Source: Oleispira antarctica RB-8
GTDB taxonomy: Bacteria > Pseudomonadota > Gammaproteobacteria > Pseudomonadales > Oceanobacteraceae
NCBI GenBank assembly: GCA_000967895.1
Contig: FO203512.1
Span: forward strand, 2,255,350 to 2,319,349
Direction: 5' to 3'
Length of the DNA: 64,000 bases
Shown in pieces: positions 1-64,000 of this stretch (position 1 is its first letter; the number at the start of each line of letters is the position of its first letter). The notes below the pieces were generated by a model. That model searched no databases, had not been told where the DNA came from, and saw only the letters and a list, made by a program, of their open reading frames with translations. Both the position numbers and the translations under genes were made by a program.

Positions 1-935
1 ATTTCTTGATCAGCCAATGCACCAGGAACGTCAATTTGATTAGCTGCAACCAAACCTTCAATTACCTGATTCTTAACGTCGTTACGAATAGCGCGCTCTA
101 ATTCACGATCCATATTGGCGCGAATGTCTACTTTGAAGCTTGCTAGGTCTTTAGATTCAACACCAAAGCCTTTAAAAAACTCTTCATTAAGTTCAGCTAG
201 CTCAGGTTTTTTAACTTCTTTAACGACAACCTTAAACTCTACTGCTTTACCTTGTAGATCTTCTTTATGGTAATCGGCAGGGAAAGAAAGCTCGATCGTT
301 TTTTCATCGCCAGCTTTAAGACCTTCGATTCCGGCTTCGAAACCAGGAATCATAGAGTTAGAACCCAACGTTAGGTTATAACCTTCAGCTTTACCACCTT
401 CGAATGCTTCACCATCGATGAAACCATCGAAGTCGACAACAGCTTGATCGCCATCAACAGCCGCTTCAGTAGACGTTTCCCACTTAGCTTGCTGCTTTTG
501 CAATGTCTCAACCATTGTTTCAACATCAGCGTCCGTCACTACAGACTTCTTCTTATTGACTTCAATACTTGCTAGATCAGCTAAAGCAATTTCTGGATAG
601 ACTTCAAATGTTGCTACAAATTCAAGATCTTTACCTGATTCGTTAACAGTCGCTTCAAAGTTAGTTGGCATACCCGCCATTTTAACGCCTTCTTTTGAAA
701 TCGCTTCAAAGAAAGAACGCTGCATTACTTGCTGTACAGCTTCTTGACGAGCTGGCTTACCAAACATTTTCTGTGCAACGTTTGGTGGAATTTTGCCTTG
801 ACGGAAACCATCAATCTTACGGCCTTTAACCATTCTTTTTAGAGCTACAACAACCTGACCATCAACGTCAGCGGCAGGAACGCCAATTGTCATCTTACGC
901 TCTAGGCCTTGAGTAGTTTCGATAGAAATTTGCAT
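1..935 (-). CDS. tig: Trigger factor (ribosome-associated chaperone and prolyl isomerase), C-terminus cut by window edge
   Basis: Reading down from the ATG at 935, 311 residues are visible before the window edge. The N-terminus (MQISIETTQGLERKMTIGVP) is the trigger factor ribosome-binding domain. The loop GRKIDGFRQGKIPP near residues 38-51 contains the G-F-R-x-G-K-x-P signature that docks on ribosomal protein L23. The FKBP-like domain follows at about residues 150-245 (DFDGFIDGEAFEGG, MIPGFEAGIEGLKAGDEKTI). The C-terminal substrate-cradling domain runs off the edge. Trigger factor binds nascent chains at the ribosome exit tunnel in the cytosol. It lies downstream of the tRNA operon, and clpP-clpX would be expected beyond the edge, as in Pseudomonas. 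Family assignment is secure; only the end is missing. Confidence 0.97.
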   Translation of the reverse strand, partial: MQISIETTQGLERKMTIGVPAADVDGQVVVALKRMVKGRKIDGFRQGKIPPNVAQKMFGKPARQEAVQQVMQRSFFEAISKEGVKMAGMPTNFEATVNESGKDLEFVATFEVYPEIALADLASIEVNKKKSVVTDADVETMVETLQKQQAKWETSTEAAVDGDQAVVDFDGFIDGEAFEGGKAEGYNLTLGSNSMIPGFEAGIEGLKAGDEKTIELSFPADYHKEDLQGKAVEFKVVVKEVKKPELAELNEEFFKGFGVESKDLASFKVDIRANMDRELERAIRNDVKNQVIEGLVAANQIDVPGALADQE

Positions 936-996
936 GTTTGTCTCTCAGTTAATATTAACGTTTTGTCTGGCGATGTCGGTGCCTAGCTAAATAATA

Positions 997-1025
997 GTTA
1001 AATAGGCATACAAGTTTACTGTCAA
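997..1025 (-). promoter_or_regulatory. Candidate tig promoter
   Basis: On the minus strand a perfect -35 box TTGACA (1020-1025) stands 17 bases before TTTAAC (997-1002), about 60 bases upstream of the tig start. A second possible -10, TATAAT at 1052-1057, lies further upstream but has a poor -35 (TGGTTC). The rest of the 344-base gap (936-1279) is AT-rich. I see no gene in it and no clear terminator after the tRNA genes. Confidence 0.35.
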
Positions 1026-1279
1026 TGCACCTGACATCATAAAAGTCGCGCATTATATCCCATGCTCTGTTACAGAACCATAGCTATCAATAAACACTAT
1101 AATTTCGCACGAAGGGAAAGAAGTAAATAATGGGATTAAAGAATTATTTTTCAAGAGATAAGTTGAAATTAATTAAAAATAATTAAACAGCAGATAATTT
1201 ATTGAGAATATTTCTTTTTGTAGAAGTTTTTGCTTAGATATGGAAATTAGAATTACTTGAATGGATCTTAAAAAATAAG

Positions 1280-1356
1280 TGGGGTGGCTGAAGGGGATCG
1301 AACCCTCGACCACAGGAATCACAATCCTGCGCTCTACCAACTGAGCTACAGCCACC
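1280..1356 (-). tRNA. tRNA-His (anticodon GTG)
   Basis: The minus strand folds as a complete cloverleaf. The acceptor stem starts with the extra 5' G typical of tRNA-His, opposite C73. The D-arm is GCTCAGTTGGTAGAGC, the anticodon loop is TTGTGAT, and the T-arm contains GGTTCGATCC. CCA is encoded at 1280-1282. It is the last gene of a Pro-Arg-His operon. Confidence 0.97.
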
Positions 1357-1392
1357 ACATATTTTCTAACAAACCACTAACACCAACATAAT

Positions 1393-1469
1393 TGGTACGC
1401 CCAGCAGGGCTCGAACCTGCAACCCTCGCCTTAGAAGGGCGATGCTCTATCCAATTGAGCTATGGGCGC
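1393..1469 (-). tRNA. tRNA-Arg (anticodon TCT)
   Basis: A complete cloverleaf on the minus strand: anticodon stem TCGCC/GGCGA around loop CTTCTAA, T-loop GGTTCGAGCC, and encoded CCA at 1393-1395. It reads AGA codons. The first acceptor pair is a G-T wobble. It is the middle gene of the three-tRNA operon, 28 bases after tRNA-Pro. Confidence 0.97.
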
Positions 1470-1497
1470 ACGGCCATCTAACTTTCGTTAGACTTAG

Positions 1498-1574
1498 TGG
1501 TCGGGATAGAGAGATTCGAACTCCCGACATCCTGCTCCCAAAGCAGGCGCGCTACCAGACTGCGCTATATCCCG
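1498..1574 (-). tRNA. tRNA-Pro (anticodon TGG)
   Basis: A complete cloverleaf on the minus strand: 5' CGGGATA, anticodon loop TTTGGGA, T-loop AGTTCGAATC, and encoded CCA at 1498-1500. It is the first gene of the operon, about 50 bases below a strong promoter. Confidence 0.97.
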
Positions 1575-1624
1575 ATACAACATCAAGCTGCGAATCAATT
1601 CGCTGTCTCGGTGAAGTGGTGCGT

Positions 1625-1653
1625 ATATTACCCACGAGCTCCCTATCCGTCAA
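1625..1653 (-). promoter_or_regulatory. Sigma-70 promoter of the tRNA operon
   Basis: The minus strand carries TTGACG (1648-1653), a 17-base spacer and TAATAT (1625-1630), followed by a G+C-rich stretch. This is the normal arrangement for a stringently controlled stable-RNA promoter. It sits 51 bases upstream of the tRNA-Pro 5' end. The remaining bases up to folD (1654-1860) show no gene. Confidence 0.75.
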
Positions 1654-1860
1654 CACCTATTTTGAATTTATTTAATAAAAACAAAGACCTGTGGTTTTAC
1701 CGCCTTATATTCAGCCTTAAAAGACTAAAAACATGACGCGACGATACATTAACCACTTTAACGACCTTAACCACTTTGCATTAATTGTCAGGCATGAGAA
1801 AATCACACCTTCTATATAACACCTTTTCCCCTCTAATCTACTGCAAGGTTAAAGATTTAC

Positions 1861-2721
1861 ATGAGCGCTCAAATCATTGACGGCAAAGCCACTGCCGAAT
1901 CTATCCGTAAAACCGTTGCTGAACGCGTACAGAAACGCTTAGATAAAGGACTAAGAGCACCTGGCTTAGCGGTTATCCTTATCGGTAAGGATCCAGCATC
2001 GGAAGTCTACGTTAAGCACAAGCGAAAAGACTGCGAGGAAGTCGGTATTAATAGCCAAGCTTACGACCTGCCTGCCTCAACCTCACAAGGCGAACTGCTA
2101 GCCTTGATTGATACTTTAAATAACGACGAGACTATCGACGGTATTCTGGTACAACTTCCTTTACCTGCGCAATTAAAGTCTGATGAAATTCTAGAGCGCA
2201 TTGCTCCTGACAAAGATGTTGATGGCTTCCACCCTTTCAATATTGGTCGCTTAGCACAGCGTATGCCTTTACTTCGCCCATGCACACCCGCTGGCATCGT
2301 AACGCTATTAGAAAATACTAAAGAACCCATTCGTGGTAAGCACGCGGTTATTGTTGGCTCTTCAAATATTGTTGGCCGCCCAATGGGCTTAGAGCTACTA
2401 CTCAAAGGCTGCACAGTAACAACGTGCCATCGCTTTACTGAAGATCTAGAAAGCCATGTTCGCTTAGGTGACATCGTAGTAGTTGCTGTGGGTCGTCCTG
2501 ACATTGTTAAAGGTGAATGGATCAAAAAAGGCGCCATCGTAATTGACGTAGGCATCAACCGCTTAGAAAACGGCAAGCTAGTAGGCGATGTTGAATTTGA
2601 AGCAGCCTCTCAGAATGCTAGCCACATCACACCTGTTCCGGGTGGTGTTGGACCCATGACACGCGCTAAATTACTAGAGAATACTTTGCAAGCGTGCGAA
2701 GAGCTGCATACTAAGATTTAA
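1861..2721 (+). CDS. folD: Bifunctional methylenetetrahydrofolate dehydrogenase / methenyltetrahydrofolate cyclohydrolase
   Basis: Cytosolic enzyme of one-carbon metabolism that interconverts 5,10-methylene-, methenyl- and 10-formyl-tetrahydrofolate using NADP. The 286-residue length is standard. Tyr50, Lys54 and Lys56 fall in YVKHKRK at the E. coli numbering, with Lys54 the catalytic residue. The signatures GILVQLPLP (about 98-106) and [10 protein letters not shown] (about 259-268) are intact, and the Rossmann segment [14 protein letters not shown] is present. The ATG at 1861 follows an AAGG-containing leader. It is convergent with cysS and ends at a strong hairpin terminator. Confidence 0.98.
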
Positions 2722-2754
2722 CTTCGTTTGATTCTTTGATTTAGAAAGCAAAAA

Positions 2755-2790
2755 GGCCGCTAGCTGATATTCAGTTAGCGGCCTTTTTTT
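2755..2790 (+). terminator. Rho-independent terminator after folD
   Basis: A 13-base stem GGCCGCTAGCTGA / TCAGTTAGCGGCC (one G-T mismatch) with a TAT loop, followed by seven T. A short A-run before the stem may give weaker function on the cysS strand. Confidence 0.9.
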
Positions 2791-2791
2791 G

Positions 2792-2904
2792 TAAGTCGTA
2801 CTTCAGTGCGCAAGATAATTACAGCACGAGCTGTCGGGCCAAAGCCGCGACCTACAACCTACAATAAAAGAATACCCTAAACTGTAGGTCGTACTTCAGT
2901 GCGA
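2792..2904. repeat. Cluster of REP-like palindromes between folD and cysS
   Basis: The words GTCGTACTTCAGTGCG at about 2796-2811 and 2888-2903 are direct copies. The second sits in GTAGGTCG...CGAC, which can fold into a short hairpin with a TTCA loop. Between them, about 2837-2866, lies a related element in the opposite sense containing TCGGGCCAAAGCCGCGACC and CTAC. The GTAGGTCG...CGAC design resembles extragenic palindromic repeats of marine gammaproteobacteria and pseudomonads. No other copy was noticed in this window. Confidence 0.6.
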
Positions 2905-2926
2905 CACTTGCCCTGCAAATATCTTT

Positions 2927-4291
2927 TTACCCCTGAGTCCAGCTCGTACCTTCAGGCCCATCACGCAAAGTAATCCCCTGCGCCAACAACTCATCACGCA
3001 CGCCATCAGCCGTAGCAAAATCTTTCGCTTTCTTAGCATCAATACGCTTTTGAATCATTGCTTCGACGTAATCAACATCAACGTCGCCACCCGATTGTAA
3101 AAACTCTTCTGGAGGAAGCTGTAAACAACCCAAGATTGCACCCAATTCACGAAGCTGAGCACCGAGCGCAAATTTCTTTTCGCCTTCTGCTTTATTCACT
3201 TCACGAACCAAATCAAACAATACGCCAATCGCTTCTGGAGTATTAAAATCATCATCCATCGCCGTATGGAAACGCTCGCTATAATCGTTATTAGTGGCAG
3301 CAGGTACATAAGCATCTACTTGCGCTAACGCATTATAAAAACGATCCAGCTTAACCTGAGCTTCTTTTAAGCTATCTTCGCTGTAATTAATTGAACTGCG
3401 ATACTGACTTGATAATAAAAAGAAGCGCACTGTTTCTGGGTGATACTTTTCTAAAATCTCACGAATAGTAAAGAAGTTGCCCAATGACTTAGACATCTTT
3501 TCGCCATCGATGCGAACTGCGCCCGCATGCATCCAGTTATTGGCATAACGACTGCCTGTCGCGGCTTCACTTTGAGCAATTTCGTTTTCGTGATGCGGGA
3601 ACTTAAGATCAGGACCACCACCATGAATATCGAAATTATTACCCAAGCAGCAAGTCGACATCACTGAACACTCAATGTGCCAGCCAGGACGACCGATCCC
3701 CCAAGGAGAATCCCAATGTGGCTCATCCGCTTTTGCATGCTTCCATAAAACAAAATCTAATGGATCTTGCTTTACCTCATCAACTTCAATGCGCGCGCCC
3801 GCTTCTAGGTCATCTAAAACCTTGCCCGACAACTTGCCATAGCCTTCGAATTTACGTACTGAATAATAAACGTCGCCATTTTCAGCCGCGTAGGCATAAC
3901 CCTTTTTAATTAGGGTTTGCACCATTTCGACAATGCCATCAATGTGCGCAGTTGCGCGTGGCTCCGAGCTAGGCATTTCAATACCCAATGCCTTCGAGTC
4001 AACATGCATTTCATGAATGAAACGCTCGGTTAACACATTGAAGTCTTCACCATTTTCTTTCGCACGATTAATAATTTTATCGTCGATGTCGGTAATGTTA
4101 CGTACGTAATTAACGTCATAGCCTTTGTGACGCAAGTAACGCGCAATCACATCAAACGCGGTCAAGACGCGGGCGTGCCCCAAATGACAAAGGTCGTAAA
4201 CCGTCATGCCGCATACGTACATACCAACCTTACCTTCAATAATGGGTCTAAATTCTTCTTTCTGACGCGTTAACGTATTATAAATTTTCAA
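2927..4291 (-). CDS. cysS: Cysteine--tRNA ligase
   Basis: Class I aminoacyl-tRNA synthetase charging tRNA-Cys in the cytosol. The 454-residue length is standard. The zinc and active-site Cys27 lies in YVCGMTVYD, the HIGH motif appears as HLGH at 36-39, further zinc ligands lie in HIECSVMS and [15 protein letters not shown], and KMSKS is near residue 267. It is transcribed on the minus strand 49 bases after glnS, probably in one operon. This cysS-glnS pairing, divergent from ppiB-lpxH, matches Pseudomonas. Confidence 0.98.
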
Positions 4292-4340
4292 TTTTTTTCC
4301 TTTACCCTCTATGATCGAGAACGTCTTTTATTGAGAGAGT

Positions 4341-6053
4341 CTATTGTTGCGTAAGCGACTTATCTTCACGCAAGCCGATGGTTAAATTAAATACTGGCTT
4401 GTCGGTAGTATGATCATGACGATCTGCTACGTAATACCCTTCACGCTCAAACTGAAATACCGTCTCTGGAGCTGCTTGCGCCAGACTCGGCTCAACAATG
4501 GCGCTGATTACGGATAATGAATCAGGATTCACGTGCGTCATAAAGTCTTCGCCACCACGATCAGGAGATTCATGATTTAATAAACGCCCATAAATACGCA
4601 GCTCAGCTTCAATACCATGCGAAGCAGAAACCCAATGCACAACACCTTTAGGCTTAACTTCATCAACTGGATCTTCACCCAATACCGTTGTCACCTGAAT
4701 GGCATTAACCTGGACGATATCACCGGCGTCATTTTTAATGAAATCAGTTGCTTCAATAACATAACCATTACGCAAACGAATACGCTTACCTGGGCAGAAC
4801 TTTTTCTTAAACTTCTTGCTGTATTCTTCTTTAAAATCTTCCTGATCAATGAATATTTCTTTCGTAAACGGCACCTGTCTTAACAAAGAAGCAGGGGCTT
4901 CTTTCTCTTCCCCACCCTCTGAATCGGTATCAGAACCGATATCAGGCATAGACTCAACCGTAATTTCTTCATAATGGTCATCGGCCATATTAGTAATAAC
5001 GACCTTTAACGGATTAATCACAGCCATAGCGCGCGGCGCATGAGTGTTTAAATCGCTGCGCAGAGCATGCTCTAACATGGCAACATCAACGACACCATCA
5101 CTACGAGACACACCAATCATCTCGCAAAAATTACGAATTGACGCAGGTGTAAAACCACGACGACGCATACCTGAAATAGTCGGCATACGAGGATCATCCC
5201 AACCCGCGACAACATTTTCATCGACCAATTTCTTCAACTTACGCTTAGACGTCACAGTATAGTTGAGACTTAACCGACCAAACTCATACTGCTTTGGCTT
5301 AGCTGGCACAGGAAGATGATTGATATACCAATCATATAACGGACGATGATCCTCGAACTCTAATGTACAAACAGAATGAGTAACACCTTCTAATGCATCT
5401 GACTGACCATGAGTAAAATCATAAATCGGATAAATACACCATTTATTTCCTGTCTGGTGATGCTCAACATGGCGTATACGATACATAATAGGATCACGCA
5501 AATTCATATTGCCTGATGCCATATCGATCTTAGCGCGCAACGCATGCTCACCATCCTTAAACTCACCCGCCTTCATGCGACCAAACAAGTCTAGATTTTC
5601 TTCAACCGTACGATCACGATACGGACTGTTTTTCCCAGGACGATTGAAGTCACCTTTATATTCATCAGCCTCTTCAGGCTTAAGACTGCAGACATAAGCA
5701 TTGCCGGATTTGATCAATGCAATCGCATAGTCATGCAGCGTATCAAAATAATCAGACGAAAAACGAACATCTCCAGACCATTTAAAGCCCAACCAAGTGA
5801 CATCTTCTTTTATAGCATCAATGTATTCTTGGCTTTCTTTTTCTGGATTTGTATCATCAAAACGCAAGTTGCACTCGCCGTTAAATTTGTCTGCTAAACC
5901 GAAGTTTAAACAGATGGATTTAGCGTGACCCACGTGTAAATAGCCATTTGGCTCGGGTGGAAAACGAGTGATGACCTTGTCGATCTTGCCGCTGGCTAGA
6001 TCCTCTTCAACGATTTTGGCGACAAAGTTATTGACGTTATTAATGTCTGACAT
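4341..6053 (-). CDS. glnS: Glutamine--tRNA ligase
   Basis: Class I synthetase for tRNA-Gln, 570 residues. The N-terminus carries [20 protein letters not shown] with the HIGH motif as HVGH at 40-43. The KMSKS equivalent is VTSKRKL near 270. The C-terminal anticodon-binding beta-barrels are complete. An acidic insert (about 385-395, [15 protein letters not shown]) is a local oddity. It is divergent from ppiB, so the short gap 6054-6202 must hold both promoters. Confidence 0.98.
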
Positions 6054-6202
6054 GCGTTTTGCGTCTCTTCTGTATATCTACAATTAGATTAGATAATGCT
6101 AGTTATCAGCTGATAATCATGGAAAAAACCGTTATTATACGCGTCATACGGCCTAGAGCCATACGTAGATTCAATTTAGTCATTATAACGTTAGGAAAAA
6201 CC

Positions 6203-6700
6203 ATGATTCTTTTAAAGACCAACTTTGGCGACATCAAAATCAACCTTTTCAATGAAGAAGCGCCAAAAACAGCGGCTAACTTCCAGAAGTATGTAGAAGA
6301 AGGTTTTTACGACGGCATTATCTTTCACCGCGTAATCGACGGTTTCATGGTTCAAGGCGGCGGCATGCTTCCTGGAATGGAAGAAAAACGCACAAACGAT
6401 ACGATCGATAACGAAGCTGACAACGGCCTTTCGAACAAGACGGGTACTCTGGCAATGGCTCGCACCAATGACCCACACTCTGCCAGCGCTCAGTTCTTCA
6501 TCAATGTATCTGATAATACGTTCTTGAACCATACCGCTAAAAACTCTGAAGGTTGGGGCTACTGCGTATTCGCTGAAGTTGTTGAAGGCATGGACATTGT
6601 AAATAAGATCAAAGGTACTCCTACGACCACTCGTCGTGGCCATCAAGATGTTCCAGTTGACGATGTAATCATCGAATCTGCGACTGTTATCGAAGCCTAA
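6203..6700 (+). CDS. ppiB: Peptidyl-prolyl cis-trans isomerase B (cytosolic cyclophilin)
   Basis: A 165-residue cyclophilin accelerating proline isomerisation. The catalytic segment [13 protein letters not shown] contains the Arg of the active site, and SAQFFIN and [11 protein letters not shown] follow as in the family. The open frame extends upstream to 6059, but the ATG at 6203 has a good ribosome site (TTAGGA at 6191-6196) and gives the usual start [11 protein letters not shown]. No signal peptide is present. It is followed after 13 bases by lpxH, suggesting an operon. Confidence 0.96.
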
Positions 6701-6713
6701 GAAGATTCCAGAT

Positions 6714-7436
6714 ATGGCCATTTATTTTATTTCTGACCTACATCTGGAACCTGCACAAAAAGCCATCACTGATGGCTTTTTGTCGTTTCTAGACTCGTTA
6801 AAGGGTGCAGAAGAGCTTTATATTCTAGGCGATTTTTTTGAAGTCTGGATCGGTGATGATTACTCCAATGAATACATTGAACTGATCAATCAAGCATTAC
6901 AGCAGTGCTCTGCTAGAGGCACAAAAATTTATTTCATGCACGGCAACCGTGACTTTTTAGTTGGGCAAGCTTGGTGTGATAACGCCCATTGTGAATTACT
7001 GGATGAATCCAAACTAATCACTTTAGGCGACGAAAGCATTCTTTTGATACACGGCGATAGTCTTTGCACCGATGATGTTGAATACATGAAAGCGCGAGTT
7101 ATGCTGCGTAATCCGCAGTGGCAGGAACAACTGCTCGCCAAATCAATTCCTGAGCGAATTGAATTTGCTAAGCAAGTTCGTAACGAAAGCAAAGAAAGTC
7201 AAAAAGGCAAAAGCTACGAAATTATGGATGTGAACCAAGAAGCCGTAGATAAAGCATTATCGGAAGCTAATTGCGCAACCCTGATTCATGGCCATACTCA
7301 CCGTCCGAATATTCATCACTGGGAATTTGAAGGTGAAGCCCGCACTCGCTATGTTCTAGGTGACTGGGGTGATAAAGGCTGGTTTATTAAATGGCAAGCT
7401 GGCGAAGACCTGAAACTTGAGTCATTTGATCTTTAA
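6714..7436 (+). CDS. lpxH: UDP-2,3-diacylglucosamine diphosphatase
   Basis: Fourth step of lipid A synthesis: hydrolysis of UDP-2,3-diacylglucosamine to lipid X and UMP at the inner membrane face. The 240-residue calcineurin-like phosphoesterase shows all metal-binding motifs in order: SDLH (Asp8, His10), LGDFFEVW (Asp near 41), HGNRD (Asn near 79), HGDSLC (His near 114) and HGHTH (about 195-197). It sits between ppiB and a DMT transporter on the plus strand. Confidence 0.97.
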   Translation: MAIYFISDLHLEPAQKAITDGFLSFLDSLKGAEELYILGDFFEVWIGDDYSNEYIELINQALQQCSARGTKIYFMHGNRDFLVGQAWCDNAHCELLDESKLITLGDESILLIHGDSLCTDDVEYMKARVMLRNPQWQEQLLAKSIPERIEFAKQVRNESKESQKGKSYEIMDVNQEAVDKALSEANCATLIHGHTHRPNIHHWEFEGEARTRYVLGDWGDKGWFIKWQAGEDLKLESFDL

Positions 7437-7439
7437 CTA

Positions 7440-8312
7440 ATGCCCCGCTTCCCACCCCTCTCAACTAATCCCATTATTCTAGGCGCCCTATTCATTCTAT
7501 TAGGCGAAGCACTGCTGGGGGTGATGGGAGGCATCATTAAACACTTATCTGAGGATCTTTCTACCCAACAAGTTGTGTTCTTCCGCAATATTGCTGGCCT
7601 CATTATGCTGCTGCCGATTTTGCTAAAAACAGGATTGTCAGAGCTAAAAACTCAACGCCTTCACTGGCATTTAATGCGAGCCGTTGTCGGGCTCATTGCC
7701 ATGTACTGTTATTTCTTTGTACTCGCACGCATGCCATTAGCCGAAGCTTTTTTAGTTAAACTCACCAGCCCCTTTTTTATGCCGATCATCGCTTATGCTT
7801 GGTTAAAAGAAAGCATCGGACCCAATACTCGCTGGGCAATTATTATTGGCTTTATCGGTGCGGCGTTTATTTTAAGACCTGGCACCGATAGTTTTTCTTA
7901 TTTCGCGATCATCGGCTTTATCGGCGCAGCGTTAGCCGCATTAGCAAAAGTCACTATTCGTAAAATGGGCAATACCGAAAGTAGCGTGGCGATTGTTTTT
8001 TACTTTGGTTTAATCTCAGCAATTATCTCCGCACCTCCTGCAATTTATGCCTGGCAAGAAGTACCTGATCACGCTTGGGGCTGGATTGTCACATTAGGCG
8101 CTGTCGCCACACTCGGACAACTTGCCTTAACCCAAGCCTATCGAATAGCACCCACTGGAAAGATAGGCATTTACGTATACTCATCGGTTATTTATGGCGC
8201 CGCCATGGGCTGGATATTTTGGGATGAAGTGCCACTTTGGAGCACTTGGCTTGGCAGTACTTTTATTATTGCCGCTGGGTTGATTAATATTCGAAAAAAG
8301 AAATCCACTTAA
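7440..8312 (+). CDS. DMT-superfamily (EamA) inner-membrane transporter
   Basis: A 290-residue protein with about ten predicted hydrophobic helices arranged as two EamA repeats of five. The first begins near ILGALFILLGEALLGVMGG, the second near YFAIIGFIGAALAALAKV. EamA proteins export small metabolites or drugs, and the substrate cannot be read from sequence. It starts three bases after the lpxH stop, so it is probably co-transcribed; a link to lipid A is not implied. Confidence 0.85.
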   Translation: MPRFPPLSTNPIILGALFILLGEALLGVMGGIIKHLSEDLSTQQVVFFRNIAGLIMLLPILLKTGLSELKTQRLHWHLMRAVVGLIAMYCYFFVLARMPLAEAFLVKLTSPFFMPIIAYAWLKESIGPNTRWAIIIGFIGAAFILRPGTDSFSYFAIIGFIGAALAALAKVTIRKMGNTESSVAIVFYFGLISAIISAPPAIYAWQEVPDHAWGWIVTLGAVATLGQLALTQAYRIAPTGKIGIYVYSSVIYGAAMGWIFWDEVPLWSTWLGSTFIIAAGLINIRKKKST

Positions 8313-8333
8313 CTCTATCAGCCAGCCGATTGA

Positions 8334-9152
8334 TTAGCCGCTACTCAATTGATAAATTACAAATATTATCAGCACAATAAAGACAGTTATTTTAAGAACT
8401 CCCTTCGGCTTTAACTTATGCAACTCTGCATTTAAACGCTCTCTTGTTTCCGGTATCCAGGGATGGCTGGAATCGCATTGCACAGCCTTATCAAAGTATT
8501 CCTGGGCTTTTTCTATATTTCCATCAAACACATTAATCACTACCAGTTTTTGATAGGCAAACGATTGAATGCTTGGCGACTCATTTAATTGAATTAATGC
8601 ATAAAGAGTCTTAATTGCTTGCTCCTCCCCTTCGACCATAACGGTAGTATCATAAAGAGTATTAGCAAACCACCATGCATCTTCATAAACTAGATTTTGG
8701 GGATTCTCCAAAACAAAAGGAACCAGCAGCATCGCTGAATCAATGAACTCGTAGTCTTTTTCGAAGTTGATATTAATAAAATCTCGCGCAGCCTCAAAAT
8801 GCCAGTTTGGCTTATGCGCCAATAAATCACTTTCAGCTTCAGACAGATGCGTCAGCGCTAACTTAAAAAGCTCTTGTGGCGTCGGGATAAGGAGCTGATC
8901 GTCAGCATCCAACTGATAATCATCAAGGTTAGAATAAACAGGCACATTATAAGAAAAATTATTACTCGGTTTAGGCAATGCAATAAAAATACGTCGCAAA
9001 GTATCTTTATCAATATTAACCGCCTTACCACTCAAAAAAGGCCCCACATCAATTAAGAACCGCTCAACCCCTTCATGTATTAAGCATGAACTAAGTTGCT
9101 TGCCTATCAGTAAAATAGAAGGGTCCATTTCAGTACTATCGCTATATTCCAT
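8334..9152 (-). CDS. Unknown protein with TPR-like segment and C-terminal membrane anchor
   Basis: I do not recognise this family. The ATG at 9152 has GGAAG five bases upstream and gives 272 residues; an upstream GTG at 9173 is possible. There is no signal peptide. The middle is helical and acidic. A TPR-like stretch near residues 205-235 (NIEKAQEYFDKAVQ) is followed by a basic patch and a single hydrophobic helix at the extreme C-terminus (TVFIVLIIFVIYQL). This suggests a tail-anchored inner-membrane protein facing the cytosol. It converges on the DMT transporter and lies in an accessory stretch with a transposon remnant behind it. Confidence 0.7.
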   Translation of the reverse strand: MEYSDSTEMDPSILLIGKQLSSCLIHEGVERFLIDVGPFLSGKAVNIDKDTLRRIFIALPKPSNNFSYNVPVYSNLDDYQLDADDQLLIPTPQELFKLALTHLSEAESDLLAHKPNWHFEAARDFININFEKDYEFIDSAMLLVPFVLENPQNLVYEDAWWFANTLYDTTVMVEGEEQAIKTLYALIQLNESPSIQSFAYQKLVVINVFDGNIEKAQEYFDKAVQCDSSHPWIPETRERLNAELHKLKPKGVLKITVFIVLIIFVIYQLSSG

Positions 9153-9324
9153 TAGCTCTTCCGTAGTAGTCACCAGGCGCTTAATGTGCGCCTATATTTA
9201 AGTATCGCTTGAGGCGCCCATTTGAACAGATTTTCTTGCTTAAAGTAAGAAACTAATAACCCGCCAACCTGACTGCAATTAACCATGTATTTTTATTGGT
9301 TCCGCTAAAAAATCATTCATGCGC

Positions 9325-9578
9325 TTATTTCAATGTGTATGGCTCCGTGTAAATGGCTTTCTTAGAGGAGGTTTCCTTGACCCAATAATAAAATGTACTT
9401 TGATTGATATTTCTTTGCCTTAAGAATACTGCTTCGCCTGCCCACTCGATTTCCATTCATTAATGACTAACTGCCAACACCGCCAATAATTGCAGTGGCT
9501 ATCCAACCCATACCGTTCATCTGAAAAGCGGCCATAATCTAACTTTTTCCTCCACAACACCGTTGTTTGAACGACCAT
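9325..9578 (-). pseudogene. Frameshifted remnant of an IS66-type OrfA (TnpA-like) protein
   Basis: Two overlapping short frames on the minus strand join into one helix-turn-helix protein if a single frameshift near 9425-9435 is repaired. The first (ATG 9576-9578 to stop 9420-9422) ends in WQLVINEWKSSGQAKQ. The second (stop at 9325) reads AVFLRQRNINQSTFYYWVKE. Together they match the pattern W-x-x-S-G-x-(8-9)-R-x-x-x-I-N-x-S-T-F-x-Y-W of IS66-family accessory protein TnpA. No tnpB or transposase is nearby. The rest of the 475-base gap (9153-9627) shows a small hairpin at 9175-9193 and nothing else I can name. Confidence 0.5.
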
Positions 9579-9627
9579 TCAACTGATAGACTCACGCGCC
9601 GATCTTAACCCTCAGCGAAGTAACATA

Positions 9628-10563
9628 ATGAAGACATTAATCCTGCTATTTACTTTACTGCTTCCAGTCAGTTTATTGGCAAACGAGTGCAAACAGATTA
9701 ACTTTGGCTCGGTCGCCTGGACCGACGTGCAGACCACTACAGCCACCGCCAGTGAGCTACTGAAGCGCCTCGGATATGAGGTTGATAGCCACCAATTGAC
9801 AGTACCTGAGGTGTACCAGCAGCTTTCATCCGGCAAGCTCGACGTATTCCTGGGTAATTGGATGCCTACTATGGAACCGATTATTCAGCCTTATCTGAAT
9901 AACCAAAGCATTAAAGTGTTAGGCAAAAATCTGACCGGCGCTAAATACACGCTAGCGGTACCAGCGTATGTGTACGACGCTGGGGTGCGTTCATTTGCCG
10001 ATATTGTCCGTTTTAAAGATCAGTTTAAACACAAGCTTTATGGCATAGAAAAAGGCAACGATGGCAACGCCCTTTTGCTGGATGCCATTGCTAAAAATGA
10101 TTTTTCCCTGGGTAACTTCTCACTGATTGAATTACCCGAGCGCTTAATGCTGCATCAGGTAAAACGCCACATCCGCGACGGTGACTGGATTGCATTTCTC
10201 GCCTGGGCACCCCACCCAATGAATGAGAATTTTGATATTCGTTACCTCGAAGGTGGCGATGCTTATTTTGGTCAAAATCTCGGTGGCTCCACTGTTTATA
10301 CCAACGCTCGGGCTGATTTTCGTGCAGACTGCCCAAATGTTGCTAACCTACTCGACAACCTGAAGTTTTCACTGGAGATGGAAGGCGAAGTGATGAATAT
10401 GATCTTGAGTGAATTTGTACCCGCGGATCGCGCCGTACGCGATTGGATGTTTCGTAATCCGAATGTGGTAGCACAATGGCTAGAAGGTATCACAAACCGT
10501 CAGGGACAGCCGGTGGATGCCGCTAAACTCGCAGCAGACATGCAACTGACATTCAGTAGATAA
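9628..10563 (+). CDS. Periplasmic choline/glycine-betaine-binding protein (ChoX/OpuAC family), orphan
   Basis: 311 residues with a signal peptide cleaved after LLPVSLLA. The body is an OpuAC-type type II binding fold. Aromatic residues that form the quaternary-ammonium cage are visible in GSVAWTD, LGNWMP, AKYTLAVPAY and AFLAWAPHPM, arranged as in choline-binding ChoX. The protein would deliver choline or betaine to an ABC permease, but no permease or ATPase gene adjoins it. The gene looks richer in G+C than its neighbours and follows a transposon remnant, which suggests acquisition by transfer. Substrate (choline, acetylcholine or betaine) is inference. Confidence 0.85.
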   Translation: MKTLILLFTLLLPVSLLANECKQINFGSVAWTDVQTTTATASELLKRLGYEVDSHQLTVPEVYQQLSSGKLDVFLGNWMPTMEPIIQPYLNNQSIKVLGKNLTGAKYTLAVPAYVYDAGVRSFADIVRFKDQFKHKLYGIEKGNDGNALLLDAIAKNDFSLGNFSLIELPERLMLHQVKRHIRDGDWIAFLAWAPHPMNENFDIRYLEGGDAYFGQNLGGSTVYTNARADFRADCPNVANLLDNLKFSLEMEGEVMNMILSEFVPADRAVRDWMFRNPNVVAQWLEGITNRQGQPVDAAKLAADMQLTFSR

Positions 10564-10601
10564 CATAATCTCTGTTAATAAAACGCCTGCAAAAACGATC
10601 A

Positions 10602-10627
10602 GTAGGCCGAGTATTATCTCGGCCTAC
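10602..10627. terminator. Hairpin between choX-like gene and murB
   Basis: A perfect 10-base stem GTAGGCCGAG / CTCGGCCTAC around a TATTAT loop, midway between convergent genes. T-runs are weak on both sides (CGTTTTTG on the minus strand), so it may end murB transcription better than the plus-strand gene. Confidence 0.6.
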
Positions 10628-10689
10628 CGATAACAAAAACAAAAATTCCCGATAAACAGCAGCTAACCGAGCGAATAAACATAGATATT

Positions 10690-11790
10690 TTAACTGAACG
10701 GTTGTGGCTCTGGGTGTAACTGAATGCCAAACTTATTATTCACATCTGCTTGCACAGCTTGCTGAATATTAATTAAGTCTTGCTGTCTCGCGCCGGGCTT
10801 CAAGGTTAACACCAATGCTTGCTGATCGTGCATTTTGGCCAAGCCTAACGATTTACCTTTCCAGCCACACTGATCGATCAACCAACCTGCTGCAACTTTC
10901 ACCCGTTTTTCACTTCCTTCAACATTACCTTGAGCAATGCCCTGCACTGCATATACTGGCATATTAGGAAACTTGTTTAATAATTCATCCGCTTGAGATT
11001 TTGGAATAATAGGATTAGTAAAGAATGAACCTGCATTTGGAATTTTAGCAGGATCTGGCAGCTTACTATTACGCACGCCAATCACCCAATCAGCCACTTG
11101 CTGTGCTGTCAGTGATTCAGCGCTCTTATCCATACAAGTCGCAACAAACTTCTCGGCCATTTGTTTTAACGGCGCATAGGAAGTTTGTGGTTTGAATACT
11201 TTTGATAACCTAAAAATGACTCGGGTAATTAAGAAATCATTTTTAAATTGGTTTTTGAAGATAGAATCACGATACGAAAAATCACATTGATCAGCAGTAA
11301 AAGCCATCCACTGGCCAGTCGATAGCTGCAAACCCCGAACTTCTTCAATACACTGGCCAACCTCAACACCATAAGCGCCGATATTCTGAATAGGTGATGC
11401 GCCAACAGTTCCGGGAATGAGCGCTAAGTTTTCTAAACCGTAAGCGCCCAGCTCGATGGATTTCAAAACCCACTGATGCCAATTCAAACCCGCATCAACC
11501 GCATAAGTTATCGAATCATCATTTTCCGATAACTTTTCCACACCCTCCATAGCACTTTGAACAACTAAACCGGTTACTTTAGGCTGCACGATCATATTAC
11601 TGCCGCCGCCTAAAACCTTAATATTTAATTGTTGCTTATCAGCATAAGCCAATAAAGTTAATAATTCAGAAATGGATTTAAAGCGACTGAAGTACTCGGC
11701 CTTACCCGATAAGGAAAGGGTATTCAGTTTTGAAAGTTCAAAGTCAGAGATTGGCTTTACGGCTGATAGAATATTGGTTTGAGACTGCAT
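10690..11790 (-). CDS. murB: UDP-N-acetylenolpyruvoylglucosamine reductase (type I MurB)
   Basis: FAD-dependent reduction of UDP-GlcNAc-enolpyruvate to UDP-MurNAc in peptidoglycan synthesis. The 366-residue length and the presence of the third-domain insert identify the E. coli-like type I enzyme. FAD-binding segments GGGSNM and ALIPGTVGASPIQNIGAYG are intact. The insert motif YRDSIF, the catalytic Ser in PNAGSFFTNP, and the C-terminal Glu in LHPEPQ are present. It is the last gene of the envelope operon, two bases after the phosphatase gene. Confidence 0.97.
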   Translation of the reverse strand: MQSQTNILSAVKPISDFELSKLNTLSLSGKAEYFSRFKSISELLTLLAYADKQQLNIKVLGGGSNMIVQPKVTGLVVQSAMEGVEKLSENDDSITYAVDAGLNWHQWVLKSIELGAYGLENLALIPGTVGASPIQNIGAYGVEVGQCIEEVRGLQLSTGQWMAFTADQCDFSYRDSIFKNQFKNDFLITRVIFRLSKVFKPQTSYAPLKQMAEKFVATCMDKSAESLTAQQVADWVIGVRNSKLPDPAKIPNAGSFFTNPIIPKSQADELLNKFPNMPVYAVQGIAQGNVEGSEKRVKVAAGWLIDQCGWKGKSLGLAKMHDQQALVLTLKPGARQQDLINIQQAVQADVNNKFGIQLHPEPQPFS

Positions 11791-11792
11791 TA

Positions 11793-12302
11793 TTATTTCG
11801 ACTTAATATTCAGCTTATTGTTCGATTTGATATCTAAAATTAATTGCTCACAAGCGTCCTCTACCATATCCAGAACGGCCGAAAAACCATCTTCGCCACC
11901 GTAATAAGGATCAGGAACTTCTGTTAAACCTTGAGCTTTTAACCTGGGCGTTGAATAAGCTTCAAGAAATAATTCTGGCATCGTCTTAACATCACCAGAA
12001 GGAACGATCCCCTTTAGATTTTCTAAATTTGAATAATCCATCGCCAAAACATAATCAAATTCTAAAAAGTCTTCTGCGACAGCTTGGCGCGCTCGTAGGT
12101 GAGATAGATCATAATCACGCTTTCTCGCAGCAAGCTGCGAACGTAGATCTGGCTCCTTTCCAACATGCCAAGCGGCCGTACCAGCGCTATCCACTTCGAC
12201 AACATCCGATAAACCCGCCATCGCCAACTTGTGCTCAAGTACTCCATGAGCAGTTGGCGAACGACAGATATTACCTAAGCAAACAAATAAAACCTTGATC
12301 AT
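11793..12302 (-). CDS. Low-molecular-weight protein-tyrosine phosphatase
   Basis: 169 residues with the CX5R catalytic loop at the N-terminus (Cys8 to Arg14 in VCLGNICRSPTA) and the general-acid Asp in the C-terminal DPYYGG. Family members dephosphorylate tyrosine on bacterial proteins, including capsule tyrosine kinases, but no such kinase is nearby. Its start codon overlaps the Trm112-like gene stop (TAATG), showing translational coupling. In Pseudomonas kdsB lies between these two genes; here it does not. Confidence 0.93.
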   Translation of the reverse strand: MIKVLFVCLGNICRSPTAHGVLEHKLAMAGLSDVVEVDSAGTAAWHVGKEPDLRSQLAARKRDYDLSHLRARQAVAEDFLEFDYVLAMDYSNLENLKGIVPSGDVKTMPELFLEAYSTPRLKAQGLTEVPDPYYGGEDGFSAVLDMVEDACEQLILDIKSNNKLNIKSK

Positions 12303-12496
12303 TAGCGCTTAGCTTTTTCTAACTTTTCTTCTTCGCCCATTTGGCGAGCTTCTTGCTCTAGCATCACCGGCACACCATCGCGTATAGGAAAAGCTAAACC
12401 ATCAAACGTGCATAATAATTCTTGCGCTTCTTTATCCAATTTTAATTGGCCCTTACAGTTTGGGCAAACCAACATCGCCGCTAATTGCTTATCCAT
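12302..12496 (-). CDS. Trm112-family small zinc-ribbon-like protein (YcaR type)
   Basis: 64 residues: MDKQLAAMLVCPNCKGQL at the N-terminus with a CPxCKG knuckle, followed by the family signature LLCTFDGLAFPIRDGVPVML. The second Cys pair of the ribbon is reduced to one, as is common in bacterial members. The role is not established; the gene travels with lpxK in many gammaproteobacteria. Confidence 0.9.
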   Translation of the reverse strand: MDKQLAAMLVCPNCKGQLKLDKEAQELLCTFDGLAFPIRDGVPVMLEQEARQMGEEEKLEKAKR

Positions 12497-12514
12497 TATT
12501 AATCCTCTTTATCA

Positions 12515-13519
12515 CTAACATTTATTACTCTGAACAAGAGTCGCTAGATCATTTATTAATGTTGTTTCAATGTATGTATTTAAGCGGGCATTCACTTCGA
12601 GGTACCACATATTTACATCAGCAAATGCCGCGCACTTAACCCAATCTTTTTCTGTCATAACGAGCTGTGTTGAAAATTCATCAGCCCAATTCAAATCTAC
12701 CGGAGTAAATGCATGATGATCTGCAAATACATGATCACAATGCTTAACGGACAACTCATCCAACGTAGAAAAAAAACGTTGCGGATTACCGATGCCAGCC
12801 AACGCGTGTGTATTTTTACCCGCAAAGAAATCTAAATTTCTACGCTCACTCGTCTTAGCATTCACCCAAGCCGACGGGACTATCTCCATACCATTAGCTA
12901 ACACATCAGAACCGTTGAGAATAACGGCATCAACTGAGTTTAAACGCCAGGAACCTTCGCGCAAAGGTCCCGCAGGCAATAACCAACCATTACCCAAGTT
13001 ACGCACAGCGTCCAGCACTACGATTTCATAATCACGCGCCATTTTATAATGCTGCAAACCATCATCCGAGAGAATTAAATCTATTCCCTGCTGTGATAAT
13101 AACTTAATCGCCGCATTCCGATCTGGGCCAATCACTACCGGACAATCTAGACGATCACGTAATAATTTAGGTTCATCGCCTACGATATTAGCAGCTTCAT
13201 GTTTAGCTAAAGCATAAGGATAATACGGTGCATTGCTACCATAGCCTCGACTAATAATTCCGACACGAATACCCACGTGGTTAAGCTGTTCAACCAAGTG
13301 GCAAACTAACGGCGTTTTTCCCGTACCGCCGACATTAACATTTCCAATCACCACAACGGGAATTGAATTATTTTTGCTCGCTCGCACGACACGAGTTAGC
13401 CATAAACGACGAGCATGACTCAAAAGAAAGAAAAGTCCACTCAGTGGCAACAACCAACCATTCCACCATTTATGGCTATACCAACTTTTCTCAATGCGAG
13501 CAGAGAGACGATCAAGCAT
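12515..13519 (-). CDS. lpxK: Tetraacyldisaccharide 4'-kinase
   Basis: Phosphorylates the 4' position of the lipid A disaccharide at the inner membrane. The ATG at 13519 gives 334 residues starting MLDRLSARIEKSW and overlaps the msbA stop by eight bases; further in-frame ATGs lie at 13525 and 13531. An N-terminal membrane-associated helix (GWLLPLSGLFFLLSHA) precedes the P-loop GNVNVGGTGKTP near residue 60. SDDGLQHY, which contains the catalytic Asp region, is present. Coupled to msbA, the lipid A flippase. Confidence 0.96.
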   Translation of the reverse strand: MLDRLSARIEKSWYSHKWWNGWLLPLSGLFFLLSHARRLWLTRVVRASKNNSIPVVVIGNVNVGGTGKTPLVCHLVEQLNHVGIRVGIISRGYGSNAPYYPYALAKHEAANIVGDEPKLLRDRLDCPVVIGPDRNAAIKLLSQQGIDLILSDDGLQHYKMARDYEIVVLDAVRNLGNGWLLPAGPLREGSWRLNSVDAVILNGSDVLANGMEIVPSAWVNAKTSERRNLDFFAGKNTHALAGIGNPQRFFSTLDELSVKHCDHVFADHHAFTPVDLNWADEFSTQLVMTEKDWVKCAAFADVNMWYLEVNARLNTYIETTLINDLATLVQSNKC

Positions 13520-15263
13520 TTTCATTTTCATGGAATTGCATATCATGCAAGTTGGCATACGCGCCCTTGGCAGCTAACAATTCGCCATGTGTGCCGCGTT
13601 CAATAATTTCACCTTTTTCCATCACCCAAATCTGATCAGCATTTTCAATCGTGCTTAATCGATGAGCGATAACAAAAGTGGTTCGCCCCTTCATGACTTC
13701 TTCCATTGCACTTTGAATATGACGCTCAGACTCTGTATCCAATGCCGAGGTTGCTTCATCCAAAATAAGTACCGGAGAGTTTTTCAAGATAGCGCGAGCA
13801 ATCGCAATACGTTGGCGCTGGCCTCCAGACAATAAAACACCGTTATCACCAATTATCGTATCGTAGCCATGACTCATTTGAACAATAAACTCATCCGCAT
13901 GCGCCGCTTTTGCCGCCGTAATCACTTCTTCTCGGGTTTTTCCTTTCAACTCGCCATAGGCAATATTTTCCAGCACGGTGCTATTAAATAACATAACCTG
14001 CTGACTTACGACGGAGACATTTTTGCGCAAGCTGGCAAGCGTAAGGTCTTCTATTTTATGACCGTCAAGTAAAATACTGCCTTGCTGGGCTTGATAAAAT
14101 CGAGGCAACAAGGTCATCAAGGTTGTTTTTCCACCACCCGAACGCCCCACCAACGCATACGACTTACCCGCTTTGGCGGTTGCATTAAGTGATTTCAAGA
14201 CCCAATCATCTGAACTCGGATATTTAAAACTTAAATTATTAATTTCAACATCGCCACGAGCATTTACCAAATCAAAATGACCTTCGTCTTTCTCACCTTC
14301 GCTGTCTAATACGGTAAAAATTGACTCGGCACCTACCATGCCTTTTTGCACAACCGAGTTAATATCGGTCAGCGCGCGTAAAGGCTTAGCAATTAAAGAT
14401 GCCGCCGTAATGAAGGTCATGAATTCACCTGCACTCATGCTCTGGTTCAATACACGCTCAAACATCATATAAATCATAACCCCCAAACCCAGCGCAATTA
14501 TCTGCTGGTTTAAAGGAACGTTAATGGCATTCGTCAGTGCAAATTTTAGAGCTTGCTTGCGATTATCTTCACTGGCTTTATTGAAACGAGCACTTTCGAA
14601 ATCCTGACCACCAAAGGTTCGCACTTCTCGATAAGCGGTAATCGATTCATTGGTGACCTGAGTTACGTTACCCACAGACTGCTGGATGCGTTTACTGTAT
14701 TTACGAAAAAATTTACTCGCGAAAGACACAAGAGCACCAATAATAGGCGCCAGTGCTAAAAAGATGAGGGTCAGAGTCCAATCGAGATAGATTAAATAAC
14801 CCATCAAAAAGATAACCGTTAAACCGTCTTGCACCAAGGTAGTGAGCGCTTTTGTCGCGGCGCCGGTTACTTGATCAACATCGAAGATAACGCGAGAAAT
14901 TAACCGCCCCGTCGATTCACCATCATAATAATTACTGGGTAGCGTTAGCATATGGTTAAACAATACGGTGCGTAAACTGTGCACGACACCACGCCCTACT
15001 CGCGCAATAAAATACTTGCCTAAAAAGGTTCCAAGTCCACGATAAGCAAATATCACGATCAAGGTAACAATAACAAAATGAGCGTCTTCAGGTTTAGGGT
15101 TGGCGAGTACTTCGGTGATCTGCCCCATCATCCAAGAAAGTGCGGGGGCCGCCGAAGCGAACAACACAAAACCAAGAATGGCAACTAAAAATGAACCTAT
15201 AAAAGGCTTAACATAGGTCAGCAGACGCCCATAGAGGCGTCGTATCGATACTTGTTCTGACAT
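13512..15263 (-). CDS. msbA: Lipid A export ABC transporter, fused permease and ATPase
   Basis: 583 residues: six-helix type IV exporter domain (about 1-320), then an ATPase domain with Walker A GRSGGGKTT, signature LSGGQRQR, Walker B LILDEATSALD and the H-loop IAHRLSTI. It flips core-lipid A across the inner membrane as a homodimer. The position between exbD and lpxK supports MsbA rather than a drug exporter. Confidence 0.95.
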   Translation of the reverse strand: MSEQVSIRRLYGRLLTYVKPFIGSFLVAILGFVLFASAAPALSWMMGQITEVLANPKPEDAHFVIVTLIVIFAYRGLGTFLGKYFIARVGRGVVHSLRTVLFNHMLTLPSNYYDGESTGRLISRVIFDVDQVTGAATKALTTLVQDGLTVIFLMGYLIYLDWTLTLIFLALAPIIGALVSFASKFFRKYSKRIQQSVGNVTQVTNESITAYREVRTFGGQDFESARFNKASEDNRKQALKFALTNAINVPLNQQIIALGLGVMIYMMFERVLNQSMSAGEFMTFITAASLIAKPLRALTDINSVVQKGMVGAESIFTVLDSEGEKDEGHFDLVNARGDVEINNLSFKYPSSDDWVLKSLNATAKAGKSYALVGRSGGGKTTLMTLLPRFYQAQQGSILLDGHKIEDLTLASLRKNVSVVSQQVMLFNSTVLENIAYGELKGKTREEVITAAKAAHADEFIVQMSHGYDTIIGDNGVLLSGGQRQRIAIARAILKNSPVLILDEATSALDTESERHIQSAMEEVMKGRTTFVIAHRLSTIENADQIWVMEKGEIIERGTHGELLAAKGAYANLHDMQFHENENA

Positions 15264-15266
15264 TGA

Positions 15267-15686
15267 TTATTCCGCGCTAACGTGACGAGTAGTAATACTG
15301 AGGTTTACAAAACCCGTTTGTCCTGCGGCATCCATTGCACGCACAACTGCTTGGTGGGGAGTATTAGCGTCGGCCGTTATCGTAACTGGCAAGCCCTTTT
15401 CTCCATTCGCAGCCTTAACTAAACCACGCTTTAAGGTATCTAGCTGATTATTAATCAAGGTTTTATCATTGATCGAATAACTACCCGAAGCCGTGATAAT
15501 AATTTCTAATCGATTAGTCGCTACCGGCTGCTGCTCTGCGCTCGCTTCTGGCAAATCTATGCTTAAATGATTTTCCTTAGTAAAGGTCGTCGAGACCATA
15601 AAAAAAATCAGCAGCAAGAATACGACGTCAATCAAAGGTGTAAGATTAACTTCCACCATTTCTTTATTTTGACGTTTGAAATTCAC
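15267..15686 (-). CDS. ExbD/TolR-family biopolymer transport protein
   Basis: 139 residues with one N-terminal transmembrane helix containing the proton-carrying Asp20 (NLTPLIDVVFLLLIFF) and a periplasmic domain. With the ExbB-like protein upstream it forms a proton-driven motor. Linkage to comEC, msbA and lpxK is conserved in pseudomonads, but what the motor drives there is not established. It ends three bases before msbA. Confidence 0.93.
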   Translation of the reverse strand: MNFKRQNKEMVEVNLTPLIDVVFLLLIFFMVSTTFTKENHLSIDLPEASAEQQPVATNRLEIIITASGSYSINDKTLINNQLDTLKRGLVKAANGEKGLPVTITADANTPHQAVVRAMDAAGQTGFVNLSITTRHVSAE

Positions 15687-15688
15687 AG

Positions 15689-16336
15689 TTAAACTCCAAC
15701 CGGTTGCTGACTCTCTGGAGCATCCACAACTTCACGCTCACCGTGTAAGACATCAACCAATTTTAAAGACTCTTGCTCCATAAAAACAACTACTTCATCA
15801 ACGCGGCGTTGTAGCATTCGATGACAAATCAAAGCCGGTATCGCAATCGACAGACCCGCCGCGGTTGTTACTAAGGCTTCTGAAATACCGCCAGCTAACA
15901 TTCCCGCTTGACCTGTACCCGCTAACATAATTTCAGAGAATACTTTAATCATACCAATGACCGTACCTAACAATCCCATCAACGGTGCGACAGCAGCAAT
16001 AGTCCCCAAAGCATTTAAATAGCGCTCCATTTCATGAATTTCATGACTGGCCACTTCCTGAATGCTTTCCTTCATAATGTCACGACCATGCTTTGAATTC
16101 ATCAAGCCTGCCGCTAATACTCGACCCAAGGGTGAATTATCGCGTAACTCTTTAATACGCGCGCCATCAAGCTGGTTGCTTTTCATCCACCCCCAAACTT
16201 GACCTAATAGATTGGCCGGAGCAATTTGACTGGTGCGTAACGTCCAAAAACGTTCGCTGGAAATAGCTGCCGCTAATACTGAACAAATGATGATCGGAAT
16301 CATCATCCAACCGCCACTCTGGATGATCTCAAACAC
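15689..16336 (-). CDS. ExbB/TolQ/MotA-family proton channel protein
   Basis: The GTG at 16336 preceded by AGGAG at the right distance gives 215 residues starting FEIIQSGGWMMIP, matching the usual family N-terminus; the longer frame to 16441 lacks such support. Three transmembrane helices are visible: near residues 10-30, about 115-135 (MGLLGTVIGMIKVF), and about 155-180 (EALVTTAAGLSIAIPAL). It partners the ExbD protein two bases downstream. Confidence 0.92.
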   Translation of the reverse strand: MFEIIQSGGWMMIPIIICSVLAAAISSERFWTLRTSQIAPANLLGQVWGWMKSNQLDGARIKELRDNSPLGRVLAAGLMNSKHGRDIMKESIQEVASHEIHEMERYLNALGTIAAVAPLMGLLGTVIGMIKVFSEIMLAGTGQAGMLAGGISEALVTTAAGLSIAIPALICHRMLQRRVDEVVVFMEQESLKLVDVLHGEREVVDAPESQQPVGV

Positions 16337-16442
16337 AGGTAAATCTCCTAACAACATGAACTTATTATGATTTATGGGCGCTACTTTAGCACAAGCTTGA
16401 TCTACAGCTCTATACTCAGATGCAATGAATGCGTGGATCAAA

Positions 16443-18890
16443 TCACATTTGTTGCCAGTTTTGCCGCCATACCGGTGAATTTTTTTGACGCCAACGAGTG
16501 ACTGACATTATTTCAGTCAAGTTTATTTCTATCGCGCCAGAATCCGCAGTATTGTAAAGCGGTATTGAATGGTGCTTAAAACGCGTTAGTACACTGCTGT
16601 GCGGATGATGGAAACGATTTTTAAAACCACTTGAAACAACTGCTATTTGAGGATTAACAGCCATCAACCACTCTTTGCTCGAACTGCTTTTACTGCCGTG
16701 ATGCCCCACAATTAATACATCCGATTTCAACTCATCACCATAAGTTGCCAGTAATAGTCTTTCTGCTTTCTTATCAATATCCCCTGGCAATAGAATTCTT
16801 TTAGCGCCCATCTCAATTTGAATAACGCAAGATTGATTGTTATCACTGGCATTAGCCATTTGATAATGGAAAACTCGCCAGCGATTTAACTCCCCTCCTA
16901 ACGATTTCCAACCTTTTACATCATGACAATTATTATGCTGTTGCTGGCGTGGTTGTCCTGCATACGTCAATACTGGAACTATTTTACGCCGCAACCCCGC
17001 CTCACCACCGGCATGATCATTATCAGAATGACTGACAAACAACACATCCAGCTTTTGCCCGCTAAACGCTAAAATATTCTTTGCAACGACCGCATCCCCC
17101 AAACTAAAGCCTGATCGAAATTGCGCACCGGTATCATACAGCCATGAGCTCTGCACCGAGGCGTCATGCTTTGCGTCAGAAACAGAACCATAAACCGCTA
17201 ATCCCTGCCCCACATCAAAGATAATTAATTTTTCATTATTAACCGCAGTCGGTAAGAAAAAGACACTAACAAGAATCAGCAAGCTTAATCGTTTAAAAGG
17301 AGCACCGGTTAACCAAAGAGTCAGAAAGACCAATGGAAACAAAAGAAACAACCAAGCACCTGCAGGTTTATATACCAGCCACGAAGGCAACAGCGATATT
17401 TGATGGAGAAAGTCCATAGTACTGTTTAACACGACATTTAACACATCGACGACCATGCCGTCGGGCCAGATAAAGGCAAGCATCGCCATTGGCATGACCA
17501 CAAACCCTAATAATGGAATGGCAACTATATTAGTGAAAAAAGACAATGCTGATTGAGGCTGCTGAAACATCCATAACAGAGGCATTAACGCGATGAATAC
17601 AACCCATTGAGGATGATACAGCAGTTTGATTTTCTCAAGTACGCTTTCAGATATTTTACCCGATGCCTGTGTAGCAAGTATTGGCGTAAGAGATGGCACT
17701 ATAAGAGACGCCTTTGCAGAAGAAACTTGCCCAGAAGCATCTTTAATAGAAGATGAACGATGACCAATTTGTCCACCATAAGTCATCAATAGAGCCCCTA
17801 CCGCAGCAAAAGAGAACCAAAAACCAATAAATAAAATACTCAAAGGATTAATTATTAACACCAGCAGAATAACCCAGAGCCAAGTATCAAACAGCGACCA
17901 ATGACTGCGTAAATAAATAACACAAATACCAAGGCCCAGCATCAGGCCTGCTCGCTGAATGGCCAATCCCATTCCTGCCATATAGGCATAAACAGCGCAT
18001 GCCAATAGCAGTATAATGGGGGTTAACTTAAACAACATAGATGCACGAGGAAAAAACAACAAGACCTCCAACCGTATCAATAGGTACCACAGACTTGTCA
18101 CCATAAAAACTAAGAAGCCAACATGAAGCCCACTCACAATCAGCAAATGAATGGTTCCGGTTAGCTGAAAGTCCAGCCATTGTTCTTTGGGTAAATACCC
18201 AGACTCACCAAACAGTAGTGCAGGTACCAACTGCCCAGCGGGGCCCTCCATAGACGCGGCGCGCTGAATCCATTCTTCTCGCAGCACTATCAATTGGCTA
18301 CGCCAGCCTTGCGCCATACCGACCAGTTCATGGTTGAGCAAGTACCCCGACGCATCAATTCCACGACTTAATTGCCAGGCCTCATAATCAAAACCCCAAG
18401 GATTTATAAAACTGTAAGGGGCTCGTAGCTTTGCAGTAAACGTTAACTGTGAGCCGCAAGGGATTTTAGCCTCAAGTTTCTGATTGTCTTGATCGGTACT
18501 ATTTCTATTTGAGCTACGATAAAAACTCAGCGCCAAGCGCTTTAATGACGGCAAAGATTTTTCAGTAGAACTGAGCGAATCGACTCGTAGTAACAATTTT
18601 TCCACATTGTTACTTGCGTCACTGCAGCCAATCACTTCCCCATACCCTGTGACCACAACACCCGATAAATTAGCATCAAGACGACTGTGCAAGCGCTCAA
18701 ATAACCAAAACTGGCTATAATAAGCTGAGAGAAGAACACATAATACAGCGAGAGCGCGTACACGCCATGGACTTGAACTTGATCCAAACACCACCGCGAC
18801 AACCAACAACACCAATAATCCACATTGCTCAGATTGAAACTGTATTGACACAAATAACGCTAAAATAGCACTAACTAAACAGAGTCTCAT
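16443..18890 (-). CDS. comEC: ComEC/Rec2-family DNA uptake channel
   Basis: About 815 residues from the ATG at 18890 (AGGGG upstream; a GTG at 18896 is also in frame). Domain order is N-terminal DUF4131 with two helices, the multi-helix competence domain (IHLLIVSGLHVGFLVFMVTS near 255, LGFVVMPMAMLAFIWP near 480), then a metallo-beta-lactamase-like domain with HSDNDHAGGE and GHHGSKSSSS. It carries single-stranded DNA across the inner membrane in natural transformation. It heads the operon running to murB. Confidence 0.95.
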   Translation of the reverse strand: MRLCLVSAILALFVSIQFQSEQCGLLVLLVVAVVFGSSSSPWRVRALAVLCVLLSAYYSQFWLFERLHSRLDANLSGVVVTGYGEVIGCSDASNNVEKLLLRVDSLSSTEKSLPSLKRLALSFYRSSNRNSTDQDNQKLEAKIPCGSQLTFTAKLRAPYSFINPWGFDYEAWQLSRGIDASGYLLNHELVGMAQGWRSQLIVLREEWIQRAASMEGPAGQLVPALLFGESGYLPKEQWLDFQLTGTIHLLIVSGLHVGFLVFMVTSLWYLLIRLEVLLFFPRASMLFKLTPIILLLACAVYAYMAGMGLAIQRAGLMLGLGICVIYLRSHWSLFDTWLWVILLVLIINPLSILFIGFWFSFAAVGALLMTYGGQIGHRSSSIKDASGQVSSAKASLIVPSLTPILATQASGKISESVLEKIKLLYHPQWVVFIALMPLLWMFQQPQSALSFFTNIVAIPLLGFVVMPMAMLAFIWPDGMVVDVLNVVLNSTMDFLHQISLLPSWLVYKPAGAWLFLLFPLVFLTLWLTGAPFKRLSLLILVSVFFLPTAVNNEKLIIFDVGQGLAVYGSVSDAKHDASVQSSWLYDTGAQFRSGFSLGDAVVAKNILAFSGQKLDVLFVSHSDNDHAGGEAGLRRKIVPVLTYAGQPRQQQHNNCHDVKGWKSLGGELNRWRVFHYQMANASDNNQSCVIQIEMGAKRILLPGDIDKKAERLLLATYGDELKSDVLIVGHHGSKSSSSKEWLMAVNPQIAVVSSGFKNRFHHPHSSVLTRFKHHSIPLYNTADSGAIEINLTEIMSVTRWRQKNSPVWRQNWQQM

Positions 18891-18972
18891 TGCCACCCCT
18901 GACGATTATGGGCATAATCCAGCCCATAATCAGCATGGCAGATATCGCTGAAACCACAAAAGAAATGAGCAA

Positions 18973-19524
18973 ATGCCAAAGAAAAAGTTACAGAAACTCT
19001 TCCCAACGCCCGATCAAGTGAAAAACAATAAGTCACTTGCGTTTTTAGGGCCACTTATGAGCAAACCGAAGCTGTGGCATCTTAATCGCCGCTCGGTTGC
19101 ACAAGCATTCTTTATCGGTATTTTTTGTGCGTTTATTCCTATGCCATTCCAAATGGCACTGGCCGCAGTATTGGCTTTTTACTTCAACTCTAACCTGCCT
19201 ATTTCTGTCGGGCTTGTTTGGTTAAGTAATCCTATTACGATGCCACCCTTGTTTTATGCAACATACAGTTTGGGGGCGTATCTATTGGATATTCCGGCAC
19301 GTGAGTTTAATAGCAATATGAGCTTAGATTCACTATTGTCTCAGCTTAATGAAATATGGCTACCCTTATACCTCGGATCGTTACTAGCGGGGTTTATTTT
19401 TGCCAGTGCAGGATATATAACCATGCGAATACTCTGGCGTATGAATATCGTATCCCATTGGAATAAACGTAAAGCTGAACGCTTGGCACGAGAAATAGAA
19501 TCTTTAAAGAATCAGCAGAACTGA
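18973..19524 (+). CDS. DUF2062-domain membrane protein
   Basis: 183 residues. After a basic N-terminus, two or three hydrophobic helices appear (AFFIGIFCAFIPMPFQMAL, FYFNSNLPISVGLVWL, YLGSLLAGFIFASAGYI) with the P-x-P-x-Q and SNPITMPP motifs of DUF2062. The function is unknown. The comEC-DUF2062-lol order is conserved in Pseudomonas. It is divergent from comEC and convergent with lolD. Confidence 0.85.
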   Translation: MPKKKLQKLFPTPDQVKNNKSLAFLGPLMSKPKLWHLNRRSVAQAFFIGIFCAFIPMPFQMALAAVLAFYFNSNLPISVGLVWLSNPITMPPLFYATYSLGAYLLDIPAREFNSNMSLDSLLSQLNEIWLPLYLGSLLAGFIFASAGYITMRILWRMNIVSHWNKRKAERLAREIESLKNQQN

Positions 19525-19536
19525 GAGTCAGCAAAC

Positions 19537-19580
19537 GAGACATAAAAAAAGGGAGCATCAGCTCCCTTTTTTTATGTCTC
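19537..19580. terminator. Bidirectional terminator, perfect 20-base stem
   Basis: The left arm is 19537-19556 and the right arm 19561-19580, with an ATCA loop. The GGGAGC/GCTCCC core is flanked by seven A and seven T, so both strands give a hairpin followed by a U-run. It serves the DUF2062 gene and lolD. Confidence 0.95.
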
Positions 19581-19635
19581 TTTACCGTGCAGGTATTTTA
19601 GCTATGCTAAATGAATGCAGAACAGAACCCCTGAC

Positions 19636-20328
19636 TCATTTAGGTTTACGCATTTCAACTAACGTCCGGTCAGACAGTTTATAACGGCGATTGGCTCGAC
19701 CCGCCAATGCTTCATCATGAGTAACAATAACAAAAGCCATGCCCACGGTTTCGGATAACGCTAACAACACATCCTCTACCTGTTCAGCCGTTTGCTGATC
19801 TAGATTACCCGTGGGTTCATCTAACAACACAACCTTCGGCTGCCCGACCAAAGCACGAGCAATGGCAACCCTCTGCCTCTCTCCCCCTGAAAGCTCAGAA
19901 GGCTTATGCTCAGATCGTTGAGAAAGCCCAACCTGATCCAAACATGTCAATGCCTTAGCCCTTGCTACTTTGGCCTTATCACCACGAATCAGCAACGGCA
20001 TCATCACATTTTCAAGCGCACTAAATTCAGGTAGCAAATGGTGAAATTGATAAACAAAGCCTAAGTCACGATTACGCAGCTGAGTACGTGCCACCTCTGC
20101 CAATGAGTGAATTTTATGACCCGCTAATACAACCTCACCACTATCAATAGAATCTAAGCCGCCTAACGCATTTAACAACGTACTTTTGCCGGAACCCGAC
20201 GCACCAATAATGGAAATTGTTTCACCAATATTTACTTTTAAATCCACATTTTCCCAAACAACAACTTCGTCTGGACCTGTGCGATAGGTTTTACTCAAAC
20301 CTTTAGCGTCTAAAATAATATCATTCAT
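19636..20328 (-). CDS. lolD: Lipoprotein-releasing system ATPase LolD
   Basis: 230-residue ABC ATPase: Walker [17 protein letters not shown], the LolD-typical segment [20 protein letters not shown], signature LSGGERQR, and Walker [13 protein letters not shown]. It powers extraction of outer-membrane lipoproteins from the inner membrane to LolA. It overlaps the end of the LolC/E gene by eight bases. Confidence 0.96.
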
Positions 20329-21562
20329 AACGTAACGCCTCGGCTGGCTGAATTTTTGATGCCCTAACCGCAGGGTAAATAGTCGCGAGAAAACTCAATA
20401 CCAGCGCACTGGAAGTAATCATGGCAACATCCGACCACAAAAGCTGCGACGGCAAATAACTGATGAAATAAACATCACTATTTAAAAACTGCACACCTGA
20501 AATTTTCTCAATCCACGCGATAATATCAGAAACTGTCAAGGCCCCAATAATACCAAGCACCGTTCCTAATGCCACACCGACCACACCAATCGCAAGACCT
20601 TGCACCATAAAGATCTGTAAAATCGTTCTCGGAGTTGCTCCCATTGTGCGAAGAATAGCGATATCAGCTTGCTTGTCAGTAACGACCATAACAAGAGTAG
20701 CAATGATATTAAACGCGGCTACTGCCACAATAATTAATAACAACAAACCAATCATGGTTTTTTCCATTTTAATAGCTTGGAAGAGATTACCGTGAGTGCG
20801 TGTCCAGTCACTGCCTGAATACACCCCATCAACTTCGCTAACCAGCTGCCACACTAGCTTAGGAGCGATGAAAAGGTCTTCTGTCTTAATTCTTAACGCT
20901 TGAGCCTCACCCGCAAGACGAGCAAGTTTTCGAGCATCTGCAAGATGAATCACCGCCAAATTAGCATCTAACTCCGCACCGACAGAAAATATGCCTGATA
21001 CGGTTAAACGCTTAATTCGAGGTAATATACCCGCCGGAGATAAAGTCGCCTCAGGCAACATTAACGTCACTTTATCACCCATCACTAAATTCAAACGACG
21101 GGCCAAAATTTCGCCTAATACCACATTAAAACCCGAAGCCGTCAATGACGACAATTCACCTTCCACCATATGATCAGGAAGAATAGAAACTCTACGTTCA
21201 GCTTCTGGATCAATGCCTGTAACCATCGCCCCTTGTACTCGCCCTTGATAGGCCATCATGCCTTGCAAGCGTGTTAGTGGTGCCGCGGCAACAACACCTG
21301 GGAATTTTTCTACCTCCTCCGCCAGCTTGTGCCAATCCTGCACACCACCTCGCTCATAAATAATGCCATGAGGAATCATTCCAAGAATGCGCTCTCGCAA
21401 CTCTTGATCAAAGCCGTTCATGACAGACAATACGAGAATAAGCACTGCGACACCCAAAGTCATGCCGACCATGGAGGATGCTGAGATAAAGGAAATAAAA
21501 TGGTTTCGACGTTTCGCCGCTAAATAGCGGAAGCCGATTAATAAAGGAAGTGATTTTTTCAT
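20321..21562 (-). CDS. LolC/LolE-family lipoprotein-releasing permease (only one copy here)
   Basis: 413 residues with four transmembrane helices: one near residue 30 (SMVGMTLGVAVLILVLSVMNG) and three after 270 (FNIIATLVMVV, IGVVGVALGTVLGIIGAL, SALVLSFLATIYPAVRAS). A MacB-like periplasmic domain separates them. Pseudomonas and E. coli encode LolC and LolE as two genes with lolD; here only one is present. It may therefore be a LolF-type subunit working as a homodimer, or the partner lies elsewhere. Confidence 0.92.
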   Translation of the reverse strand: MKKSLPLLIGFRYLAAKRRNHFISFISASSMVGMTLGVAVLILVLSVMNGFDQELRERILGMIPHGIIYERGGVQDWHKLAEEVEKFPGVVAAAPLTRLQGMMAYQGRVQGAMVTGIDPEAERRVSILPDHMVEGELSSLTASGFNVVLGEILARRLNLVMGDKVTLMLPEATLSPAGILPRIKRLTVSGIFSVGAELDANLAVIHLADARKLARLAGEAQALRIKTEDLFIAPKLVWQLVSEVDGVYSGSDWTRTHGNLFQAIKMEKTMIGLLLLIIVAVAAFNIIATLVMVVTDKQADIAILRTMGATPRTILQIFMVQGLAIGVVGVALGTVLGIIGALTVSDIIAWIEKISGVQFLNSDVYFISYLPSQLLWSDVAMITSSALVLSFLATIYPAVRASKIQPAEALRYE

Positions 21563-21767
21563 GTGCGGATTAAAACACAGCTTCTATAGAAGCGCTATCG
21601 CAGTAATCGACGTATTTCCTTGATTTTTGTTATAAAAAAAATGATCCTAAGCTCTCAATCCAATTTGCTTGCTGTATAGATGTCAACTTGACGTAAACGG
21701 CCTTGCTTCTTAAACCGCCTCGGCTAAGATAAAGTCAACACCAATGCCTTAAATGCATGGAATTAAT

Positions 21768-22424
21768 ATGAAGAACAGCATGAAAAAAAATCCAATCATA
21801 AGCGTTAAATACCTTATTATTCCGCTTTTATTGCTGGTTAACGATGCTGCACTGGCCGAAATCAGCTCTCTCACGTCAGAAGAGTTAACCGATACTTATA
21901 TTAAAGACACCACGGTTATCGTTCGCCCGCAAGAAACTAAAGAAGCACGCCAAACAATACCAGTGAAGCTAAAAGTAACGCCTTTAGAGCAAGCGACACA
22001 GGTGCTACCAGAAAATCAGTCTGGCACCATGTCATCCATTAGCCATGAACTTTCTACCTATGACGATCTTAATAATCAGCGAGCGCTAGAAAACAACCTA
22101 ACCCCTCAATTACCCATCGCTACCACCAAATTTTTAAAAGCCCCTTTATCAGAGGCGACTTTAAATCAAGTTCGTCAAGCTTATGGGATTGGAGCAGGTG
22201 AGACCGTTGATCTTTCTACCCTCCGCTTTTTGACAAATCTAACGCCGACTAATCCTGGAGATATTCCTGCAGGCTCAAGTTATCAGACGACCGAACGCTC
22301 TTTTACCATTAAAATTCCCAACATGGGAAATTTTAATACTCAGCAAATTGCGAGCCCAAATGGAGAGATCGGAGTGAATGTCACCCCCTCGCACATTGAA
22401 TACACACTTAACCTGCCTAAGTAA
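21768..22424 (+). CDS. Unknown secreted protein
   Basis: I do not recognise this protein. The ATG at 21768 (GGA six bases before) gives 218 residues with a basic N-terminus and a hydrophobic signal segment (YLIIPLLLLVNDAALA). The mature part is low in charge, Thr/Pro/Gln-rich, and has no Cys. It is probably periplasmic or surface-exposed. It lies alone between lolC/E (divergent) and the hydrolase-PilZ gene. Confidence 0.6.
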   Translation: MKNSMKKNPIISVKYLIIPLLLLVNDAALAEISSLTSEELTDTYIKDTTVIVRPQETKEARQTIPVKLKVTPLEQATQVLPENQSGTMSSISHELSTYDDLNNQRALENNLTPQLPIATTKFLKAPLSEATLNQVRQAYGIGAGETVDLSTLRFLTNLTPTNPGDIPAGSSYQTTERSFTIKIPNMGNFNTQQIASPNGEIGVNVTPSHIEYTLNLPK

Positions 22425-22621
22425 CGTTTTAATCGTAAATTTACCCCAATTTGGGCCAAGTCATTGGTTTGAATAGGGGTAAATACAAATAATTAATAAA
22501 AAATCCTTATTTTTCAATAACTTATAGCTTTACCACCACTTTCTGTTAATTTCGTAAAGATATGCTACACCTGTAGATATCTGTCTATAAATGCCGCATA
22601 ATCTTGAGACTATAAGAATAA

Positions 22622-23905
22622 ATGAAGTCGAGATTGCCCATGCAGTTTTCTACATTCGAACCAAACAGTCTAAAGCAAGCCCCTAGCATTCAAATGATTG
22701 GACGCTACAAATTGGAGTTCCATTTATTTTCTCAGTCCGAGAATTTGGATAAGACCCCAGTTGTATTTTTAGGTGGCGCATTCCAAAGTTTCACTTCTTT
22801 TAAAACAGAAGTAGAGCTGGTTTACCAAACACATCCTGTTATTTTATTAGATCTACCCTCTCAAGGCAGCAATGATCAATTAGTGCCTGAATTAGGTTTA
22901 AAAGATTTCTCCTCTCTCCTTAAAGGCTTTTTTGAAGTCCAAGGAATTGAGCAGGTTATTATGGTAGGGATAAGTTATGGTTCCGCTATGGCGACATTAT
23001 TTGCCGCAGAATACCCAAATTTCGTTCAGAGATTGCTCGTATCTGGCATCACCTGTTTCCGTCGCGATACTCTAGTATTATTATTAGAAGATTCGCTAAA
23101 TTTATTAGCTCAAGGTGAATTAAAAGCCTTTGCTGCGACGGCAGTCTCTAACCTTGTTAACCACAATCGCATGCAAGAAACCGAAGTCGGTAAAACTTAC
23201 CGTCGCCTTCTGTATCGTCAAGTGGCGCGCTTAAATGCTAATGAACAACTGCGTTACGCGCAAAATACTCGTCGTTTATTACGCTTTGATGGTTTTGATA
23301 AATTTCCGACCTGTCCAACACTAGTAGCAACGGGCGAGTTTGATAACTTCACTCTACCGGAAGAAAATGCTAATTTTGCAGCGTCTTGTGCAGATGCACA
23401 GTTTGCAGTTATTGAAGATGCTGACCATTTATCGCAATTTGAACGTAGAGATGTCACTTCTGAACTTTTTTATCGATTCATTCAGGATAAATGCATTAAA
23501 GGCATTAAAGGGACTCGTTTATTTCAAGGCTCGTACTCCTCACAAGAGCGCCGGTTACAGCCACGCTTAACGCTGGAGAATGACCAAGCGGTATTGGTTG
23601 ATGAGGTAACAGGTATACAACACGACATTCGCATTGTTGATATCAACTTCTCAGGCTGCCAGATTAATTTAAAGCACTGTGATTTAACCCTCAATGAAAA
23701 CTCAAAGGGTTTACAACTTTATATTAATGGCATGAACCATCATTTCCATGTGCGCATTATGGAGCGTCATCAAAAGAACCTACGCTGCATTTTAATTCAG
23801 CGTGACGTAAAAGCCGCCGATGAACTCATTGAGTTACTAGAAAGCATTGATGAATTCAGCCCTCACTGCATGCCTGTTATTGCTCAGAACTTGCGCCTTG
23901 GATAA
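22622..23905 (+). CDS. Alpha/beta-hydrolase fused to a C-terminal PilZ-like domain
   Basis: 427 residues; the start may instead be the ATG at 22640. Residues about 35-290 are an alpha/beta-hydrolase: oxyanion region VFLGGAFQS, nucleophile elbow GISYGSA, acid in TGEFDNFT and His in EDADHLSQFE. After about residue 300 comes a basic region with RLQPR (the R-x-x-x-R motif of PilZ), then VDINFSGCQINL, which resembles D-x-S-x-x-G with Asn for Ser. PilZ domains bind cyclic di-GMP, so hydrolase control by the messenger is plausible. Pseudomonas has a PilZ gene at the equivalent place beside lol, as I recall. Substrate unknown. Confidence 0.78.
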   Translation: MKSRLPMQFSTFEPNSLKQAPSIQMIGRYKLEFHLFSQSENLDKTPVVFLGGAFQSFTSFKTEVELVYQTHPVILLDLPSQGSNDQLVPELGLKDFSSLLKGFFEVQGIEQVIMVGISYGSAMATLFAAEYPNFVQRLLVSGITCFRRDTLVLLLEDSLNLLAQGELKAFAATAVSNLVNHNRMQETEVGKTYRRLLYRQVARLNANEQLRYAQNTRRLLRFDGFDKFPTCPTLVATGEFDNFTLPEENANFAASCADAQFAVIEDADHLSQFERRDVTSELFYRFIQDKCIKGIKGTRLFQGSYSSQERRLQPRLTLENDQAVLVDEVTGIQHDIRIVDINFSGCQINLKHCDLTLNENSKGLQLYINGMNHHFHVRIMERHQKNLRCILIQRDVKAADELIELLESIDEFSPHCMPVIAQNLRLG

Positions 23906-23925
23906 CGTTCATACTGCATAGATCG

Positions 23926-23985
23926 ATCAAAAAACAGGCATAAAAAAAGACCGTTTAAGGTCTTTTTTTATGCCTGTTTTTTGAT
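23926..23985. terminator. Bidirectional terminator, perfect 27-base stem
   Basis: Arms 23926-23952 and 23959-23985 are exact reverse complements around a GTTTAA loop. A GACC/GGTC core is flanked by A7/T7, then AACAGGCAT/ATGCCTGTT and a second A/T run. The right arm touches the dinG stop codon. It serves the convergent hydrolase-PilZ gene and dinG. Confidence 0.93.
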
Positions 23986-26081
23986 TAATGCAACTGTCGC
24001 TTAAACGGCGGTAAAGCATCCAACAACAATCGTCCATAACGACTTGAAACAATCCGCTTATCCAAAATACTGATCACGCCAACATCATCTTCTTTACGGA
24101 TTAAACGCCCTGCAGCCTGAACCAAGCGCACTGACGCAGCAGGTAACGTAAGTTCCATAAAAGGATTACGCCCTTGGCTTTCCATCCACTCGCTGGTGGC
24201 CGCCTGCAAAGGATCATCGGGTACCGCAAACGGTATTTTTACAATCACAACGTGAGTTAAATAGTTGCCCGGTAAATCGATCCCTTCTGCAAAACTGGCA
24301 AGGCCAAAAATAACCCCACCTTTGCCCTCATCGATTTTTTCTTGATGGCGCTTAACGATTTCTGATTTAGGTAAAAAGCCCTGCACCAATAACTCGTCAC
24401 GCCATTCGGGATATAATACGTCATTGCAGGCTTTCATCTGAGCACGCGAGCTGAACAAAACCAAACTGCCTTCTTTAAGATTTATATTATCTCGAAGCCA
24501 ATTATTGATTTCTTCTTGATAACCTTCCGCCTTAGGATCGTGCTGAAGCTTAGGCACTCTGATGGTGCCGATGTTGGGATAATCAAAAGGCGAGACCACC
24601 TTTTGAAAATTAGCCCATTTAGGCAGCCCGGTTTCAATGGCTATTTGGTTAAACGTATTCAACGAGGTAAGTGTCGCAGAGGTAACAACTGCACCGTAAC
24701 AACGCCACCATAAACTTTTACGCAACTGCTCTGCGACGCGAATAGGCGATACACACAATTGAATATCCCAATCTTCGCCATAAGCCGTTTTCGACATCCA
24801 ACGAGCGTAAGGCGTCACATCCGCCGCTTCTTCGGCTAATAGCCAGATTAGACCGTCCCATAATATCTCTGATCGTGAAAAAAGGATTCCAATCGGTGCT
24901 TGAAAGCTTTCCGCTACCGAGCGCTCAAACTCCCCCTCTTCTTTTGGGTCTAAAGACTTTTGCAATGCTTCGTTCAACTTATCCAAACATTGCAGCAAGG
25001 GCTGTAGCGGTGTCTTTAAGTTCTGCAGCAAGCCTTTGAGTTCTTCAGGTATACGACCAAATTCAAACCGTAAACGCTCAGCTTCACCCAGCATTTCTTG
25101 CACCATTGGCCAAAGAAAGGTCAACGCTTGCTGGCATTCGGCTATTTGCTCGGGGGCTGTATGAATACTGTGCATCATTGAGCTAGGAATACCGCCTTGA
25201 GTAATTAATTGCTCCAAGGCTTTTTCCAACTGTTTCAACCATTGACGCTGAGCCCGCACACCAATTTCAACCTTAAAATGGTTCAGCGCCTTGTCCGCTA
25301 GATGATGGCCTTCATCAAAAACATAAATTAACTTTTCGGGGGCTGGTAAGACCGCACCACCGCCCAAGACCAAATCTGACAAGACGAGATCATGGTTAGC
25401 AATAATTATATCCGCAGTATCCAGCTCGCCTCGAGCCTTATAAAACGCACAATTTTGAAATTGCTCACAACGGCGATTTGAACATTCACGATGAGTAGCG
25501 GTTAAATGACGCCACTGACTCGGTTCAATTTCATAACCCAAACGGTCTTTATCGCCATTCCAGTCACCACGGCCATAAGAGGACAATAGATCTTCATACA
25601 AAGCTTGATCGGCAGCTTCTGGAGCCTGATCAAATAAGTCCACCGTCGACAATAAGCCCGACATTTGCTGTAACGCTTTATCCAGTTTTACCAGACATAA
25701 ATACCGTCCACGACCCTTCGCCAACGCAAACTTAAAAGGAATACCAGAATTTTCACGAAAAGCAGGAATATCTTTATCAAGAATTTGCTCTTGCAGGGCA
25801 ATCGTTGCCGTCGAAATCAACAGCTTTTTTTCTGCTGCCATAGCCATCGGTAAGGTCGCCGTTAAGTAAGCTAAGGTCTTGCCTGTCCCCGTACCTGCCT
25901 CGACCACGACAATACCAGCATCATTGCAGCGTTCTTCGCTATCATCTTCAACAATAGCGCCCAATGATTTAGCTATTTCAGCAATCATCACCCGCTGCCC
26001 CATACGAGGAGTCAGCTTCATTTTCTCAACCAGTTTGCGATACAGTGCTTGAATTTCGTCTTTAGATTTTTGTGACAACAT
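23985..26081 (-). CDS. dinG: ATP-dependent DNA helicase DinG
   Basis: Superfamily 2 (XPD-like) 5'-3' helicase that unwinds R-loops and damaged DNA. From the ATG at 26081, 698 residues. Walker A is EAGTGTGKTLAYL (about 72), the DEAH box is VFDEGHHL, and iron-sulfur cysteines are visible at RYLCLVKL and in HRECSNRRCEQFQNC. Motif VI is QAAGRLIRKEDD. A TTG upstream (26099) overlapping gspB is less likely, since the ATG gives the family N-terminus. Confidence 0.95.
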   Translation of the reverse strand: MLSQKSKDEIQALYRKLVEKMKLTPRMGQRVMIAEIAKSLGAIVEDDSEERCNDAGIVVVEAGTGTGKTLAYLTATLPMAMAAEKKLLISTATIALQEQILDKDIPAFRENSGIPFKFALAKGRGRYLCLVKLDKALQQMSGLLSTVDLFDQAPEAADQALYEDLLSSYGRGDWNGDKDRLGYEIEPSQWRHLTATHRECSNRRCEQFQNCAFYKARGELDTADIIIANHDLVLSDLVLGGGAVLPAPEKLIYVFDEGHHLADKALNHFKVEIGVRAQRQWLKQLEKALEQLITQGGIPSSMMHSIHTAPEQIAECQQALTFLWPMVQEMLGEAERLRFEFGRIPEELKGLLQNLKTPLQPLLQCLDKLNEALQKSLDPKEEGEFERSVAESFQAPIGILFSRSEILWDGLIWLLAEEAADVTPYARWMSKTAYGEDWDIQLCVSPIRVAEQLRKSLWWRCYGAVVTSATLTSLNTFNQIAIETGLPKWANFQKVVSPFDYPNIGTIRVPKLQHDPKAEGYQEEINNWLRDNINLKEGSLVLFSSRAQMKACNDVLYPEWRDELLVQGFLPKSEIVKRHQEKIDEGKGGVIFGLASFAEGIDLPGNYLTHVVIVKIPFAVPDDPLQAATSEWMESQGRNPFMELTLPAASVRLVQAAGRLIRKEDDVGVISILDKRIVSSRYGRLLLDALPPFKRQLH

Positions 26082-26086
26082 GACTT

Positions 26087-26773
26087 TTAACGGCTCCAAC
26101 CACGGCTACGATCAACGACTAACGGCGAACCATCAACATCGATAATCATGCCTTGAGAGGTTATTTCCTTAACTTGAACGTTCGGTGTAATAAAATCAGT
26201 TTCAACTAAGCGCTCACCATTCACTACGATACTTCGACGTGTTGGCATCGAGCTGTAGATATGACTGCTTATGTTAATATTCGGCACGAGAGACTGCACC
26301 TCTTTAGTTGCCTGCTCTACGGGCACTGAAGGTTTGATTAATTGAGCCGACTCTTGCTGGACAACCTTTTTATTTGCAACCGGTTTTGCTACGACCTGCT
26401 CTTCTATAACGACACTGGGCACCTCAAGCTGGGGTAAAACAGACTCGAGGATCACTGCACTCTTAATGCCGATCTTTTCCAACGGCAACTTGTCTGCTTT
26501 TTGAGCATTCACTTCTTGAGTGTCTGTTTGCTGAAAAGCTATCTGCTGAACGTAACCAGAAATGAGCACCAATACGATCAGCAATCCTCCTGCCCAGCCA
26601 TAAACCGACAATGGAATCATCCTGCCATCCCGCGCGTCGTTATGCGACTCAGAAGTTTGCTCACCCGAAGGTAAGGTGCTATCTGAGTCTTTTATCGTCA
26701 TGGAGTGTAATTCATGAGCCGCAAGCTCTCGCTCCTGCTCAGACTTTTTTAATGCCTGCAATATATAAGACAT
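26087..26773 (-). CDS. gspB: General secretion pathway protein B (GspB)
   Basis: 228 residues. The cytosolic N-terminus MSYILQALKKSEQERE is diagnostic. One transmembrane helix follows near residue 60 (YGWAGGLLIVLVLISGYV), then a Pro/Gln-rich periplasmic linker and the T2SSB domain (ERLVETDFITPNVQVKEI, MIIDVDGSPLVV). With GspA it helps the type II secretin pass peptidoglycan. It starts directly at the gspA stop. Confidence 0.9.
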   Translation of the reverse strand: MSYILQALKKSEQERELAAHELHSMTIKDSDSTLPSGEQTSESHNDARDGRMIPLSVYGWAGGLLIVLVLISGYVQQIAFQQTDTQEVNAQKADKLPLEKIGIKSAVILESVLPQLEVPSVVIEEQVVAKPVANKKVVQQESAQLIKPSVPVEQATKEVQSLVPNINISSHIYSSMPTRRSIVVNGERLVETDFITPNVQVKEITSQGMIIDVDGSPLVVDRSRGWSR

Positions 26774-28270
26774 CTAACCTTCCCCATCAGACATAAGAAT
26801 ACCTTGACTCTTAGCCTGTAACGCAAGCAAAGTCTTTAAACCAATAATTCGATCCGCTTTCAAGCCTGCACTCTGCTGAAAAGACGAAACCTTTTGAGCT
26901 AGAATAGGATCATAGTAAGATTGAAAATCATGCTCAGGTGCGCCTTCTGGTGCAATTATTTGCCACTCAAGTGATGCTGACTCATCCGTTAAGACATTCC
27001 TTATCCAAGTGATTAATGAGTGAGACTCCCCTGGTTTAACAGACTTCCCAAAATTCTCAACGGGCTGCCATAGAATAAAACTGCGCAAAGGCTTAAAGGT
27101 CAGCTGGTCTGCGGTGACTACCCGCCAGTTTCCATCCTCAAATATGGCGATATACTGCTGTAGTTTCTTCAACTCTGCTAAAGGCCAATCAAGCGGTAAA
27201 CAAGCAAACTCACTATTTTCTTTAATATCATTACAGCTACTTAGGTCCGATGCCTCAACATCAAGACCATTAACCTCAGCTAATTTTTGATAGGGATTCA
27301 TCCCCCACAGCTCATCAAGATTTAGACCATTAACCCAAGCCGTTTTTTGCTGACCAAATACCAGCAACATAACAACGACGGCCGTCAAACCAAACAACCC
27401 CAAGCCCTTTAAACCTTTAGCCGTTAGACCTATCACTGTTTTCCTTTTAGGCTGACCAACCACTTCTTTAATCGCCTGTAAGGCTATTACCTTAGAAACC
27501 TTGGATTGATTAGTCGCATAAGCTCCTAAAAGCGCTCGATCAGCAATGCTATTGATTAAACGAGGAATGCCCCTAGCACCTGTCCAAATGGCTGAAATAG
27601 CCCTCTTACTGAACAACTCCTTTTCACTGCCCGCCTGCTTTAATCTGTGTTGAAGATACGGTTTCAACTGTTTTTGATTCATAGAGGGCAAATGAAAACG
27701 TGCGGTAATTCGCTGATCAAGTTGACGCGTTGAATGCTGAGAAAGTATGTCTTGCAGCTCTGGCTGTCCAACCAAGATAAGCGTTAATAATTTATCACGA
27801 TTAGTTTCTAAGTTTGTCAGCAAGCGAATTTGCTCTAACAAAGGTGCAGGCATGCTCTGAGCTTCATCGATAATACAAATGACTTTTCGACCACGCGCAT
27901 AGCGTTCAATTAGAGATTGATATAGACGATCGATCAGCTGCTTATTCGTTAACGGGCCCTCACCAGGTTGATGATCACAAGGAATTTCTAGTTCGCTGCA
28001 AATCGCTTGCAATAGCTCCGGAGCCGACAACATAGGGTTAAAAATATAGGCAATATCGACATGAGCAGGAACCTGATCGATGAACGCGCGGCATAAGGTC
28101 GTTTTACCCATCCCCACTTCACCCGTTAAACAGATCAGACCACCATGCGCAGTTAAAGCATAATTCAAGTGCGCCAACGCTTCATGATGTGAAGGACTTA
28201 GGTATAAAAGTTCTGGATCTGGGGCAATAGAGAAAGGGAGTCGGCTTAAGCCAAAATAATCTAAATACAT
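26774..28270 (-). CDS. gspA: General secretion pathway ATPase GspA (ExeA-like)
   Basis: The ATG at 28270 gives the typical start MYLDYFGLSRLPFSIAPDP and 498 residues; the frame extends upstream to 28327 without reason. The AAA domain has Walker A TGEVGMGKTTLC near 48 and Walker B VICIIDEAQSMP. One membrane helix is near 300 (LFGLTAVVVMLLVFG). The periplasmic end carries a peptidoglycan-binding domain (YDPILAQKVSSFQQ, GLKADRIIGLKTLLAL). No gspC-N genes are in the window. Confidence 0.93.
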   Translation of the reverse strand: MYLDYFGLSRLPFSIAPDPELLYLSPSHHEALAHLNYALTAHGGLICLTGEVGMGKTTLCRAFIDQVPAHVDIAYIFNPMLSAPELLQAICSELEIPCDHQPGEGPLTNKQLIDRLYQSLIERYARGRKVICIIDEAQSMPAPLLEQIRLLTNLETNRDKLLTLILVGQPELQDILSQHSTRQLDQRITARFHLPSMNQKQLKPYLQHRLKQAGSEKELFSKRAISAIWTGARGIPRLINSIADRALLGAYATNQSKVSKVIALQAIKEVVGQPKRKTVIGLTAKGLKGLGLFGLTAVVVMLLVFGQQKTAWVNGLNLDELWGMNPYQKLAEVNGLDVEASDLSSCNDIKENSEFACLPLDWPLAELKKLQQYIAIFEDGNWRVVTADQLTFKPLRSFILWQPVENFGKSVKPGESHSLITWIRNVLTDESASLEWQIIAPEGAPEHDFQSYYDPILAQKVSSFQQSAGLKADRIIGLKTLLALQAKSQGILMSDGEG

Positions 28271-28314
28271 GGGGTTCCAAACATGAGCTATCAATATAAA
28301 CGAGAAAATAGCAG

Positions 28315-29397
28315 CTACCAGCGCCAATTAACGCCCATATTGAGTTGAATATTACGCGCTTTAGAGAGTTTTAGAGTATCGGCACCGAACTGAAAATTAA
28401 AATAATCAGTTTGCCAAGAAGCCCCAACCAAACGAGGATGATACAAGAAAAGTGCGAATCGCCCTAACTCTGTCTGAAAGCCTTTTTCGAGACCAAGGCG
28501 GTAATACAAATCGTGACGCATAACATGTACACTCACATCAGCCCCTAGGTGCATAAGCCGAGCGTTGGCTGTAAGTGGAATATGCTCAATTATTTCTTCT
28601 TGCCCATAAGTGCCACTACCTGAACCATCAGTTTCGCACTGTGCCTGAGCCCCTCCTCCAATATTCACACAACCGCGAGTATAAGCGCCGTTATCCCATT
28701 GAAAGCGGTTAGCCATATCCTTTAATCGTAAAGCCCCTTGCCATTGCTGGTAATTTACCAGTAAATCTGCACTAAAACTCATACCACGGCCTTGATCAAC
28801 ATCCGCTTGATGATCGAGTATTTTGTCCTCATCATAACGGTAATCAATTACCGCCGAGGCAGCCCCTACACTTCCAAACTCAGCAATTCCTTTAATGCTG
28901 CCAAACTGAAAATGCCTAACCTGATAAATAGCCAGATCAAAGCCTAGTTGAAATTTTATATCTTCAATCGAAAATTCAGGAGTGGTGTAACCCGCTGACA
29001 AACCTACCACATCAAACTGCTTTACCTTTAGGTCTAACTTTTTATTACTGTCGAGATCATTACCTAGCTCTAAAGCACGATAAAAATCAGCGGTTTCTTT
29101 ATCGAAGCTCATGTAATAGTAAGCACGCAATTCTCGCTCTATTCTTATAGTACCTAGGTTCTGCTCTGCGATATTTATATCCGACGAAAAGCCAAGAATG
29201 AAAGACGCATCAGCAAATGCCAATTCCCCACTGCGATAATTGCCATCCCAACCATTGGTCATATCTTCGATTGGAACAGGCTCAGAAGTCGCAACAACAT
29301 CCAAACTAGAATAAACAGATTGCTCAGCCTGTGCAGTCCAGTAAGTAGCCATTAAGGCTAAAAATAAAACACTAAATCGTAACAATGATTTTCCCAC
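28315..29397 (-). CDS. Predicted outer-membrane beta-barrel protein of unknown function
   Basis: 360 residues from a GTG at 29397. A signal peptide (LLRFSVLFLALMATYWTAQA) leads into alternating amphipathic strands, and the protein ends in an aromatic residue (NMGVNWRW), typical of Bam-inserted barrels. One Cys pair (RGCVNIGG, AQCETDG) could close a surface loop. It is 44 bases upstream of gspA, so the three genes may form one unit. I cannot name the family. Confidence 0.65.
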   Translation of the reverse strand: MGKSLLRFSVLFLALMATYWTAQAEQSVYSSLDVVATSEPVPIEDMTNGWDGNYRSGELAFADASFILGFSSDINIAEQNLGTIRIERELRAYYYMSFDKETADFYRALELGNDLDSNKKLDLKVKQFDVVGLSAGYTTPEFSIEDIKFQLGFDLAIYQVRHFQFGSIKGIAEFGSVGAASAVIDYRYDEDKILDHQADVDQGRGMSFSADLLVNYQQWQGALRLKDMANRFQWDNGAYTRGCVNIGGGAQAQCETDGSGSGTYGQEEIIEHIPLTANARLMHLGADVSVHVMRHDLYYRLGLEKGFQTELGRFALFLYHPRLVGASWQTDYFNFQFGADTLKLSKARNIQLNMGVNWRW

Positions 29398-29497
29398 TTA
29401 CTTATTTTTATAATATTCGATTTTTCTACACACCAACAAAACACATAATACAGTGTTATACCCATTAGGCATAAACCCAGTGGTAAAAATAAGACAT

Positions 29498-29533
29498 AAA
29501 AAAACCCGACAAGTTTAAGTGCCGGGTTTTTTT
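29498..29533. terminator. Bidirectional terminator between glcB and the outer-membrane protein gene
   Basis: A7-CCCG ... CGGG-T7 hairpin with an imperfect inner part. It lies downstream of glcB on the minus strand, ahead of the gene that follows. Confidence 0.8.
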
Positions 29534-29611
29534 ATTCAATTCAAACAACTCACATTCAAATTGTTAAACAGCTTTAACTAAATACTAAAGCTGAGTTTAC
29601 TATCACACCAA

Positions 29612-31786
29612 TTACTGAGCTTTGTACTTCAAGCGGTAAGCGTGAAGTAGTGGCTCTGTATAACCGCTTGGTTGCGTCTTACCTTTGAAGATAAGATCCG
29701 ATGCCGCTTGGAAAGCGATACCGTCAAAACTAGGCGCCATAGCGATGTACGTTGGATCATTAGCATTCTGACCATCAACAATCGCCGCCATACGCTTCAA
29801 CGATTCTTTAACTTGCTCTTCGCTGCACACGCCGTGCTCTAACCAGTTAGTTAGATGCTGAGAAGAAATACGCAAAGTCGCGCGATCTTCCATTAAGCCA
29901 ACGTTATTGATATCTGGAACTTTAGAACAACCAATACCGGCATCAACCCAACGAACAACATAACCCAATAGACCCTGGCAGTTGTTATCAACTTCTGTCT
30001 GAATTTGCTCAGCAGTCAAAGCAGCTTTAGCGGCATCGTCCATAAGAGGAATCGTTAAGATATCGTCTACAGAAGCATGCTTACGAGTCTTTAGACCTTC
30101 TTGAACCGCAAATACATCTACCTGATGGTAATGCATTGCGTGCAAAGTAGCCGCGGTTGGCGATGGAACCCATGCGGTGTTAGCGCCAGACTTAGGATGA
30201 GCAATTTTCTGCTCCATCATCTGACCCATTTCGTCAGGGATAGGCCACATGCCTTTACCAATTTGAGCACGACCTGAAAGATCAGTCTCAAGACCGGTAT
30301 CAACGTTCCAATCTTCGTAAGCACCAATCCAAGTTTGCTGCTTCATTACAGATTTAGGTACGAAAGGACCCGCTAGCATAGACGTATGAAGCTCATCACC
30401 GGTACGGTCTAAGAAACCTGTGTTAATGAAAACAACACGGTCTTTAGCAGCACGAATACACTCTTTCAAGTTAACAGTGGTGCGACGCTCTTCATCCATA
30501 ATACCCATTTTAACGGTAAAACGAGGAAGACCTAAGGCATCTTCAACAGCGGCGAAGATGTCGTTAGCAAATGCAACTTCTTCAGGGCCGTGCATCTTAG
30601 GTTTAACGATATTTACAGAACCGGTAGTAGAGTTCTGGAACGGTGCATTACCTTTAAGGTCGTGCATCGCGATCATTACCGTCATCATTGCATCCATTAT
30701 GCCTTCAGGCACTTCAGCGCCGTCAGCTAATAGGATTGCAGGGTTAGTCATCAAGTGACCAACATTACGAATGAACAACATAGAGCGACCTTTCACAGAG
30801 AAAGTTTCGCCATCTAAGCCAGTATATTCACGATCTGGGTTCATCTTACGAGTGAAAGAGCTTGCGCCTTTTTTCACTTCAACCGCAAGATCACCTTTCA
30901 TAAGGCCTAGCCAGTTGCCATAAGCAACAACCTTGTCTTCGCCATCAACACAAGCAACAGAATCTTCACAATCCATAATGGTTGTAAGTGCAGACTCCAT
31001 CAGGATGTCTTTCATGCCAGTGGCATCAGAAGAACCGATTGGACTAGTCGCATCGAACTGAAGCTCAAAACGTAGACCGTTATTTTGTAAAAGGATGCCA
31101 GTGGGTGCCGCAGCATCGCCAACAAAACCTAATAACTTGTTTGCATCTTTAAGACCGGTAGCAGTACCGTCTTTTAAAGTAACCTGTAGCGCACCATCAA
31201 CGATTGCGTACTGAGTGCTATCAGCATGATTGCCAGTCGCCAAAGGCGCTGCATCATTTAAGAAGTCACGAGCATAAGCGATAACTTTGTCGCCACGAAC
31301 CTGATTGTAACCAGGGCCTTTCGTCGCGCCATCTTCTTCAGAGATTGCTTTAGTACCGTATAGAGCATCGTACAAAGAACCCCAACGTGCGTTAGAAGCG
31401 TTCAATGCAAAACGAGCATTCATGATCGGTACAACTAGCTGTGGGCCAGCCATTTTAGCGATTTCTGGCTCAACGTTAACCGTCGTTGCAGCAAAGGCTT
31501 CGCCTTCAGGTACTAGATAACCAATTTCTTGTAAGAAAGTTTTATATTCAGCCGCATTATGAGGCTGACCAGCGCGTTCTGTGTGATAAGCATCGATTTT
31601 AGCTTGTAAATCGTCACGCTTAGCTAAAAGCGCACGGTTTTTAGGTGCTAACTCATTAGCAATCTTATCGAACTTAGCCCAAAAATCTTGTGCTTCGATG
31701 CCTGTACCAGGAATCGCTTGATCATTAATAAAATCGTATAGCTCTTTGGCAACTTTAATGCCACCAGTTTGAACGTACTCAGTCAT
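29612..31786 (-). CDS. glcB: Malate synthase G
   Basis: Condenses glyoxylate with acetyl-CoA to malate (glyoxylate shunt, glycolate use). The 724-residue length is that of isoform G. Visible motifs include [13 protein letters not shown]-like [14 protein letters not shown] with the metal ligands, [16 protein letters not shown], and the C-terminal catalytic region GVCSEEQV. The ATG follows GAGG at seven bases. It stands alone; the 250-base gap 31787-32036 holds its promoter and that of the divergent porin. Confidence 0.97.
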
Positions 31787-32036
31787 TTTATAGCCTCAAA
31801 AAACTCAATTAAGTCAGTCTCGATTACTCGAGAAACAAGGATAAAACAGTACCCCCTCTTTTTAGAGGAGATACGTTAAAAATTGTGGCCCAGATTATAC
31901 AGCAAAATAACATTTGCTTCCACGGAAGGGCTTGAGTTTACAAGAGATCTTGCGATATGAAAAAAGTACAATCAAGAATTTGTAAATTCCCATAGTTTTA
32001 CTAAGGTTGAAATATAACAACCAAAGAGTGAAGACT

Positions 32037-33167
32037 ATGAGAACAAGAAAATACTGGGCTCCATCCTTATTAGCCATGGCAATTGCCTCGCCCGCTATGG
32101 CCAGTGATCTAAATGTAAATGGCTTCATGAGTGTCGGCGCCAGCATGCTGGACAAAGACAATGGAACAGAAGTAGCTGGAGCCGATAATCAAGGTGGATT
32201 CAAACAAGATACCATCCTTGGTTTGCAAGTAAGTAAACAAGTAAACGATTCTACTTCTATAACAGGTCAACTGGTTTCTCGTGGCAGTGATGATTATGCT
32301 ACTGAAGCGGCTTGGGCCTTCGTCACCTATGCAGTTAATGATGAACTAGACCTTCGCATGGGGCGCTTACGCATCCCCGCTTTCTATTATTCTGATTTCT
32401 TAGAAGTTGGGTATACCTATAATTCAATTCGTCCTGCTGAAGAAGTTTATCGCCTGCCTTTTTCCTCTGTAGATGGAATAGACATCACCAAACGATTTAG
32501 CTCAGGCAACGTTGATGGCTCGGTACAATTTTATTACGGCCGCTACATCGGTGACTTCAGCAATAGTGGATCAACCTATGACGCTGATTTTAGAAATCTA
32601 ACCGGTATTTCTTTAACAACTAATATGGGTGATTTTGGCGGTCGAATTAGTTACAACCAAGCCGAACTTAATCTACAAGGCGATCCTCCTGCTGGCAGCG
32701 ATCTTGCTTTAGGAATTTTGGGCGCTCAGGCATTAGCAGGATCTACTGATGCAGCTGAAGATTTCAACATAACAGGCCAAACCTCTCAATTTATTGCCGC
32801 TGCACTAACCTACGATAACGGTACTTATAGTGCGCTCGCGGAGTGGACCGCTTTAAACCAAGAAACCGATCTACTAATGGATGACCAAGCCTGGCTAGTC
32901 AGCGTTGCGACTCGCATGGGAGAATTCACACCCCACATCACTTACTCAACGCAAAAAGATGAATATGAATCAGGCAGAGTAGGTCAAATCCAAAAGCAAC
33001 TTGGTCTTGCTACCGAAGAATCAAGCATTACTGTAGGCGTTCGTTACGACTATGACTCCTCTACGGCGTTGAAGTTTGAAATACAAAATCACGATGAAAA
33101 AACAATCAAGAGCGCTGATGGCGATTCAGCAACCTTATACAGCGTTGCTGTAGACTTGGTCTTTTAA
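32037..33167 (+). CDS. Outer-membrane porin
   Basis: 376 residues from the ATG at 32037 (GAGTGAAG upstream). The signal peptide ends at ASPAMA; the mature protein starts SDLNVNGFMSVGASM and is built from amphipathic strands, ending in a terminal Phe (SVAVDLVF). Segments such as LDLRMGRLRIPAFYYSDFLEVGY match porins of marine gammaproteobacteria. It is 12 bases before a small PstS-like gene, a pairing that hints at anion or phosphate uptake (inference). Confidence 0.85.
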   Translation: MRTRKYWAPSLLAMAIASPAMASDLNVNGFMSVGASMLDKDNGTEVAGADNQGGFKQDTILGLQVSKQVNDSTSITGQLVSRGSDDYATEAAWAFVTYAVNDELDLRMGRLRIPAFYYSDFLEVGYTYNSIRPAEEVYRLPFSSVDGIDITKRFSSGNVDGSVQFYYGRYIGDFSNSGSTYDADFRNLTGISLTTNMGDFGGRISYNQAELNLQGDPPAGSDLALGILGAQALAGSTDAAEDFNITGQTSQFIAAALTYDNGTYSALAEWTALNQETDLLMDDQAWLVSVATRMGEFTPHITYSTQKDEYESGRVGQIQKQLGLATEESSITVGVRYDYDSSTALKFEIQNHDEKTIKSADGDSATLYSVAVDLVF

Positions 33168-33179
33168 GGAGTAATTACT

Positions 33180-33602
33180 ATGAAATTATTTAAACACTCA
33201 TGTTCTGCGCTTCTTATTACAATGGCATCCAGCATCGCCTTTGCCGATACATCGGTTATCGTAAGTGCCAGCAACCCCAACTCAACAATGGATGAGAATA
33301 CGGTTAGTAAGATTTTCCTAGGTAAATCTAAAAGTTTTCCTGATGGATCCCAAGCACTACCGGTGGATCAGGATGAAGGATCAGCCGTACGAGAATCCTT
33401 TAATACCACTGTACTCGGAAAATCTGACAGCCAATTAAAATCTTACTGGTCTCGTCTGATTTTTACCGGCAAAGGAACGCCACCCAAACAATCGGGGACG
33501 GATGCTGATATTAAATCGTTAGTCGCGAATAATCCTAACATTATTGGCTATATCGACTCCTCAGCCGTCGATGGCACGGTTAAAGTCGTGCATAAGTTCT
33601 AA
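33180..33602 (+). CDS. Short PstS-like periplasmic phosphate-binding-family protein
   Basis: 140 residues with a signal peptide ending SIAFA. The rest matches only part of the phosphate-binding PBP-like domain: VSKIFLGKSKSFPDGSQ, VRESFNTTVLGKS, YWSRLIFTGKGTPP and a final NIIGYIDSSAVDGTVKVV. Full PstS is over 300 residues, so this is a one-lobe version. Such short proteins are widespread next to porins or regulators; whether they bind phosphate is unclear. Co-transcribed with the porin. Confidence 0.8.
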   Translation: MKLFKHSCSALLITMASSIAFADTSVIVSASNPNSTMDENTVSKIFLGKSKSFPDGSQALPVDQDEGSAVRESFNTTVLGKSDSQLKSYWSRLIFTGKGTPPKQSGTDADIKSLVANNPNIIGYIDSSAVDGTVKVVHKF

Positions 33603-33631
33603 TGTAATATCGAAATAATCAGGCTAGGCCC

Positions 33632-33666
33632 AAAGGCGATGACTTATTTATAAGCATCGCCTTTTT
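33632..33666 (+). terminator. Terminator after the porin operon
   Basis: Stem AAAGGCGATG...CATCGCCTTT with an inner CTTAT/ATAAG pair and a short T-run. Confidence 0.8.
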
Positions 33667-33723
33667 ATTTATTAACATTTAGCACTACAATAACCCCTCT
33701 AATCTCTATGTAAGGCGGATTTT

Positions 33724-34737
33724 GTGGATCAGGCAAACAATTCAGCACCTAAAGCTAAGTCATTCGGCATTCTTATGGTTAATCTAGGAACGCCAGAGGC
33801 TCCCACCCCTAAAGCAGTCAGAGCCTATTTAAAAGAATTCCTCTCCGATGTTCGCGTTGTCGATGCGCCGCGCATTATTTGGTGGTTTGTCCTGCGGATC
33901 ATTCTGCTTATTCGCCCCAAACCTGTCTCTGAAGCCTATGCAAGCATCTGGACAGAAGAAGGCTCGCCTTTACTGGCAATCTCTAAAAAACAAGCGGCCG
34001 CATTGCGGCTACATCTCAAGCAAGACATGGGTAAAGACATTCCTGTAGAGCTGGCAATGACTTACGGCAACCCAAGCATACTGAGCGCCTCTAACGCCCT
34101 ACGCAGTAAGGGCGTAGAGCGCATATTAATTCTTCCTATGTACCCGCAGTTCTCGTCATCAACCACCGCAGCTATTTACGATAAGCTATCCGACCTTCTG
34201 AAACAGTGCCCTCACCTGCCTGAAATGCGCTGGATTCGTGATTTTCATGACGTTCCAGGATACATAGACGCGCTGGCTCACTCAGTTAAACAGCAATGGG
34301 AAAAAACAGGGCAAAGCGAGAAACTACTAATGTCATTCCACGGTGTGCCAGAACGCTACACCGCTAAAGGTGATCCGTATGAGCGCCAATGCCGAAAAAC
34401 GGCTGAACTACTCGCTGAAAAATTAGCACTACAGCCAGAACAATGGCAGTGCTGTTTTCAGTCGCGCTTTGGGCGTGAAGAATGGGTAAAACCTTATACC
34501 GACCATACCCTAAAGCAATGGGGTAAAGATGGCATAAAGAGCGTCGATATAATCTGTCCGGCATTTTCTGCGGATTGCTTAGAAACACTTGAAGAGATTC
34601 AAGTTGAGAATAAAGAATATTTCATAGAAGCGGGTGGTGAGACCTATAATTATGTTCCTGCGCTTAATGACAATCCTGATCATATTGAGTTACTAAGCAA
34701 TTTAGTACAACAGCACACCCAGGGCTGGGATCTATAA
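33724..34737 (+). CDS. hemH: Ferrochelatase
   Basis: Inserts ferrous iron into protoporphyrin IX, the last step of haem synthesis. The start is GTG at 33724 behind AAGGCGG. The 337-residue length is standard. GILMVNLGTPEAP at the N-terminus, MSFHGVPERY with the catalytic His, QSRFGREEW, and CPAFSADCLETLEEI with the catalytic Glu are all present. Confidence 0.97.
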   Translation: MDQANNSAPKAKSFGILMVNLGTPEAPTPKAVRAYLKEFLSDVRVVDAPRIIWWFVLRIILLIRPKPVSEAYASIWTEEGSPLLAISKKQAAALRLHLKQDMGKDIPVELAMTYGNPSILSASNALRSKGVERILILPMYPQFSSSTTAAIYDKLSDLLKQCPHLPEMRWIRDFHDVPGYIDALAHSVKQQWEKTGQSEKLLMSFHGVPERYTAKGDPYERQCRKTAELLAEKLALQPEQWQCCFQSRFGREEWVKPYTDHTLKQWGKDGIKSVDIICPAFSADCLETLEEIQVENKEYFIEAGGETYNYVPALNDNPDHIELLSNLVQQHTQGWDL

Positions 34738-34745
34738 ATACAAAC

Positions 34746-34776
34746 AAGGCCGATAATTTTTTATACTATCGGCCTT
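34746..34776. terminator. Hairpin between hemH and the DUF2063 gene
   Basis: Perfect 10-base stem AAGGCCGATA / TATCGGCCTT with an 11-base loop, overlapping the stop codon of the minus-strand gene. A T-rich run follows on the minus strand. Confidence 0.65.
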
Positions 34777-35593
34777 CCCAAATTATTCCAAGCGCCAACC
34801 AATGCTCAAGCGTCTTAATACCACCATTGTAAGCAGCTTGATGCCCTTCTAAACCACGTTGAGACAAGAGCAGGGTCACAGCTTCTGCTCCGGTACGGCC
34901 CCCCTCTTTTAGCAAACTTAATAACTGCAACGTAAAAGGATTGCTTTCAGCAAACCCCACGTCATCATCACGCTTACGAAAAACAATCAGCGCAGTTTCT
35001 TTTGTCTCAACGCTTGGGTTTTCAGCTGAAATTTGATGCACAGGGTATTGATATAAAAAACCCTCCACTACGGGAGACATCCGGGGAGTTGTCGATGAAA
35101 TATTACAATTATTATCAAAGACTAACTCAGCACTCTCTTTACCCCTTGTAGCCTCTGCAACCTTTTCTTCTGGCTCAACATCGACGAACAATTCCAACCA
35201 TTCATAATGAGCAAGTTCGTACAAATAAGCAGGATCTTCCGTAGTAGGCGTATATTCATGCTCTAAAAAGGAAAGAAATTCTCTAGAAATCTCAAGGAAG
35301 TACGGAGTTTTATTATAATGAGAGGAAAAAAACGCTCTGCCGATTACTTGCCAGCGCTCTTCGCCAATAATCTCGGCCAGTACAGGAAATCCTCCTGATA
35401 AAAAGCTCATAATATTTTTAAAAAATAAATCACGATAAACCGCCATGTGCCGCTCATCAACATCACTTGGCCGCGCAACATGCTCTGGAGATTTAATATG
35501 ATTGGCAAACGCCTGTTGAATACGCTTAAATTCAGGCATCGAATTTGACACCTGATTACCTAATTCGCCTGACTCGTACAACTCACGGCTCAT
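34766..35593 (-). CDS. hvfC: DUF2063 partner protein of a modified-peptide cassette (HvfC/BufC type)
   Basis: 275 residues. The N-terminal DUF2063 domain is evident (FKRIQQAFANHIKSP, HMAVYRDLFFKNIMSFLSGGFPVL, ISREFLSFLEHEYT, LAHYEWLELFVDV); a looser C-terminal helical part follows. These proteins bind the precursor leader and present it to the DUF692 enzyme. The ATG overlaps the upstream stop by 11 bases with GGAGG at ideal spacing, so the two are translationally coupled. Confidence 0.88.
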   Translation of the reverse strand: MSRELYESGELGNQVSNSMPEFKRIQQAFANHIKSPEHVARPSDVDERHMAVYRDLFFKNIMSFLSGGFPVLAEIIGEERWQVIGRAFFSSHYNKTPYFLEISREFLSFLEHEYTPTTEDPAYLYELAHYEWLELFVDVEPEEKVAEATRGKESAELVFDNNCNISSTTPRMSPVVEGFLYQYPVHQISAENPSVETKETALIVFRKRDDDVGFAESNPFTLQLLSLLKEGGRTGAEAVTLLLSQRGLEGHQAAYNGGIKTLEHWLALGIIWEGR

Positions 35594-36419
35594 ATAAACC
35601 TCCAGCTTTTGCCTGAGCGTATTTAATCAGGTCAACTTCACTGATTAATTCGGCCACACTGGGAATATTAAAATCACGTTCCAATAGCGTCGGTATCACG
35701 CCATGGTGCTGATACGTAAAATCCAATAAGTCCCACACATCTTGCTTAACAGTCGCACCATGAGTATCCACCAATAAGTCTTCCGCTTCTTCGTAATGCC
35801 CTGCGATATGCAGGTATGAAATCCGCTCTGTCGGTATTTTCATTAAGTACTCTTTTGCATCAAACCCATGATTTATACTATTAACAAACACATTATTCAC
35901 ATCAAGCAATAAGCGACAATCAGCTTCTTCTATAACCGCCTTCAGGAAGTCAATTTCTTCCATCTCTTTTCCAGACTGAGCATAAGCCGAGACATTTTCA
36001 ATAATTAAAGGTTGTTCAATAATATCCTGCACCGTGCGAATACGCTGCGCAACGTAATGAACCGCCTCTTCCGTAAAAGGAATCGGCATAAGGTCGTACA
36101 TGTGACCTTCATGACTGCAAAAACTCAAGTGCTCACTGTAGGCCTTTACCCCATGCTCTTTCATAAACTGGCCGACTTGCTTTACAAAATTTATGTCCAG
36201 CGGATCGGAACTGCCAATAGAGAGTGATAACCCATGACATAGAAAATCAAAACGCTCAGTAAAGCTACGAAACTGCTTCCCTAGCCGCCCCCCGACACCT
36301 ATCCAGTTCTCAGGCGCTACTTCCATGAAATTAATCTGTTCCGGCGTCACAGACGATAACGGACCCAAAAGGGCCCGTCGTAATCCAAGACCCGCGCCAT
36401 TAACTGAATAGTTGGGCAT
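35583..36419 (-). CDS. hvfB: DUF692 multinuclear non-haem iron oxidase (HvfB/BufB type)
   Basis: 278-residue TIM-barrel enzyme of the MNIO family. Candidate metal ligands and signatures in order are EVAPENWIGVGG, HGLSLSIGSS, YSEHLSF, IENVSAYA, LLDVNNVFVNSINHG, LHIAGHYE, LVDTHG and LLERDFNIP. Relatives oxidise Cys residues of secreted peptide precursors to copper-binding oxazolone/thioamide or thiooxazole groups. The ATG has AGGAG at seven bases. It lies directly after the Cys-repeat precursor gene, which is the expected substrate. Confidence 0.9.
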   Translation of the reverse strand: MPNYSVNGAGLGLRRALLGPLSSVTPEQINFMEVAPENWIGVGGRLGKQFRSFTERFDFLCHGLSLSIGSSDPLDINFVKQVGQFMKEHGVKAYSEHLSFCSHEGHMYDLMPIPFTEEAVHYVAQRIRTVQDIIEQPLIIENVSAYAQSGKEMEEIDFLKAVIEEADCRLLLDVNNVFVNSINHGFDAKEYLMKIPTERISYLHIAGHYEEAEDLLVDTHGATVKQDVWDLLDFTYQHHGVIPTLLERDFNIPSVAELISEVDLIKYAQAKAGGLYEP

Positions 36420-36467
36420 TAAGGTCTCCTAACTTGGTATTTAAACGATGTACGACTCATTTCTGCA

Positions 36468-36824
36468 CTAGCCGCCGCACTTACCTTCTCCACATTTACC
36501 TTCACCAGCGGCTTTCTTATCGCCACCACACTTGCCTTCACTCGCGGATTTTTTATCACCACCGCATTTACCTTCACCGCACTTCCCTTCATTCTCGGCT
36601 TTCTTCCCTTCGCCACACTTGCCTTCGCCTGCAGATTTCTTCTCACCGCCACACTTACCTTCACCACACTTACCTTCGTGATGAGCAGCAACTTTATAAC
36701 CCATTTGCAACTCAGTCGTTGCAAATGGGTTTTCCGCCGACTGAGCCGCAGGAATCTGTGCCATAGCGGTTACAAAAGCGGTGCCAAATACAGCGGCTAA
36801 AGGTTTAGTTATTGTGTTTTTCAT
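36468..36824 (-). CDS. hvfA: EGKCG-repeat precursor peptide, copper-binding RiPP type (HvfA-like)
   Basis: 118 residues from the ATG at 36824 (AAGGA at seven bases); the in-frame TTG at 36830 is less likely. A signal peptide ends near Ala30. A family segment ENPFATTELQMGYKVA follows. Residues 50-118 are almost entirely repeats with eight intact EGKCG motifs (Cys53, 58, 70, 82, 87, 99, 111, 116) spaced by GG-[ED]-K-K-[SA]-A linkers; a ninth at 72-76 has Lys for Cys. No Cys lies outside the motifs. Precursors of this kind are modified by DUF692/DUF2063 enzymes and exported by Sec, consistent with the two genes downstream. Confidence 0.9.
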   Translation of the reverse strand: MKNTITKPLAAVFGTAFVTAMAQIPAAQSAENPFATTELQMGYKVAAHHEGKCGEGKCGGEKKSAGEGKCGEGKKAENEGKCGEGKCGGDKKSASEGKCGGDKKAAGEGKCGEGKCGG

Positions 36825-36854
36825 GATCAAATCCTTAAGGTTTCTGTCTGTGCG

Positions 36855-36920
36855 TTATTATATGGGGCATATTATAATAAGCCTGCCCTTTATTTATTCT
36901 TTGTTAGTATAGCCTGTCAA
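36855..36920 (-). promoter_or_regulatory. Candidate promoter and inverted repeat upstream of the EGKCG peptide gene
   Basis: On the minus strand TTGACA (36915-36920) is followed after 16 bases by AATAAA (36893-36898). Downstream of it, TTATTATA and TATAATAA form an 8-base inverted repeat (36855-36862 and 36873-36880) around a GCCCC-containing centre. The repeat lies in the leader 30-55 bases before the start and could be an operator. No regulator gene adjoins the cassette. Confidence 0.4.
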
Positions 36921-36957
36921 AGAATAGTTCAAAAAACAATTCAATAACGGAAAAATA

Positions 36958-39900
36958 TCACAAAGATAGTTCAATTTTTATTTCATTCCAACGTTGGCGC
37001 AAACGTTTAATTGAAACTGGCTCACTCGTACCTAGAGGCTGAGCAAATAAAGACATTCTAAACTCTTGAATAAGCCAATAAAAATTCAATAACTCAGTAT
37101 TGGCGTAATAAGGAATTGAAAGCTGCTTAACGCCCGACTGATGCAACTGTCTTATTTCGTCCACTTCAGCGATGCGCAATCGATCTCGCTGTAATTGACC
37201 CTGTAATTTATCGAGGCGATATAAAACCCCTTCCAAATATCTAGGATACGATTTCAAATACATCCAGGGTGTTTGAATTATAAAGTTATTTGAAAACAAC
37301 TCATTCAACTGAGATTTAATATCACTATAAGCATACGCTCGATCAATTGTAGTATTGCCCTTCATTTGCTTGAGTATTTTATGCCTTAAAGGAAGAACAC
37401 GCTTCAGTAAATCGATGATTTTTACGAGCGTCGGATATAACTCTGAACGATTATCAAGACACGTTTTAAAAGCCAGTTCACTTCTCGGCAACTCATCTTC
37501 AGAGAGCATGCATAAGTTATAACAAGCGTCCAAAATATCATTATAAAATTCTTGTTTAGATGCAAGTCCTTGAGCGTAAGGCATAACAGGATCTAACAAT
37601 CTAAGTTCTTTGCGCAATTCTTTATCTTGCACCGGTAACGATAAGCGCAGCAAACGAATAATACCCTGGCGGCTCGATAGCCCAGCAAAGTCCTCATCAG
37701 CATGCAGTGTCATATCAACATGACTGCCTTGATCAATAAGCATTGGGAACATGCGAACTTTTAAACCTTGCAAATCTCTTTCCGTGACCTGAGGCAGCTT
37801 TGAAAAATCCCATTGCGTTATATTCGTGCGATCGAATTCTTTATCCGTTAATACCGTCGCTTGCGCTTGACCTAGACCTTCAAACTCTTCTTTCAGAAGC
37901 ATCAAATCTCGCCCTTGGCCAGCGATTTTATCATTATCAATCACCTGATAATTCATTTTAAAATGGTTGTCTAAATTAATAGACCGCAAGTCATCCAACT
38001 CAACTTTAATTCGATACTTCGCGTATAAGAAATTAACTAGCTGAGGAAATAAACCGCCCTCGCCCACATTAGCAATGCGTAAAAAATCATCCACCGTATT
38101 TGGCACGGGCACTAATTGTTTACGTATCGGTTTAGGTAACCCTTTCAATATAGCAATGCATTTTTCTTTAATAAAACCAGGCACTAACCAATCAGCCTGA
38201 TCAATAGAAATTTGCCCTAATACCGATGCAGGCACTGTCATCGATACACCATCATCTTTCGCTCCTGGTGAGAATGCGTAAGCCAATGGAAAGCTGATAC
38301 CTTGATAATTAAAGTAGCTGGGGTACAAAGCATCGGTGACACTGTCTTCACTTTGTTTTAATAAATATTCTTTGCTTAAATACAGTGTTTTTTCATCTGT
38401 TTCTGGCTTTTTTAGCCAAGCATACAAGCTAATAACCGAAGCAAGATCTGTTGGAATATGCTCATCATAAAAATGCCCAACCACGGCATCTTCCACCACA
38501 TAACTTCGGGTTCGTGTTTTTTCTTCAAGCTCGGCTAGCTCAGCAATTAAATTAATATTATGCTGATAAAATTTTGATTTTAACTCAATATTATTTTCAA
38601 CCAGCCCTTGCTGGATAAATAAATTTCTCGCCTCCGGCATATTAATACGGCTAAAATCGATGGCGCGTTTAGGGTTAATAATTAAGCCATATAAACTCGT
38701 CTGTTCAAAGGCGATCACCTGCCCCCGTTTTTTACTCCAGTGCGGTTCAAAATAACTTTTTCTTAATAGGGGTTTGGCCAACTGTTCCAGCCACTCCGGA
38801 TCAATTTTCGCTACCGTACGTCCGTATAAACGCGTTGTTTCCATTAATTCAGCCGCCACAATCCACTTAGGGCGTTTTTTATAAAGACCCGATGCAGGGA
38901 AAATTTGCAGCTTACGCTGACGAGCCCCTAAATATTCTGCACCTTCTTCTTTTTGCGCAATGTGGCTTAACAACCCTGCTAGCAAAGATTTATGAACATT
39001 TTCATAACTGGCAGCGTCGGTATTTAAAACAAAATCCATTTCGCGGCACAGTATGTGTAGTTGCTTATGCACATCGCGCCACTCACGCATACGCATATAA
39101 TTGACGAAATTTTTCTGACACCATTTTCGTAACTGTGAGTTGGTTAGTTCCTGCCTTTGTTCTTCAAACGCATCCCATAGATTCACATACGATAAAAAAT
39201 CAGACTCTTCATGAGCAAATTCTTTATGCTTTTGATCGGCTGCTTGTTTTTTATCCGCAGGTCTTTCTCGCGGATCTTGAATACTTAATGCGGAAGCAAT
39301 AATAAGAACTTCACGTAATGCATTTTGTTTTTTAGCTTGCAAAAGCATCCGGGATATTCTTGGCTCCACTGGCAAGCGAGACATCTGACGGCCAAGCTGA
39401 GTTAAAACAAACTGCCCTTCTGCAGCACTTGAGGTAACCGCCTCTAACTCTTGCAACAGGTTAAAACCATCTTTTATAAAACGCGGATCAGGCGCATCAA
39501 CAAAAGGGAAATTACTGATATCACCCAATTTAAGCGAAATCATTTGCAGTATAACAGCGGCAAGATTTGTTCTTTGTATTTCAGGCTCGGTAAACTCAGG
39601 GCGCGATAAAAAGTCGTCTTCAGAGAATAAGCGAATGCAAATACCATCTGCAACACGACCGCAACGCCCGCGCCTTTGATTCGCACTGGCTTGCGAAATA
39701 GCTTCCACGGGCAAACGCTGAACTTTCGATCGATAGCTATAGCGGCTTATTCGCGCAACACCAGAGTCGATAACATAGCGAATTCCCGGTACGGTTAGCG
39801 ATGTTTCGGCCACGTTCGTCGCCAATATTATCCGACGCCCGACCGACTCTGTGAATATTTTACCCTGCTCACTCACCCCTAGACGTGCGTACAACGGTAA

Positions 39901-40893
39901 TATTTGGCTATTACGTAGATCCTTATCGTGCAGCATCATTTTTCGTAAATATTCAGCACACTCACGAATTTCCCGTTCACCGGGTAAAAAGACCAACACA
40001 TCCCCAGCTTGCTGCTTAATTCGATCTTGCTCAGCTAGTTCTTGCAGCCCATGTAAGATGCCTTCTTGAATGGTTAAATCCGTGTCATCTTCACTTTCTC
40101 GAACCAAAGGTCGAAACCGATCTTCCACGGGAAACGTTCGACCTGATACTTCAATCACAGGGGCATTGGAAAAATGCTCACTAAACCGGGTTAAATCAAT
40201 AGTTGCAGAGGTAATAACGACTTTTAAATCTGGGCGCTTAGGCAACAACTGCTTTAAAAAACCCAATAAAAAATCAATATTTAAGCTACGTTCATGGGCT
40301 TCATCAATAATGATGCAATCGTATTCTGAAAGAAATTTGTCATTCTGGGTTTGGGCTAGCAGAATACCATCCGTCATCAATTTAACCCGCGTGCGTTCAG
40401 TGGTTTGATCACTAAAACGTACCTGACACCCCACTTCTTGACCCATTTCTACTTCGAGCTCTTGAGCAATTCGACTAGCGACTGATCGTGCAGCCAACCG
40501 TCTAGGTTGAGTATGCGCAATGGTACCCGCCTGACCGAGCCCCAACTCCAAACACATTTTAGGGAGCTGAGTTGTTTTACCAGACCCTGTTTCACCGGCA
40601 ATAATAATAACTTGATGCTCAGACAAAGCCGCTAATATTTGCTCACGCTTTTGGCTAACCGGAAGTGACTCGGGATAATTCAGTGTTAAAACAGTTTTTC
40701 GCTGAGCAAGAACTTGCTGACTGCGTTCAATAGCCACCAATAATTTAGCCAACTTATTATCGAATGGCTTTTCCTGCTTTGCTAAACCAAAAATAGCGTG
40801 TAAGTCTCGATTAAGTCGATACTTATCTTTTGTTAAACAATTATTAACGGCCTGTTTAAGCGCATTTTTATCAAGCTTGTTATTCTGGCTCAC
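36958..40893 (-). CDS. hrpA: ATP-dependent RNA helicase HrpA
   Basis: 1311 residues from a GTG at 40893. DEAH helicase core: GETGSGKTTQLPKM (near 97), DEAHERS, SATID, and QRRGRCGR. It is followed by the HA2/OB region and the long HrpA-specific C-terminal domain (DUF3418). It acts in the cytosol in RNA remodelling and rescue of stalled ribosomes. It stands alone with its own upstream gap of about 175 bases. Confidence 0.96.
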   Translation of the reverse strand: MSQNNKLDKNALKQAVNNCLTKDKYRLNRDLHAIFGLAKQEKPFDNKLAKLLVAIERSQQVLAQRKTVLTLNYPESLPVSQKREQILAALSEHQVIIIAGETGSGKTTQLPKMCLELGLGQAGTIAHTQPRRLAARSVASRIAQELEVEMGQEVGCQVRFSDQTTERTRVKLMTDGILLAQTQNDKFLSEYDCIIIDEAHERSLNIDFLLGFLKQLLPKRPDLKVVITSATIDLTRFSEHFSNAPVIEVSGRTFPVEDRFRPLVRESEDDTDLTIQEGILHGLQELAEQDRIKQQAGDVLVFLPGEREIRECAEYLRKMMLHDKDLRNSQILPLYARLGVSEQGKIFTESVGRRIILATNVAETSLTVPGIRYVIDSGVARISRYSYRSKVQRLPVEAISQASANQRRGRCGRVADGICIRLFSEDDFLSRPEFTEPEIQRTNLAAVILQMISLKLGDISNFPFVDAPDPRFIKDGFNLLQELEAVTSSAAEGQFVLTQLGRQMSRLPVEPRISRMLLQAKKQNALREVLIIASALSIQDPRERPADKKQAADQKHKEFAHEESDFLSYVNLWDAFEEQRQELTNSQLRKWCQKNFVNYMRMREWRDVHKQLHILCREMDFVLNTDAASYENVHKSLLAGLLSHIAQKEEGAEYLGARQRKLQIFPASGLYKKRPKWIVAAELMETTRLYGRTVAKIDPEWLEQLAKPLLRKSYFEPHWSKKRGQVIAFEQTSLYGLIINPKRAIDFSRINMPEARNLFIQQGLVENNIELKSKFYQHNINLIAELAELEEKTRTRSYVVEDAVVGHFYDEHIPTDLASVISLYAWLKKPETDEKTLYLSKEYLLKQSEDSVTDALYPSYFNYQGISFPLAYAFSPGAKDDGVSMTVPASVLGQISIDQADWLVPGFIKEKCIAILKGLPKPIRKQLVPVPNTVDDFLRIANVGEGGLFPQLVNFLYAKYRIKVELDDLRSINLDNHFKMNYQVIDNDKIAGQGRDLMLLKEEFEGLGQAQATVLTDKEFDRTNITQWDFSKLPQVTERDLQGLKVRMFPMLIDQGSHVDMTLHADEDFAGLSSRQGIIRLLRLSLPVQDKELRKELRLLDPVMPYAQGLASKQEFYNDILDACYNLCMLSEDELPRSELAFKTCLDNRSELYPTLVKIIDLLKRVLPLRHKILKQMKGNTTIDRAYAYSDIKSQLNELFSNNFIIQTPWMYLKSYPRYLEGVLYRLDKLQGQLQRDRLRIAEVDEIRQLHQSGVKQLSIPYYANTELLNFYWLIQEFRMSLFAQPLGTSEPVSIKRLRQRWNEIKIELSL

Positions 40894-40999
40894 ATCAAAT
40901 CCAGTGATCTTTTAAAATAAGTGATCTATTAAGTAATAAAAAAATATAATAACGACGGTACAACTAATAGCGTTCGTAAACTTATAACACTCAAACGAA

Positions 41000-41023
41000 A
41001 ACGCCCTGCAAAGGCAGGGCGTT
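41000..41023 (-). terminator. Terminator after fadD
   Basis: Perfect 10-base stem AACGCCCTGC / GCAGGGCGTT with a four-base loop; on the minus strand it is followed by TTTCGTTTG. Confidence 0.8.
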
Positions 41024-41070
41024 ATTCTAACAAAATCGTAATGAAACTTCTGCCAATATAGGCTTATGTT

Positions 41071-42753
41071 TTATTTTTTGATTTTAGCGATTTCTTCATC
41101 ACGCAATTCACGACGCAATATTTTACCTACGTTCGTTTTTGGTAACTCATCGCGAAATTCTACATGTCGTGGTATTTTATATGCAGTTAAACGCTTCCGA
41201 GCCCATGCTTTCACATCCGCTGCGGTTAGATTTTCATTACTTGACACAACAAAAACTTTTACCGCTTCTGACGTTTTCTCATCTGGAATGCCAATCGCCG
41301 CGACTTCAATGATATCAGGATGAGTAACAATTTCGTCTTCAACCTCGTTCGGATAAACATTGAAGCCCGAAACAATGATCATATCTTTCTTACGATCAAC
41401 AATCTTCATATAACCATCTTCGCTGATCACGGCAACATCACCCGTCTTCAACCAACCATCACTAGAGATAGCTTCTGCTGTTGCTTCAGGACGCTGCCAA
41501 TACCCCTTCATGACCTGAGGGCCTTTAACACATAACTCCCCTGCTTCACCAATTGGTAACTCATTACCATTGTCATCAATTACTTTGCAGTTAGTACTCG
41601 CGACAGGAATACCAATTGTGCCTAGCTTAACGTGACCCGGTGGATTGAATGATACTACAGGAGAAGTCTCTGTCATCCCGAAGCCTTCTGCAATTTCACA
41701 GTTTGTTATTGTTTTCCACTGATCAGCAGCATTCTTAGTTAAAGCCATGCCACCCGAAATAGTCAATTTCAATCCGCTGAAATCAAGGCCTTTGAAAACG
41801 GGTTGATTGCATAACGCAACGAACAAGGTATTCAAACCAACAAAGCAAGAGAATTTAGTACTCTGTAATACCTTAATAAAACCAGGTATGTCACGAGGAT
41901 TAGGTATTAGTACGCTGTGATTACCCGTTTCCAGTAATACCATACAGTGCACAGTAAATGCATAAATATGATACAGAGGAAGTGGAGCAATAGCCGTTTC
42001 TTTACCTTCATCCAAAGCCATCGTGAAGAGACCATGACATTGCAACATATTTGCAATCAAGTTTCCGTGCGTTAACATCGCGCCTTTAGCGACACCAGTG
42101 GTACCGCCGGTGTACTGTAAAACAGCGACATCATCTTGTTTTATTGCTGGAGTAGTAAAAGCTTTGCCCTTACCTAAACTTAACGCTTTGCGTAGAGAAA
42201 CAGCATTGGCGATATTGTATGATTCAACTTCTTTCTTAACATATTTCAATACACTATTGATCAAGACACGCTTAACCATCTTATGCATGTCACCAACCTC
42301 GGTAACGATTACAGTCTCAATTGAAGTATTGGCTAAAACACGTTCAGCTTTCGCTGCCATGTTTGCCAAAACGATTAAGGCTTTAGCACCTGAATCGTTA
42401 AACTGGTGTTCCATTTCACGCTCAGTATAGAGCGGATTGGTATTAACGACGGTCATGCCGGCACGCATTGCGCCGAAAACAACGATAGGATACTGAAGTA
42501 CATTCGGTAGCTGAACCGCAATACGGTCACCCACTTCTAATGCTGTTTCATTCTGCAAATACGCAGCGAAGGCAGCACTTTCGGTTTCTAATTCAGCATA
42601 AGTAATGGTTTGACCAAGACAGGTAAAAGCCGGTTTATCGGCATATTTAGCAACAAAACCGTTAAATACTTCGACAACTGATTGATACTTATCGGTATCA
42701 ATCGTTTTCGCGAGTTCTGCTGGATATTTATCCTGAAAAAATGTTTCGTTCAT
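41071..42753 (-). CDS. fadD: Long-chain fatty acid--CoA ligase
   Basis: 560-residue ANL-superfamily enzyme activating fatty acids to acyl-CoA. The AMP-binding motif is YTGGTTGVAKGAML (near 210), with GFGMTETSP, GWLKTGDVA, DRKKDMIIVSGFNVYPNEVE, and the catalytic Lys in PKTNVGKILRRELR. Divergent lipase and MaoC genes suggest a lipid-degradation locus, as beside fadD1/fadD2 in Pseudomonas. Confidence 0.96.
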   Translation of the reverse strand: MNETFFQDKYPAELAKTIDTDKYQSVVEVFNGFVAKYADKPAFTCLGQTITYAELETESAAFAAYLQNETALEVGDRIAVQLPNVLQYPIVVFGAMRAGMTVVNTNPLYTEREMEHQFNDSGAKALIVLANMAAKAERVLANTSIETVIVTEVGDMHKMVKRVLINSVLKYVKKEVESYNIANAVSLRKALSLGKGKAFTTPAIKQDDVAVLQYTGGTTGVAKGAMLTHGNLIANMLQCHGLFTMALDEGKETAIAPLPLYHIYAFTVHCMVLLETGNHSVLIPNPRDIPGFIKVLQSTKFSCFVGLNTLFVALCNQPVFKGLDFSGLKLTISGGMALTKNAADQWKTITNCEIAEGFGMTETSPVVSFNPPGHVKLGTIGIPVASTNCKVIDDNGNELPIGEAGELCVKGPQVMKGYWQRPEATAEAISSDGWLKTGDVAVISEDGYMKIVDRKKDMIIVSGFNVYPNEVEDEIVTHPDIIEVAAIGIPDEKTSEAVKVFVVSSNENLTAADVKAWARKRLTAYKIPRHVEFRDELPKTNVGKILRRELRDEEIAKIKK

Positions 42754-42770
42754 GCTCAGTTCCCAATTAG

Positions 42771-42782
42771 ATTCGTACGAAT
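42771..42782. promoter_or_regulatory. Perfect 12-base palindrome before fadD, possible operator
   Basis: ATTCGTACGAAT is an exact palindrome ending 17 bases before the fadD start codon. TetR-family regulators such as fatty-acid repressors bind palindromes of this kind, but it does not match the PsrA consensus I know. The rest of the divergent gap (42783-43002) is AT-rich with no gene. Confidence 0.4.
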
Positions 42783-43002
42783 ACTGTACTAAATTTCATA
42801 TGCATTAATTTTCTTGCCATTAAATGACTGAAGGTTGGCATATTTTGATCGAATAATTGGCAAAGAGATTACCATTTTTTACTATTTCGAGCAAAAAACC
42901 TTAACCAAAAGCATACAAAAAAAGTCAAAAGCACAGTAATCTAATACCCTAACGATAAAACTTATAATTATAACGAACGAACACCGAACTACAGGTTAAA
43001 AC

Positions 43003-43908
43003 ATGACCAATGAAATCATCACGATTACGGCTAAAGACGGACGGCGTATTCAAGTCAAATGCTGGACATCAGAAACTGCAAAAGCCTACATTCATATTTG
43101 CCATGGCATGGCCGAGCACATGAACCGCTATAATGAGTTTGCTCAGTTTTTATACACACAAGGCTATAACGTTATTTGCCATAACCATCGTGGGCATGGT
43201 GAAAATGAAATATTAGGGCACTATGCTAATGAAGATGGCTGGTCAAAAACAATTCAAGACATTGTCGATGTTCAAGAACACGTTATTCAAAATAAAGAAC
43301 TACCACTTTTCTTGTTTGCTCATAGCATGGGATCATTTATTGCCCAAGGGTATGCAATACGATACGGCAACCGCCTATCAGGATTAATTCTATCTGGGAC
43401 AAATTATCAACACCCTTTCATGTATCACGCAGGACGTATCATTGCACACTTAGAAAAATTCAGATTAAAGGAAGGTAGCCCCTCCTCAGTGATGGACAAA
43501 TTATCCTTTGCATCCTTCAACAATCATTTCAAACCTAACCGAACTGATTTTGACTGGCTTAGCCGCGACCCAGAGCAAGTTGATAAATATATAAACGATT
43601 CACTTTGTGGATTTCCTTGCAGCGCAGAAACTTGGCGACAACTACTATCAGGCTTGATTGAAATTAGTCAAAAAAAGCAACTTGATAAGATTCCACATTC
43701 ATTACCCATGTATTTATTTGGCGGTGAAAAAGATCCCGTAGGGCGGATGGGAAAAGGTATTCGTGCCTTAAAGCAAAAACTACGACAAACAGGTCATGAC
43801 AACGTCACACATAAGCTTTATAAAGAAGCTCGTCATGAAATGCTAAACGAAACGTGCAAGCATGACGTTTATAATAATGTTGCTGACTGGATAGAGCAGC
43901 AACTCTAA
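43003..43908 (+). CDS. Alpha/beta-hydrolase, monoacylglycerol lipase / lysophospholipase type
   Basis: 301 residues. ICHGMAEHMNRYNEFAQFL is the oxyanion region of the Hydrolase_4 family; NHRGHGE follows. The nucleophile elbow is FAHSMGSF, the acid is in GGEKDPVG and the His in EARHEMLNE. No signal peptide, so cytosolic. Divergent from fadD, it would release fatty acids for activation; substrate range is inferred. Confidence 0.88.
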   Translation: MTNEIITITAKDGRRIQVKCWTSETAKAYIHICHGMAEHMNRYNEFAQFLYTQGYNVICHNHRGHGENEILGHYANEDGWSKTIQDIVDVQEHVIQNKELPLFLFAHSMGSFIAQGYAIRYGNRLSGLILSGTNYQHPFMYHAGRIIAHLEKFRLKEGSPSSVMDKLSFASFNNHFKPNRTDFDWLSRDPEQVDKYINDSLCGFPCSAETWRQLLSGLIEISQKKQLDKIPHSLPMYLFGGEKDPVGRMGKGIRALKQKLRQTGHDNVTHKLYKEARHEMLNETCKHDVYNNVADWIEQQL

Positions 43909-43959
43909 GATTAGATTAAGTTTTCATAAATATAATTAAAACAACTGCAAGGAAGTAGC

Positions 43960-44433
43960 ATGACACTCATAAGCAATCGCCCTTTTGATACCATCAACAT
44001 TGATGATTTTTGCAAGCGTCAGCACACCGTCACAGAAGACGATTTATTATTATTTGCGAAAGCCAGCGGTGATTTAAACCCATTGCATTTAGATGCAGAA
44101 TACGCCGCAACCACGCCTTTTAAGCAACGTATTGCTCACGGCATGTTCACCGGGGGCCTCATTTCAGCCGCGCTAGCGATGGACCTTCCTGGGCCAGGCA
44201 CTATTTACCTTTCTCAAGACTTGCAGTTTAAACGTCCTGTTTGCATTGGTGATACCCTCACCGTCACGCTAACAGCTGTTGAAAAGCATCCTGAAAAGCC
44301 CATTGTAACCTTGCAATGTGTTGTTACGAATCAAGATGATAAAGCGGTTGTGATAGGAACGGCCAAGGTCATGGCCCCTACGGTTAGCATGACCGTCGAA
44401 GCGTGTGATATTAATCAGCTAGAAGAATCGTGA
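43960..44433 (+). CDS. MaoC-family (R)-specific enoyl-CoA hydratase
   Basis: 157-residue hot-dog fold protein with the hydratase-2 motif: FAKASGDLNPLHLDAEYAATTPFKQRIAHGMFTG, in which Asp and His are catalytic. PhaJ-type members turn beta-oxidation intermediates into (R)-3-hydroxyacyl-CoA. The ATG follows AAGGA. It is 51 bases after the lipase and likely co-transcribed. Confidence 0.9.
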   Translation: MTLISNRPFDTINIDDFCKRQHTVTEDDLLLFAKASGDLNPLHLDAEYAATTPFKQRIAHGMFTGGLISAALAMDLPGPGTIYLSQDLQFKRPVCIGDTLTVTLTAVEKHPEKPIVTLQCVVTNQDDKAVVIGTAKVMAPTVSMTVEACDINQLEES

Positions 44434-44449
44434 TTTTTCCTAACGACTA

Positions 44450-44539
44450 ATGGCTAATAATCAGGTTGACGCCAACCTTGATACTGATCGTATAGCCGCA
44501 CATATCTCTGGGTTTATAAAAGATGTAACGCCATTATGA
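44450..44539 (+). CDS. Possible 29-residue small ORF after the MaoC gene
   Basis: ATG-to-TGA frame encoding MANNQVDANLDTDRIAAHISG and eight further residues. The composition looks protein-like, but there is no clear ribosome site and no recognised family; it may be a remnant of a longer gene. The remainder of the 308-base gap 44434-44741 holds the tonB-cluster terminator and nothing else I can name. Confidence 0.2.
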   Translation: MANNQVDANLDTDRIAAHISGFIKDVTPL

Positions 44540-44690
44540 GCTTAGAGATGTATTGATTTAATTTCCTATTTTATTTATGTCAATTGCTTTATATAGATAA
44601 CGGTATAACCAATTAATTATACGCCCTCCACGATGAATGCCCAACGACACACTAAATAAAACGACAACTACCTTAAGAAACTTCGCCTTG

Positions 44691-44717
44691 AAAAAAAAGC
44701 CACCCGAAGGTGGCTTT
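44691..44717 (-). terminator. Terminator of the Agl/Glt-like cluster
   Basis: On the minus strand: AAAGCCACC, a TTCG loop, GGTGGCTTT and then a T-run of eight in all. The C(UUCG)G tetraloop makes this a textbook strong terminator 25 bases after the last gene. Confidence 0.93.
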
Positions 44718-44741
44718 CTAAACGCATAATGCAGATATTGA

Positions 44742-45719
44742 TTATGGAATGAAGCGAATGGGAAACTCAACCACCTTCACATCAATATCACCTTTGTCTT
44801 CGAAGGAAATCATGCGGCATCGGGACGCTAAGCGTCTTTTCAACTTCGCATCCTTCAACTCACTCTCAATCACAGTACAACTTGAAACCTTACCATTAGG
44901 CTGAATCTCAAGCTTTAAAGTGACACTGCCTTCCAAGGCTGCATTTTTACGTAACGCTTTGCGATACAATACATCAAAAGATGCCTTGTGCTGTTCGAAA
45001 ACCAGACGCAGTGATTCTTGACTACGACCCCGCCCAGAATTTTCAATCTGCACCTCTTCACTGCTCAGTTCAACAGCCGTCACATCGCGAGCAGATAGAT
45101 TTTCACCCATTGTTTCGGTAGTTAATGCGGTATCACTGATACCACCAGATCCACGACTTGCAGCACTACGATCAATAACAGAGCCAGTATCCGTCGCTTT
45201 ATTACCTTTATTCGAAAGGCCTTTGCTTGATGTATCAAGCGCAGTAATGGCAGCAGAACCTGGGATACCTTTCAAAGCTTCCATCGCACCAAAACCAAAC
45301 GCTTCTTTTGCTTTTTCTTTGGCTTTAGCCCGTTTTTCTTTAGGTACTTCTTTTTTAGGCTTTGGCTTAGGCTTAGGCTTAGGTTTAGGTTTAGGTTTAG
45401 GTTTAGGTTTAGGTTTAGGTTTAGGTTTTGGCTTCTCCTCAACCTTTTTAGGTTCAGGCTTTTTTTCTTCCTTCTTTTCAATCGGCTTTGGTTTAGGCTT
45501 TGGTTTCGGCTTTTCAAGTTTTTTACGTTTGATAACCTTTGCAACAGCAGCAGGAACCTTCTCTAATTCCTTACGCTCAATCTCAGGCAAAGTAATTTTA
45601 GGCACAAAAAAACCGACGACTAAAACAATACTTAAAAAGATAACTAAAATTAAACGAAAGCTTTTCTGATCAGCATCATTCCAAGGCAGTTCAGGAGGAC
45701 GCACTATCGATGTTGCCAT
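44742..45719 (-). CDS. TonB-like energy transducer with AgmX/PglI-type C-terminal domain
   Basis: 325 residues. A short cytosolic N-terminus precedes one transmembrane helix (LILVIFLSIVLVVGFFVP, about 23-40). Residues about 68-128 are a Lys-Pro/Glu spacer with a run of some 14 KP pairs. A Ser/Thr-rich linker and the C-terminal domain follow (SLRLVFEQHKASFDVLYRKAL, LEGSVTLKLEIQPNGKVSSC, FPIRFIP), as in myxobacterial AgmX/GltJ and TonB-like proteins. It would span the periplasm, coupling the ExbB/ExbD motor upstream to partners further out. Last gene of the cluster. Confidence 0.85.
   Translation of the reverse strand: MATSIVRPPELPWNDADQKSFRLILVIFLSIVLVVGFFVPKITLPEIERKELEKVPAAVAKVIKRKKLEKPKPKPKPKPIEKKEEKKPEPKKVEEKPKPKPKPKPKPKPKPKPKPKPKPKPKKEVPKEKRAKAKEKAKEAFGFGAMEALKGIPGSAAITALDTSSKGLSNKGNKATDTGSVIDRSAASRGSGGISDTALTTETMGENLSARDVTAVELSSEEVQIENSGRGRSQESLRLVFEQHKASFDVLYRKALRKNAALEGSVTLKLEIQPNGKVSSCTVIESELKDAKLKRRLASRCRMISFEDKGDIDVKVVEFPIRFIP
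45358..45435. repeat. Hexanucleotide microsatellite encoding the Lys-Pro spacer
   Basis: Thirteen consecutive hexamers of the type GGYTTN on the plus strand, including seven exact GGTTTA units (45382-45423) and three GGCTTA units. Each encodes one Lys-Pro pair on the minus strand. Copy-number changes would alter spacer length without a frameshift. Confidence 0.95.
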
Positions 45720-45721
45720 GA

Positions 45722-46219
45722 TTAGCTAGCCTCCCCTTTCTGACTCACTGCAAGGGAAATATTATTAAACTCCGCTTTCGCACACGTCTCCATAATCCGC
45801 TTGAGTACCGAATAAGGCGTATCTTTATCACCCATAATGGTAATTGGACGGCCTTCTTCTTTTAACTCAAACGGTAATGGGGAACGAGTCGCCAAATAAT
45901 CCAGCTCTTTTTTCAAGGCCGGAATAATTTCACCTTCTATTTTTGCAATATCGCCCATTTTGGCAATCGGACGACCCTGAACTAACAAATCATCTTTAGT
46001 GACTAATATACGAACCGTGTCTTTTAGTTCATTGGCAGCAATCGATTTTGGTAACTGAATGGCATCATTACTTTGAATTTCAGAATCATTTTGATTCATC
46101 ATCAAAAAGAATACCAAGATAGTAAAAATATCCATCAAAGCCGTTAAGTTTAAAACTGATTTTGCGGCGTTACGCTTGTGATTGCGCTGCATTCGTTTAG
46201 CGCGTCTTGACATTTTCAT
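45722..46219 (-). CDS. ExbD/TolR-family protein with intact proton-carrying Asp
   Basis: 165 residues. A very basic N-terminus is followed by one membrane helix with Asp30 (NLTALMDIFTILVFFLMM), the residue that carries protons in ExbD/TolR/AglS proteins, and a periplasmic domain. The start overlaps the preceding ExbD-like gene by four bases (ATGA), and it ends two bases before the TonB-like gene. Confidence 0.9.
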   Translation of the reverse strand: MKMSRRAKRMQRNHKRNAAKSVLNLTALMDIFTILVFFLMMNQNDSEIQSNDAIQLPKSIAANELKDTVRILVTKDDLLVQGRPIAKMGDIAKIEGEIIPALKKELDYLATRSPLPFELKEEGRPITIMGDKDTPYSVLKRIMETCAKAEFNNISLAVSQKGEAS

Positions 46220-46734
46220 GGCTGAACCTCCCGCGAGGCTTGCTCAATCACAAGGGCATCCCCTAAAGAAACTTCAGGAAATAAAACAGCATCAACTAAA
46301 GATGCGGCGACCACTGTTTCAAAAGTACGAGCTGTATCCATAATGGCGACCAACGTTTGATAATCAATCTCTGGCGTTGGCAATAAAACCACATCGTTTT
46401 TATCAGGAAAGCCTTTTTTAACTTTCTGTAAAACTTCAGATAACTTTTTATGATCTTGTTTTGTTTCGACGACCGGAATATCTCCAATTACACGAGATGC
46501 TCCCCCAGCGGCAACAACAACTTGCATTCCAGTTTTTCTAATAGTGACTTCAACTGATACATCTTCAGGATTTACATTCCCGACAGAATCCCCTAATGGC
46601 AATTTAAGATCAAGTACGGCCGTCTGCGCAAATACCATATTTAATAGCAGCACAGGAACCAAAATGATCATTAAATTCATGAAGGAAGTAATATCGAGAT
46701 CTGCCTCTGATTTCATTCTCTTATGGCGTCTCAT
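46216..46734 (-). CDS. Second ExbD/TolR-family protein, Asn in place of the channel Asp
   Basis: 172 residues with the ExbD layout: basic N-terminus, one helix (DITSFMNLMIILVPVLLL) and a periplasmic domain rich in Val. Aligned with the other ExbD copies, the position of the proton-binding Asp holds Asn20. It may therefore be a structural partner in a heteromeric stator, as with paired TolR-like proteins in myxobacterial AglRQS. It is 13 bases after the ExbB gene. Confidence 0.88.
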   Translation of the reverse strand: MRRHKRMKSEADLDITSFMNLMIILVPVLLLNMVFAQTAVLDLKLPLGDSVGNVNPEDVSVEVTIRKTGMQVVVAAGGASRVIGDIPVVETKQDHKKLSEVLQKVKKGFPDKNDVVLLPTPEIDYQTLVAIMDTARTFETVVAASLVDAVLFPEVSLGDALVIEQASREVQP

Positions 46735-46747
46735 TACAACGTCTCCA

Positions 46748-47389
46748 TTAACCTTCTTTGGTAGGGGTCGGCTTACGCTCAGTTACGATATTTAAAAACT
46801 TAACACCGGCCATCTCAATACTGTCAACAATTTCATTGGTTTTAGCTTGTAAAAAAGCATGACTCAGTAATAAAGGAATTGCGGCCATTAGACCAAATGC
46901 GGTGGTATTCATTGCTACAGAGATAGACTGAGATAGCAGTGTTGCTTTTTCGGCAGGTGCCGCATGAGCAACGGCGGTAAATGCAGCAATAAGACCCATA
47001 ATGGTACCCAATAATCCCATCAAGGTTGCGATATTGGCTAAAGTTGCAACATACTGCGTACGCTTTTCCAATTGAGGAATCGCTTCCATAACACCCTCTT
47101 CCATCGCTAGCTCGATATCTTCACGTCGGCCAGAAGGAATACGATTGATGCCTGCGGCAAAAATAATCGATATTTTAGCGACTGAAGCATTGGTATAATT
47201 TAATGCTGCGCGAAAATCACGCTTCTGCAACATGGGTAAAACATCTTCAAATGCCTGACGATTTGACGACTTTTCGCGCGTTAGAAAGATGAAGCGCTCA
47301 AGCGTCACTGCAAGACCAACGGCTAAAATAATTGCAATTGGGTACATAAAAGTGCCGCCTTCTTGAAAGAAGCGAATGATGGTATCCAT
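46748..47389 (-). CDS. ExbB/TolQ/AglR-family motor protein
   Basis: 213 residues from the ATG at 47389 (GGGGA upstream); the frame upstream to 47452 is unlikely to be used. Three helices are visible: TFMYPIAIILAVGLAVTLERFI, then IATLMGLLGTIMGLIAAF, and ISVAMNTTAFGLMAAIPLLL. It lies 130 bases after the small secreted protein gene, so an extra internal promoter is possible, though I see no convincing one. Confidence 0.9.
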   Translation of the reverse strand: MDTIIRFFQEGGTFMYPIAIILAVGLAVTLERFIFLTREKSSNRQAFEDVLPMLQKRDFRAALNYTNASVAKISIIFAAGINRIPSGRREDIELAMEEGVMEAIPQLEKRTQYVATLANIATLMGLLGTIMGLIAAFTAVAHAAPAEKATLLSQSISVAMNTTAFGLMAAIPLLLSHAFLQAKTNEIVDSIEMAGVKFLNIVTERKPTPTKEG

Positions 47390-47519
47390 TTGGTAATCCC
47401 CTATTTTTTTAGTTTTAGTTTTAAATATTTCATCGATGCGATCTTTTATCACACCGGAAATGAGGTATTAGAATGTTAACAAACATACTAATATAAAAGT
47501 TTGAATCAATAATGCTATT

Positions 47520-47810
47520 TTATTTATTTTTATTATCTAGCGATGAAAAGTTATATTCATTCTGAAAATAATTCAAATACTTAACTTCTCTTTTCATAAT
47601 CTGGCGACTAATAGGTTTTAGCCATTGTTTACGATAACTATTAACAGGAGCGAATAGTCGCCCTGCCCCAGGCGCAGGTTGCCAAGGCGTTACATACAAC
47701 ACACTAGGCTCTTCACTATTACCTTGAATAGAAATACCATCAAGTCGAATAACATCACCCGCAAACGCAGTAAATGGCAAAATAAGCAGAATAATCATAA
47801 TAATTTTCAT
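47520..47810 (-). CDS. Small secreted protein of the Agl/Glt-like cluster
   Basis: 96 residues with a clear signal peptide (MKIIMIILLILPFTAFA). The mature part is basic and includes VLYVTPWQPAPGAGR. I do not recognise a family. The start overlaps the preceding TPR lipoprotein stop (TAATG), so it belongs to the operon. Confidence 0.7.
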   Translation of the reverse strand: MKIIMIILLILPFTAFAGDVIRLDGISIQGNSEEPSVLYVTPWQPAPGAGRLFAPVNSYRKQWLKPISRQIMKREVKYLNYFQNEYNFSSLDNKNK

Positions 47811-48496
47811 TATTCTTCTCCCGCTAATTGCGGCGTAGAGTTGTTAGTTTCCGCTGACTTTTCAATATTGCCCGTCGGTTTTTGTTGATCTTCAGTCGGC
47901 ACTCTACGCTTCAAATCAACAACCCAAGATTTTACCGTTTCATCTTGCTGATCACCCTGAGCAACTAAATATCGCTGATAGTATGAGAGTGCGTTTACAT
48001 TATCATGCAAATACAAATCTGATAGCACTCCTAGATTATACAAGGTCATCACATCATTAGGATTGCATTCTAAAGCCGCTAGATACTGCTCTTTAGCACG
48101 TTTAAATTTCCCCAACTCCCGTAATACAATGCCTTTAAATGAAACGGCTTGGCAAAATTTTTCATCCTGCTGCAGAGCGGTATCGATGCTTACGAGAGCC
48201 TCCTCAAACTTTTCTTGCTTACTTTGGACGATGGCCAAATTAGACCAAGGTCCAGCAAAGTCTGGAAATCTTAATGTAATATCAAGCAGTAACTTTTCTG
48301 CATCCAAAAACTTCTCATCCTGCATTAGTACGAGTGCATCACCAAAATCTTGCTGCAATGCCAATGGAACCGGGCCTAATACGTCAACTTTAAGATCAAT
48401 AACTTCTGGTTTTGGAGTAAACACACTACAACCACTTAAGCTAACCACTGTGGCTAAAAAGCTTAGACGCACAACTTTAGCGAATAGCGTCAACAT
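47810..48496 (-). CDS. TPR lipoprotein of the Agl/Glt-like cluster
   Basis: 228 residues. The signal peptide ends in a lipobox (VSLSGC, Cys near 23), so the mature protein is membrane-anchored by lipid. Three to four tetratricopeptide repeats follow (FAGPWSNLAIVQSKQEKFEEALVS-like motifs at about 80-175). The ATG at 48496 lies inside the previous gene and follows AGGTGA. TPRs usually scaffold multi-protein complexes. Confidence 0.85.
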   Translation of the reverse strand: MLTLFAKVVRLSFLATVVSLSGCSVFTPKPEVIDLKVDVLGPVPLALQQDFGDALVLMQDEKFLDAEKLLLDITLRFPDFAGPWSNLAIVQSKQEKFEEALVSIDTALQQDEKFCQAVSFKGIVLRELGKFKRAKEQYLAALECNPNDVMTLYNLGVLSDLYLHDNVNALSYYQRYLVAQGDQQDETVKSWVVDLKRRVPTEDQQKPTGNIEKSAETNNSTPQLAGEE

Positions 48497-51302
48497 AACT
48501 CACCTGTTTTTCATATTTTGCATATTGAGCGGGCATCAACTCAGCTAAAGAACCATAACTTTTTTTCACCCATTGATCATACAATCCATCAAAGGTGCGA
48601 CCTGCATTTTTTTGATGAACTTCGATCGCTGCCTCTTCTAAAGGAAAGGCCTGATCTTCAAGTAAATAACCATACTCTTCAAGCGCTAACTCATCTAACC
48701 CAGCGGGGCGTTCTGAAGCCAATAAGCCACTGCCAAACTGCGAGTACAGTTCAGCAATTCGAAAAGTAGCTGAAGTCGTAAATTCGAGCACACCTATTTG
48801 TACTGCTTGTGTATATCGTTCCATAGCGGCTTTCATTCGCTTATTTTTTCTATTAATACTTTTATCTAGTGGCAGCGTAATTTTTACTTTCTCAAACTTT
48901 ATGCGTTCATTTTCAGCGAGTTCATACGCAGATTTAGCGGCTAAGTACTTTGATCGATCTGTTCTGTCTTCCCTTGCACCAAGATGCAACCAAACTATTT
49001 TATTCATCCAAAATAATCTTTTAGTATCATCCCCTTGCGCTAAATAAATAACATCCAGCTTATGATGCGCTTCAATAGCGGGATTAAAAGGTCTTTTGTA
49101 ATCATGAGCATAACGCTTGTACATAACCAACGCATTATCTAAGTCTTTGGCTTTTTCAAAATACTCCGCTGATTGAAATAAAGCGATTCGCGACTGCTCT
49201 TTATTACCACCTTGCTGCCATATTTTTTGTAACTCAAACGCGGCACTACGCCAGTTCTCTTGGCTTTCATAAGCGACGATCAACTTTGAAGGAATATCTT
49301 TCACCAAACGGTGATTTGGATAGGCCTTCCTAAAATCTAACAATACGGGTACGGCTTGCTCATATTTCTCAGCCGCCATTAATAATGTGGCCGCATCAAA
49401 CTCTGCACTGACTTTAATATCACTTTCAGGGACTAGCTTAGCAATACGAAGCCAATTTTTAACTGCTAATTCATTATCGCCCGAAGCCTTAGCCATTTCG
49501 CCTTGTTTATAAATAGAGGCGGCTAATTTTTCACGTAAATCATTGCGCGATTTCGATTTAATTTTGTCATAACTAAGAGCTTCTTTAATAGCCTGCTCTG
49601 CTTCCACAAACTGCTCTAAATAAAAGCTTGAATGACTTCTTACCAAGGATGCTCCATAACGGTGACGAGCAGACAAATTACCTTCAGATTCCCAAGCAAG
49701 GTTTGCCGTCACCAAGGCTTGCTCGTAATATTGACCGGCCAATAGCATCTCAGCAGTATTCACCAATACCTGTCCTCGACGCTCATCTTTCGGGAATTCC
49801 TGAACAAAACGCATCGCACTGGCGACCGTTAACTGTCGCCAAATAAGTTTATCCGCTTTTTTAGGCTTGTGTTTGCTGTACGTTAAAATAGCAGCATAAC
49901 CAGATTCAGCCGCTTTCTCGTAGTCAGGGTATTGGTAAGCCACGATTTCGTAGTGATCTTTAGCTAATGGATACTGCTTTGTTTGATAGGCCACTTCTGC
50001 CAATAAAAAATGCGCCTTCGCGGTATCTTCAGCATCAGGGAAACTTCGAATGTATTCACCATACCAGCCAATCGCTTCTTGCAGACGCTCTTTCTTTTCT
50101 TTGCCATTTTTAATCCGCTGACCCCAAGCATGATTAAAACGAGCAAGGTCCCAAATATAAGTTGATAGTGCTGGCTTTATCGTTTCTTGAACCGCTAGAG
50201 TATGATTTTCCCAGTACTCACCACCGACCCCAAACGTTTCGACAAATATTTTTTTATGCTTACGCAATAACGTGGGGTAACGTGCTTTTGTATAGCCTTC
50301 AACAACACGCTGGTAAAATACAGGGGACAGCACATCTTGAGGATAACGATTAATAAAAGCCCTTAACGTTGACGCGCCACTTTTATAATATTTTTTATTA
50401 TAGTACTGGCTGGCTAACGTTTCATAAATTCGATGTTCATAATGACGGCGGCCAATACCTGCATAAAACTGGTTTATGTTTTCCCAATCCCCTTGATAAT
50501 CAAAAGTAATTGCCATAATGCGCAAAATATCTTTTAACATACTTTGCTGACCAATTGAGGCTAAAGTAATAGTTTCTTCGGTAGGAAATTCAAAATCTAA
50601 AACAGAAGTAAAAGACAACAATGATTCATCATAACGGTTCTGTTTAAATTGAGACCAACCCACCAAATACATCGCATTTAGATAATATTTATTACCTTCA
50701 GAGCCACGTATTATTAAGCGTTGGTAGGAACTTTCAGCTAAATCATAAACACCATTTGCATAATAGATATCCCCCAATCGAAAAAGAGATTCTAGGTAAT
50801 AGTCAGAACGCGGATATAATTCTGTTAATTGCTCAAGGACTCGAATAGTTTCAAAAGGCTCGCCTGCTAATGAATAAGCTTTTGCAAGTTGATACAAGGC
50901 TAGATCGTTATCGTTTCGATCTGGATATTTCGCTAATAATTTTTCATAATCAGCAATAGATTCTCGACCTGCATCCAACTCAAAAACTTTAGCGCTGGCT
51001 TCATCAGATTGATCACCTCCCTCCAAAATAAATTCATCTTTTTGCAATCGCAAATTGGCAATTCTATGATGGGTCCTTATTCTTAGTTCTTCATCCGTCG
51101 AAACTTCTAAATAAGCTCGGTACTTCTCCATCACCTCATCATGATCAATGTCTATATTTTCATTGCCCATTAAGCGAAGAGCAGCCGGTGATAAGTTACC
51201 CAGTGTTTGCTGGCTCAACTGCTCTTGTTCAGTAAGAGGCTCTAATACGCTACAACCTGATAATAACGCGATGGTCAAAACAGCACATAATAACTTTTTC
51301 AT
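48477..51302 (-). CDS. Large TPR-rich lipoprotein of the Agl/Glt-like cluster
   Basis: 941 residues. Lipobox LLSGC (Cys near 17) after a short signal peptide. Most of the length is tandem TPR-like helical repeats, e.g. DYEKLLAKYPDRNDNDLALY, ALVMYKRYAHDYKRPFNPA. The architecture resembles AglT/GltE- and AgmU-type scaffolds of the myxobacterial gliding machine, but I cannot assign orthology. It starts at the stop of the upstream TPR gene (TAATG) and overlaps the next by 20 bases. Confidence 0.82.
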   Translation of the reverse strand: MKKLLCAVLTIALLSGCSVLEPLTEQEQLSQQTLGNLSPAALRLMGNENIDIDHDEVMEKYRAYLEVSTDEELRIRTHHRIANLRLQKDEFILEGGDQSDEASAKVFELDAGRESIADYEKLLAKYPDRNDNDLALYQLAKAYSLAGEPFETIRVLEQLTELYPRSDYYLESLFRLGDIYYANGVYDLAESSYQRLIIRGSEGNKYYLNAMYLVGWSQFKQNRYDESLLSFTSVLDFEFPTEETITLASIGQQSMLKDILRIMAITFDYQGDWENINQFYAGIGRRHYEHRIYETLASQYYNKKYYKSGASTLRAFINRYPQDVLSPVFYQRVVEGYTKARYPTLLRKHKKIFVETFGVGGEYWENHTLAVQETIKPALSTYIWDLARFNHAWGQRIKNGKEKKERLQEAIGWYGEYIRSFPDAEDTAKAHFLLAEVAYQTKQYPLAKDHYEIVAYQYPDYEKAAESGYAAILTYSKHKPKKADKLIWRQLTVASAMRFVQEFPKDERRGQVLVNTAEMLLAGQYYEQALVTANLAWESEGNLSARHRYGASLVRSHSSFYLEQFVEAEQAIKEALSYDKIKSKSRNDLREKLAASIYKQGEMAKASGDNELAVKNWLRIAKLVPESDIKVSAEFDAATLLMAAEKYEQAVPVLLDFRKAYPNHRLVKDIPSKLIVAYESQENWRSAAFELQKIWQQGGNKEQSRIALFQSAEYFEKAKDLDNALVMYKRYAHDYKRPFNPAIEAHHKLDVIYLAQGDDTKRLFWMNKIVWLHLGAREDRTDRSKYLAAKSAYELAENERIKFEKVKITLPLDKSINRKNKRMKAAMERYTQAVQIGVLEFTTSATFRIAELYSQFGSGLLASERPAGLDELALEEYGYLLEDQAFPLEEAAIEVHQKNAGRTFDGLYDQWVKKSYGSLAELMPAQYAKYEKQVSYVDAIR

Positions 51303-53173
51303 TATTGCTGTTCCTCTTCACTCAACTCACCAAAAGCAACGTGACGCTGTAGTGCTTCATCGTATAACCGGGCTATCGATAAACGTGATTGAGACAGGTA
51401 GTCATTTATCCGGTCAATCTGGGCATTTAAATATTGCGTTGAACTGACGAGTAAAGCCGCTTTACTTTCTGTTTTAGCGTCTTCTGCTGATGCTTTTAAG
51501 GCATTAACGTTTGCCAGAACCATCAATATTTTATCTTTCATTCCTACCCAAGCAGAAGGAGACCATTTATGCGCAAGGCGCGTTTCAAGTAACATCGTAT
51601 CCGCTGTTCTTATCAATCGCTCCATAGCACCCAACTGTTTTTTAAGGCCCCACTGTTTATGCACTTTTTGTGCACTCATTTGCCATAAAAAAACACCCTT
51701 AACCCGGTTCCAGCGTTGCTGATACATCTCTACATTACGACTGGCCTTATTAATAAGATTAAGCCTTTCAATTCCTTTTGCTGAGCGTGCTAACAAATTT
51801 ATGTTCTTAGCTTCGTGATCATTCGGTAAGGCAAGCAGATCATTATTTGATTGATTAAGCTGATCTTGCATTTGCTTTAGCTCATTCTTTACTGTGCTCA
51901 GTTGCACACTAGATTGCTCTAACATGGCCGACGCGTTCAGCGCCTTAAACGTTTGCTCTCGTTTACTTACCAGCGTTAGCCATAATTTCAAACTGTTTTC
52001 TTTTTCATTTAAATAATTGGTTAACAGCAATAAATCACGATATTCAGTCATTTGATTCACCAATTTATTATTGGTGACTAATTGCTGTAAGACCGCGGCA
52101 GTATCGTTTAAAGGTAATGTTGTTTCAATATTTGCCTGCCAACCCCAGCCTTGATCATCTTGCTTATAAATCCAATCTTCAAGCCAGGGGTTATCAACCA
52201 AACCTTCATTCATTTGAATGAGTAAAGACTTCATGGACAGCAACCGTTTTTCTGTCTCTTCATACACATTTAACGCCTGAGTACTGGCATACATAAGTTC
52301 CAATACATGAGGAACACCCAGCATAGATTCCATTACTTCAGGGTTGAATTGATTAAATCGAACCTGTAATTCCCGCCAAGGCTGTAATGCAGCTTCATAC
52401 TGACCTTGCTCAACTTTTGCCCAACCATATTGCAAAAGCGCAACAGGCGTATAGGGACCAGCAAGACTAATACGTTTTAAATGCTTTTCAGCAGAGCGAT
52501 ATTTACCCGTTTGTAAAAAGTGCAACGCAGAAATTAGATGTATTCGATCGCGTAAGTCATGACCTTCTTGAGTTTCTGGTAGATAAAAAGTCGCATCTTC
52601 CATGAGTAGCGCTGTACTTTGTCCGCTATTATTCCCATTAAACATCGATAAGATAAGATTATGTCGAGCGAATCCCGTCCAAATACTGCTTCGCGGCATG
52701 TCACTAATCATGGTAAGTGCTTTCTTATGCTCTCCAAACTCGATCAATGACGCTGCTTTCATGAATTGAGCTTCCGCTACTGTTTCTAATGTTAACTGAG
52801 CGAAATCGATATTTTTAATACTGTAAAGTGCTGACTCATATTGCCCCAACTCAAACCAGCGACGCGCTAAGAAAAACCATGTTTGAGAGGAAACCGTACG
52901 GCCTGTTTTCTGTATCTCAGTAAAAATTGATTGCGCCTGTTCGTGCAAACCTAATGACAGTAACATGGCAGCTTCCATGACATCTGCCTCGTCAGCAATA
53001 GCACCTTCTTTGGAACGTAATAGCTTCAGCTGATTCATCGCACTGGGAAAATCACCCGTGAGATAATGATAATAATATTCACCTTTTTGAAGGCGCAATA
53101 TTTCCTGCTCATTGCTTTGAGCATAAGAAAAAGTCGCGCTAAATAATAAAAAAGCTATCAACAATAATTTCAT
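51302..53173 (-). CDS. Secreted TPR/coiled-coil protein of the Agl/Glt-like cluster
   Basis: 623 residues with a Sec signal peptide (LLLIAFLLFSATFSYA). TPR-like repeats fill residues 25-290, followed by a long alpha-helical part (about 400-600) with coiled-coil character (ELKQMQDQLNQSNNDLLALP). No lipobox, so periplasmic. It is four bases downstream of the small secreted protein gene and coupled to the large lipoprotein. Confidence 0.8.
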   Translation of the reverse strand: MKLLLIAFLLFSATFSYAQSNEQEILRLQKGEYYYHYLTGDFPSAMNQLKLLRSKEGAIADEADVMEAAMLLSLGLHEQAQSIFTEIQKTGRTVSSQTWFFLARRWFELGQYESALYSIKNIDFAQLTLETVAEAQFMKAASLIEFGEHKKALTMISDMPRSSIWTGFARHNLILSMFNGNNSGQSTALLMEDATFYLPETQEGHDLRDRIHLISALHFLQTGKYRSAEKHLKRISLAGPYTPVALLQYGWAKVEQGQYEAALQPWRELQVRFNQFNPEVMESMLGVPHVLELMYASTQALNVYEETEKRLLSMKSLLIQMNEGLVDNPWLEDWIYKQDDQGWGWQANIETTLPLNDTAAVLQQLVTNNKLVNQMTEYRDLLLLTNYLNEKENSLKLWLTLVSKREQTFKALNASAMLEQSSVQLSTVKNELKQMQDQLNQSNNDLLALPNDHEAKNINLLARSAKGIERLNLINKASRNVEMYQQRWNRVKGVFLWQMSAQKVHKQWGLKKQLGAMERLIRTADTMLLETRLAHKWSPSAWVGMKDKILMVLANVNALKASAEDAKTESKAALLVSSTQYLNAQIDRINDYLSQSRLSIARLYDEALQRHVAFGELSEEEQQ

Positions 53174-53177
53174 ATAT

Positions 53178-53726
53178 TTACCACTGACTAATCAGCAGTT
53201 CTGCATTTTGCATTTCTTTATTATCTTGTACTTTCAATTCGATATACAAAGGCTGATCAAGTTTTTCTATTTTTGCCTCTATAACAAGTTCACGATTTTT
53301 CCCATACTTGTCCACGCCTTTAGCAATGGCTTTAATCGCATGTAAACCAGGCCCTAAATTAAGGTTACTTAGAGGCTGCACTGCGCCTTCCCGTAATGCA
53401 CTTATTTGGCGCTTAGTATATAAATATTGGATCGGCTGCTTGTCATCGACCGTTATATTAATTGAATAAGGCTCGAAAAATTCGCCGTATGCCAGCGAGA
53501 AAAACACAGCGGCCCGGGTTGTTGCAGGACTCAGCAATTCTTCTTCCAGCTGATATAAATCTCTATTTAGATCCAATACCGATTGTTTAATCGCCGTTGC
53601 CTTAATACTCAACTGACTTGCTTGCGCCGATGCTTTTTGTGCATTCATCACATCGGCTTCTTGTACAGGTTGTGCGACGCTGGTCATTGATATTAAAGAT
53701 AACAATACTAAATAGGTAAAACGCAT
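53178..53726 (-). CDS. Small periplasmic protein of the Agl/Glt-like cluster
   Basis: The ATG at 53726 gives 182 residues with a signal peptide (FTYLVLLSLISMTSVA). A helical stretch precedes a beta-rich domain (YSINITVDDKQPIQYLYT, LYIELKVQDNKEMQNAEL). No recognised family. An upstream ATG at 53753 overlaps the thioredoxin-fold gene. Confidence 0.72.
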   Translation of the reverse strand: MRFTYLVLLSLISMTSVAQPVQEADVMNAQKASAQASQLSIKATAIKQSVLDLNRDLYQLEEELLSPATTRAAVFFSLAYGEFFEPYSINITVDDKQPIQYLYTKRQISALREGAVQPLSNLNLGPGLHAIKAIAKGVDKYGKNRELVIEAKIEKLDQPLYIELKVQDNKEMQNAELLISQW

Positions 53727-53740
53727 TTTTTGTAACCTTC

Positions 53741-54229
53741 TTACTGAAACCATTCTTTGTTATTAAGCCAAAGCTTTAATTCGTTTGATACTTCAAGCTT
53801 GCGATCATTGACACTGTCCGTAACGAGGTAATCTAAAACGCCATCCGGTGAAATAAACATCACGGCCGGAGCAGATTTAAACCACCAAGCTTCTGAATTC
53901 GAAGCCTGATATTCCAATACGGGCAAACGTGACCATGGTGCGGTGTAATCAGTTTGTTTACGCCATAAAAACCACGTCTGAAGCCCTTCTACCGCCAAGC
54001 TTTCTGCGAGGTACTGTAAATCGATCAATGTTTCTTCGCATTGGTCGCATGCATCCAACCAAACGAGCATCACGGGCTTACCAATTTGTTCAGATAGACG
54101 CTGCGGTGCCCCATTACTACTGGGCATGACAAAATCCGGAACATGGTCGCCAACCTCTAATGCTTCCGCAAACGGAAAGATGCAAACAATCATTAAAAAT
54201 ATTTTATAAATAGGGTTAAGTATTCGCAT
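53741..54229 (-). CDS. TlpA-like secreted thioredoxin-fold protein
   Basis: 162 residues: signal peptide (FLMIVCIFPFAEA), then the redoxin start VGDHVPDFVMPSSNGAPQRL, the CxxC active site as DACDQCEE near residue 58-61, and the cis-Pro loop SAPAVMFISPDGVL. It is likely a periplasmic thiol oxidoreductase. First gene of the ten-gene cluster; a thiol role for the downstream proteins is not obvious because they have few Cys. Confidence 0.83.
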   Translation of the reverse strand: MRILNPIYKIFLMIVCIFPFAEALEVGDHVPDFVMPSSNGAPQRLSEQIGKPVMLVWLDACDQCEETLIDLQYLAESLAVEGLQTWFLWRKQTDYTAPWSRLPVLEYQASNSEAWWFKSAPAVMFISPDGVLDYLVTDSVNDRKLEVSNELKLWLNNKEWFQ

Positions 54230-54283
54230 CTCTTATCGAAGCCTGTCTGTTGCAAAGTTCATCATTAATTCGAGGCTTCACCA

Positions 54284-54592
54284 TTAGAATGCAGCATAAT
54301 TTTTATGATTAGATAACTGCCAATTCATAGCAACCGCAGTAACATCATCCGAAGTTAAGTCGATCACCTTCTCGATGTGACTTAAGACAAGATCACGTTT
54401 CAGTACACTATAACCTGCTCCTATCGACCAATCTATGGCTGATTCAGTCGCTTTTGGCGTTATTTGCCATTCATTAAGGTCACAATCAGCCGCAGAGTAG
54501 CATTTCCCACAAATAAGATAACTGGCCCAAATGCCGACTTTACCACTGCTATCTTGCTCAGTTGGTAAACTGTGACCCAGTTCTATTCTCAT
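54284..54592 (-). CDS. Unknown small protein
   Basis: The ATG at 54592 gives 102 residues beginning MRIELGHSLPTEQDSSGKVG; a longer frame starts at 54625. It has no signal peptide and contains three Cys (CGKCYSAADC). I do not recognise it. It lies 54 bases upstream of the TlpA-like gene on the same strand and might share its transcript. Confidence 0.5.
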   Translation of the reverse strand: MRIELGHSLPTEQDSSGKVGIWASYLICGKCYSAADCDLNEWQITPKATESAIDWSIGAGYSVLKRDLVLSHIEKVIDLTSDDVTAVAMNWQLSNHKNYAAF

Positions 54593-54926
54593 ATCATTGA
54601 TTTCCAAATAAATAAGAGTAAGCATTACAAGAAGGAATCGAGGGCACGGGGCTAACTTTAGAGTTTTTTATAATAGAAAATGAATTAATAGCGAACTTCA
54701 CACGTAGAAATGGCGTCGTCAACCGTTCTTGCACGACAAGAAATAGGGAGGGAATGATATTATTTAGAACAGACAACCCTAGCGTCATACTCCACACGGG
54801 TTGAAATTTTAAGCTTCGCATTTTGCGCTAGCCTTTATTTTAATTATATTTATTAGTTATATTATCATCCTTAATAATTGGTATTAGTTTACCTGTCAAA
54901 GCAAATAATTCCAGTTCTTTTGCCTT

Positions 54927-54955
54927 AGTGCATCCATCTAATTAACGGATGCACT
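54927..54955. other. Hairpin downstream of the VWA gene
   Basis: A perfect 9-base stem AGTGCATCC / GGATGCACT with an 11-base loop, 22 bases after the VWA gene end on the minus strand. There is no T-run on that strand, so terminator function is uncertain. The gap 54593-54976 is AT-rich; a 75-codon open frame in it (54594-54821, minus) has a weak coding look. Confidence 0.45.
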
Positions 54956-54976
54956 TTTAAATACTCTCAAATTCAG

Positions 54977-56158
54977 TTACTGACTCATTTTTTTCATAGC
55001 TTTCTCAAGTCCTTCTAAAGTCAGAGGATACATTTCATCTTCCACAATCTGCTTAATTGCGCCCAATGATCCTCCATTACCCCAGTGACTCTCAGGTGCT
55101 GGATTAATCCATACCACCTTATCAAACTTGTCTTTCACTCGCTGCAGCCAAACAGCTCCTGCTTCATCATTCCAATGCTCAACACTGCCGCCCGTATGCG
55201 TCACTTCATAAGGTGCCATCATCGCATCACCAATAAAGATAACTTTATAATCACGGCCAAATTTATTCAGCAAATCCCAAGTCATTGTCTGTTCATTGGT
55301 ACGACGAATATTATTTTTCCAAACTGACTCATATAAGCAGTTATGAAAATAAAACGTTTCCATGTGCTTAAACTCAGTTCTAGCCGCAGAGAATAGCTCT
55401 TCACAGACTTTGACATGAGGGTCCATCGAACCACCGATATCAAAAAACAATAATACTTTCACCGCATTATGACGTTCAGGCACCAGCTTTAAATCTAAAT
55501 AACCAGCATTTCTTGCGGTACTTGCAATCGTATCGTCTAGATCTAAGGTATCAGCCGCGCCGGTGCGAGCAAACTTGCGCAAACGGCGTAAAGCAACTTT
55601 GATATTACGAATACCGAGTTGAATTGAATCATCTAGGTCGCGATAATTACGTTTTTCCCAAACCTTAACCGCCTTCTTATGTCGAGACTGCCCCTGCTCA
55701 ATACGAAAACCTTCAGGATTAAAACCATTAGCACCAAAAGGTGATGTCCCCCCCGTACCAATATTTTTATTACCACCCTGATGACGTTTCTTCTGATTTT
55801 CCAGACGCTCTTTGAAGGCCTTAATAATTTCGTCTAGGCCACCCAAGTCTTTAATCTTATCCATTTCCTCTTGAGTCATGATGCGTTCCATCTCTTTACG
55901 CATCCAATCATCAGGAATACTAGGATCATCCATCGCAAGATCTAAGTTATCAATGCCTTCGAAATAATGAGCGAATGCTTTATCAAACTTATCGTAATGG
56001 CGCTCATCTTTAACCAGACACAGCTTCGCCAACGCATAAAAATCATCTAGGTCCGCAAACGATAAATGACCTTCTAGCGCGGCGACTAAATCCAAATATT
56101 CACCGACGGAACAAGGCACTTTCGCCTTGCGTACCGTCATAAAAAAATCAATAAGCAT
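54977..56158 (-). CDS. VWA-domain protein of the CoxE-like family
   Basis: 393 residues, cytosolic (no signal or helix). A helical N-terminus is followed by a basic middle with Gly-rich linker (GGTSPFGANGFNPEG) and a C-terminal von Willebrand A domain. Its metal site reads FFDIGGSMD, with Gly for the first Ser, as is usual in this family. A perfect AGGAGG lies before the ATG. It is coupled to a MoxR ATPase 23 bases upstream; such pairs act as metal-insertion or assembly chaperones, with the client unknown. Confidence 0.9.
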   Translation of the reverse strand: MLIDFFMTVRKAKVPCSVGEYLDLVAALEGHLSFADLDDFYALAKLCLVKDERHYDKFDKAFAHYFEGIDNLDLAMDDPSIPDDWMRKEMERIMTQEEMDKIKDLGGLDEIIKAFKERLENQKKRHQGGNKNIGTGGTSPFGANGFNPEGFRIEQGQSRHKKAVKVWEKRNYRDLDDSIQLGIRNIKVALRRLRKFARTGAADTLDLDDTIASTARNAGYLDLKLVPERHNAVKVLLFFDIGGSMDPHVKVCEELFSAARTEFKHMETFYFHNCLYESVWKNNIRRTNEQTMTWDLLNKFGRDYKVIFIGDAMMAPYEVTHTGGSVEHWNDEAGAVWLQRVKDKFDKVVWINPAPESHWGNGGSLGAIKQIVEDEMYPLTLEGLEKAMKKMSQ

Positions 56159-56181
56159 AACTACCTCCTAAGCCTGAGCGC

Positions 56182-57024
56182 TTAACCGCGGCGACGGCTC
56201 ATGAAGGCCAATTTTTCTAACAACATAACGTCTTGCTCATTTTTTACCAAAGCACCAGCCATGGGCGGAATGGCTTTTGTTCTATCAGTATCACGCAAAA
56301 GATCAACGCCGATCTCGTCAGCCATCAATAACTTAAGCCAATCGATCAATTCAGACGTGGATGGCTTTTTCTTCAAACCAGGAACTTTACGAACATCAAA
56401 GAATACTTCCATTGCTTCTTTTACAAGAGACGCTTGGATGTTTGGATAATGAACATCAACGATCTTCATCATGGTTTCTTTAGAAGGGAAATCGATATAG
56501 TGGAAAAAACAACGACGTAAGAAAGCATCAGGTAATTCTTTCTCGTTATTACTAGTGATCAAAATAATAGGACGATGCTTAGCCACAATACGCTGTTGTG
56601 TTTCGTAGCAATAGAACTCCATTTTATCGAGTTCTAATAACAAATCATTTGGAAATTCGATATCGGCTTTATCGATTTCGTCAATCAATAATACAACGGG
56701 CTTATCGGCATCAAAGGCTTCCCAAAGCTTTCCCTTAACAATGTAGTTCTTGATGTCATGAACTTTATCGTTGCCGAGTTGAGAATCACGCAAACGGGAT
56801 ACAGCATCATATTCGTATAAGCCTTGATGCGCTTTTGTTGTACTTTTAATGTGCCACTGGATTAGTTCAGTACCTAAAGATTCTGCTAACTGCTCCGCAA
56901 GCATAGTTTTACCGGTGCCAGGCTCTCCTTTTAATAATAATGGACGCTGCAGAGTAATGGATGCATTAACAGCCATCTGTAACTCAGGCGTTGCAACATA
57001 TTCACTAGTACCTTGGAACTTCAT
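56182..57024 (-). CDS. MoxR-family AAA+ ATPase
   Basis: 280 residues from the ATG at 57024 (GAGG seven bases before), giving the usual start MKFQGTSEYVATPELQ. Walker A is KGEPGTGKTMLAEQLAE, Walker B VVLLIDEIDKAD, sensor ITSNNEKELPDAFLRRC. It works with the downstream VWA protein. Confidence 0.94.
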   Translation of the reverse strand: MKFQGTSEYVATPELQMAVNASITLQRPLLLKGEPGTGKTMLAEQLAESLGTELIQWHIKSTTKAHQGLYEYDAVSRLRDSQLGNDKVHDIKNYIVKGKLWEAFDADKPVVLLIDEIDKADIEFPNDLLLELDKMEFYCYETQQRIVAKHRPIILITSNNEKELPDAFLRRCFFHYIDFPSKETMMKIVDVHYPNIQASLVKEAMEVFFDVRKVPGLKKKPSTSELIDWLKLLMADEIGVDLLRDTDRTKAIPPMAGALVKNEQDVMLLEKLAFMSRRRG

Positions 57025-57116
57025 AATAGCCTCACACTGAAAAATCGAATACATAAAATTTGCCGCAGTATATAGCGACGATAGCCCTTGCAGCAAGACT
57101 CTTAATTCTGCTAGCT

Positions 57117-58955
57117 CTACTGACTGGCCAACCGTAATAACAAATCACTACCCAATAAAGGTTTCGCTAAAAAGTAGCCTTGCAGACGATCACAACCGAG
57201 CGCTTCCAGCTTTAATTGAGTCGCCCTATCTTCAACCCCTTCAGCGACCACTTCGACGCCCAGTCCTTTGCACATGGCAATAATCGTTTCGACAATCACC
57301 TGATCTTCATGGCTATAACAAAGCTCTTGAATAAATGAACGATCAATCTTCAGCTCTGAAACCGGCATTTTTTTCAGATAAGCCAGTGACGAGAATCCGG
57401 TTCCAAAATCATCCAAAGCAATACGAATACCCAGTGCGGTCAAGCAGCGCAAAAAATCCAATGAACGCCTAGGCTTTTTCAACAAGACTGTTTCTGTGAC
57501 TTCTAAAATAAGCTGCCCTGCAGGAATATCATAAAGCTCAAGCTGCTGAGCAATATCTTGTAGTAAATTATTTTGCCAAAGGTTGAGTGTTGAAAGATTG
57601 ATCGAAAGAGTTATTTCAAAACCCGCAGTTAAGACCTTCTGATATTGTGAGAAAGCATGGCTTATTACCCAATGTGTCAATGGCTGAATGAGGCCAGTTT
57701 GTTCCGCCAATGCGACTATTTCATCAGCAGGTAAAGGACCATAAATAGGATGATTCCAGCGCAGTAATACCTCAACACCTAAGATTTTACCGCTCCGACA
57801 ATCAAACTGAGGCTGGTAATGTAAAAACAAGCCTTGATCACAGGCGATTGCGTTGCGCAAATCCGCGACTAGCGTGAGTTTTTTCTGACTGTATCGGTCT
57901 GCTTTCTCGCTATACCCAGCCCAAGGCTGTTTTTCTTGCTCTGCAAACTCCAACGCGACATGCGCTCGTCGCATCCATGACGTCACATCATCGTCGACCA
58001 ACGTCGATGCAAAACCCACGGAAATAGGGGTCTCGATCTGCATCCCTTGATAATGTAACGGCTGGCTAGAGTCTGTAAGCAACTGCTCAATAATTTCCTC
58101 CAGTCGATATGCCTGAGTATCTTTTAAAGCGATCGTAAAGTGCGTTCTATCCAGCAGAGCAACCGGACCTGCCTGATCATAAAGGCCGTATTGAAGGGGT
58201 ATTATTTCAACATAACGCTGACACAGAGCTGAAAAGCGCAAGGCCATTTCAACCAGTATTTCATCTGCACGAGAATGGCCTAGCGTATTATTGATTTCAT
58301 TGAATTGATGCAAGTGGAAAATGGCTAAGGTCTTATTTTCATACAGATCACGATTATTATCTGTAAAAAAACCTTCTAAAACCTTGTGTAAAAAAATACG
58401 ATTGGGTAAGCGTGAATGATATTCATGATGCGCCTGAAAATGTAATTCCTGCTCCACCTGATTACGCTGTAATATTTCGGACTGAAGCGCCTTTACACTT
58501 AACTGCAAGCGATGATCGAAAAACCGCTCTCGATTAGCAGCATCATAATTAGAATTGGATAATTGCATTAAGTTGTTAATACTGACCGCCACCTGAGCGG
58601 TTACAAAAGGCGTCCGAATATAATCATTAGCGCCTTTCTCTAGCGCTCGATCAACCCCTTCGCACTGCTTTCCACCACTGATAATAATGGGGACTAAATA
58701 GCCCTGCGGCTGCAAACGCAACCATTCAACGATTGATTCTGCCGAGCCACAAGGAACATCAAAATCTAAAACAAGTAGATCGGGGAGAAAAGAGAGAAAA
58801 TGAGATTTGAAATCGTGATAGTCAACCAAGCTACAAACCTGCTCAATGGCCAAGGAGCTTAGAATTCTAGAAAGTAGATTTCTATTAGTGTCCTGACCAT
58901 CAACAACAAGTACCTTTGCTGACTGTGTTCGTAATAGGGATGATAATGGCAACAT
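57117..58955 (-). CDS. Receiver - degenerate GGDEF - EAL protein (probable cyclic di-GMP phosphodiesterase)
   Basis: 612 residues, cytosolic. The receiver (about 13-130) has the phospho-acceptor in LLVLDFDVP, but the second acid of the pocket is Gly (VVDGQD) and the usual Lys is Thr (DYIRTPF). The GGDEF domain (about 180-340) has LDRTHF where GGDEF should be, so no cyclase activity is expected. The EAL domain (about 360-610) keeps catalytic residues: EVLLRW, NLS, EVTET, DDFGTGFSSL, LKIDRSF, EGVED and QGYFLAKP. It could modulate the PilZ-containing hydrolase elsewhere in this window. Confidence 0.92.
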   Translation of the reverse strand: MLPLSSLLRTQSAKVLVVDGQDTNRNLLSRILSSLAIEQVCSLVDYHDFKSHFLSFLPDLLVLDFDVPCGSAESIVEWLRLQPQGYLVPIIISGGKQCEGVDRALEKGANDYIRTPFVTAQVAVSINNLMQLSNSNYDAANRERFFDHRLQLSVKALQSEILQRNQVEQELHFQAHHEYHSRLPNRIFLHKVLEGFFTDNNRDLYENKTLAIFHLHQFNEINNTLGHSRADEILVEMALRFSALCQRYVEIIPLQYGLYDQAGPVALLDRTHFTIALKDTQAYRLEEIIEQLLTDSSQPLHYQGMQIETPISVGFASTLVDDDVTSWMRRAHVALEFAEQEKQPWAGYSEKADRYSQKKLTLVADLRNAIACDQGLFLHYQPQFDCRSGKILGVEVLLRWNHPIYGPLPADEIVALAEQTGLIQPLTHWVISHAFSQYQKVLTAGFEITLSINLSTLNLWQNNLLQDIAQQLELYDIPAGQLILEVTETVLLKKPRRSLDFLRCLTALGIRIALDDFGTGFSSLAYLKKMPVSELKIDRSFIQELCYSHEDQVIVETIIAMCKGLGVEVVAEGVEDRATQLKLEALGCDRLQGYFLAKPLLGSDLLLRLASQ

Positions 58956-59030
58956 CGAGAAAATAGACCAAAACTGATTTGCTCAATTCTATGCCATTCA
59001 AGTCACGAAAGACAATCACTACTCCTCTTT

Positions 59031-61298
59031 TTACTTAGTTCCTTCATCACCCTCTTTACTTGCATTTTTATCATTATCAAATTCGCCCCAAGAGTCCTCA
59101 TCCGTATCAACATCATCCGGGTCTATAGAGAAATCTTCATCAAAGCTATCAGTCGCATCACTGCCTTCTGTATCGACTGAGGCAGAAGCCTCCTCAGAAA
59201 ATGATATTTCTTCTTCACCAATTTCATCCAGAGAATCAAAGTCTCCAGCAAAATCATCTTCCAAATCTTCTAGGTCAGCAATCACTCCTTCTGCCTCGAT
59301 ATTGGTTTGAGCATCGACTGCGAGCGTTGATTTACGCAACATAAACCACCATACCCCAGCGCCAATAACAGCAACGTTCAACAAACCAATAAGCAAATAA
59401 ACCCACCAAGCTAAGCCTTCCTCCTCACCAGCCACTTCGCGCTCATTATCCGTAAGTGATTCATCAACAGGTTCTTCTTTGGTGACATCATCGATGTCAA
59501 TTTTTGGAACAATACTCTCTTCCACTGCTTCTTCAGGCTCATCCTCAACGACAGCACTGTCGTCTGCAGCACTTTCATCAATGCTACTATCGGCACTCTC
59601 ATTTAAGTTTTCACTTACAACGTTGCCGTCATTAGATTCAACAGCATCATTATTTTCACCCTCTACTATTTTATCAGCGACTTCAGATTCAGCGTTTTCA
59701 GATGGAATGGGCAGATCAAACACAATACTTTCTGGCTTAACCTTAAAATTCTTACCACTTTGAGTGACACCACGCACATTCAAATCAACGCGATACTGGC
59801 CTGGCCCTTTCGTCTCCTCAATTTCACTAACCCAAGCTTGTGCCTGTTCATCAAAAATAACCGATTGAATGATCGTATTGTCATCAGGGCTTTTTATTTT
59901 TGCAATAACTCGAGAACGTTCGATATCCAGATTATCTGACAACCCTCTCACTTCAATGCGATATACGCCCTTGCTAGTATCGGCACGATGAGTAATTTCA
60001 ACAGGCTGAATCATGGTCATTGAAAAGCTTCGCTTACGCTGAAACGTTCTGCCTTCAGCGACAACATCAACCTGATATTGCCCCATTTCCTTCAAACGAT
60101 ATAAACCTTCCCGATAAATACCATCTGCTGGAGGACTTTCAGGATCCGAAAGTACCTTACTCCCCTCTCGACCACTCGCAGTAACCACCTTCATGGTTAT
60201 ATCGGTTAAACGCAGAATCTCACTACTATCAACGACATCCCCTTCGTTAGTCAGATTAATCTGAACATCGAGCTTATCACCAGGAAATATCGTCGCTGGA
60301 ATGCCTTTTATTCGCAAGGCTAAATCTGAAAGAATAGTGACTCGATTAGAAGGATCTAGATCAGCCTCAGCAATCCACGTTCCGGCCTCAGGCAGCTTGA
60401 TGGTAATTAGATCGAAACTCACATCTTTATGCCAACGAACAGATGCTGGGTGCTTCATTTCAGTCCAGCGCTCACCACCTGGGGTTAATAACGCCGTCTC
60501 TTGAGCCCCGACTGAAGGCTTAAAAATCAACGCAGTAAACTCATTAACGCTGCCATCAATGACAAATGTATTATCTTCCATAGGAACTTGTTCGGCAGGG
60601 ATCGCCTGATCGAAGGCACGCAAAAAAGCCTTCATTAATGCTTCAGCATCTTGCGCTTCAGAATATAACCCGTCGGTTTCTAAAGCGATTTCTTGCAATA
60701 AGTTTTTATCCGCTAAATCGGATAACGCCAAGGTGTGTATATTCGCCCCGGCGACGCGGTATTTACCCAATACCTGCGACATCAATTTTTTACGTTCTTG
60801 AGTATTTATTTGCTCTGCATTGGCCGCCCCAGCCTCCGCCATATCGATTTTACCGTCTGTTAATAAAATAATACTCTGCTGAAAACCACTATCAGCACTA
60901 AGGCCCCAAGCGGCATCATTCAATGCCCCAGACAAATTAGTCTGTAAACCGAATGAAGAAATTTTTAAAGCAGATGTTTTAGCCTGACTACGCCAAACAT
61001 CGTCTACCTTAGCAACAGGCACTAGATTATTGACGTAACGACCAAAGGTCCAAATACCAGCTTGAGCGCCCTCGGGCATTAATTCTAATAACAAATTAAG
61101 CGCTGGAATGCGTAGATCATTGGGATCGGTTTGCTTCATGCTGCCAGAGATATCAACAACGATTCGCACATCGTATGGCAGGGCTTTATTATCACCCTCT
61201 GCTGCTGATGTGGCTGTCGAAACTCCAACCCATAAAATGCTAGATAGTAAAAGGAAGGCGGTAAGCCTTCCCCCCGAAGACATAAGGTCTCTGAACAT
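59031..61298 (-). CDS. Large membrane-anchored VWA protein
   Basis: 755 residues. Signal peptide (LTAFLLLSSILWVGVSTATSA), VWA domain with an intact metal site (VDISGSMK near 50, LTDGKIDM), then about 300 residues of beta-sandwich-like segments, and an acidic Ser/Glu-rich linker. A single transmembrane helix (WWVYLLIGLLNVAVIGAGVWWFML, about 640-663) precedes a strongly acidic cytosolic tail. The VWA part would face the periplasm. It is 26 bases after the winged-helix membrane protein gene. Confidence 0.88.
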   Translation of the reverse strand: MFRDLMSSGGRLTAFLLLSSILWVGVSTATSAAEGDNKALPYDVRIVVDISGSMKQTDPNDLRIPALNLLLELMPEGAQAGIWTFGRYVNNLVPVAKVDDVWRSQAKTSALKISSFGLQTNLSGALNDAAWGLSADSGFQQSIILLTDGKIDMAEAGAANAEQINTQERKKLMSQVLGKYRVAGANIHTLALSDLADKNLLQEIALETDGLYSEAQDAEALMKAFLRAFDQAIPAEQVPMEDNTFVIDGSVNEFTALIFKPSVGAQETALLTPGGERWTEMKHPASVRWHKDVSFDLITIKLPEAGTWIAEADLDPSNRVTILSDLALRIKGIPATIFPGDKLDVQINLTNEGDVVDSSEILRLTDITMKVVTASGREGSKVLSDPESPPADGIYREGLYRLKEMGQYQVDVVAEGRTFQRKRSFSMTMIQPVEITHRADTSKGVYRIEVRGLSDNLDIERSRVIAKIKSPDDNTIIQSVIFDEQAQAWVSEIEETKGPGQYRVDLNVRGVTQSGKNFKVKPESIVFDLPIPSENAESEVADKIVEGENNDAVESNDGNVVSENLNESADSSIDESAADDSAVVEDEPEEAVEESIVPKIDIDDVTKEEPVDESLTDNEREVAGEEEGLAWWVYLLIGLLNVAVIGAGVWWFMLRKSTLAVDAQTNIEAEGVIADLEDLEDDFAGDFDSLDEIGEEEISFSEEASASVDTEGSDATDSFDEDFSIDPDDVDTDEDSWGEFDNDKNASKEGDEGTK

Positions 61299-61324
61299 TT
61301 CAGAACTCCACCAGGGGAAATAAC

Positions 61325-61993
61325 TTATAACGTTGACTCTAAAACACGACGGCCATTTTCAGTAATGTGCCAGCGTACTCCCTCTTTACTACTCACCTTG
61401 CCCGCTAAACTGCGCACGGTAAGAACATTAAGGGTTTTTAAAACCGTGCTTTCATCTTGATTCACTTCACGGCACAAGCCCGCCAACGAGCGGAAAATAA
61501 AGCGCCCACTAGAGAGTATTTTCAAAACACTGGTCGACGTAACGTCCAACTCATCTTGCATTGTTAAAATACTAGGATCATGAGCATGAACATCCTGCTC
61601 TGTTTCCGTATCAATCAATGGCAGCAAGTTAGTTCGAATCATACGTAAATCTTGCTGTACTTCTTCAACACGCTGCTTAGCAACTTGTGCTTCGTTGAAG
61701 ATACGATCCGATAAATTATCAATCACAAATCGTGACAATAATGCCGAGATCAAACAAAAACCGGTAAAGATCAATAATCTTGAAGGGTCACCTTGGCTTT
61801 CAAGCACCAGCTCACTATTAACTAAATCAAGCACAACTGGCACCAAGAATGACGCGCCAACACCCACCACTAAAAAACGAGGCAGACTTGACGCATCCGG
61901 ATCTTTTTCACCGTATAGATAATAATTAACTAAGCCGCCAAAAATACCGGCGAGTAACATGACGGTTGCCATGATAAAAATATGATTTGCCAT
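61325..61993 (-). CDS. Membrane protein with C-terminal winged-helix-like domain
   Basis: 222 residues from the ATG at 61993 (GAGAGG seven bases before). Three hydrophobic helices (IFIMATVMLLAGIFGGLVNY, FLVVGVGASFLVPVVLDLV, LIFTGFCLISALLSRFV) precede a coiled-coil (VAKQRVEEVQQDLRMIR). The C-terminus, VLKTLNVLTVRSLAGKVSS and GVRWHITENGRRVLE, looks like a winged helix. It resembles proteins annotated as YEATS-associated, from memory. It pairs with the VWA gene downstream. Confidence 0.75.
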   Translation of the reverse strand: MANHIFIMATVMLLAGIFGGLVNYYLYGEKDPDASSLPRFLVVGVGASFLVPVVLDLVNSELVLESQGDPSRLLIFTGFCLISALLSRFVIDNLSDRIFNEAQVAKQRVEEVQQDLRMIRTNLLPLIDTETEQDVHAHDPSILTMQDELDVTSTSVLKILSSGRFIFRSLAGLCREVNQDESTVLKTLNVLTVRSLAGKVSSKEGVRWHITENGRRVLESTL

Positions 61994-62155
61994 CTTTCGA
62001 CCTCTCATCTATTAGAGTGTGAATTAATTTCAGACCCTAAATAAAGCTCCACTAACATTTATAACGCAGCGACATCGAGCGCTCCTTGCTTTAAAACTAG
62101 CAAAGAATCTCAAGTTCGCCACAGTGAAAGAGAAAAAAATCACAAATTTGAATGA

Positions 62156-62186
62156 GTTAGCGTTATTTTTAGTCAATAACGCTAAC
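62156..62186. other. Hairpin after the small membrane protein gene
   Basis: A perfect 11-base stem GTTAGCGTTAT / ATAACGCTAAC with a nine-base loop, eight bases past the stop codon. No clear T-run on the minus strand, so termination is likely but weak. Confidence 0.5.
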
Positions 62187-62193
62187 AAAGACG

Positions 62194-62535
62194 TTAATTC
62201 TGCTGAGAGAATTTAGTCCGTAAGAAGTTAAACAATGACAGGAGAGACATTAGAATTAAGCCTGCGAACAAGCCAACCAACATACAAATAACCGCATCTA
62301 AGATCGGTGCATTATTTTCTAAGAAGGTTCTGAAAATAATAACAAGAAAAGCCGGCGCATAATTTGAAGCCTCCACCGTAAGCGGTGCAGGCGTAAATAA
62401 TAAAACAGCCCCCAAGATCCTTACAATGGATTTCATATCTTTCTGCACTAGCCAAAAAAACATTTTATCCCATGCCCAAAAACAGGCCAACGCAGACACT
62501 GCATACACCAACCACTGAACAACGTTGTCAAACAT
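62194..62535 (-). CDS. Small inner-membrane protein of unknown function
   Basis: 113 residues from the ATG at 62535, which overlaps the ycgN stop (TAATG) behind GGAAAG. It has about four hydrophobic segments (VVQWLVYAVSALACFWAW, ILGAVLLFTPAPLTV, APAFLVIIFRTFL, VICMLVGLFAGLILMSLLSL). It sits in the rnd-ycgL-ycgN operon. I do not know its role. Confidence 0.75.
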   Translation of the reverse strand: MFDNVVQWLVYAVSALACFWAWDKMFFWLVQKDMKSIVRILGAVLLFTPAPLTVEASNYAPAFLVIIFRTFLENNAPILDAVICMLVGLFAGLILMSLLSLFNFLRTKFSQQN

Positions 62536-62978
62536 TAAGCTTTCCATATGATGCGGCTCTGCCACTCCTCCTCAGGAATTTTATCATCTGGTATACCTTT
62601 ACCTTGCAATGATATTCCGGCTTTGTGCACAGAGTCTGGATCGCCACTGATTAAAGGATGCCAATCATATAAAGGCTTACCTTCGGCGACTAAGCGATAG
62701 GCACAAGTATCAGGTAACCAATGAAAGCTATGAGCCTGCTCTGGAGTCAGCCAAATGCACTCAGGCACCTTTTCATTACGAGTTTGATAAACGGTGCAAG
62801 AGCAATCGTTTTTATCCATGTACCGACAATGAACATCGGTGTAGTACACTTCATCAGTATCTTCGTCTTCTAATTTATGCAAACAGCAACGAGCACAGCC
62901 ATCACACAATGACTCCCACTCTTGCTTAGACATTTGCTTTAGGGTTTTAGATTCCCAAAATGGTTTAGCAGCACTCAC
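62535..62978 (-). CDS. ycgN: YcgN-family cysteine-cluster protein
   Basis: 147 residues from a GTG whose GTGA overlaps the ycgL stop. The N-terminal FWESKTL and [20 protein letters not shown] are diagnostic. Further Cys in [16 protein letters not shown] and DTCAYR suggest a zinc or iron-sulfur site. Function unknown. Synteny with rnd and ycgL is conserved. Confidence 0.92.
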
Positions 62979-63268
62979 TCGTCTTTATCTCGCTTGCAAA
63001 ATAAATCTAAGCCTAAGCCCATTTCTTCTTTTGGCGGTGGCAGCTGTAAATAAAAACCCTTTTCTTTGATCGAAGCTAATACGTTTTGCGCGTCGGCACG
63101 GGCAAACTTGCGCTCAGGAGTGATGATCATTTTAGTGACCAGTTCAAGGCTGCCAAATGTATCCAATAAAACCTCAGGCACACGAGACAAATCGTCCGCT
63201 AAAGAAACGTATAAATACGTCTCTTCTTTACGGCGACTTTTATAAATATTACACAACAACTTAGTCAT
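62975..63268 (-). CDS. ycgL: YcgL-domain protein
   Basis: 97 residues: [16 protein letters not shown] at the N-terminus, and LQLPPPKEE near the end, both family signatures. A small cytosolic fold of unknown role encoded directly after RNase D. Confidence 0.9.
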
Positions 63269-63285
63269 AACAGCCTATCTAAATT

Positions 63286-64000
63286 CTATTCAATGCCGAT
63301 ATCAGCTTGCTCTAAATTGAGCAACAAATCATCACCGACTTCACTTTTTCGCCAACCCAATAAAGGTTCAGGCAAACTATAAGGGCCGCGAGGATACCCA
63401 GATCGCAATAAGGCTTCCAGTGTTTTCTTTTTCACCAACATATCCGCTGGAATTTCGAGACTGTCAGCACAGGCAGTCACGACTTTTTTCATCACTTTTA
63501 GCTGCTCACTCGCGTGAGGCGCTAGCGGCTTTTGCAAAGCATCAGGCCAGCTTGCTTCTTCAACTAACATCGATTCTGCAATCAAGGCCAAAGCCTCATC
63601 ACCAACCCGCTGACGAGCATGAGCTTTCATGCCTGCTTGCGCTAAATCTCCTTGATGGACCGGCTGATAACGAGCCATATTCCACAAGACGTTATCTGCA
63701 ACAACCTGCGAACGCGGAACATTCCAAATCCGGGCTGTCTGCTCACGCCAAATGGCCACCTGTTGTAAAATATACTGCTCTTGTGGACGTAACTTCCACG
63801 CCAACTTTATCTTGCGATACTGCTGACTATAATCTTCTGTAATCTGACCTAATGCTAGTATGCGAGCACAGTCTTCTTGCCACCACGACAATCGACCCAT
63901 GTCCGTCAGCAATACCATCAATCGCTCGTAACACTGATATAAATAGAAAACATCGGCAACAGCATACTCAACCTGCTTAGGGCGCAAAGGCCTATGCAAC
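63286..64000 (-). CDS. rnd: Ribonuclease D, C-terminal part (N-terminus beyond window)
   Basis: 238 residues visible. The fragment opens with LHRPLRPKQVEYAVADVFYL, which holds the Tyr and Asp of the DEDDy exonuclease motif III. An HRDC nucleic-acid-binding domain follows (QVAIWREQTARIWNVPRSQVVADNVLWNMARYQP), then a second HRDC-like part. RNase D trims tRNA 3' ends. Gene truncated by the window edge, not by mutation. Confidence 0.95.
   Translation of the reverse strand, partial: LHRPLRPKQVEYAVADVFYLYQCYERLMVLLTDMGRLSWWQEDCARILALGQITEDYSQQYRKIKLAWKLRPQEQYILQQVAIWREQTARIWNVPRSQVVADNVLWNMARYQPVHQGDLAQAGMKAHARQRVGDEALALIAESMLVEEASWPDALQKPLAPHASEQLKVMKKVVTACADSLEIPADMLVKKKTLEALLRSGYPRGPYSLPEPLLGWRKSEVGDDLLLNLEQADIGIE

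Follow-up and report, generated by a model that had tools for sequence, protein, structure and literature searches.

A gammaproteobacterial gene cluster assigned by homology to the Agl-Glt/Nfs core complex, with two unlike ExbD proteins

Based on homology and gene order, nine of the ten genes at positions 44742-54229 of the window (the whole stretch of 64,000 nucleotides of Oleispira antarctica RB-8 DNA analysed here) are assigned to the Agl-Glt/Nfs core complex, an already described kind of cluster and not a new one. Luciano et al. described the core complex of gammaproteobacteria in 2011 as the Group B genes, of unknown function (PMC3169522), and Wartel et al. (2013) regarded it as a possible basal transport machinery (PMC3858216). 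The core complex is also the proposed starting point for the evolution of the gliding and spore-coat machines. As in the Group B clusters, an AglR-type ExbB and two unlike ExbD proteins are encoded together with homologues of GltC, GltD, GltE and GltG and an extra gene; unlike in those clusters as described, P191 and a GltF-like protein are here conserved parts with myxobacterial homologues.

All ten ORFs lie on the minus strand, and the ORFs and the gaps between them bear out the claim of a one-strand cluster whose junctions nearly all touch or overlap. In the order of transcription, they code for a TlpA/ResA-like secreted thioredoxin with a CXXC (CDQC) motif (53741-54229; AhpC-TSA, 6e-8), the periplasmic protein P191 (53178-53753), a GltC-like secreted TPR/coiled-coil protein (51302-53173), a GltD (AgmU)-like TPR lipoprotein of 941 aa (48477-51302), a GltE (AglT)-like TPR lipoprotein (47810-48496), a small secreted GltF-like protein of 96 aa with a TonB-box-like motif, VIRLDGISIQGNSEEPSVLYVTPW (47520-47810), an AglR-like ExbB/TolQ-type motor protein (46748-47389; MotA_ExbB, 1e-26), ExbD1 in the AglQ position (46216-46734; ExbD, 2e-11), ExbD2 in the AglS position (45722-46219; ExbD, 1e-15) and a GltG-like TonB/TolA-type transducer (44742-45719). 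The successive junctions, where negative values denote overlaps, are -13 (TlpA/P191), 4 (P191/GltC), -1 (GltC/GltD), -20 (GltD/GltE), -1 (GltE/GltF-like), 130 (GltF-like/AglR), 13 (AglR/ExbD1), -4 (ExbD1/ExbD2) and 2 (ExbD2/GltG). For AglR, the ATG at 47389 is a more likely start than the GTG at 47452, since the ExbB proteins of the relatives begin there. In Pfam searches with the ten proteins, one MotA_ExbB and two ExbD domains were recognised, three proteins showed TPRs and TonB_C scored below its threshold, and clear lipoboxes (LLSGC and SLSGC) can be read in the GltD-like and GltE-like sequences, in agreement with the composition (one ExbB, two ExbD, TPR proteins including two lipoproteins) given by the sequence-only reading. 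The strong terminator said to close the cluster is likewise present on the minus strand at 44691-44719, as an intrinsic hairpin (AAAGCCACC-TTCG-GGTGGCTTT) with a T-run tail and a folding energy of -17.7 kcal/mol (z -5.0). A simple terminator scan overlooked this element.

About 60 loci were annotated with profiles, and 52 of these have seven or more of the nine core genes. The canonical order is strictly kept in 46 of the 52; two others (L049 and L050) depart from it solely by one additional TPR gene, and a single circular permutation is common to the remaining four (L052, L067, L070 and L296). Due to this distribution, the gene order is not a product of chance, and the possibility that it would be unconserved in relatives is contradicted. 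The survey of co-occurrence that had been proposed thus shows that the conserved unit consists of nine genes, viz. all ten except that for the TlpA-like protein, which lies outside the core as its family is found at only 16/52 loci; it is an accessory, tied to P191 in the loci of the window's type (type A, see below). The GltF-like protein is kept in 49 of the 52 loci. Of 145 genomes from the host's order, 49 have P191, and a single-sequence search with GltC gave matches in 17 of 397 genomes of a sample of the phylum, the weakest of which are probably due to chance.

The kinship with the Agl-Glt system that had been claimed is confirmed by direct comparison, in which myxobacterial proteins were matched by AglR, both ExbDs, GltC, GltD, GltE, GltG, P191 and the GltF-like protein; the myxobacterial genomes were reached via a scan for MglA with a query that was confirmed against PDB entries. 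The AglR-like protein shows 39% identity (135 bits) to a Myxococcus AglR-type protein, whereas the other ExbBs of the same genome score at most 62 bits, except for a second Agl-type set (116 bits); its top NCBIfam family and top PDB entry are both TolQ. For the GltD-like protein, 24% identity over about 620 residues to a Myxococcus GltD-type protein (E 1e-25) is seen with the single sequence, and the profile matches the myxobacterial copies over nearly the full length with 283 bits. The GltE-like protein matches NF033758 (GltE) with E 1e-5, below its cut-off, and its profile scores about 86 to 197 bits against the myxobacterial proteins in the GltE position. With the GltC-like protein, nothing convincing was found in myxobacteria in the single-sequence search; the match is by profile only, against the proteins in the GltC position of the myxobacterial clusters, with E-values down to 3e-16. 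The GltF-like protein corresponds to the myxobacterial F proteins located at the same position, in the interval between GltE and GltG (hhalign P 3e-5, probability 73%). A PixA match of this 96-aa protein (Pfam E 4e-4, at the cut-off) was set aside as probably a chance result beside the GltF match.

P191 has an N-terminal coiled-coil-like stretch followed by a domain with invariant F/D/G/H residues; no Pfam family matched it and a PDB profile search gave nothing credible. A structure model from the single sequence (pLDDT 44.5) was left unused. Its homologues (E 4e-6 to 3e-5) in myxobacterial clusters that are linked to mglA are syntenic, lying immediately before GltC in three genomes, and retain the invariant residues. 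According to the 2011 study, the extra gene of the core complex is absent from the Myxococcales and gltF is limited to Myxococcales and Bdellovibrionales (PMC3169522); P191 is a conserved extra gene that does have a myxobacterial homologue, and the extra gene of 2011 need not be P191. In the literature searched, no earlier report of P191 and GltF-like homologues in both lineages was found, and these results change the list of parts counted as ancestral. Two of the myxobacterial core-like clusters (L214 and L216, mglA-linked) show the order P191-GltC-GltD-GltE-F-GltG, as in the window, and a third (L210) has the same order but ends at GltD; among the myxobacterial copies, these three score highest with the GltD profile. 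However, they differ from the window in that their motor genes lie outside the cluster, their GltG has a longer N-terminus and, in L214, mglA adjoins.

The GltG-like protein consists of one TM helix, a long KP-rich spacer and a TonB-like tail. This tail exceeds the curated cut-off of NF033768 (AgmX/PglI C-terminal domain) with about 54.5-57 bits, and thus the description of a KP-rich protein of TonB/AgmX type stands in part; however, the protein is nearer to GltG/PglI (NF033760, E 1e-16) than to GltJ/AgmX in particular, it has no FHA domain in Pfam or NCBIfam searches, and none of the ten proteins matched GltJ in them. Its TonB_C score is 20.9 bits, where 24.6 are needed. The SHLS/His motif, by which TonB and TolA act with their motors (PMC12204202), is not present in its sequence.

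The two ExbDs differ at the site aligned to Asp25 of E. coli ExbD. In ExbD1 (SFMNLMIIL in the window) this residue is Asn in 51 proteins and Ser in 1, with one more unreadable, whereas in ExbD2 (ALMDIFTIL) it is Asp in 52/52. In alignments of Myxococcus AglQ and AglS, Asp is retained in both. Among the other ExbDs compared, for which the column was taken from the sequences themselves and not from an automatic count, Asp is found everywhere but in two proteins (L275 and L279), both of which are members of ExbD pairs whose partners retain it. The observed Asp/Asn pattern is a conserved asymmetry of the motor, in which ExbD1 lacks the proton-carrying Asp and ExbD2 has it; no earlier report of this was found in the literature searched. 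The change from Asp to Asn in MotB mimics the protonated state (PMC9389320), and due to this ExbD1 may be locked in a protonated-like state. A proton path probably exists, since every ExbD2 retains its Asp. However, the gammaproteobacterial AglR sequences compared have V/I at the equivalent of E. coli ExbB Glu176, and because both this Glu and the Asp of ExbD1 are lost, the complex may operate unlike ExbBD. The pairing of AglQ with AglS is called unknown in the literature, and here ExbD1 is taken to pair with ExbD2. With the Asn/Asp pair, the number of active axle subunits that a 5:2 motor requires can be tested directly.

Among the loci, the cluster repeatedly breaks at one joint, and it is therefore read as two modules. 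GltD to GltG make up the engine, and TlpA-P191-GltC the module of the outer membrane, which is often accompanied by barrels and CXXCH proteins. The four permuted loci are rearranged exactly at this boundary, and in one genome (G019) the two halves (L057 and L292) are observed about 30 kb apart. A motor-less P191-GltC pair is found beside CXXCH proteins at L058, L072 and L074-L076, with full copies elsewhere (L285-L290). In M. xanthus, gltC sits with gltA/B, separate from gltD-G and aglRQS (PMC3169522). This split, for which the literature searched held no previous report, provides a rational place for the search for cargo. The neighbours of the core differ between locus types. Type A loci have MoxR, VWA, two barrels and TlpA as neighbours in the closest relatives, and DUF3570 and ApbE in other relatives; in other families of the class, a CXXCH protein-barrel-barrel-TlpA-DUF3570-core string is seen. 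In type B loci, a PSD2-like CXXCH protein, a LamG plus cytochrome-like protein and a Tat-signal-like protein precede P191. Type C loci, to which the second copy in this genome belongs, have barrels and a fibro-slime protein, with a PD40/HZS_alpha-like CXXCH protein after GltG. Overall, CXXCH proteins of three families adjoin the core at 20 of the 52 loci and barrels at 17, and the link of the core to these proteins is frequent, not universal; a haem-protein link at all loci was dropped on these numbers. The upstream MoxR-VWA genes were not counted as machine parts, being linked in the closest relatives only (4/42 loci). Barrel genes, in the position of GltB/A, are intact in L040 and L041, and none is intact at the window locus, where the ORF at 54284-54625 (minus strand) occupies the place of the second outer-membrane barrel of close relatives. 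This ORF shares 23% identity with the L041 barrel across 96 aa (E 0.005) and is possibly a decayed barrel remnant; no other copy was found in this genome.

No functional study of the gammaproteobacterial core complex was found in the literature searched. The reading that we favour, with somewhat better than even confidence, is that of a PMF-driven, envelope-spanning machine that pulls or moves cargo at the surface or outer membrane, in the manner of Nfs coat assembly and not of gliding. The stoichiometry, force path and cargo that follow are modelled on Myxococcus and Tol/Ton (PMC5349195, PMC9389320). AglR would probably form a pentamer around one ExbD1/ExbD2 pair, and, because only ExbD2 has the proton-binding Asp, energy would enter such a mixed dimer on just one side. 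Proton flow through AglR-ExbD would turn or shift the ExbD pair and so drive GltG, whose KP-rich rod would cross the periplasm and pass the force through the wall. The GltG tail would then cyclically grip partners at the outer membrane, for which the GltF-like TonB-box protein and the GltD/GltE lipoproteins are the likeliest candidates; action on TonB-box outer-membrane proteins is part of the published AglRQS-GltG model (PMC5349195, PMC9389320). GltC and P191 would be the adaptor to surface or outer-membrane cargo, such as the beta-barrels and large CXXCH proteins of many relatives, with the dedicated barrels of the window locus seemingly lost or else shared with the second copy. The limited frequency of CXXCH and barrel neighbours (20/52 and 17/52), with none intact at the window locus, the loss of the ExbD1 Asp and of the ExbB Glu176 equivalent, and the lack of the SHLS/His motif in GltG are observations that stand against this reading. 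A more specific proposal, viz. a motor with an obligate pair of unlike ExbDs and one proton carrier, which many gammaproteobacteria would share and which would be the engine module for moving or assembling large surface proteins of CXXCH type via a swappable P191-GltC-barrel adaptor, is speculative and quite unlikely to hold in full.

The sequence-only reading had left the task as motility, surface transport or secretion, and this range can be narrowed, with motility the least likely. Homology to gliding parts is seen for the motor and for GltC/D/E/G, and the M. xanthus Agl-Glt and Agl-Nfs systems resemble the cluster in motor type, TPR lipoproteins, a TonB-like GltG/NfsG and a small F protein. 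However, a gliding machine as in Myxococcus is very improbable here: a search for MglA gave no match in this genome (G000) or in the relative G066 and did detect it in the positive control (G145); within the locus, neither an FHA domain nor any gliding-specific gene, such as one of GltI/GltJ type, was seen; the outer-membrane barrels appear to be missing or decayed at the window locus; and, as the authors of the 2011 study argued, gliding is unlikely to be powered by the core on its own (PMC3169522). Further, in a GltD tree (midpoint-rooted, with long branches, and with myxobacterial cluster labels such as "glt-like" and "nfs-like" assigned from gene order) the gammaproteobacterial sequences cluster together (100/100), and none of the sampled myxobacterial copies falls among them; the myxobacterial paralogues seem to have diverged from one another inside their lineage, and both findings are suggestive only. 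The presence of ExbB, ExbD and TonB-like proteins could also indicate an ordinary TonB-ExbB-ExbD system for nutrient uptake. This is hardly credible, as TonB_C falls under its cut-off and the Glt-type tail above, AglR is far closer to the Myxococcus AglR type than to the other ExbBs of that genome, and no receptor gene was seen among the neighbours examined, so that the cluster does not have the make-up of a siderophore system with an adjacent receptor.

A device for envelope integrity (Tol-Pal-like) or for distributing a surface polymer, like Nfs in spore-coat assembly, is possible but on the unlikely side. Nfs, which is built in the same way, moves a surface polymer (PMC3858216), and TolQ gives the best NCBIfam and PDB scores for AglR. 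On the other hand, TolB and Pal are absent from the cluster in the Pfam search, and none of the recurrent neighbours was recognised as belonging to a polysaccharide gene family. ExbBD-TonB and TolQRA have the 5:2 motor family and the transducer principle in common with the cluster, which differs from both in its two unlike ExbDs, one of which lacks Asp. It is rather doubtful, too, that the cluster serves to secrete or assemble large haem (CXXCH) proteins of the periplasm or surface, whose cysteines TlpA would keep reduced. The CXXCH families beside the core, the N5-barrel-barrel-TlpA-DUF3570-core string conserved in several other families of the class and the CXXCH protein of the second copy (L007 4531-7410) are in its favour, but 32 of the 52 loci, including that in the window, are without such a protein, and haem binding is suggested by motifs only.

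The second complete copy (L007), which has barrels alongside, lies at about 2.999-3.008 Mb of this genome; duplicates of the core complex within a genome were recorded in the 2011 and 2013 studies (PMC3169522, PMC3858216). In the GltD tree, this copy groups with L045, L065, L068, L069, L073 and L079 (100/100), and the window copy with L040, L041 and L046. Both copy types are also held by the genome G066, and therefore the duplication is old, reflecting an ancient divergence after which both copies were kept.

In another pair of ExbD genes (loci L275 and L279), the residue aligned to the proton site of E. coli ExbD (Asp25) is Asn in one member and Asp in the other, and due to this the pairing of unlike ExbD proteins, of which one partner is inactive, may represent a wider pattern. 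The window also contains a separate ExbB/ExbD pair (15267-16441), whose ExbD has the usual Asp; this pair lies outside the core-complex machine. The genes at positions 54977-61298, next to the core complex, encode two VWA proteins, the first of them CoxE-like, together with a MoxR-type AAA protein and a GGDEF-EAL response regulator; the MoxR/VWA set is kept there only in the closest relatives.

A second copy of the full core complex is present in this genome within 2991500-3011000 (L007). This region also encodes a protein with a fibro-slime domain, two barrels of the outer membrane and a CXXCH protein of 959 aa that contains a long DPT repeat. Another CXXCH protein found near a core complex, L047_11 (545 aa), has 21 such motifs. 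Pairs of P191 (the periplasmic protein) and GltC lacking motor genes are seen in five loci (viz. L058, L072, L074, L075 and L076), adjoined by CXXCH, Tat-signal-like and barrel genes, and the genomes harboring them also contain a full core complex at another site (L285-L290). In a myxobacterial genome (L214, 1501-3110), mglA is located directly upstream of a core-like cluster consisting of P191, GltC, GltD, GltE, F and GltG.
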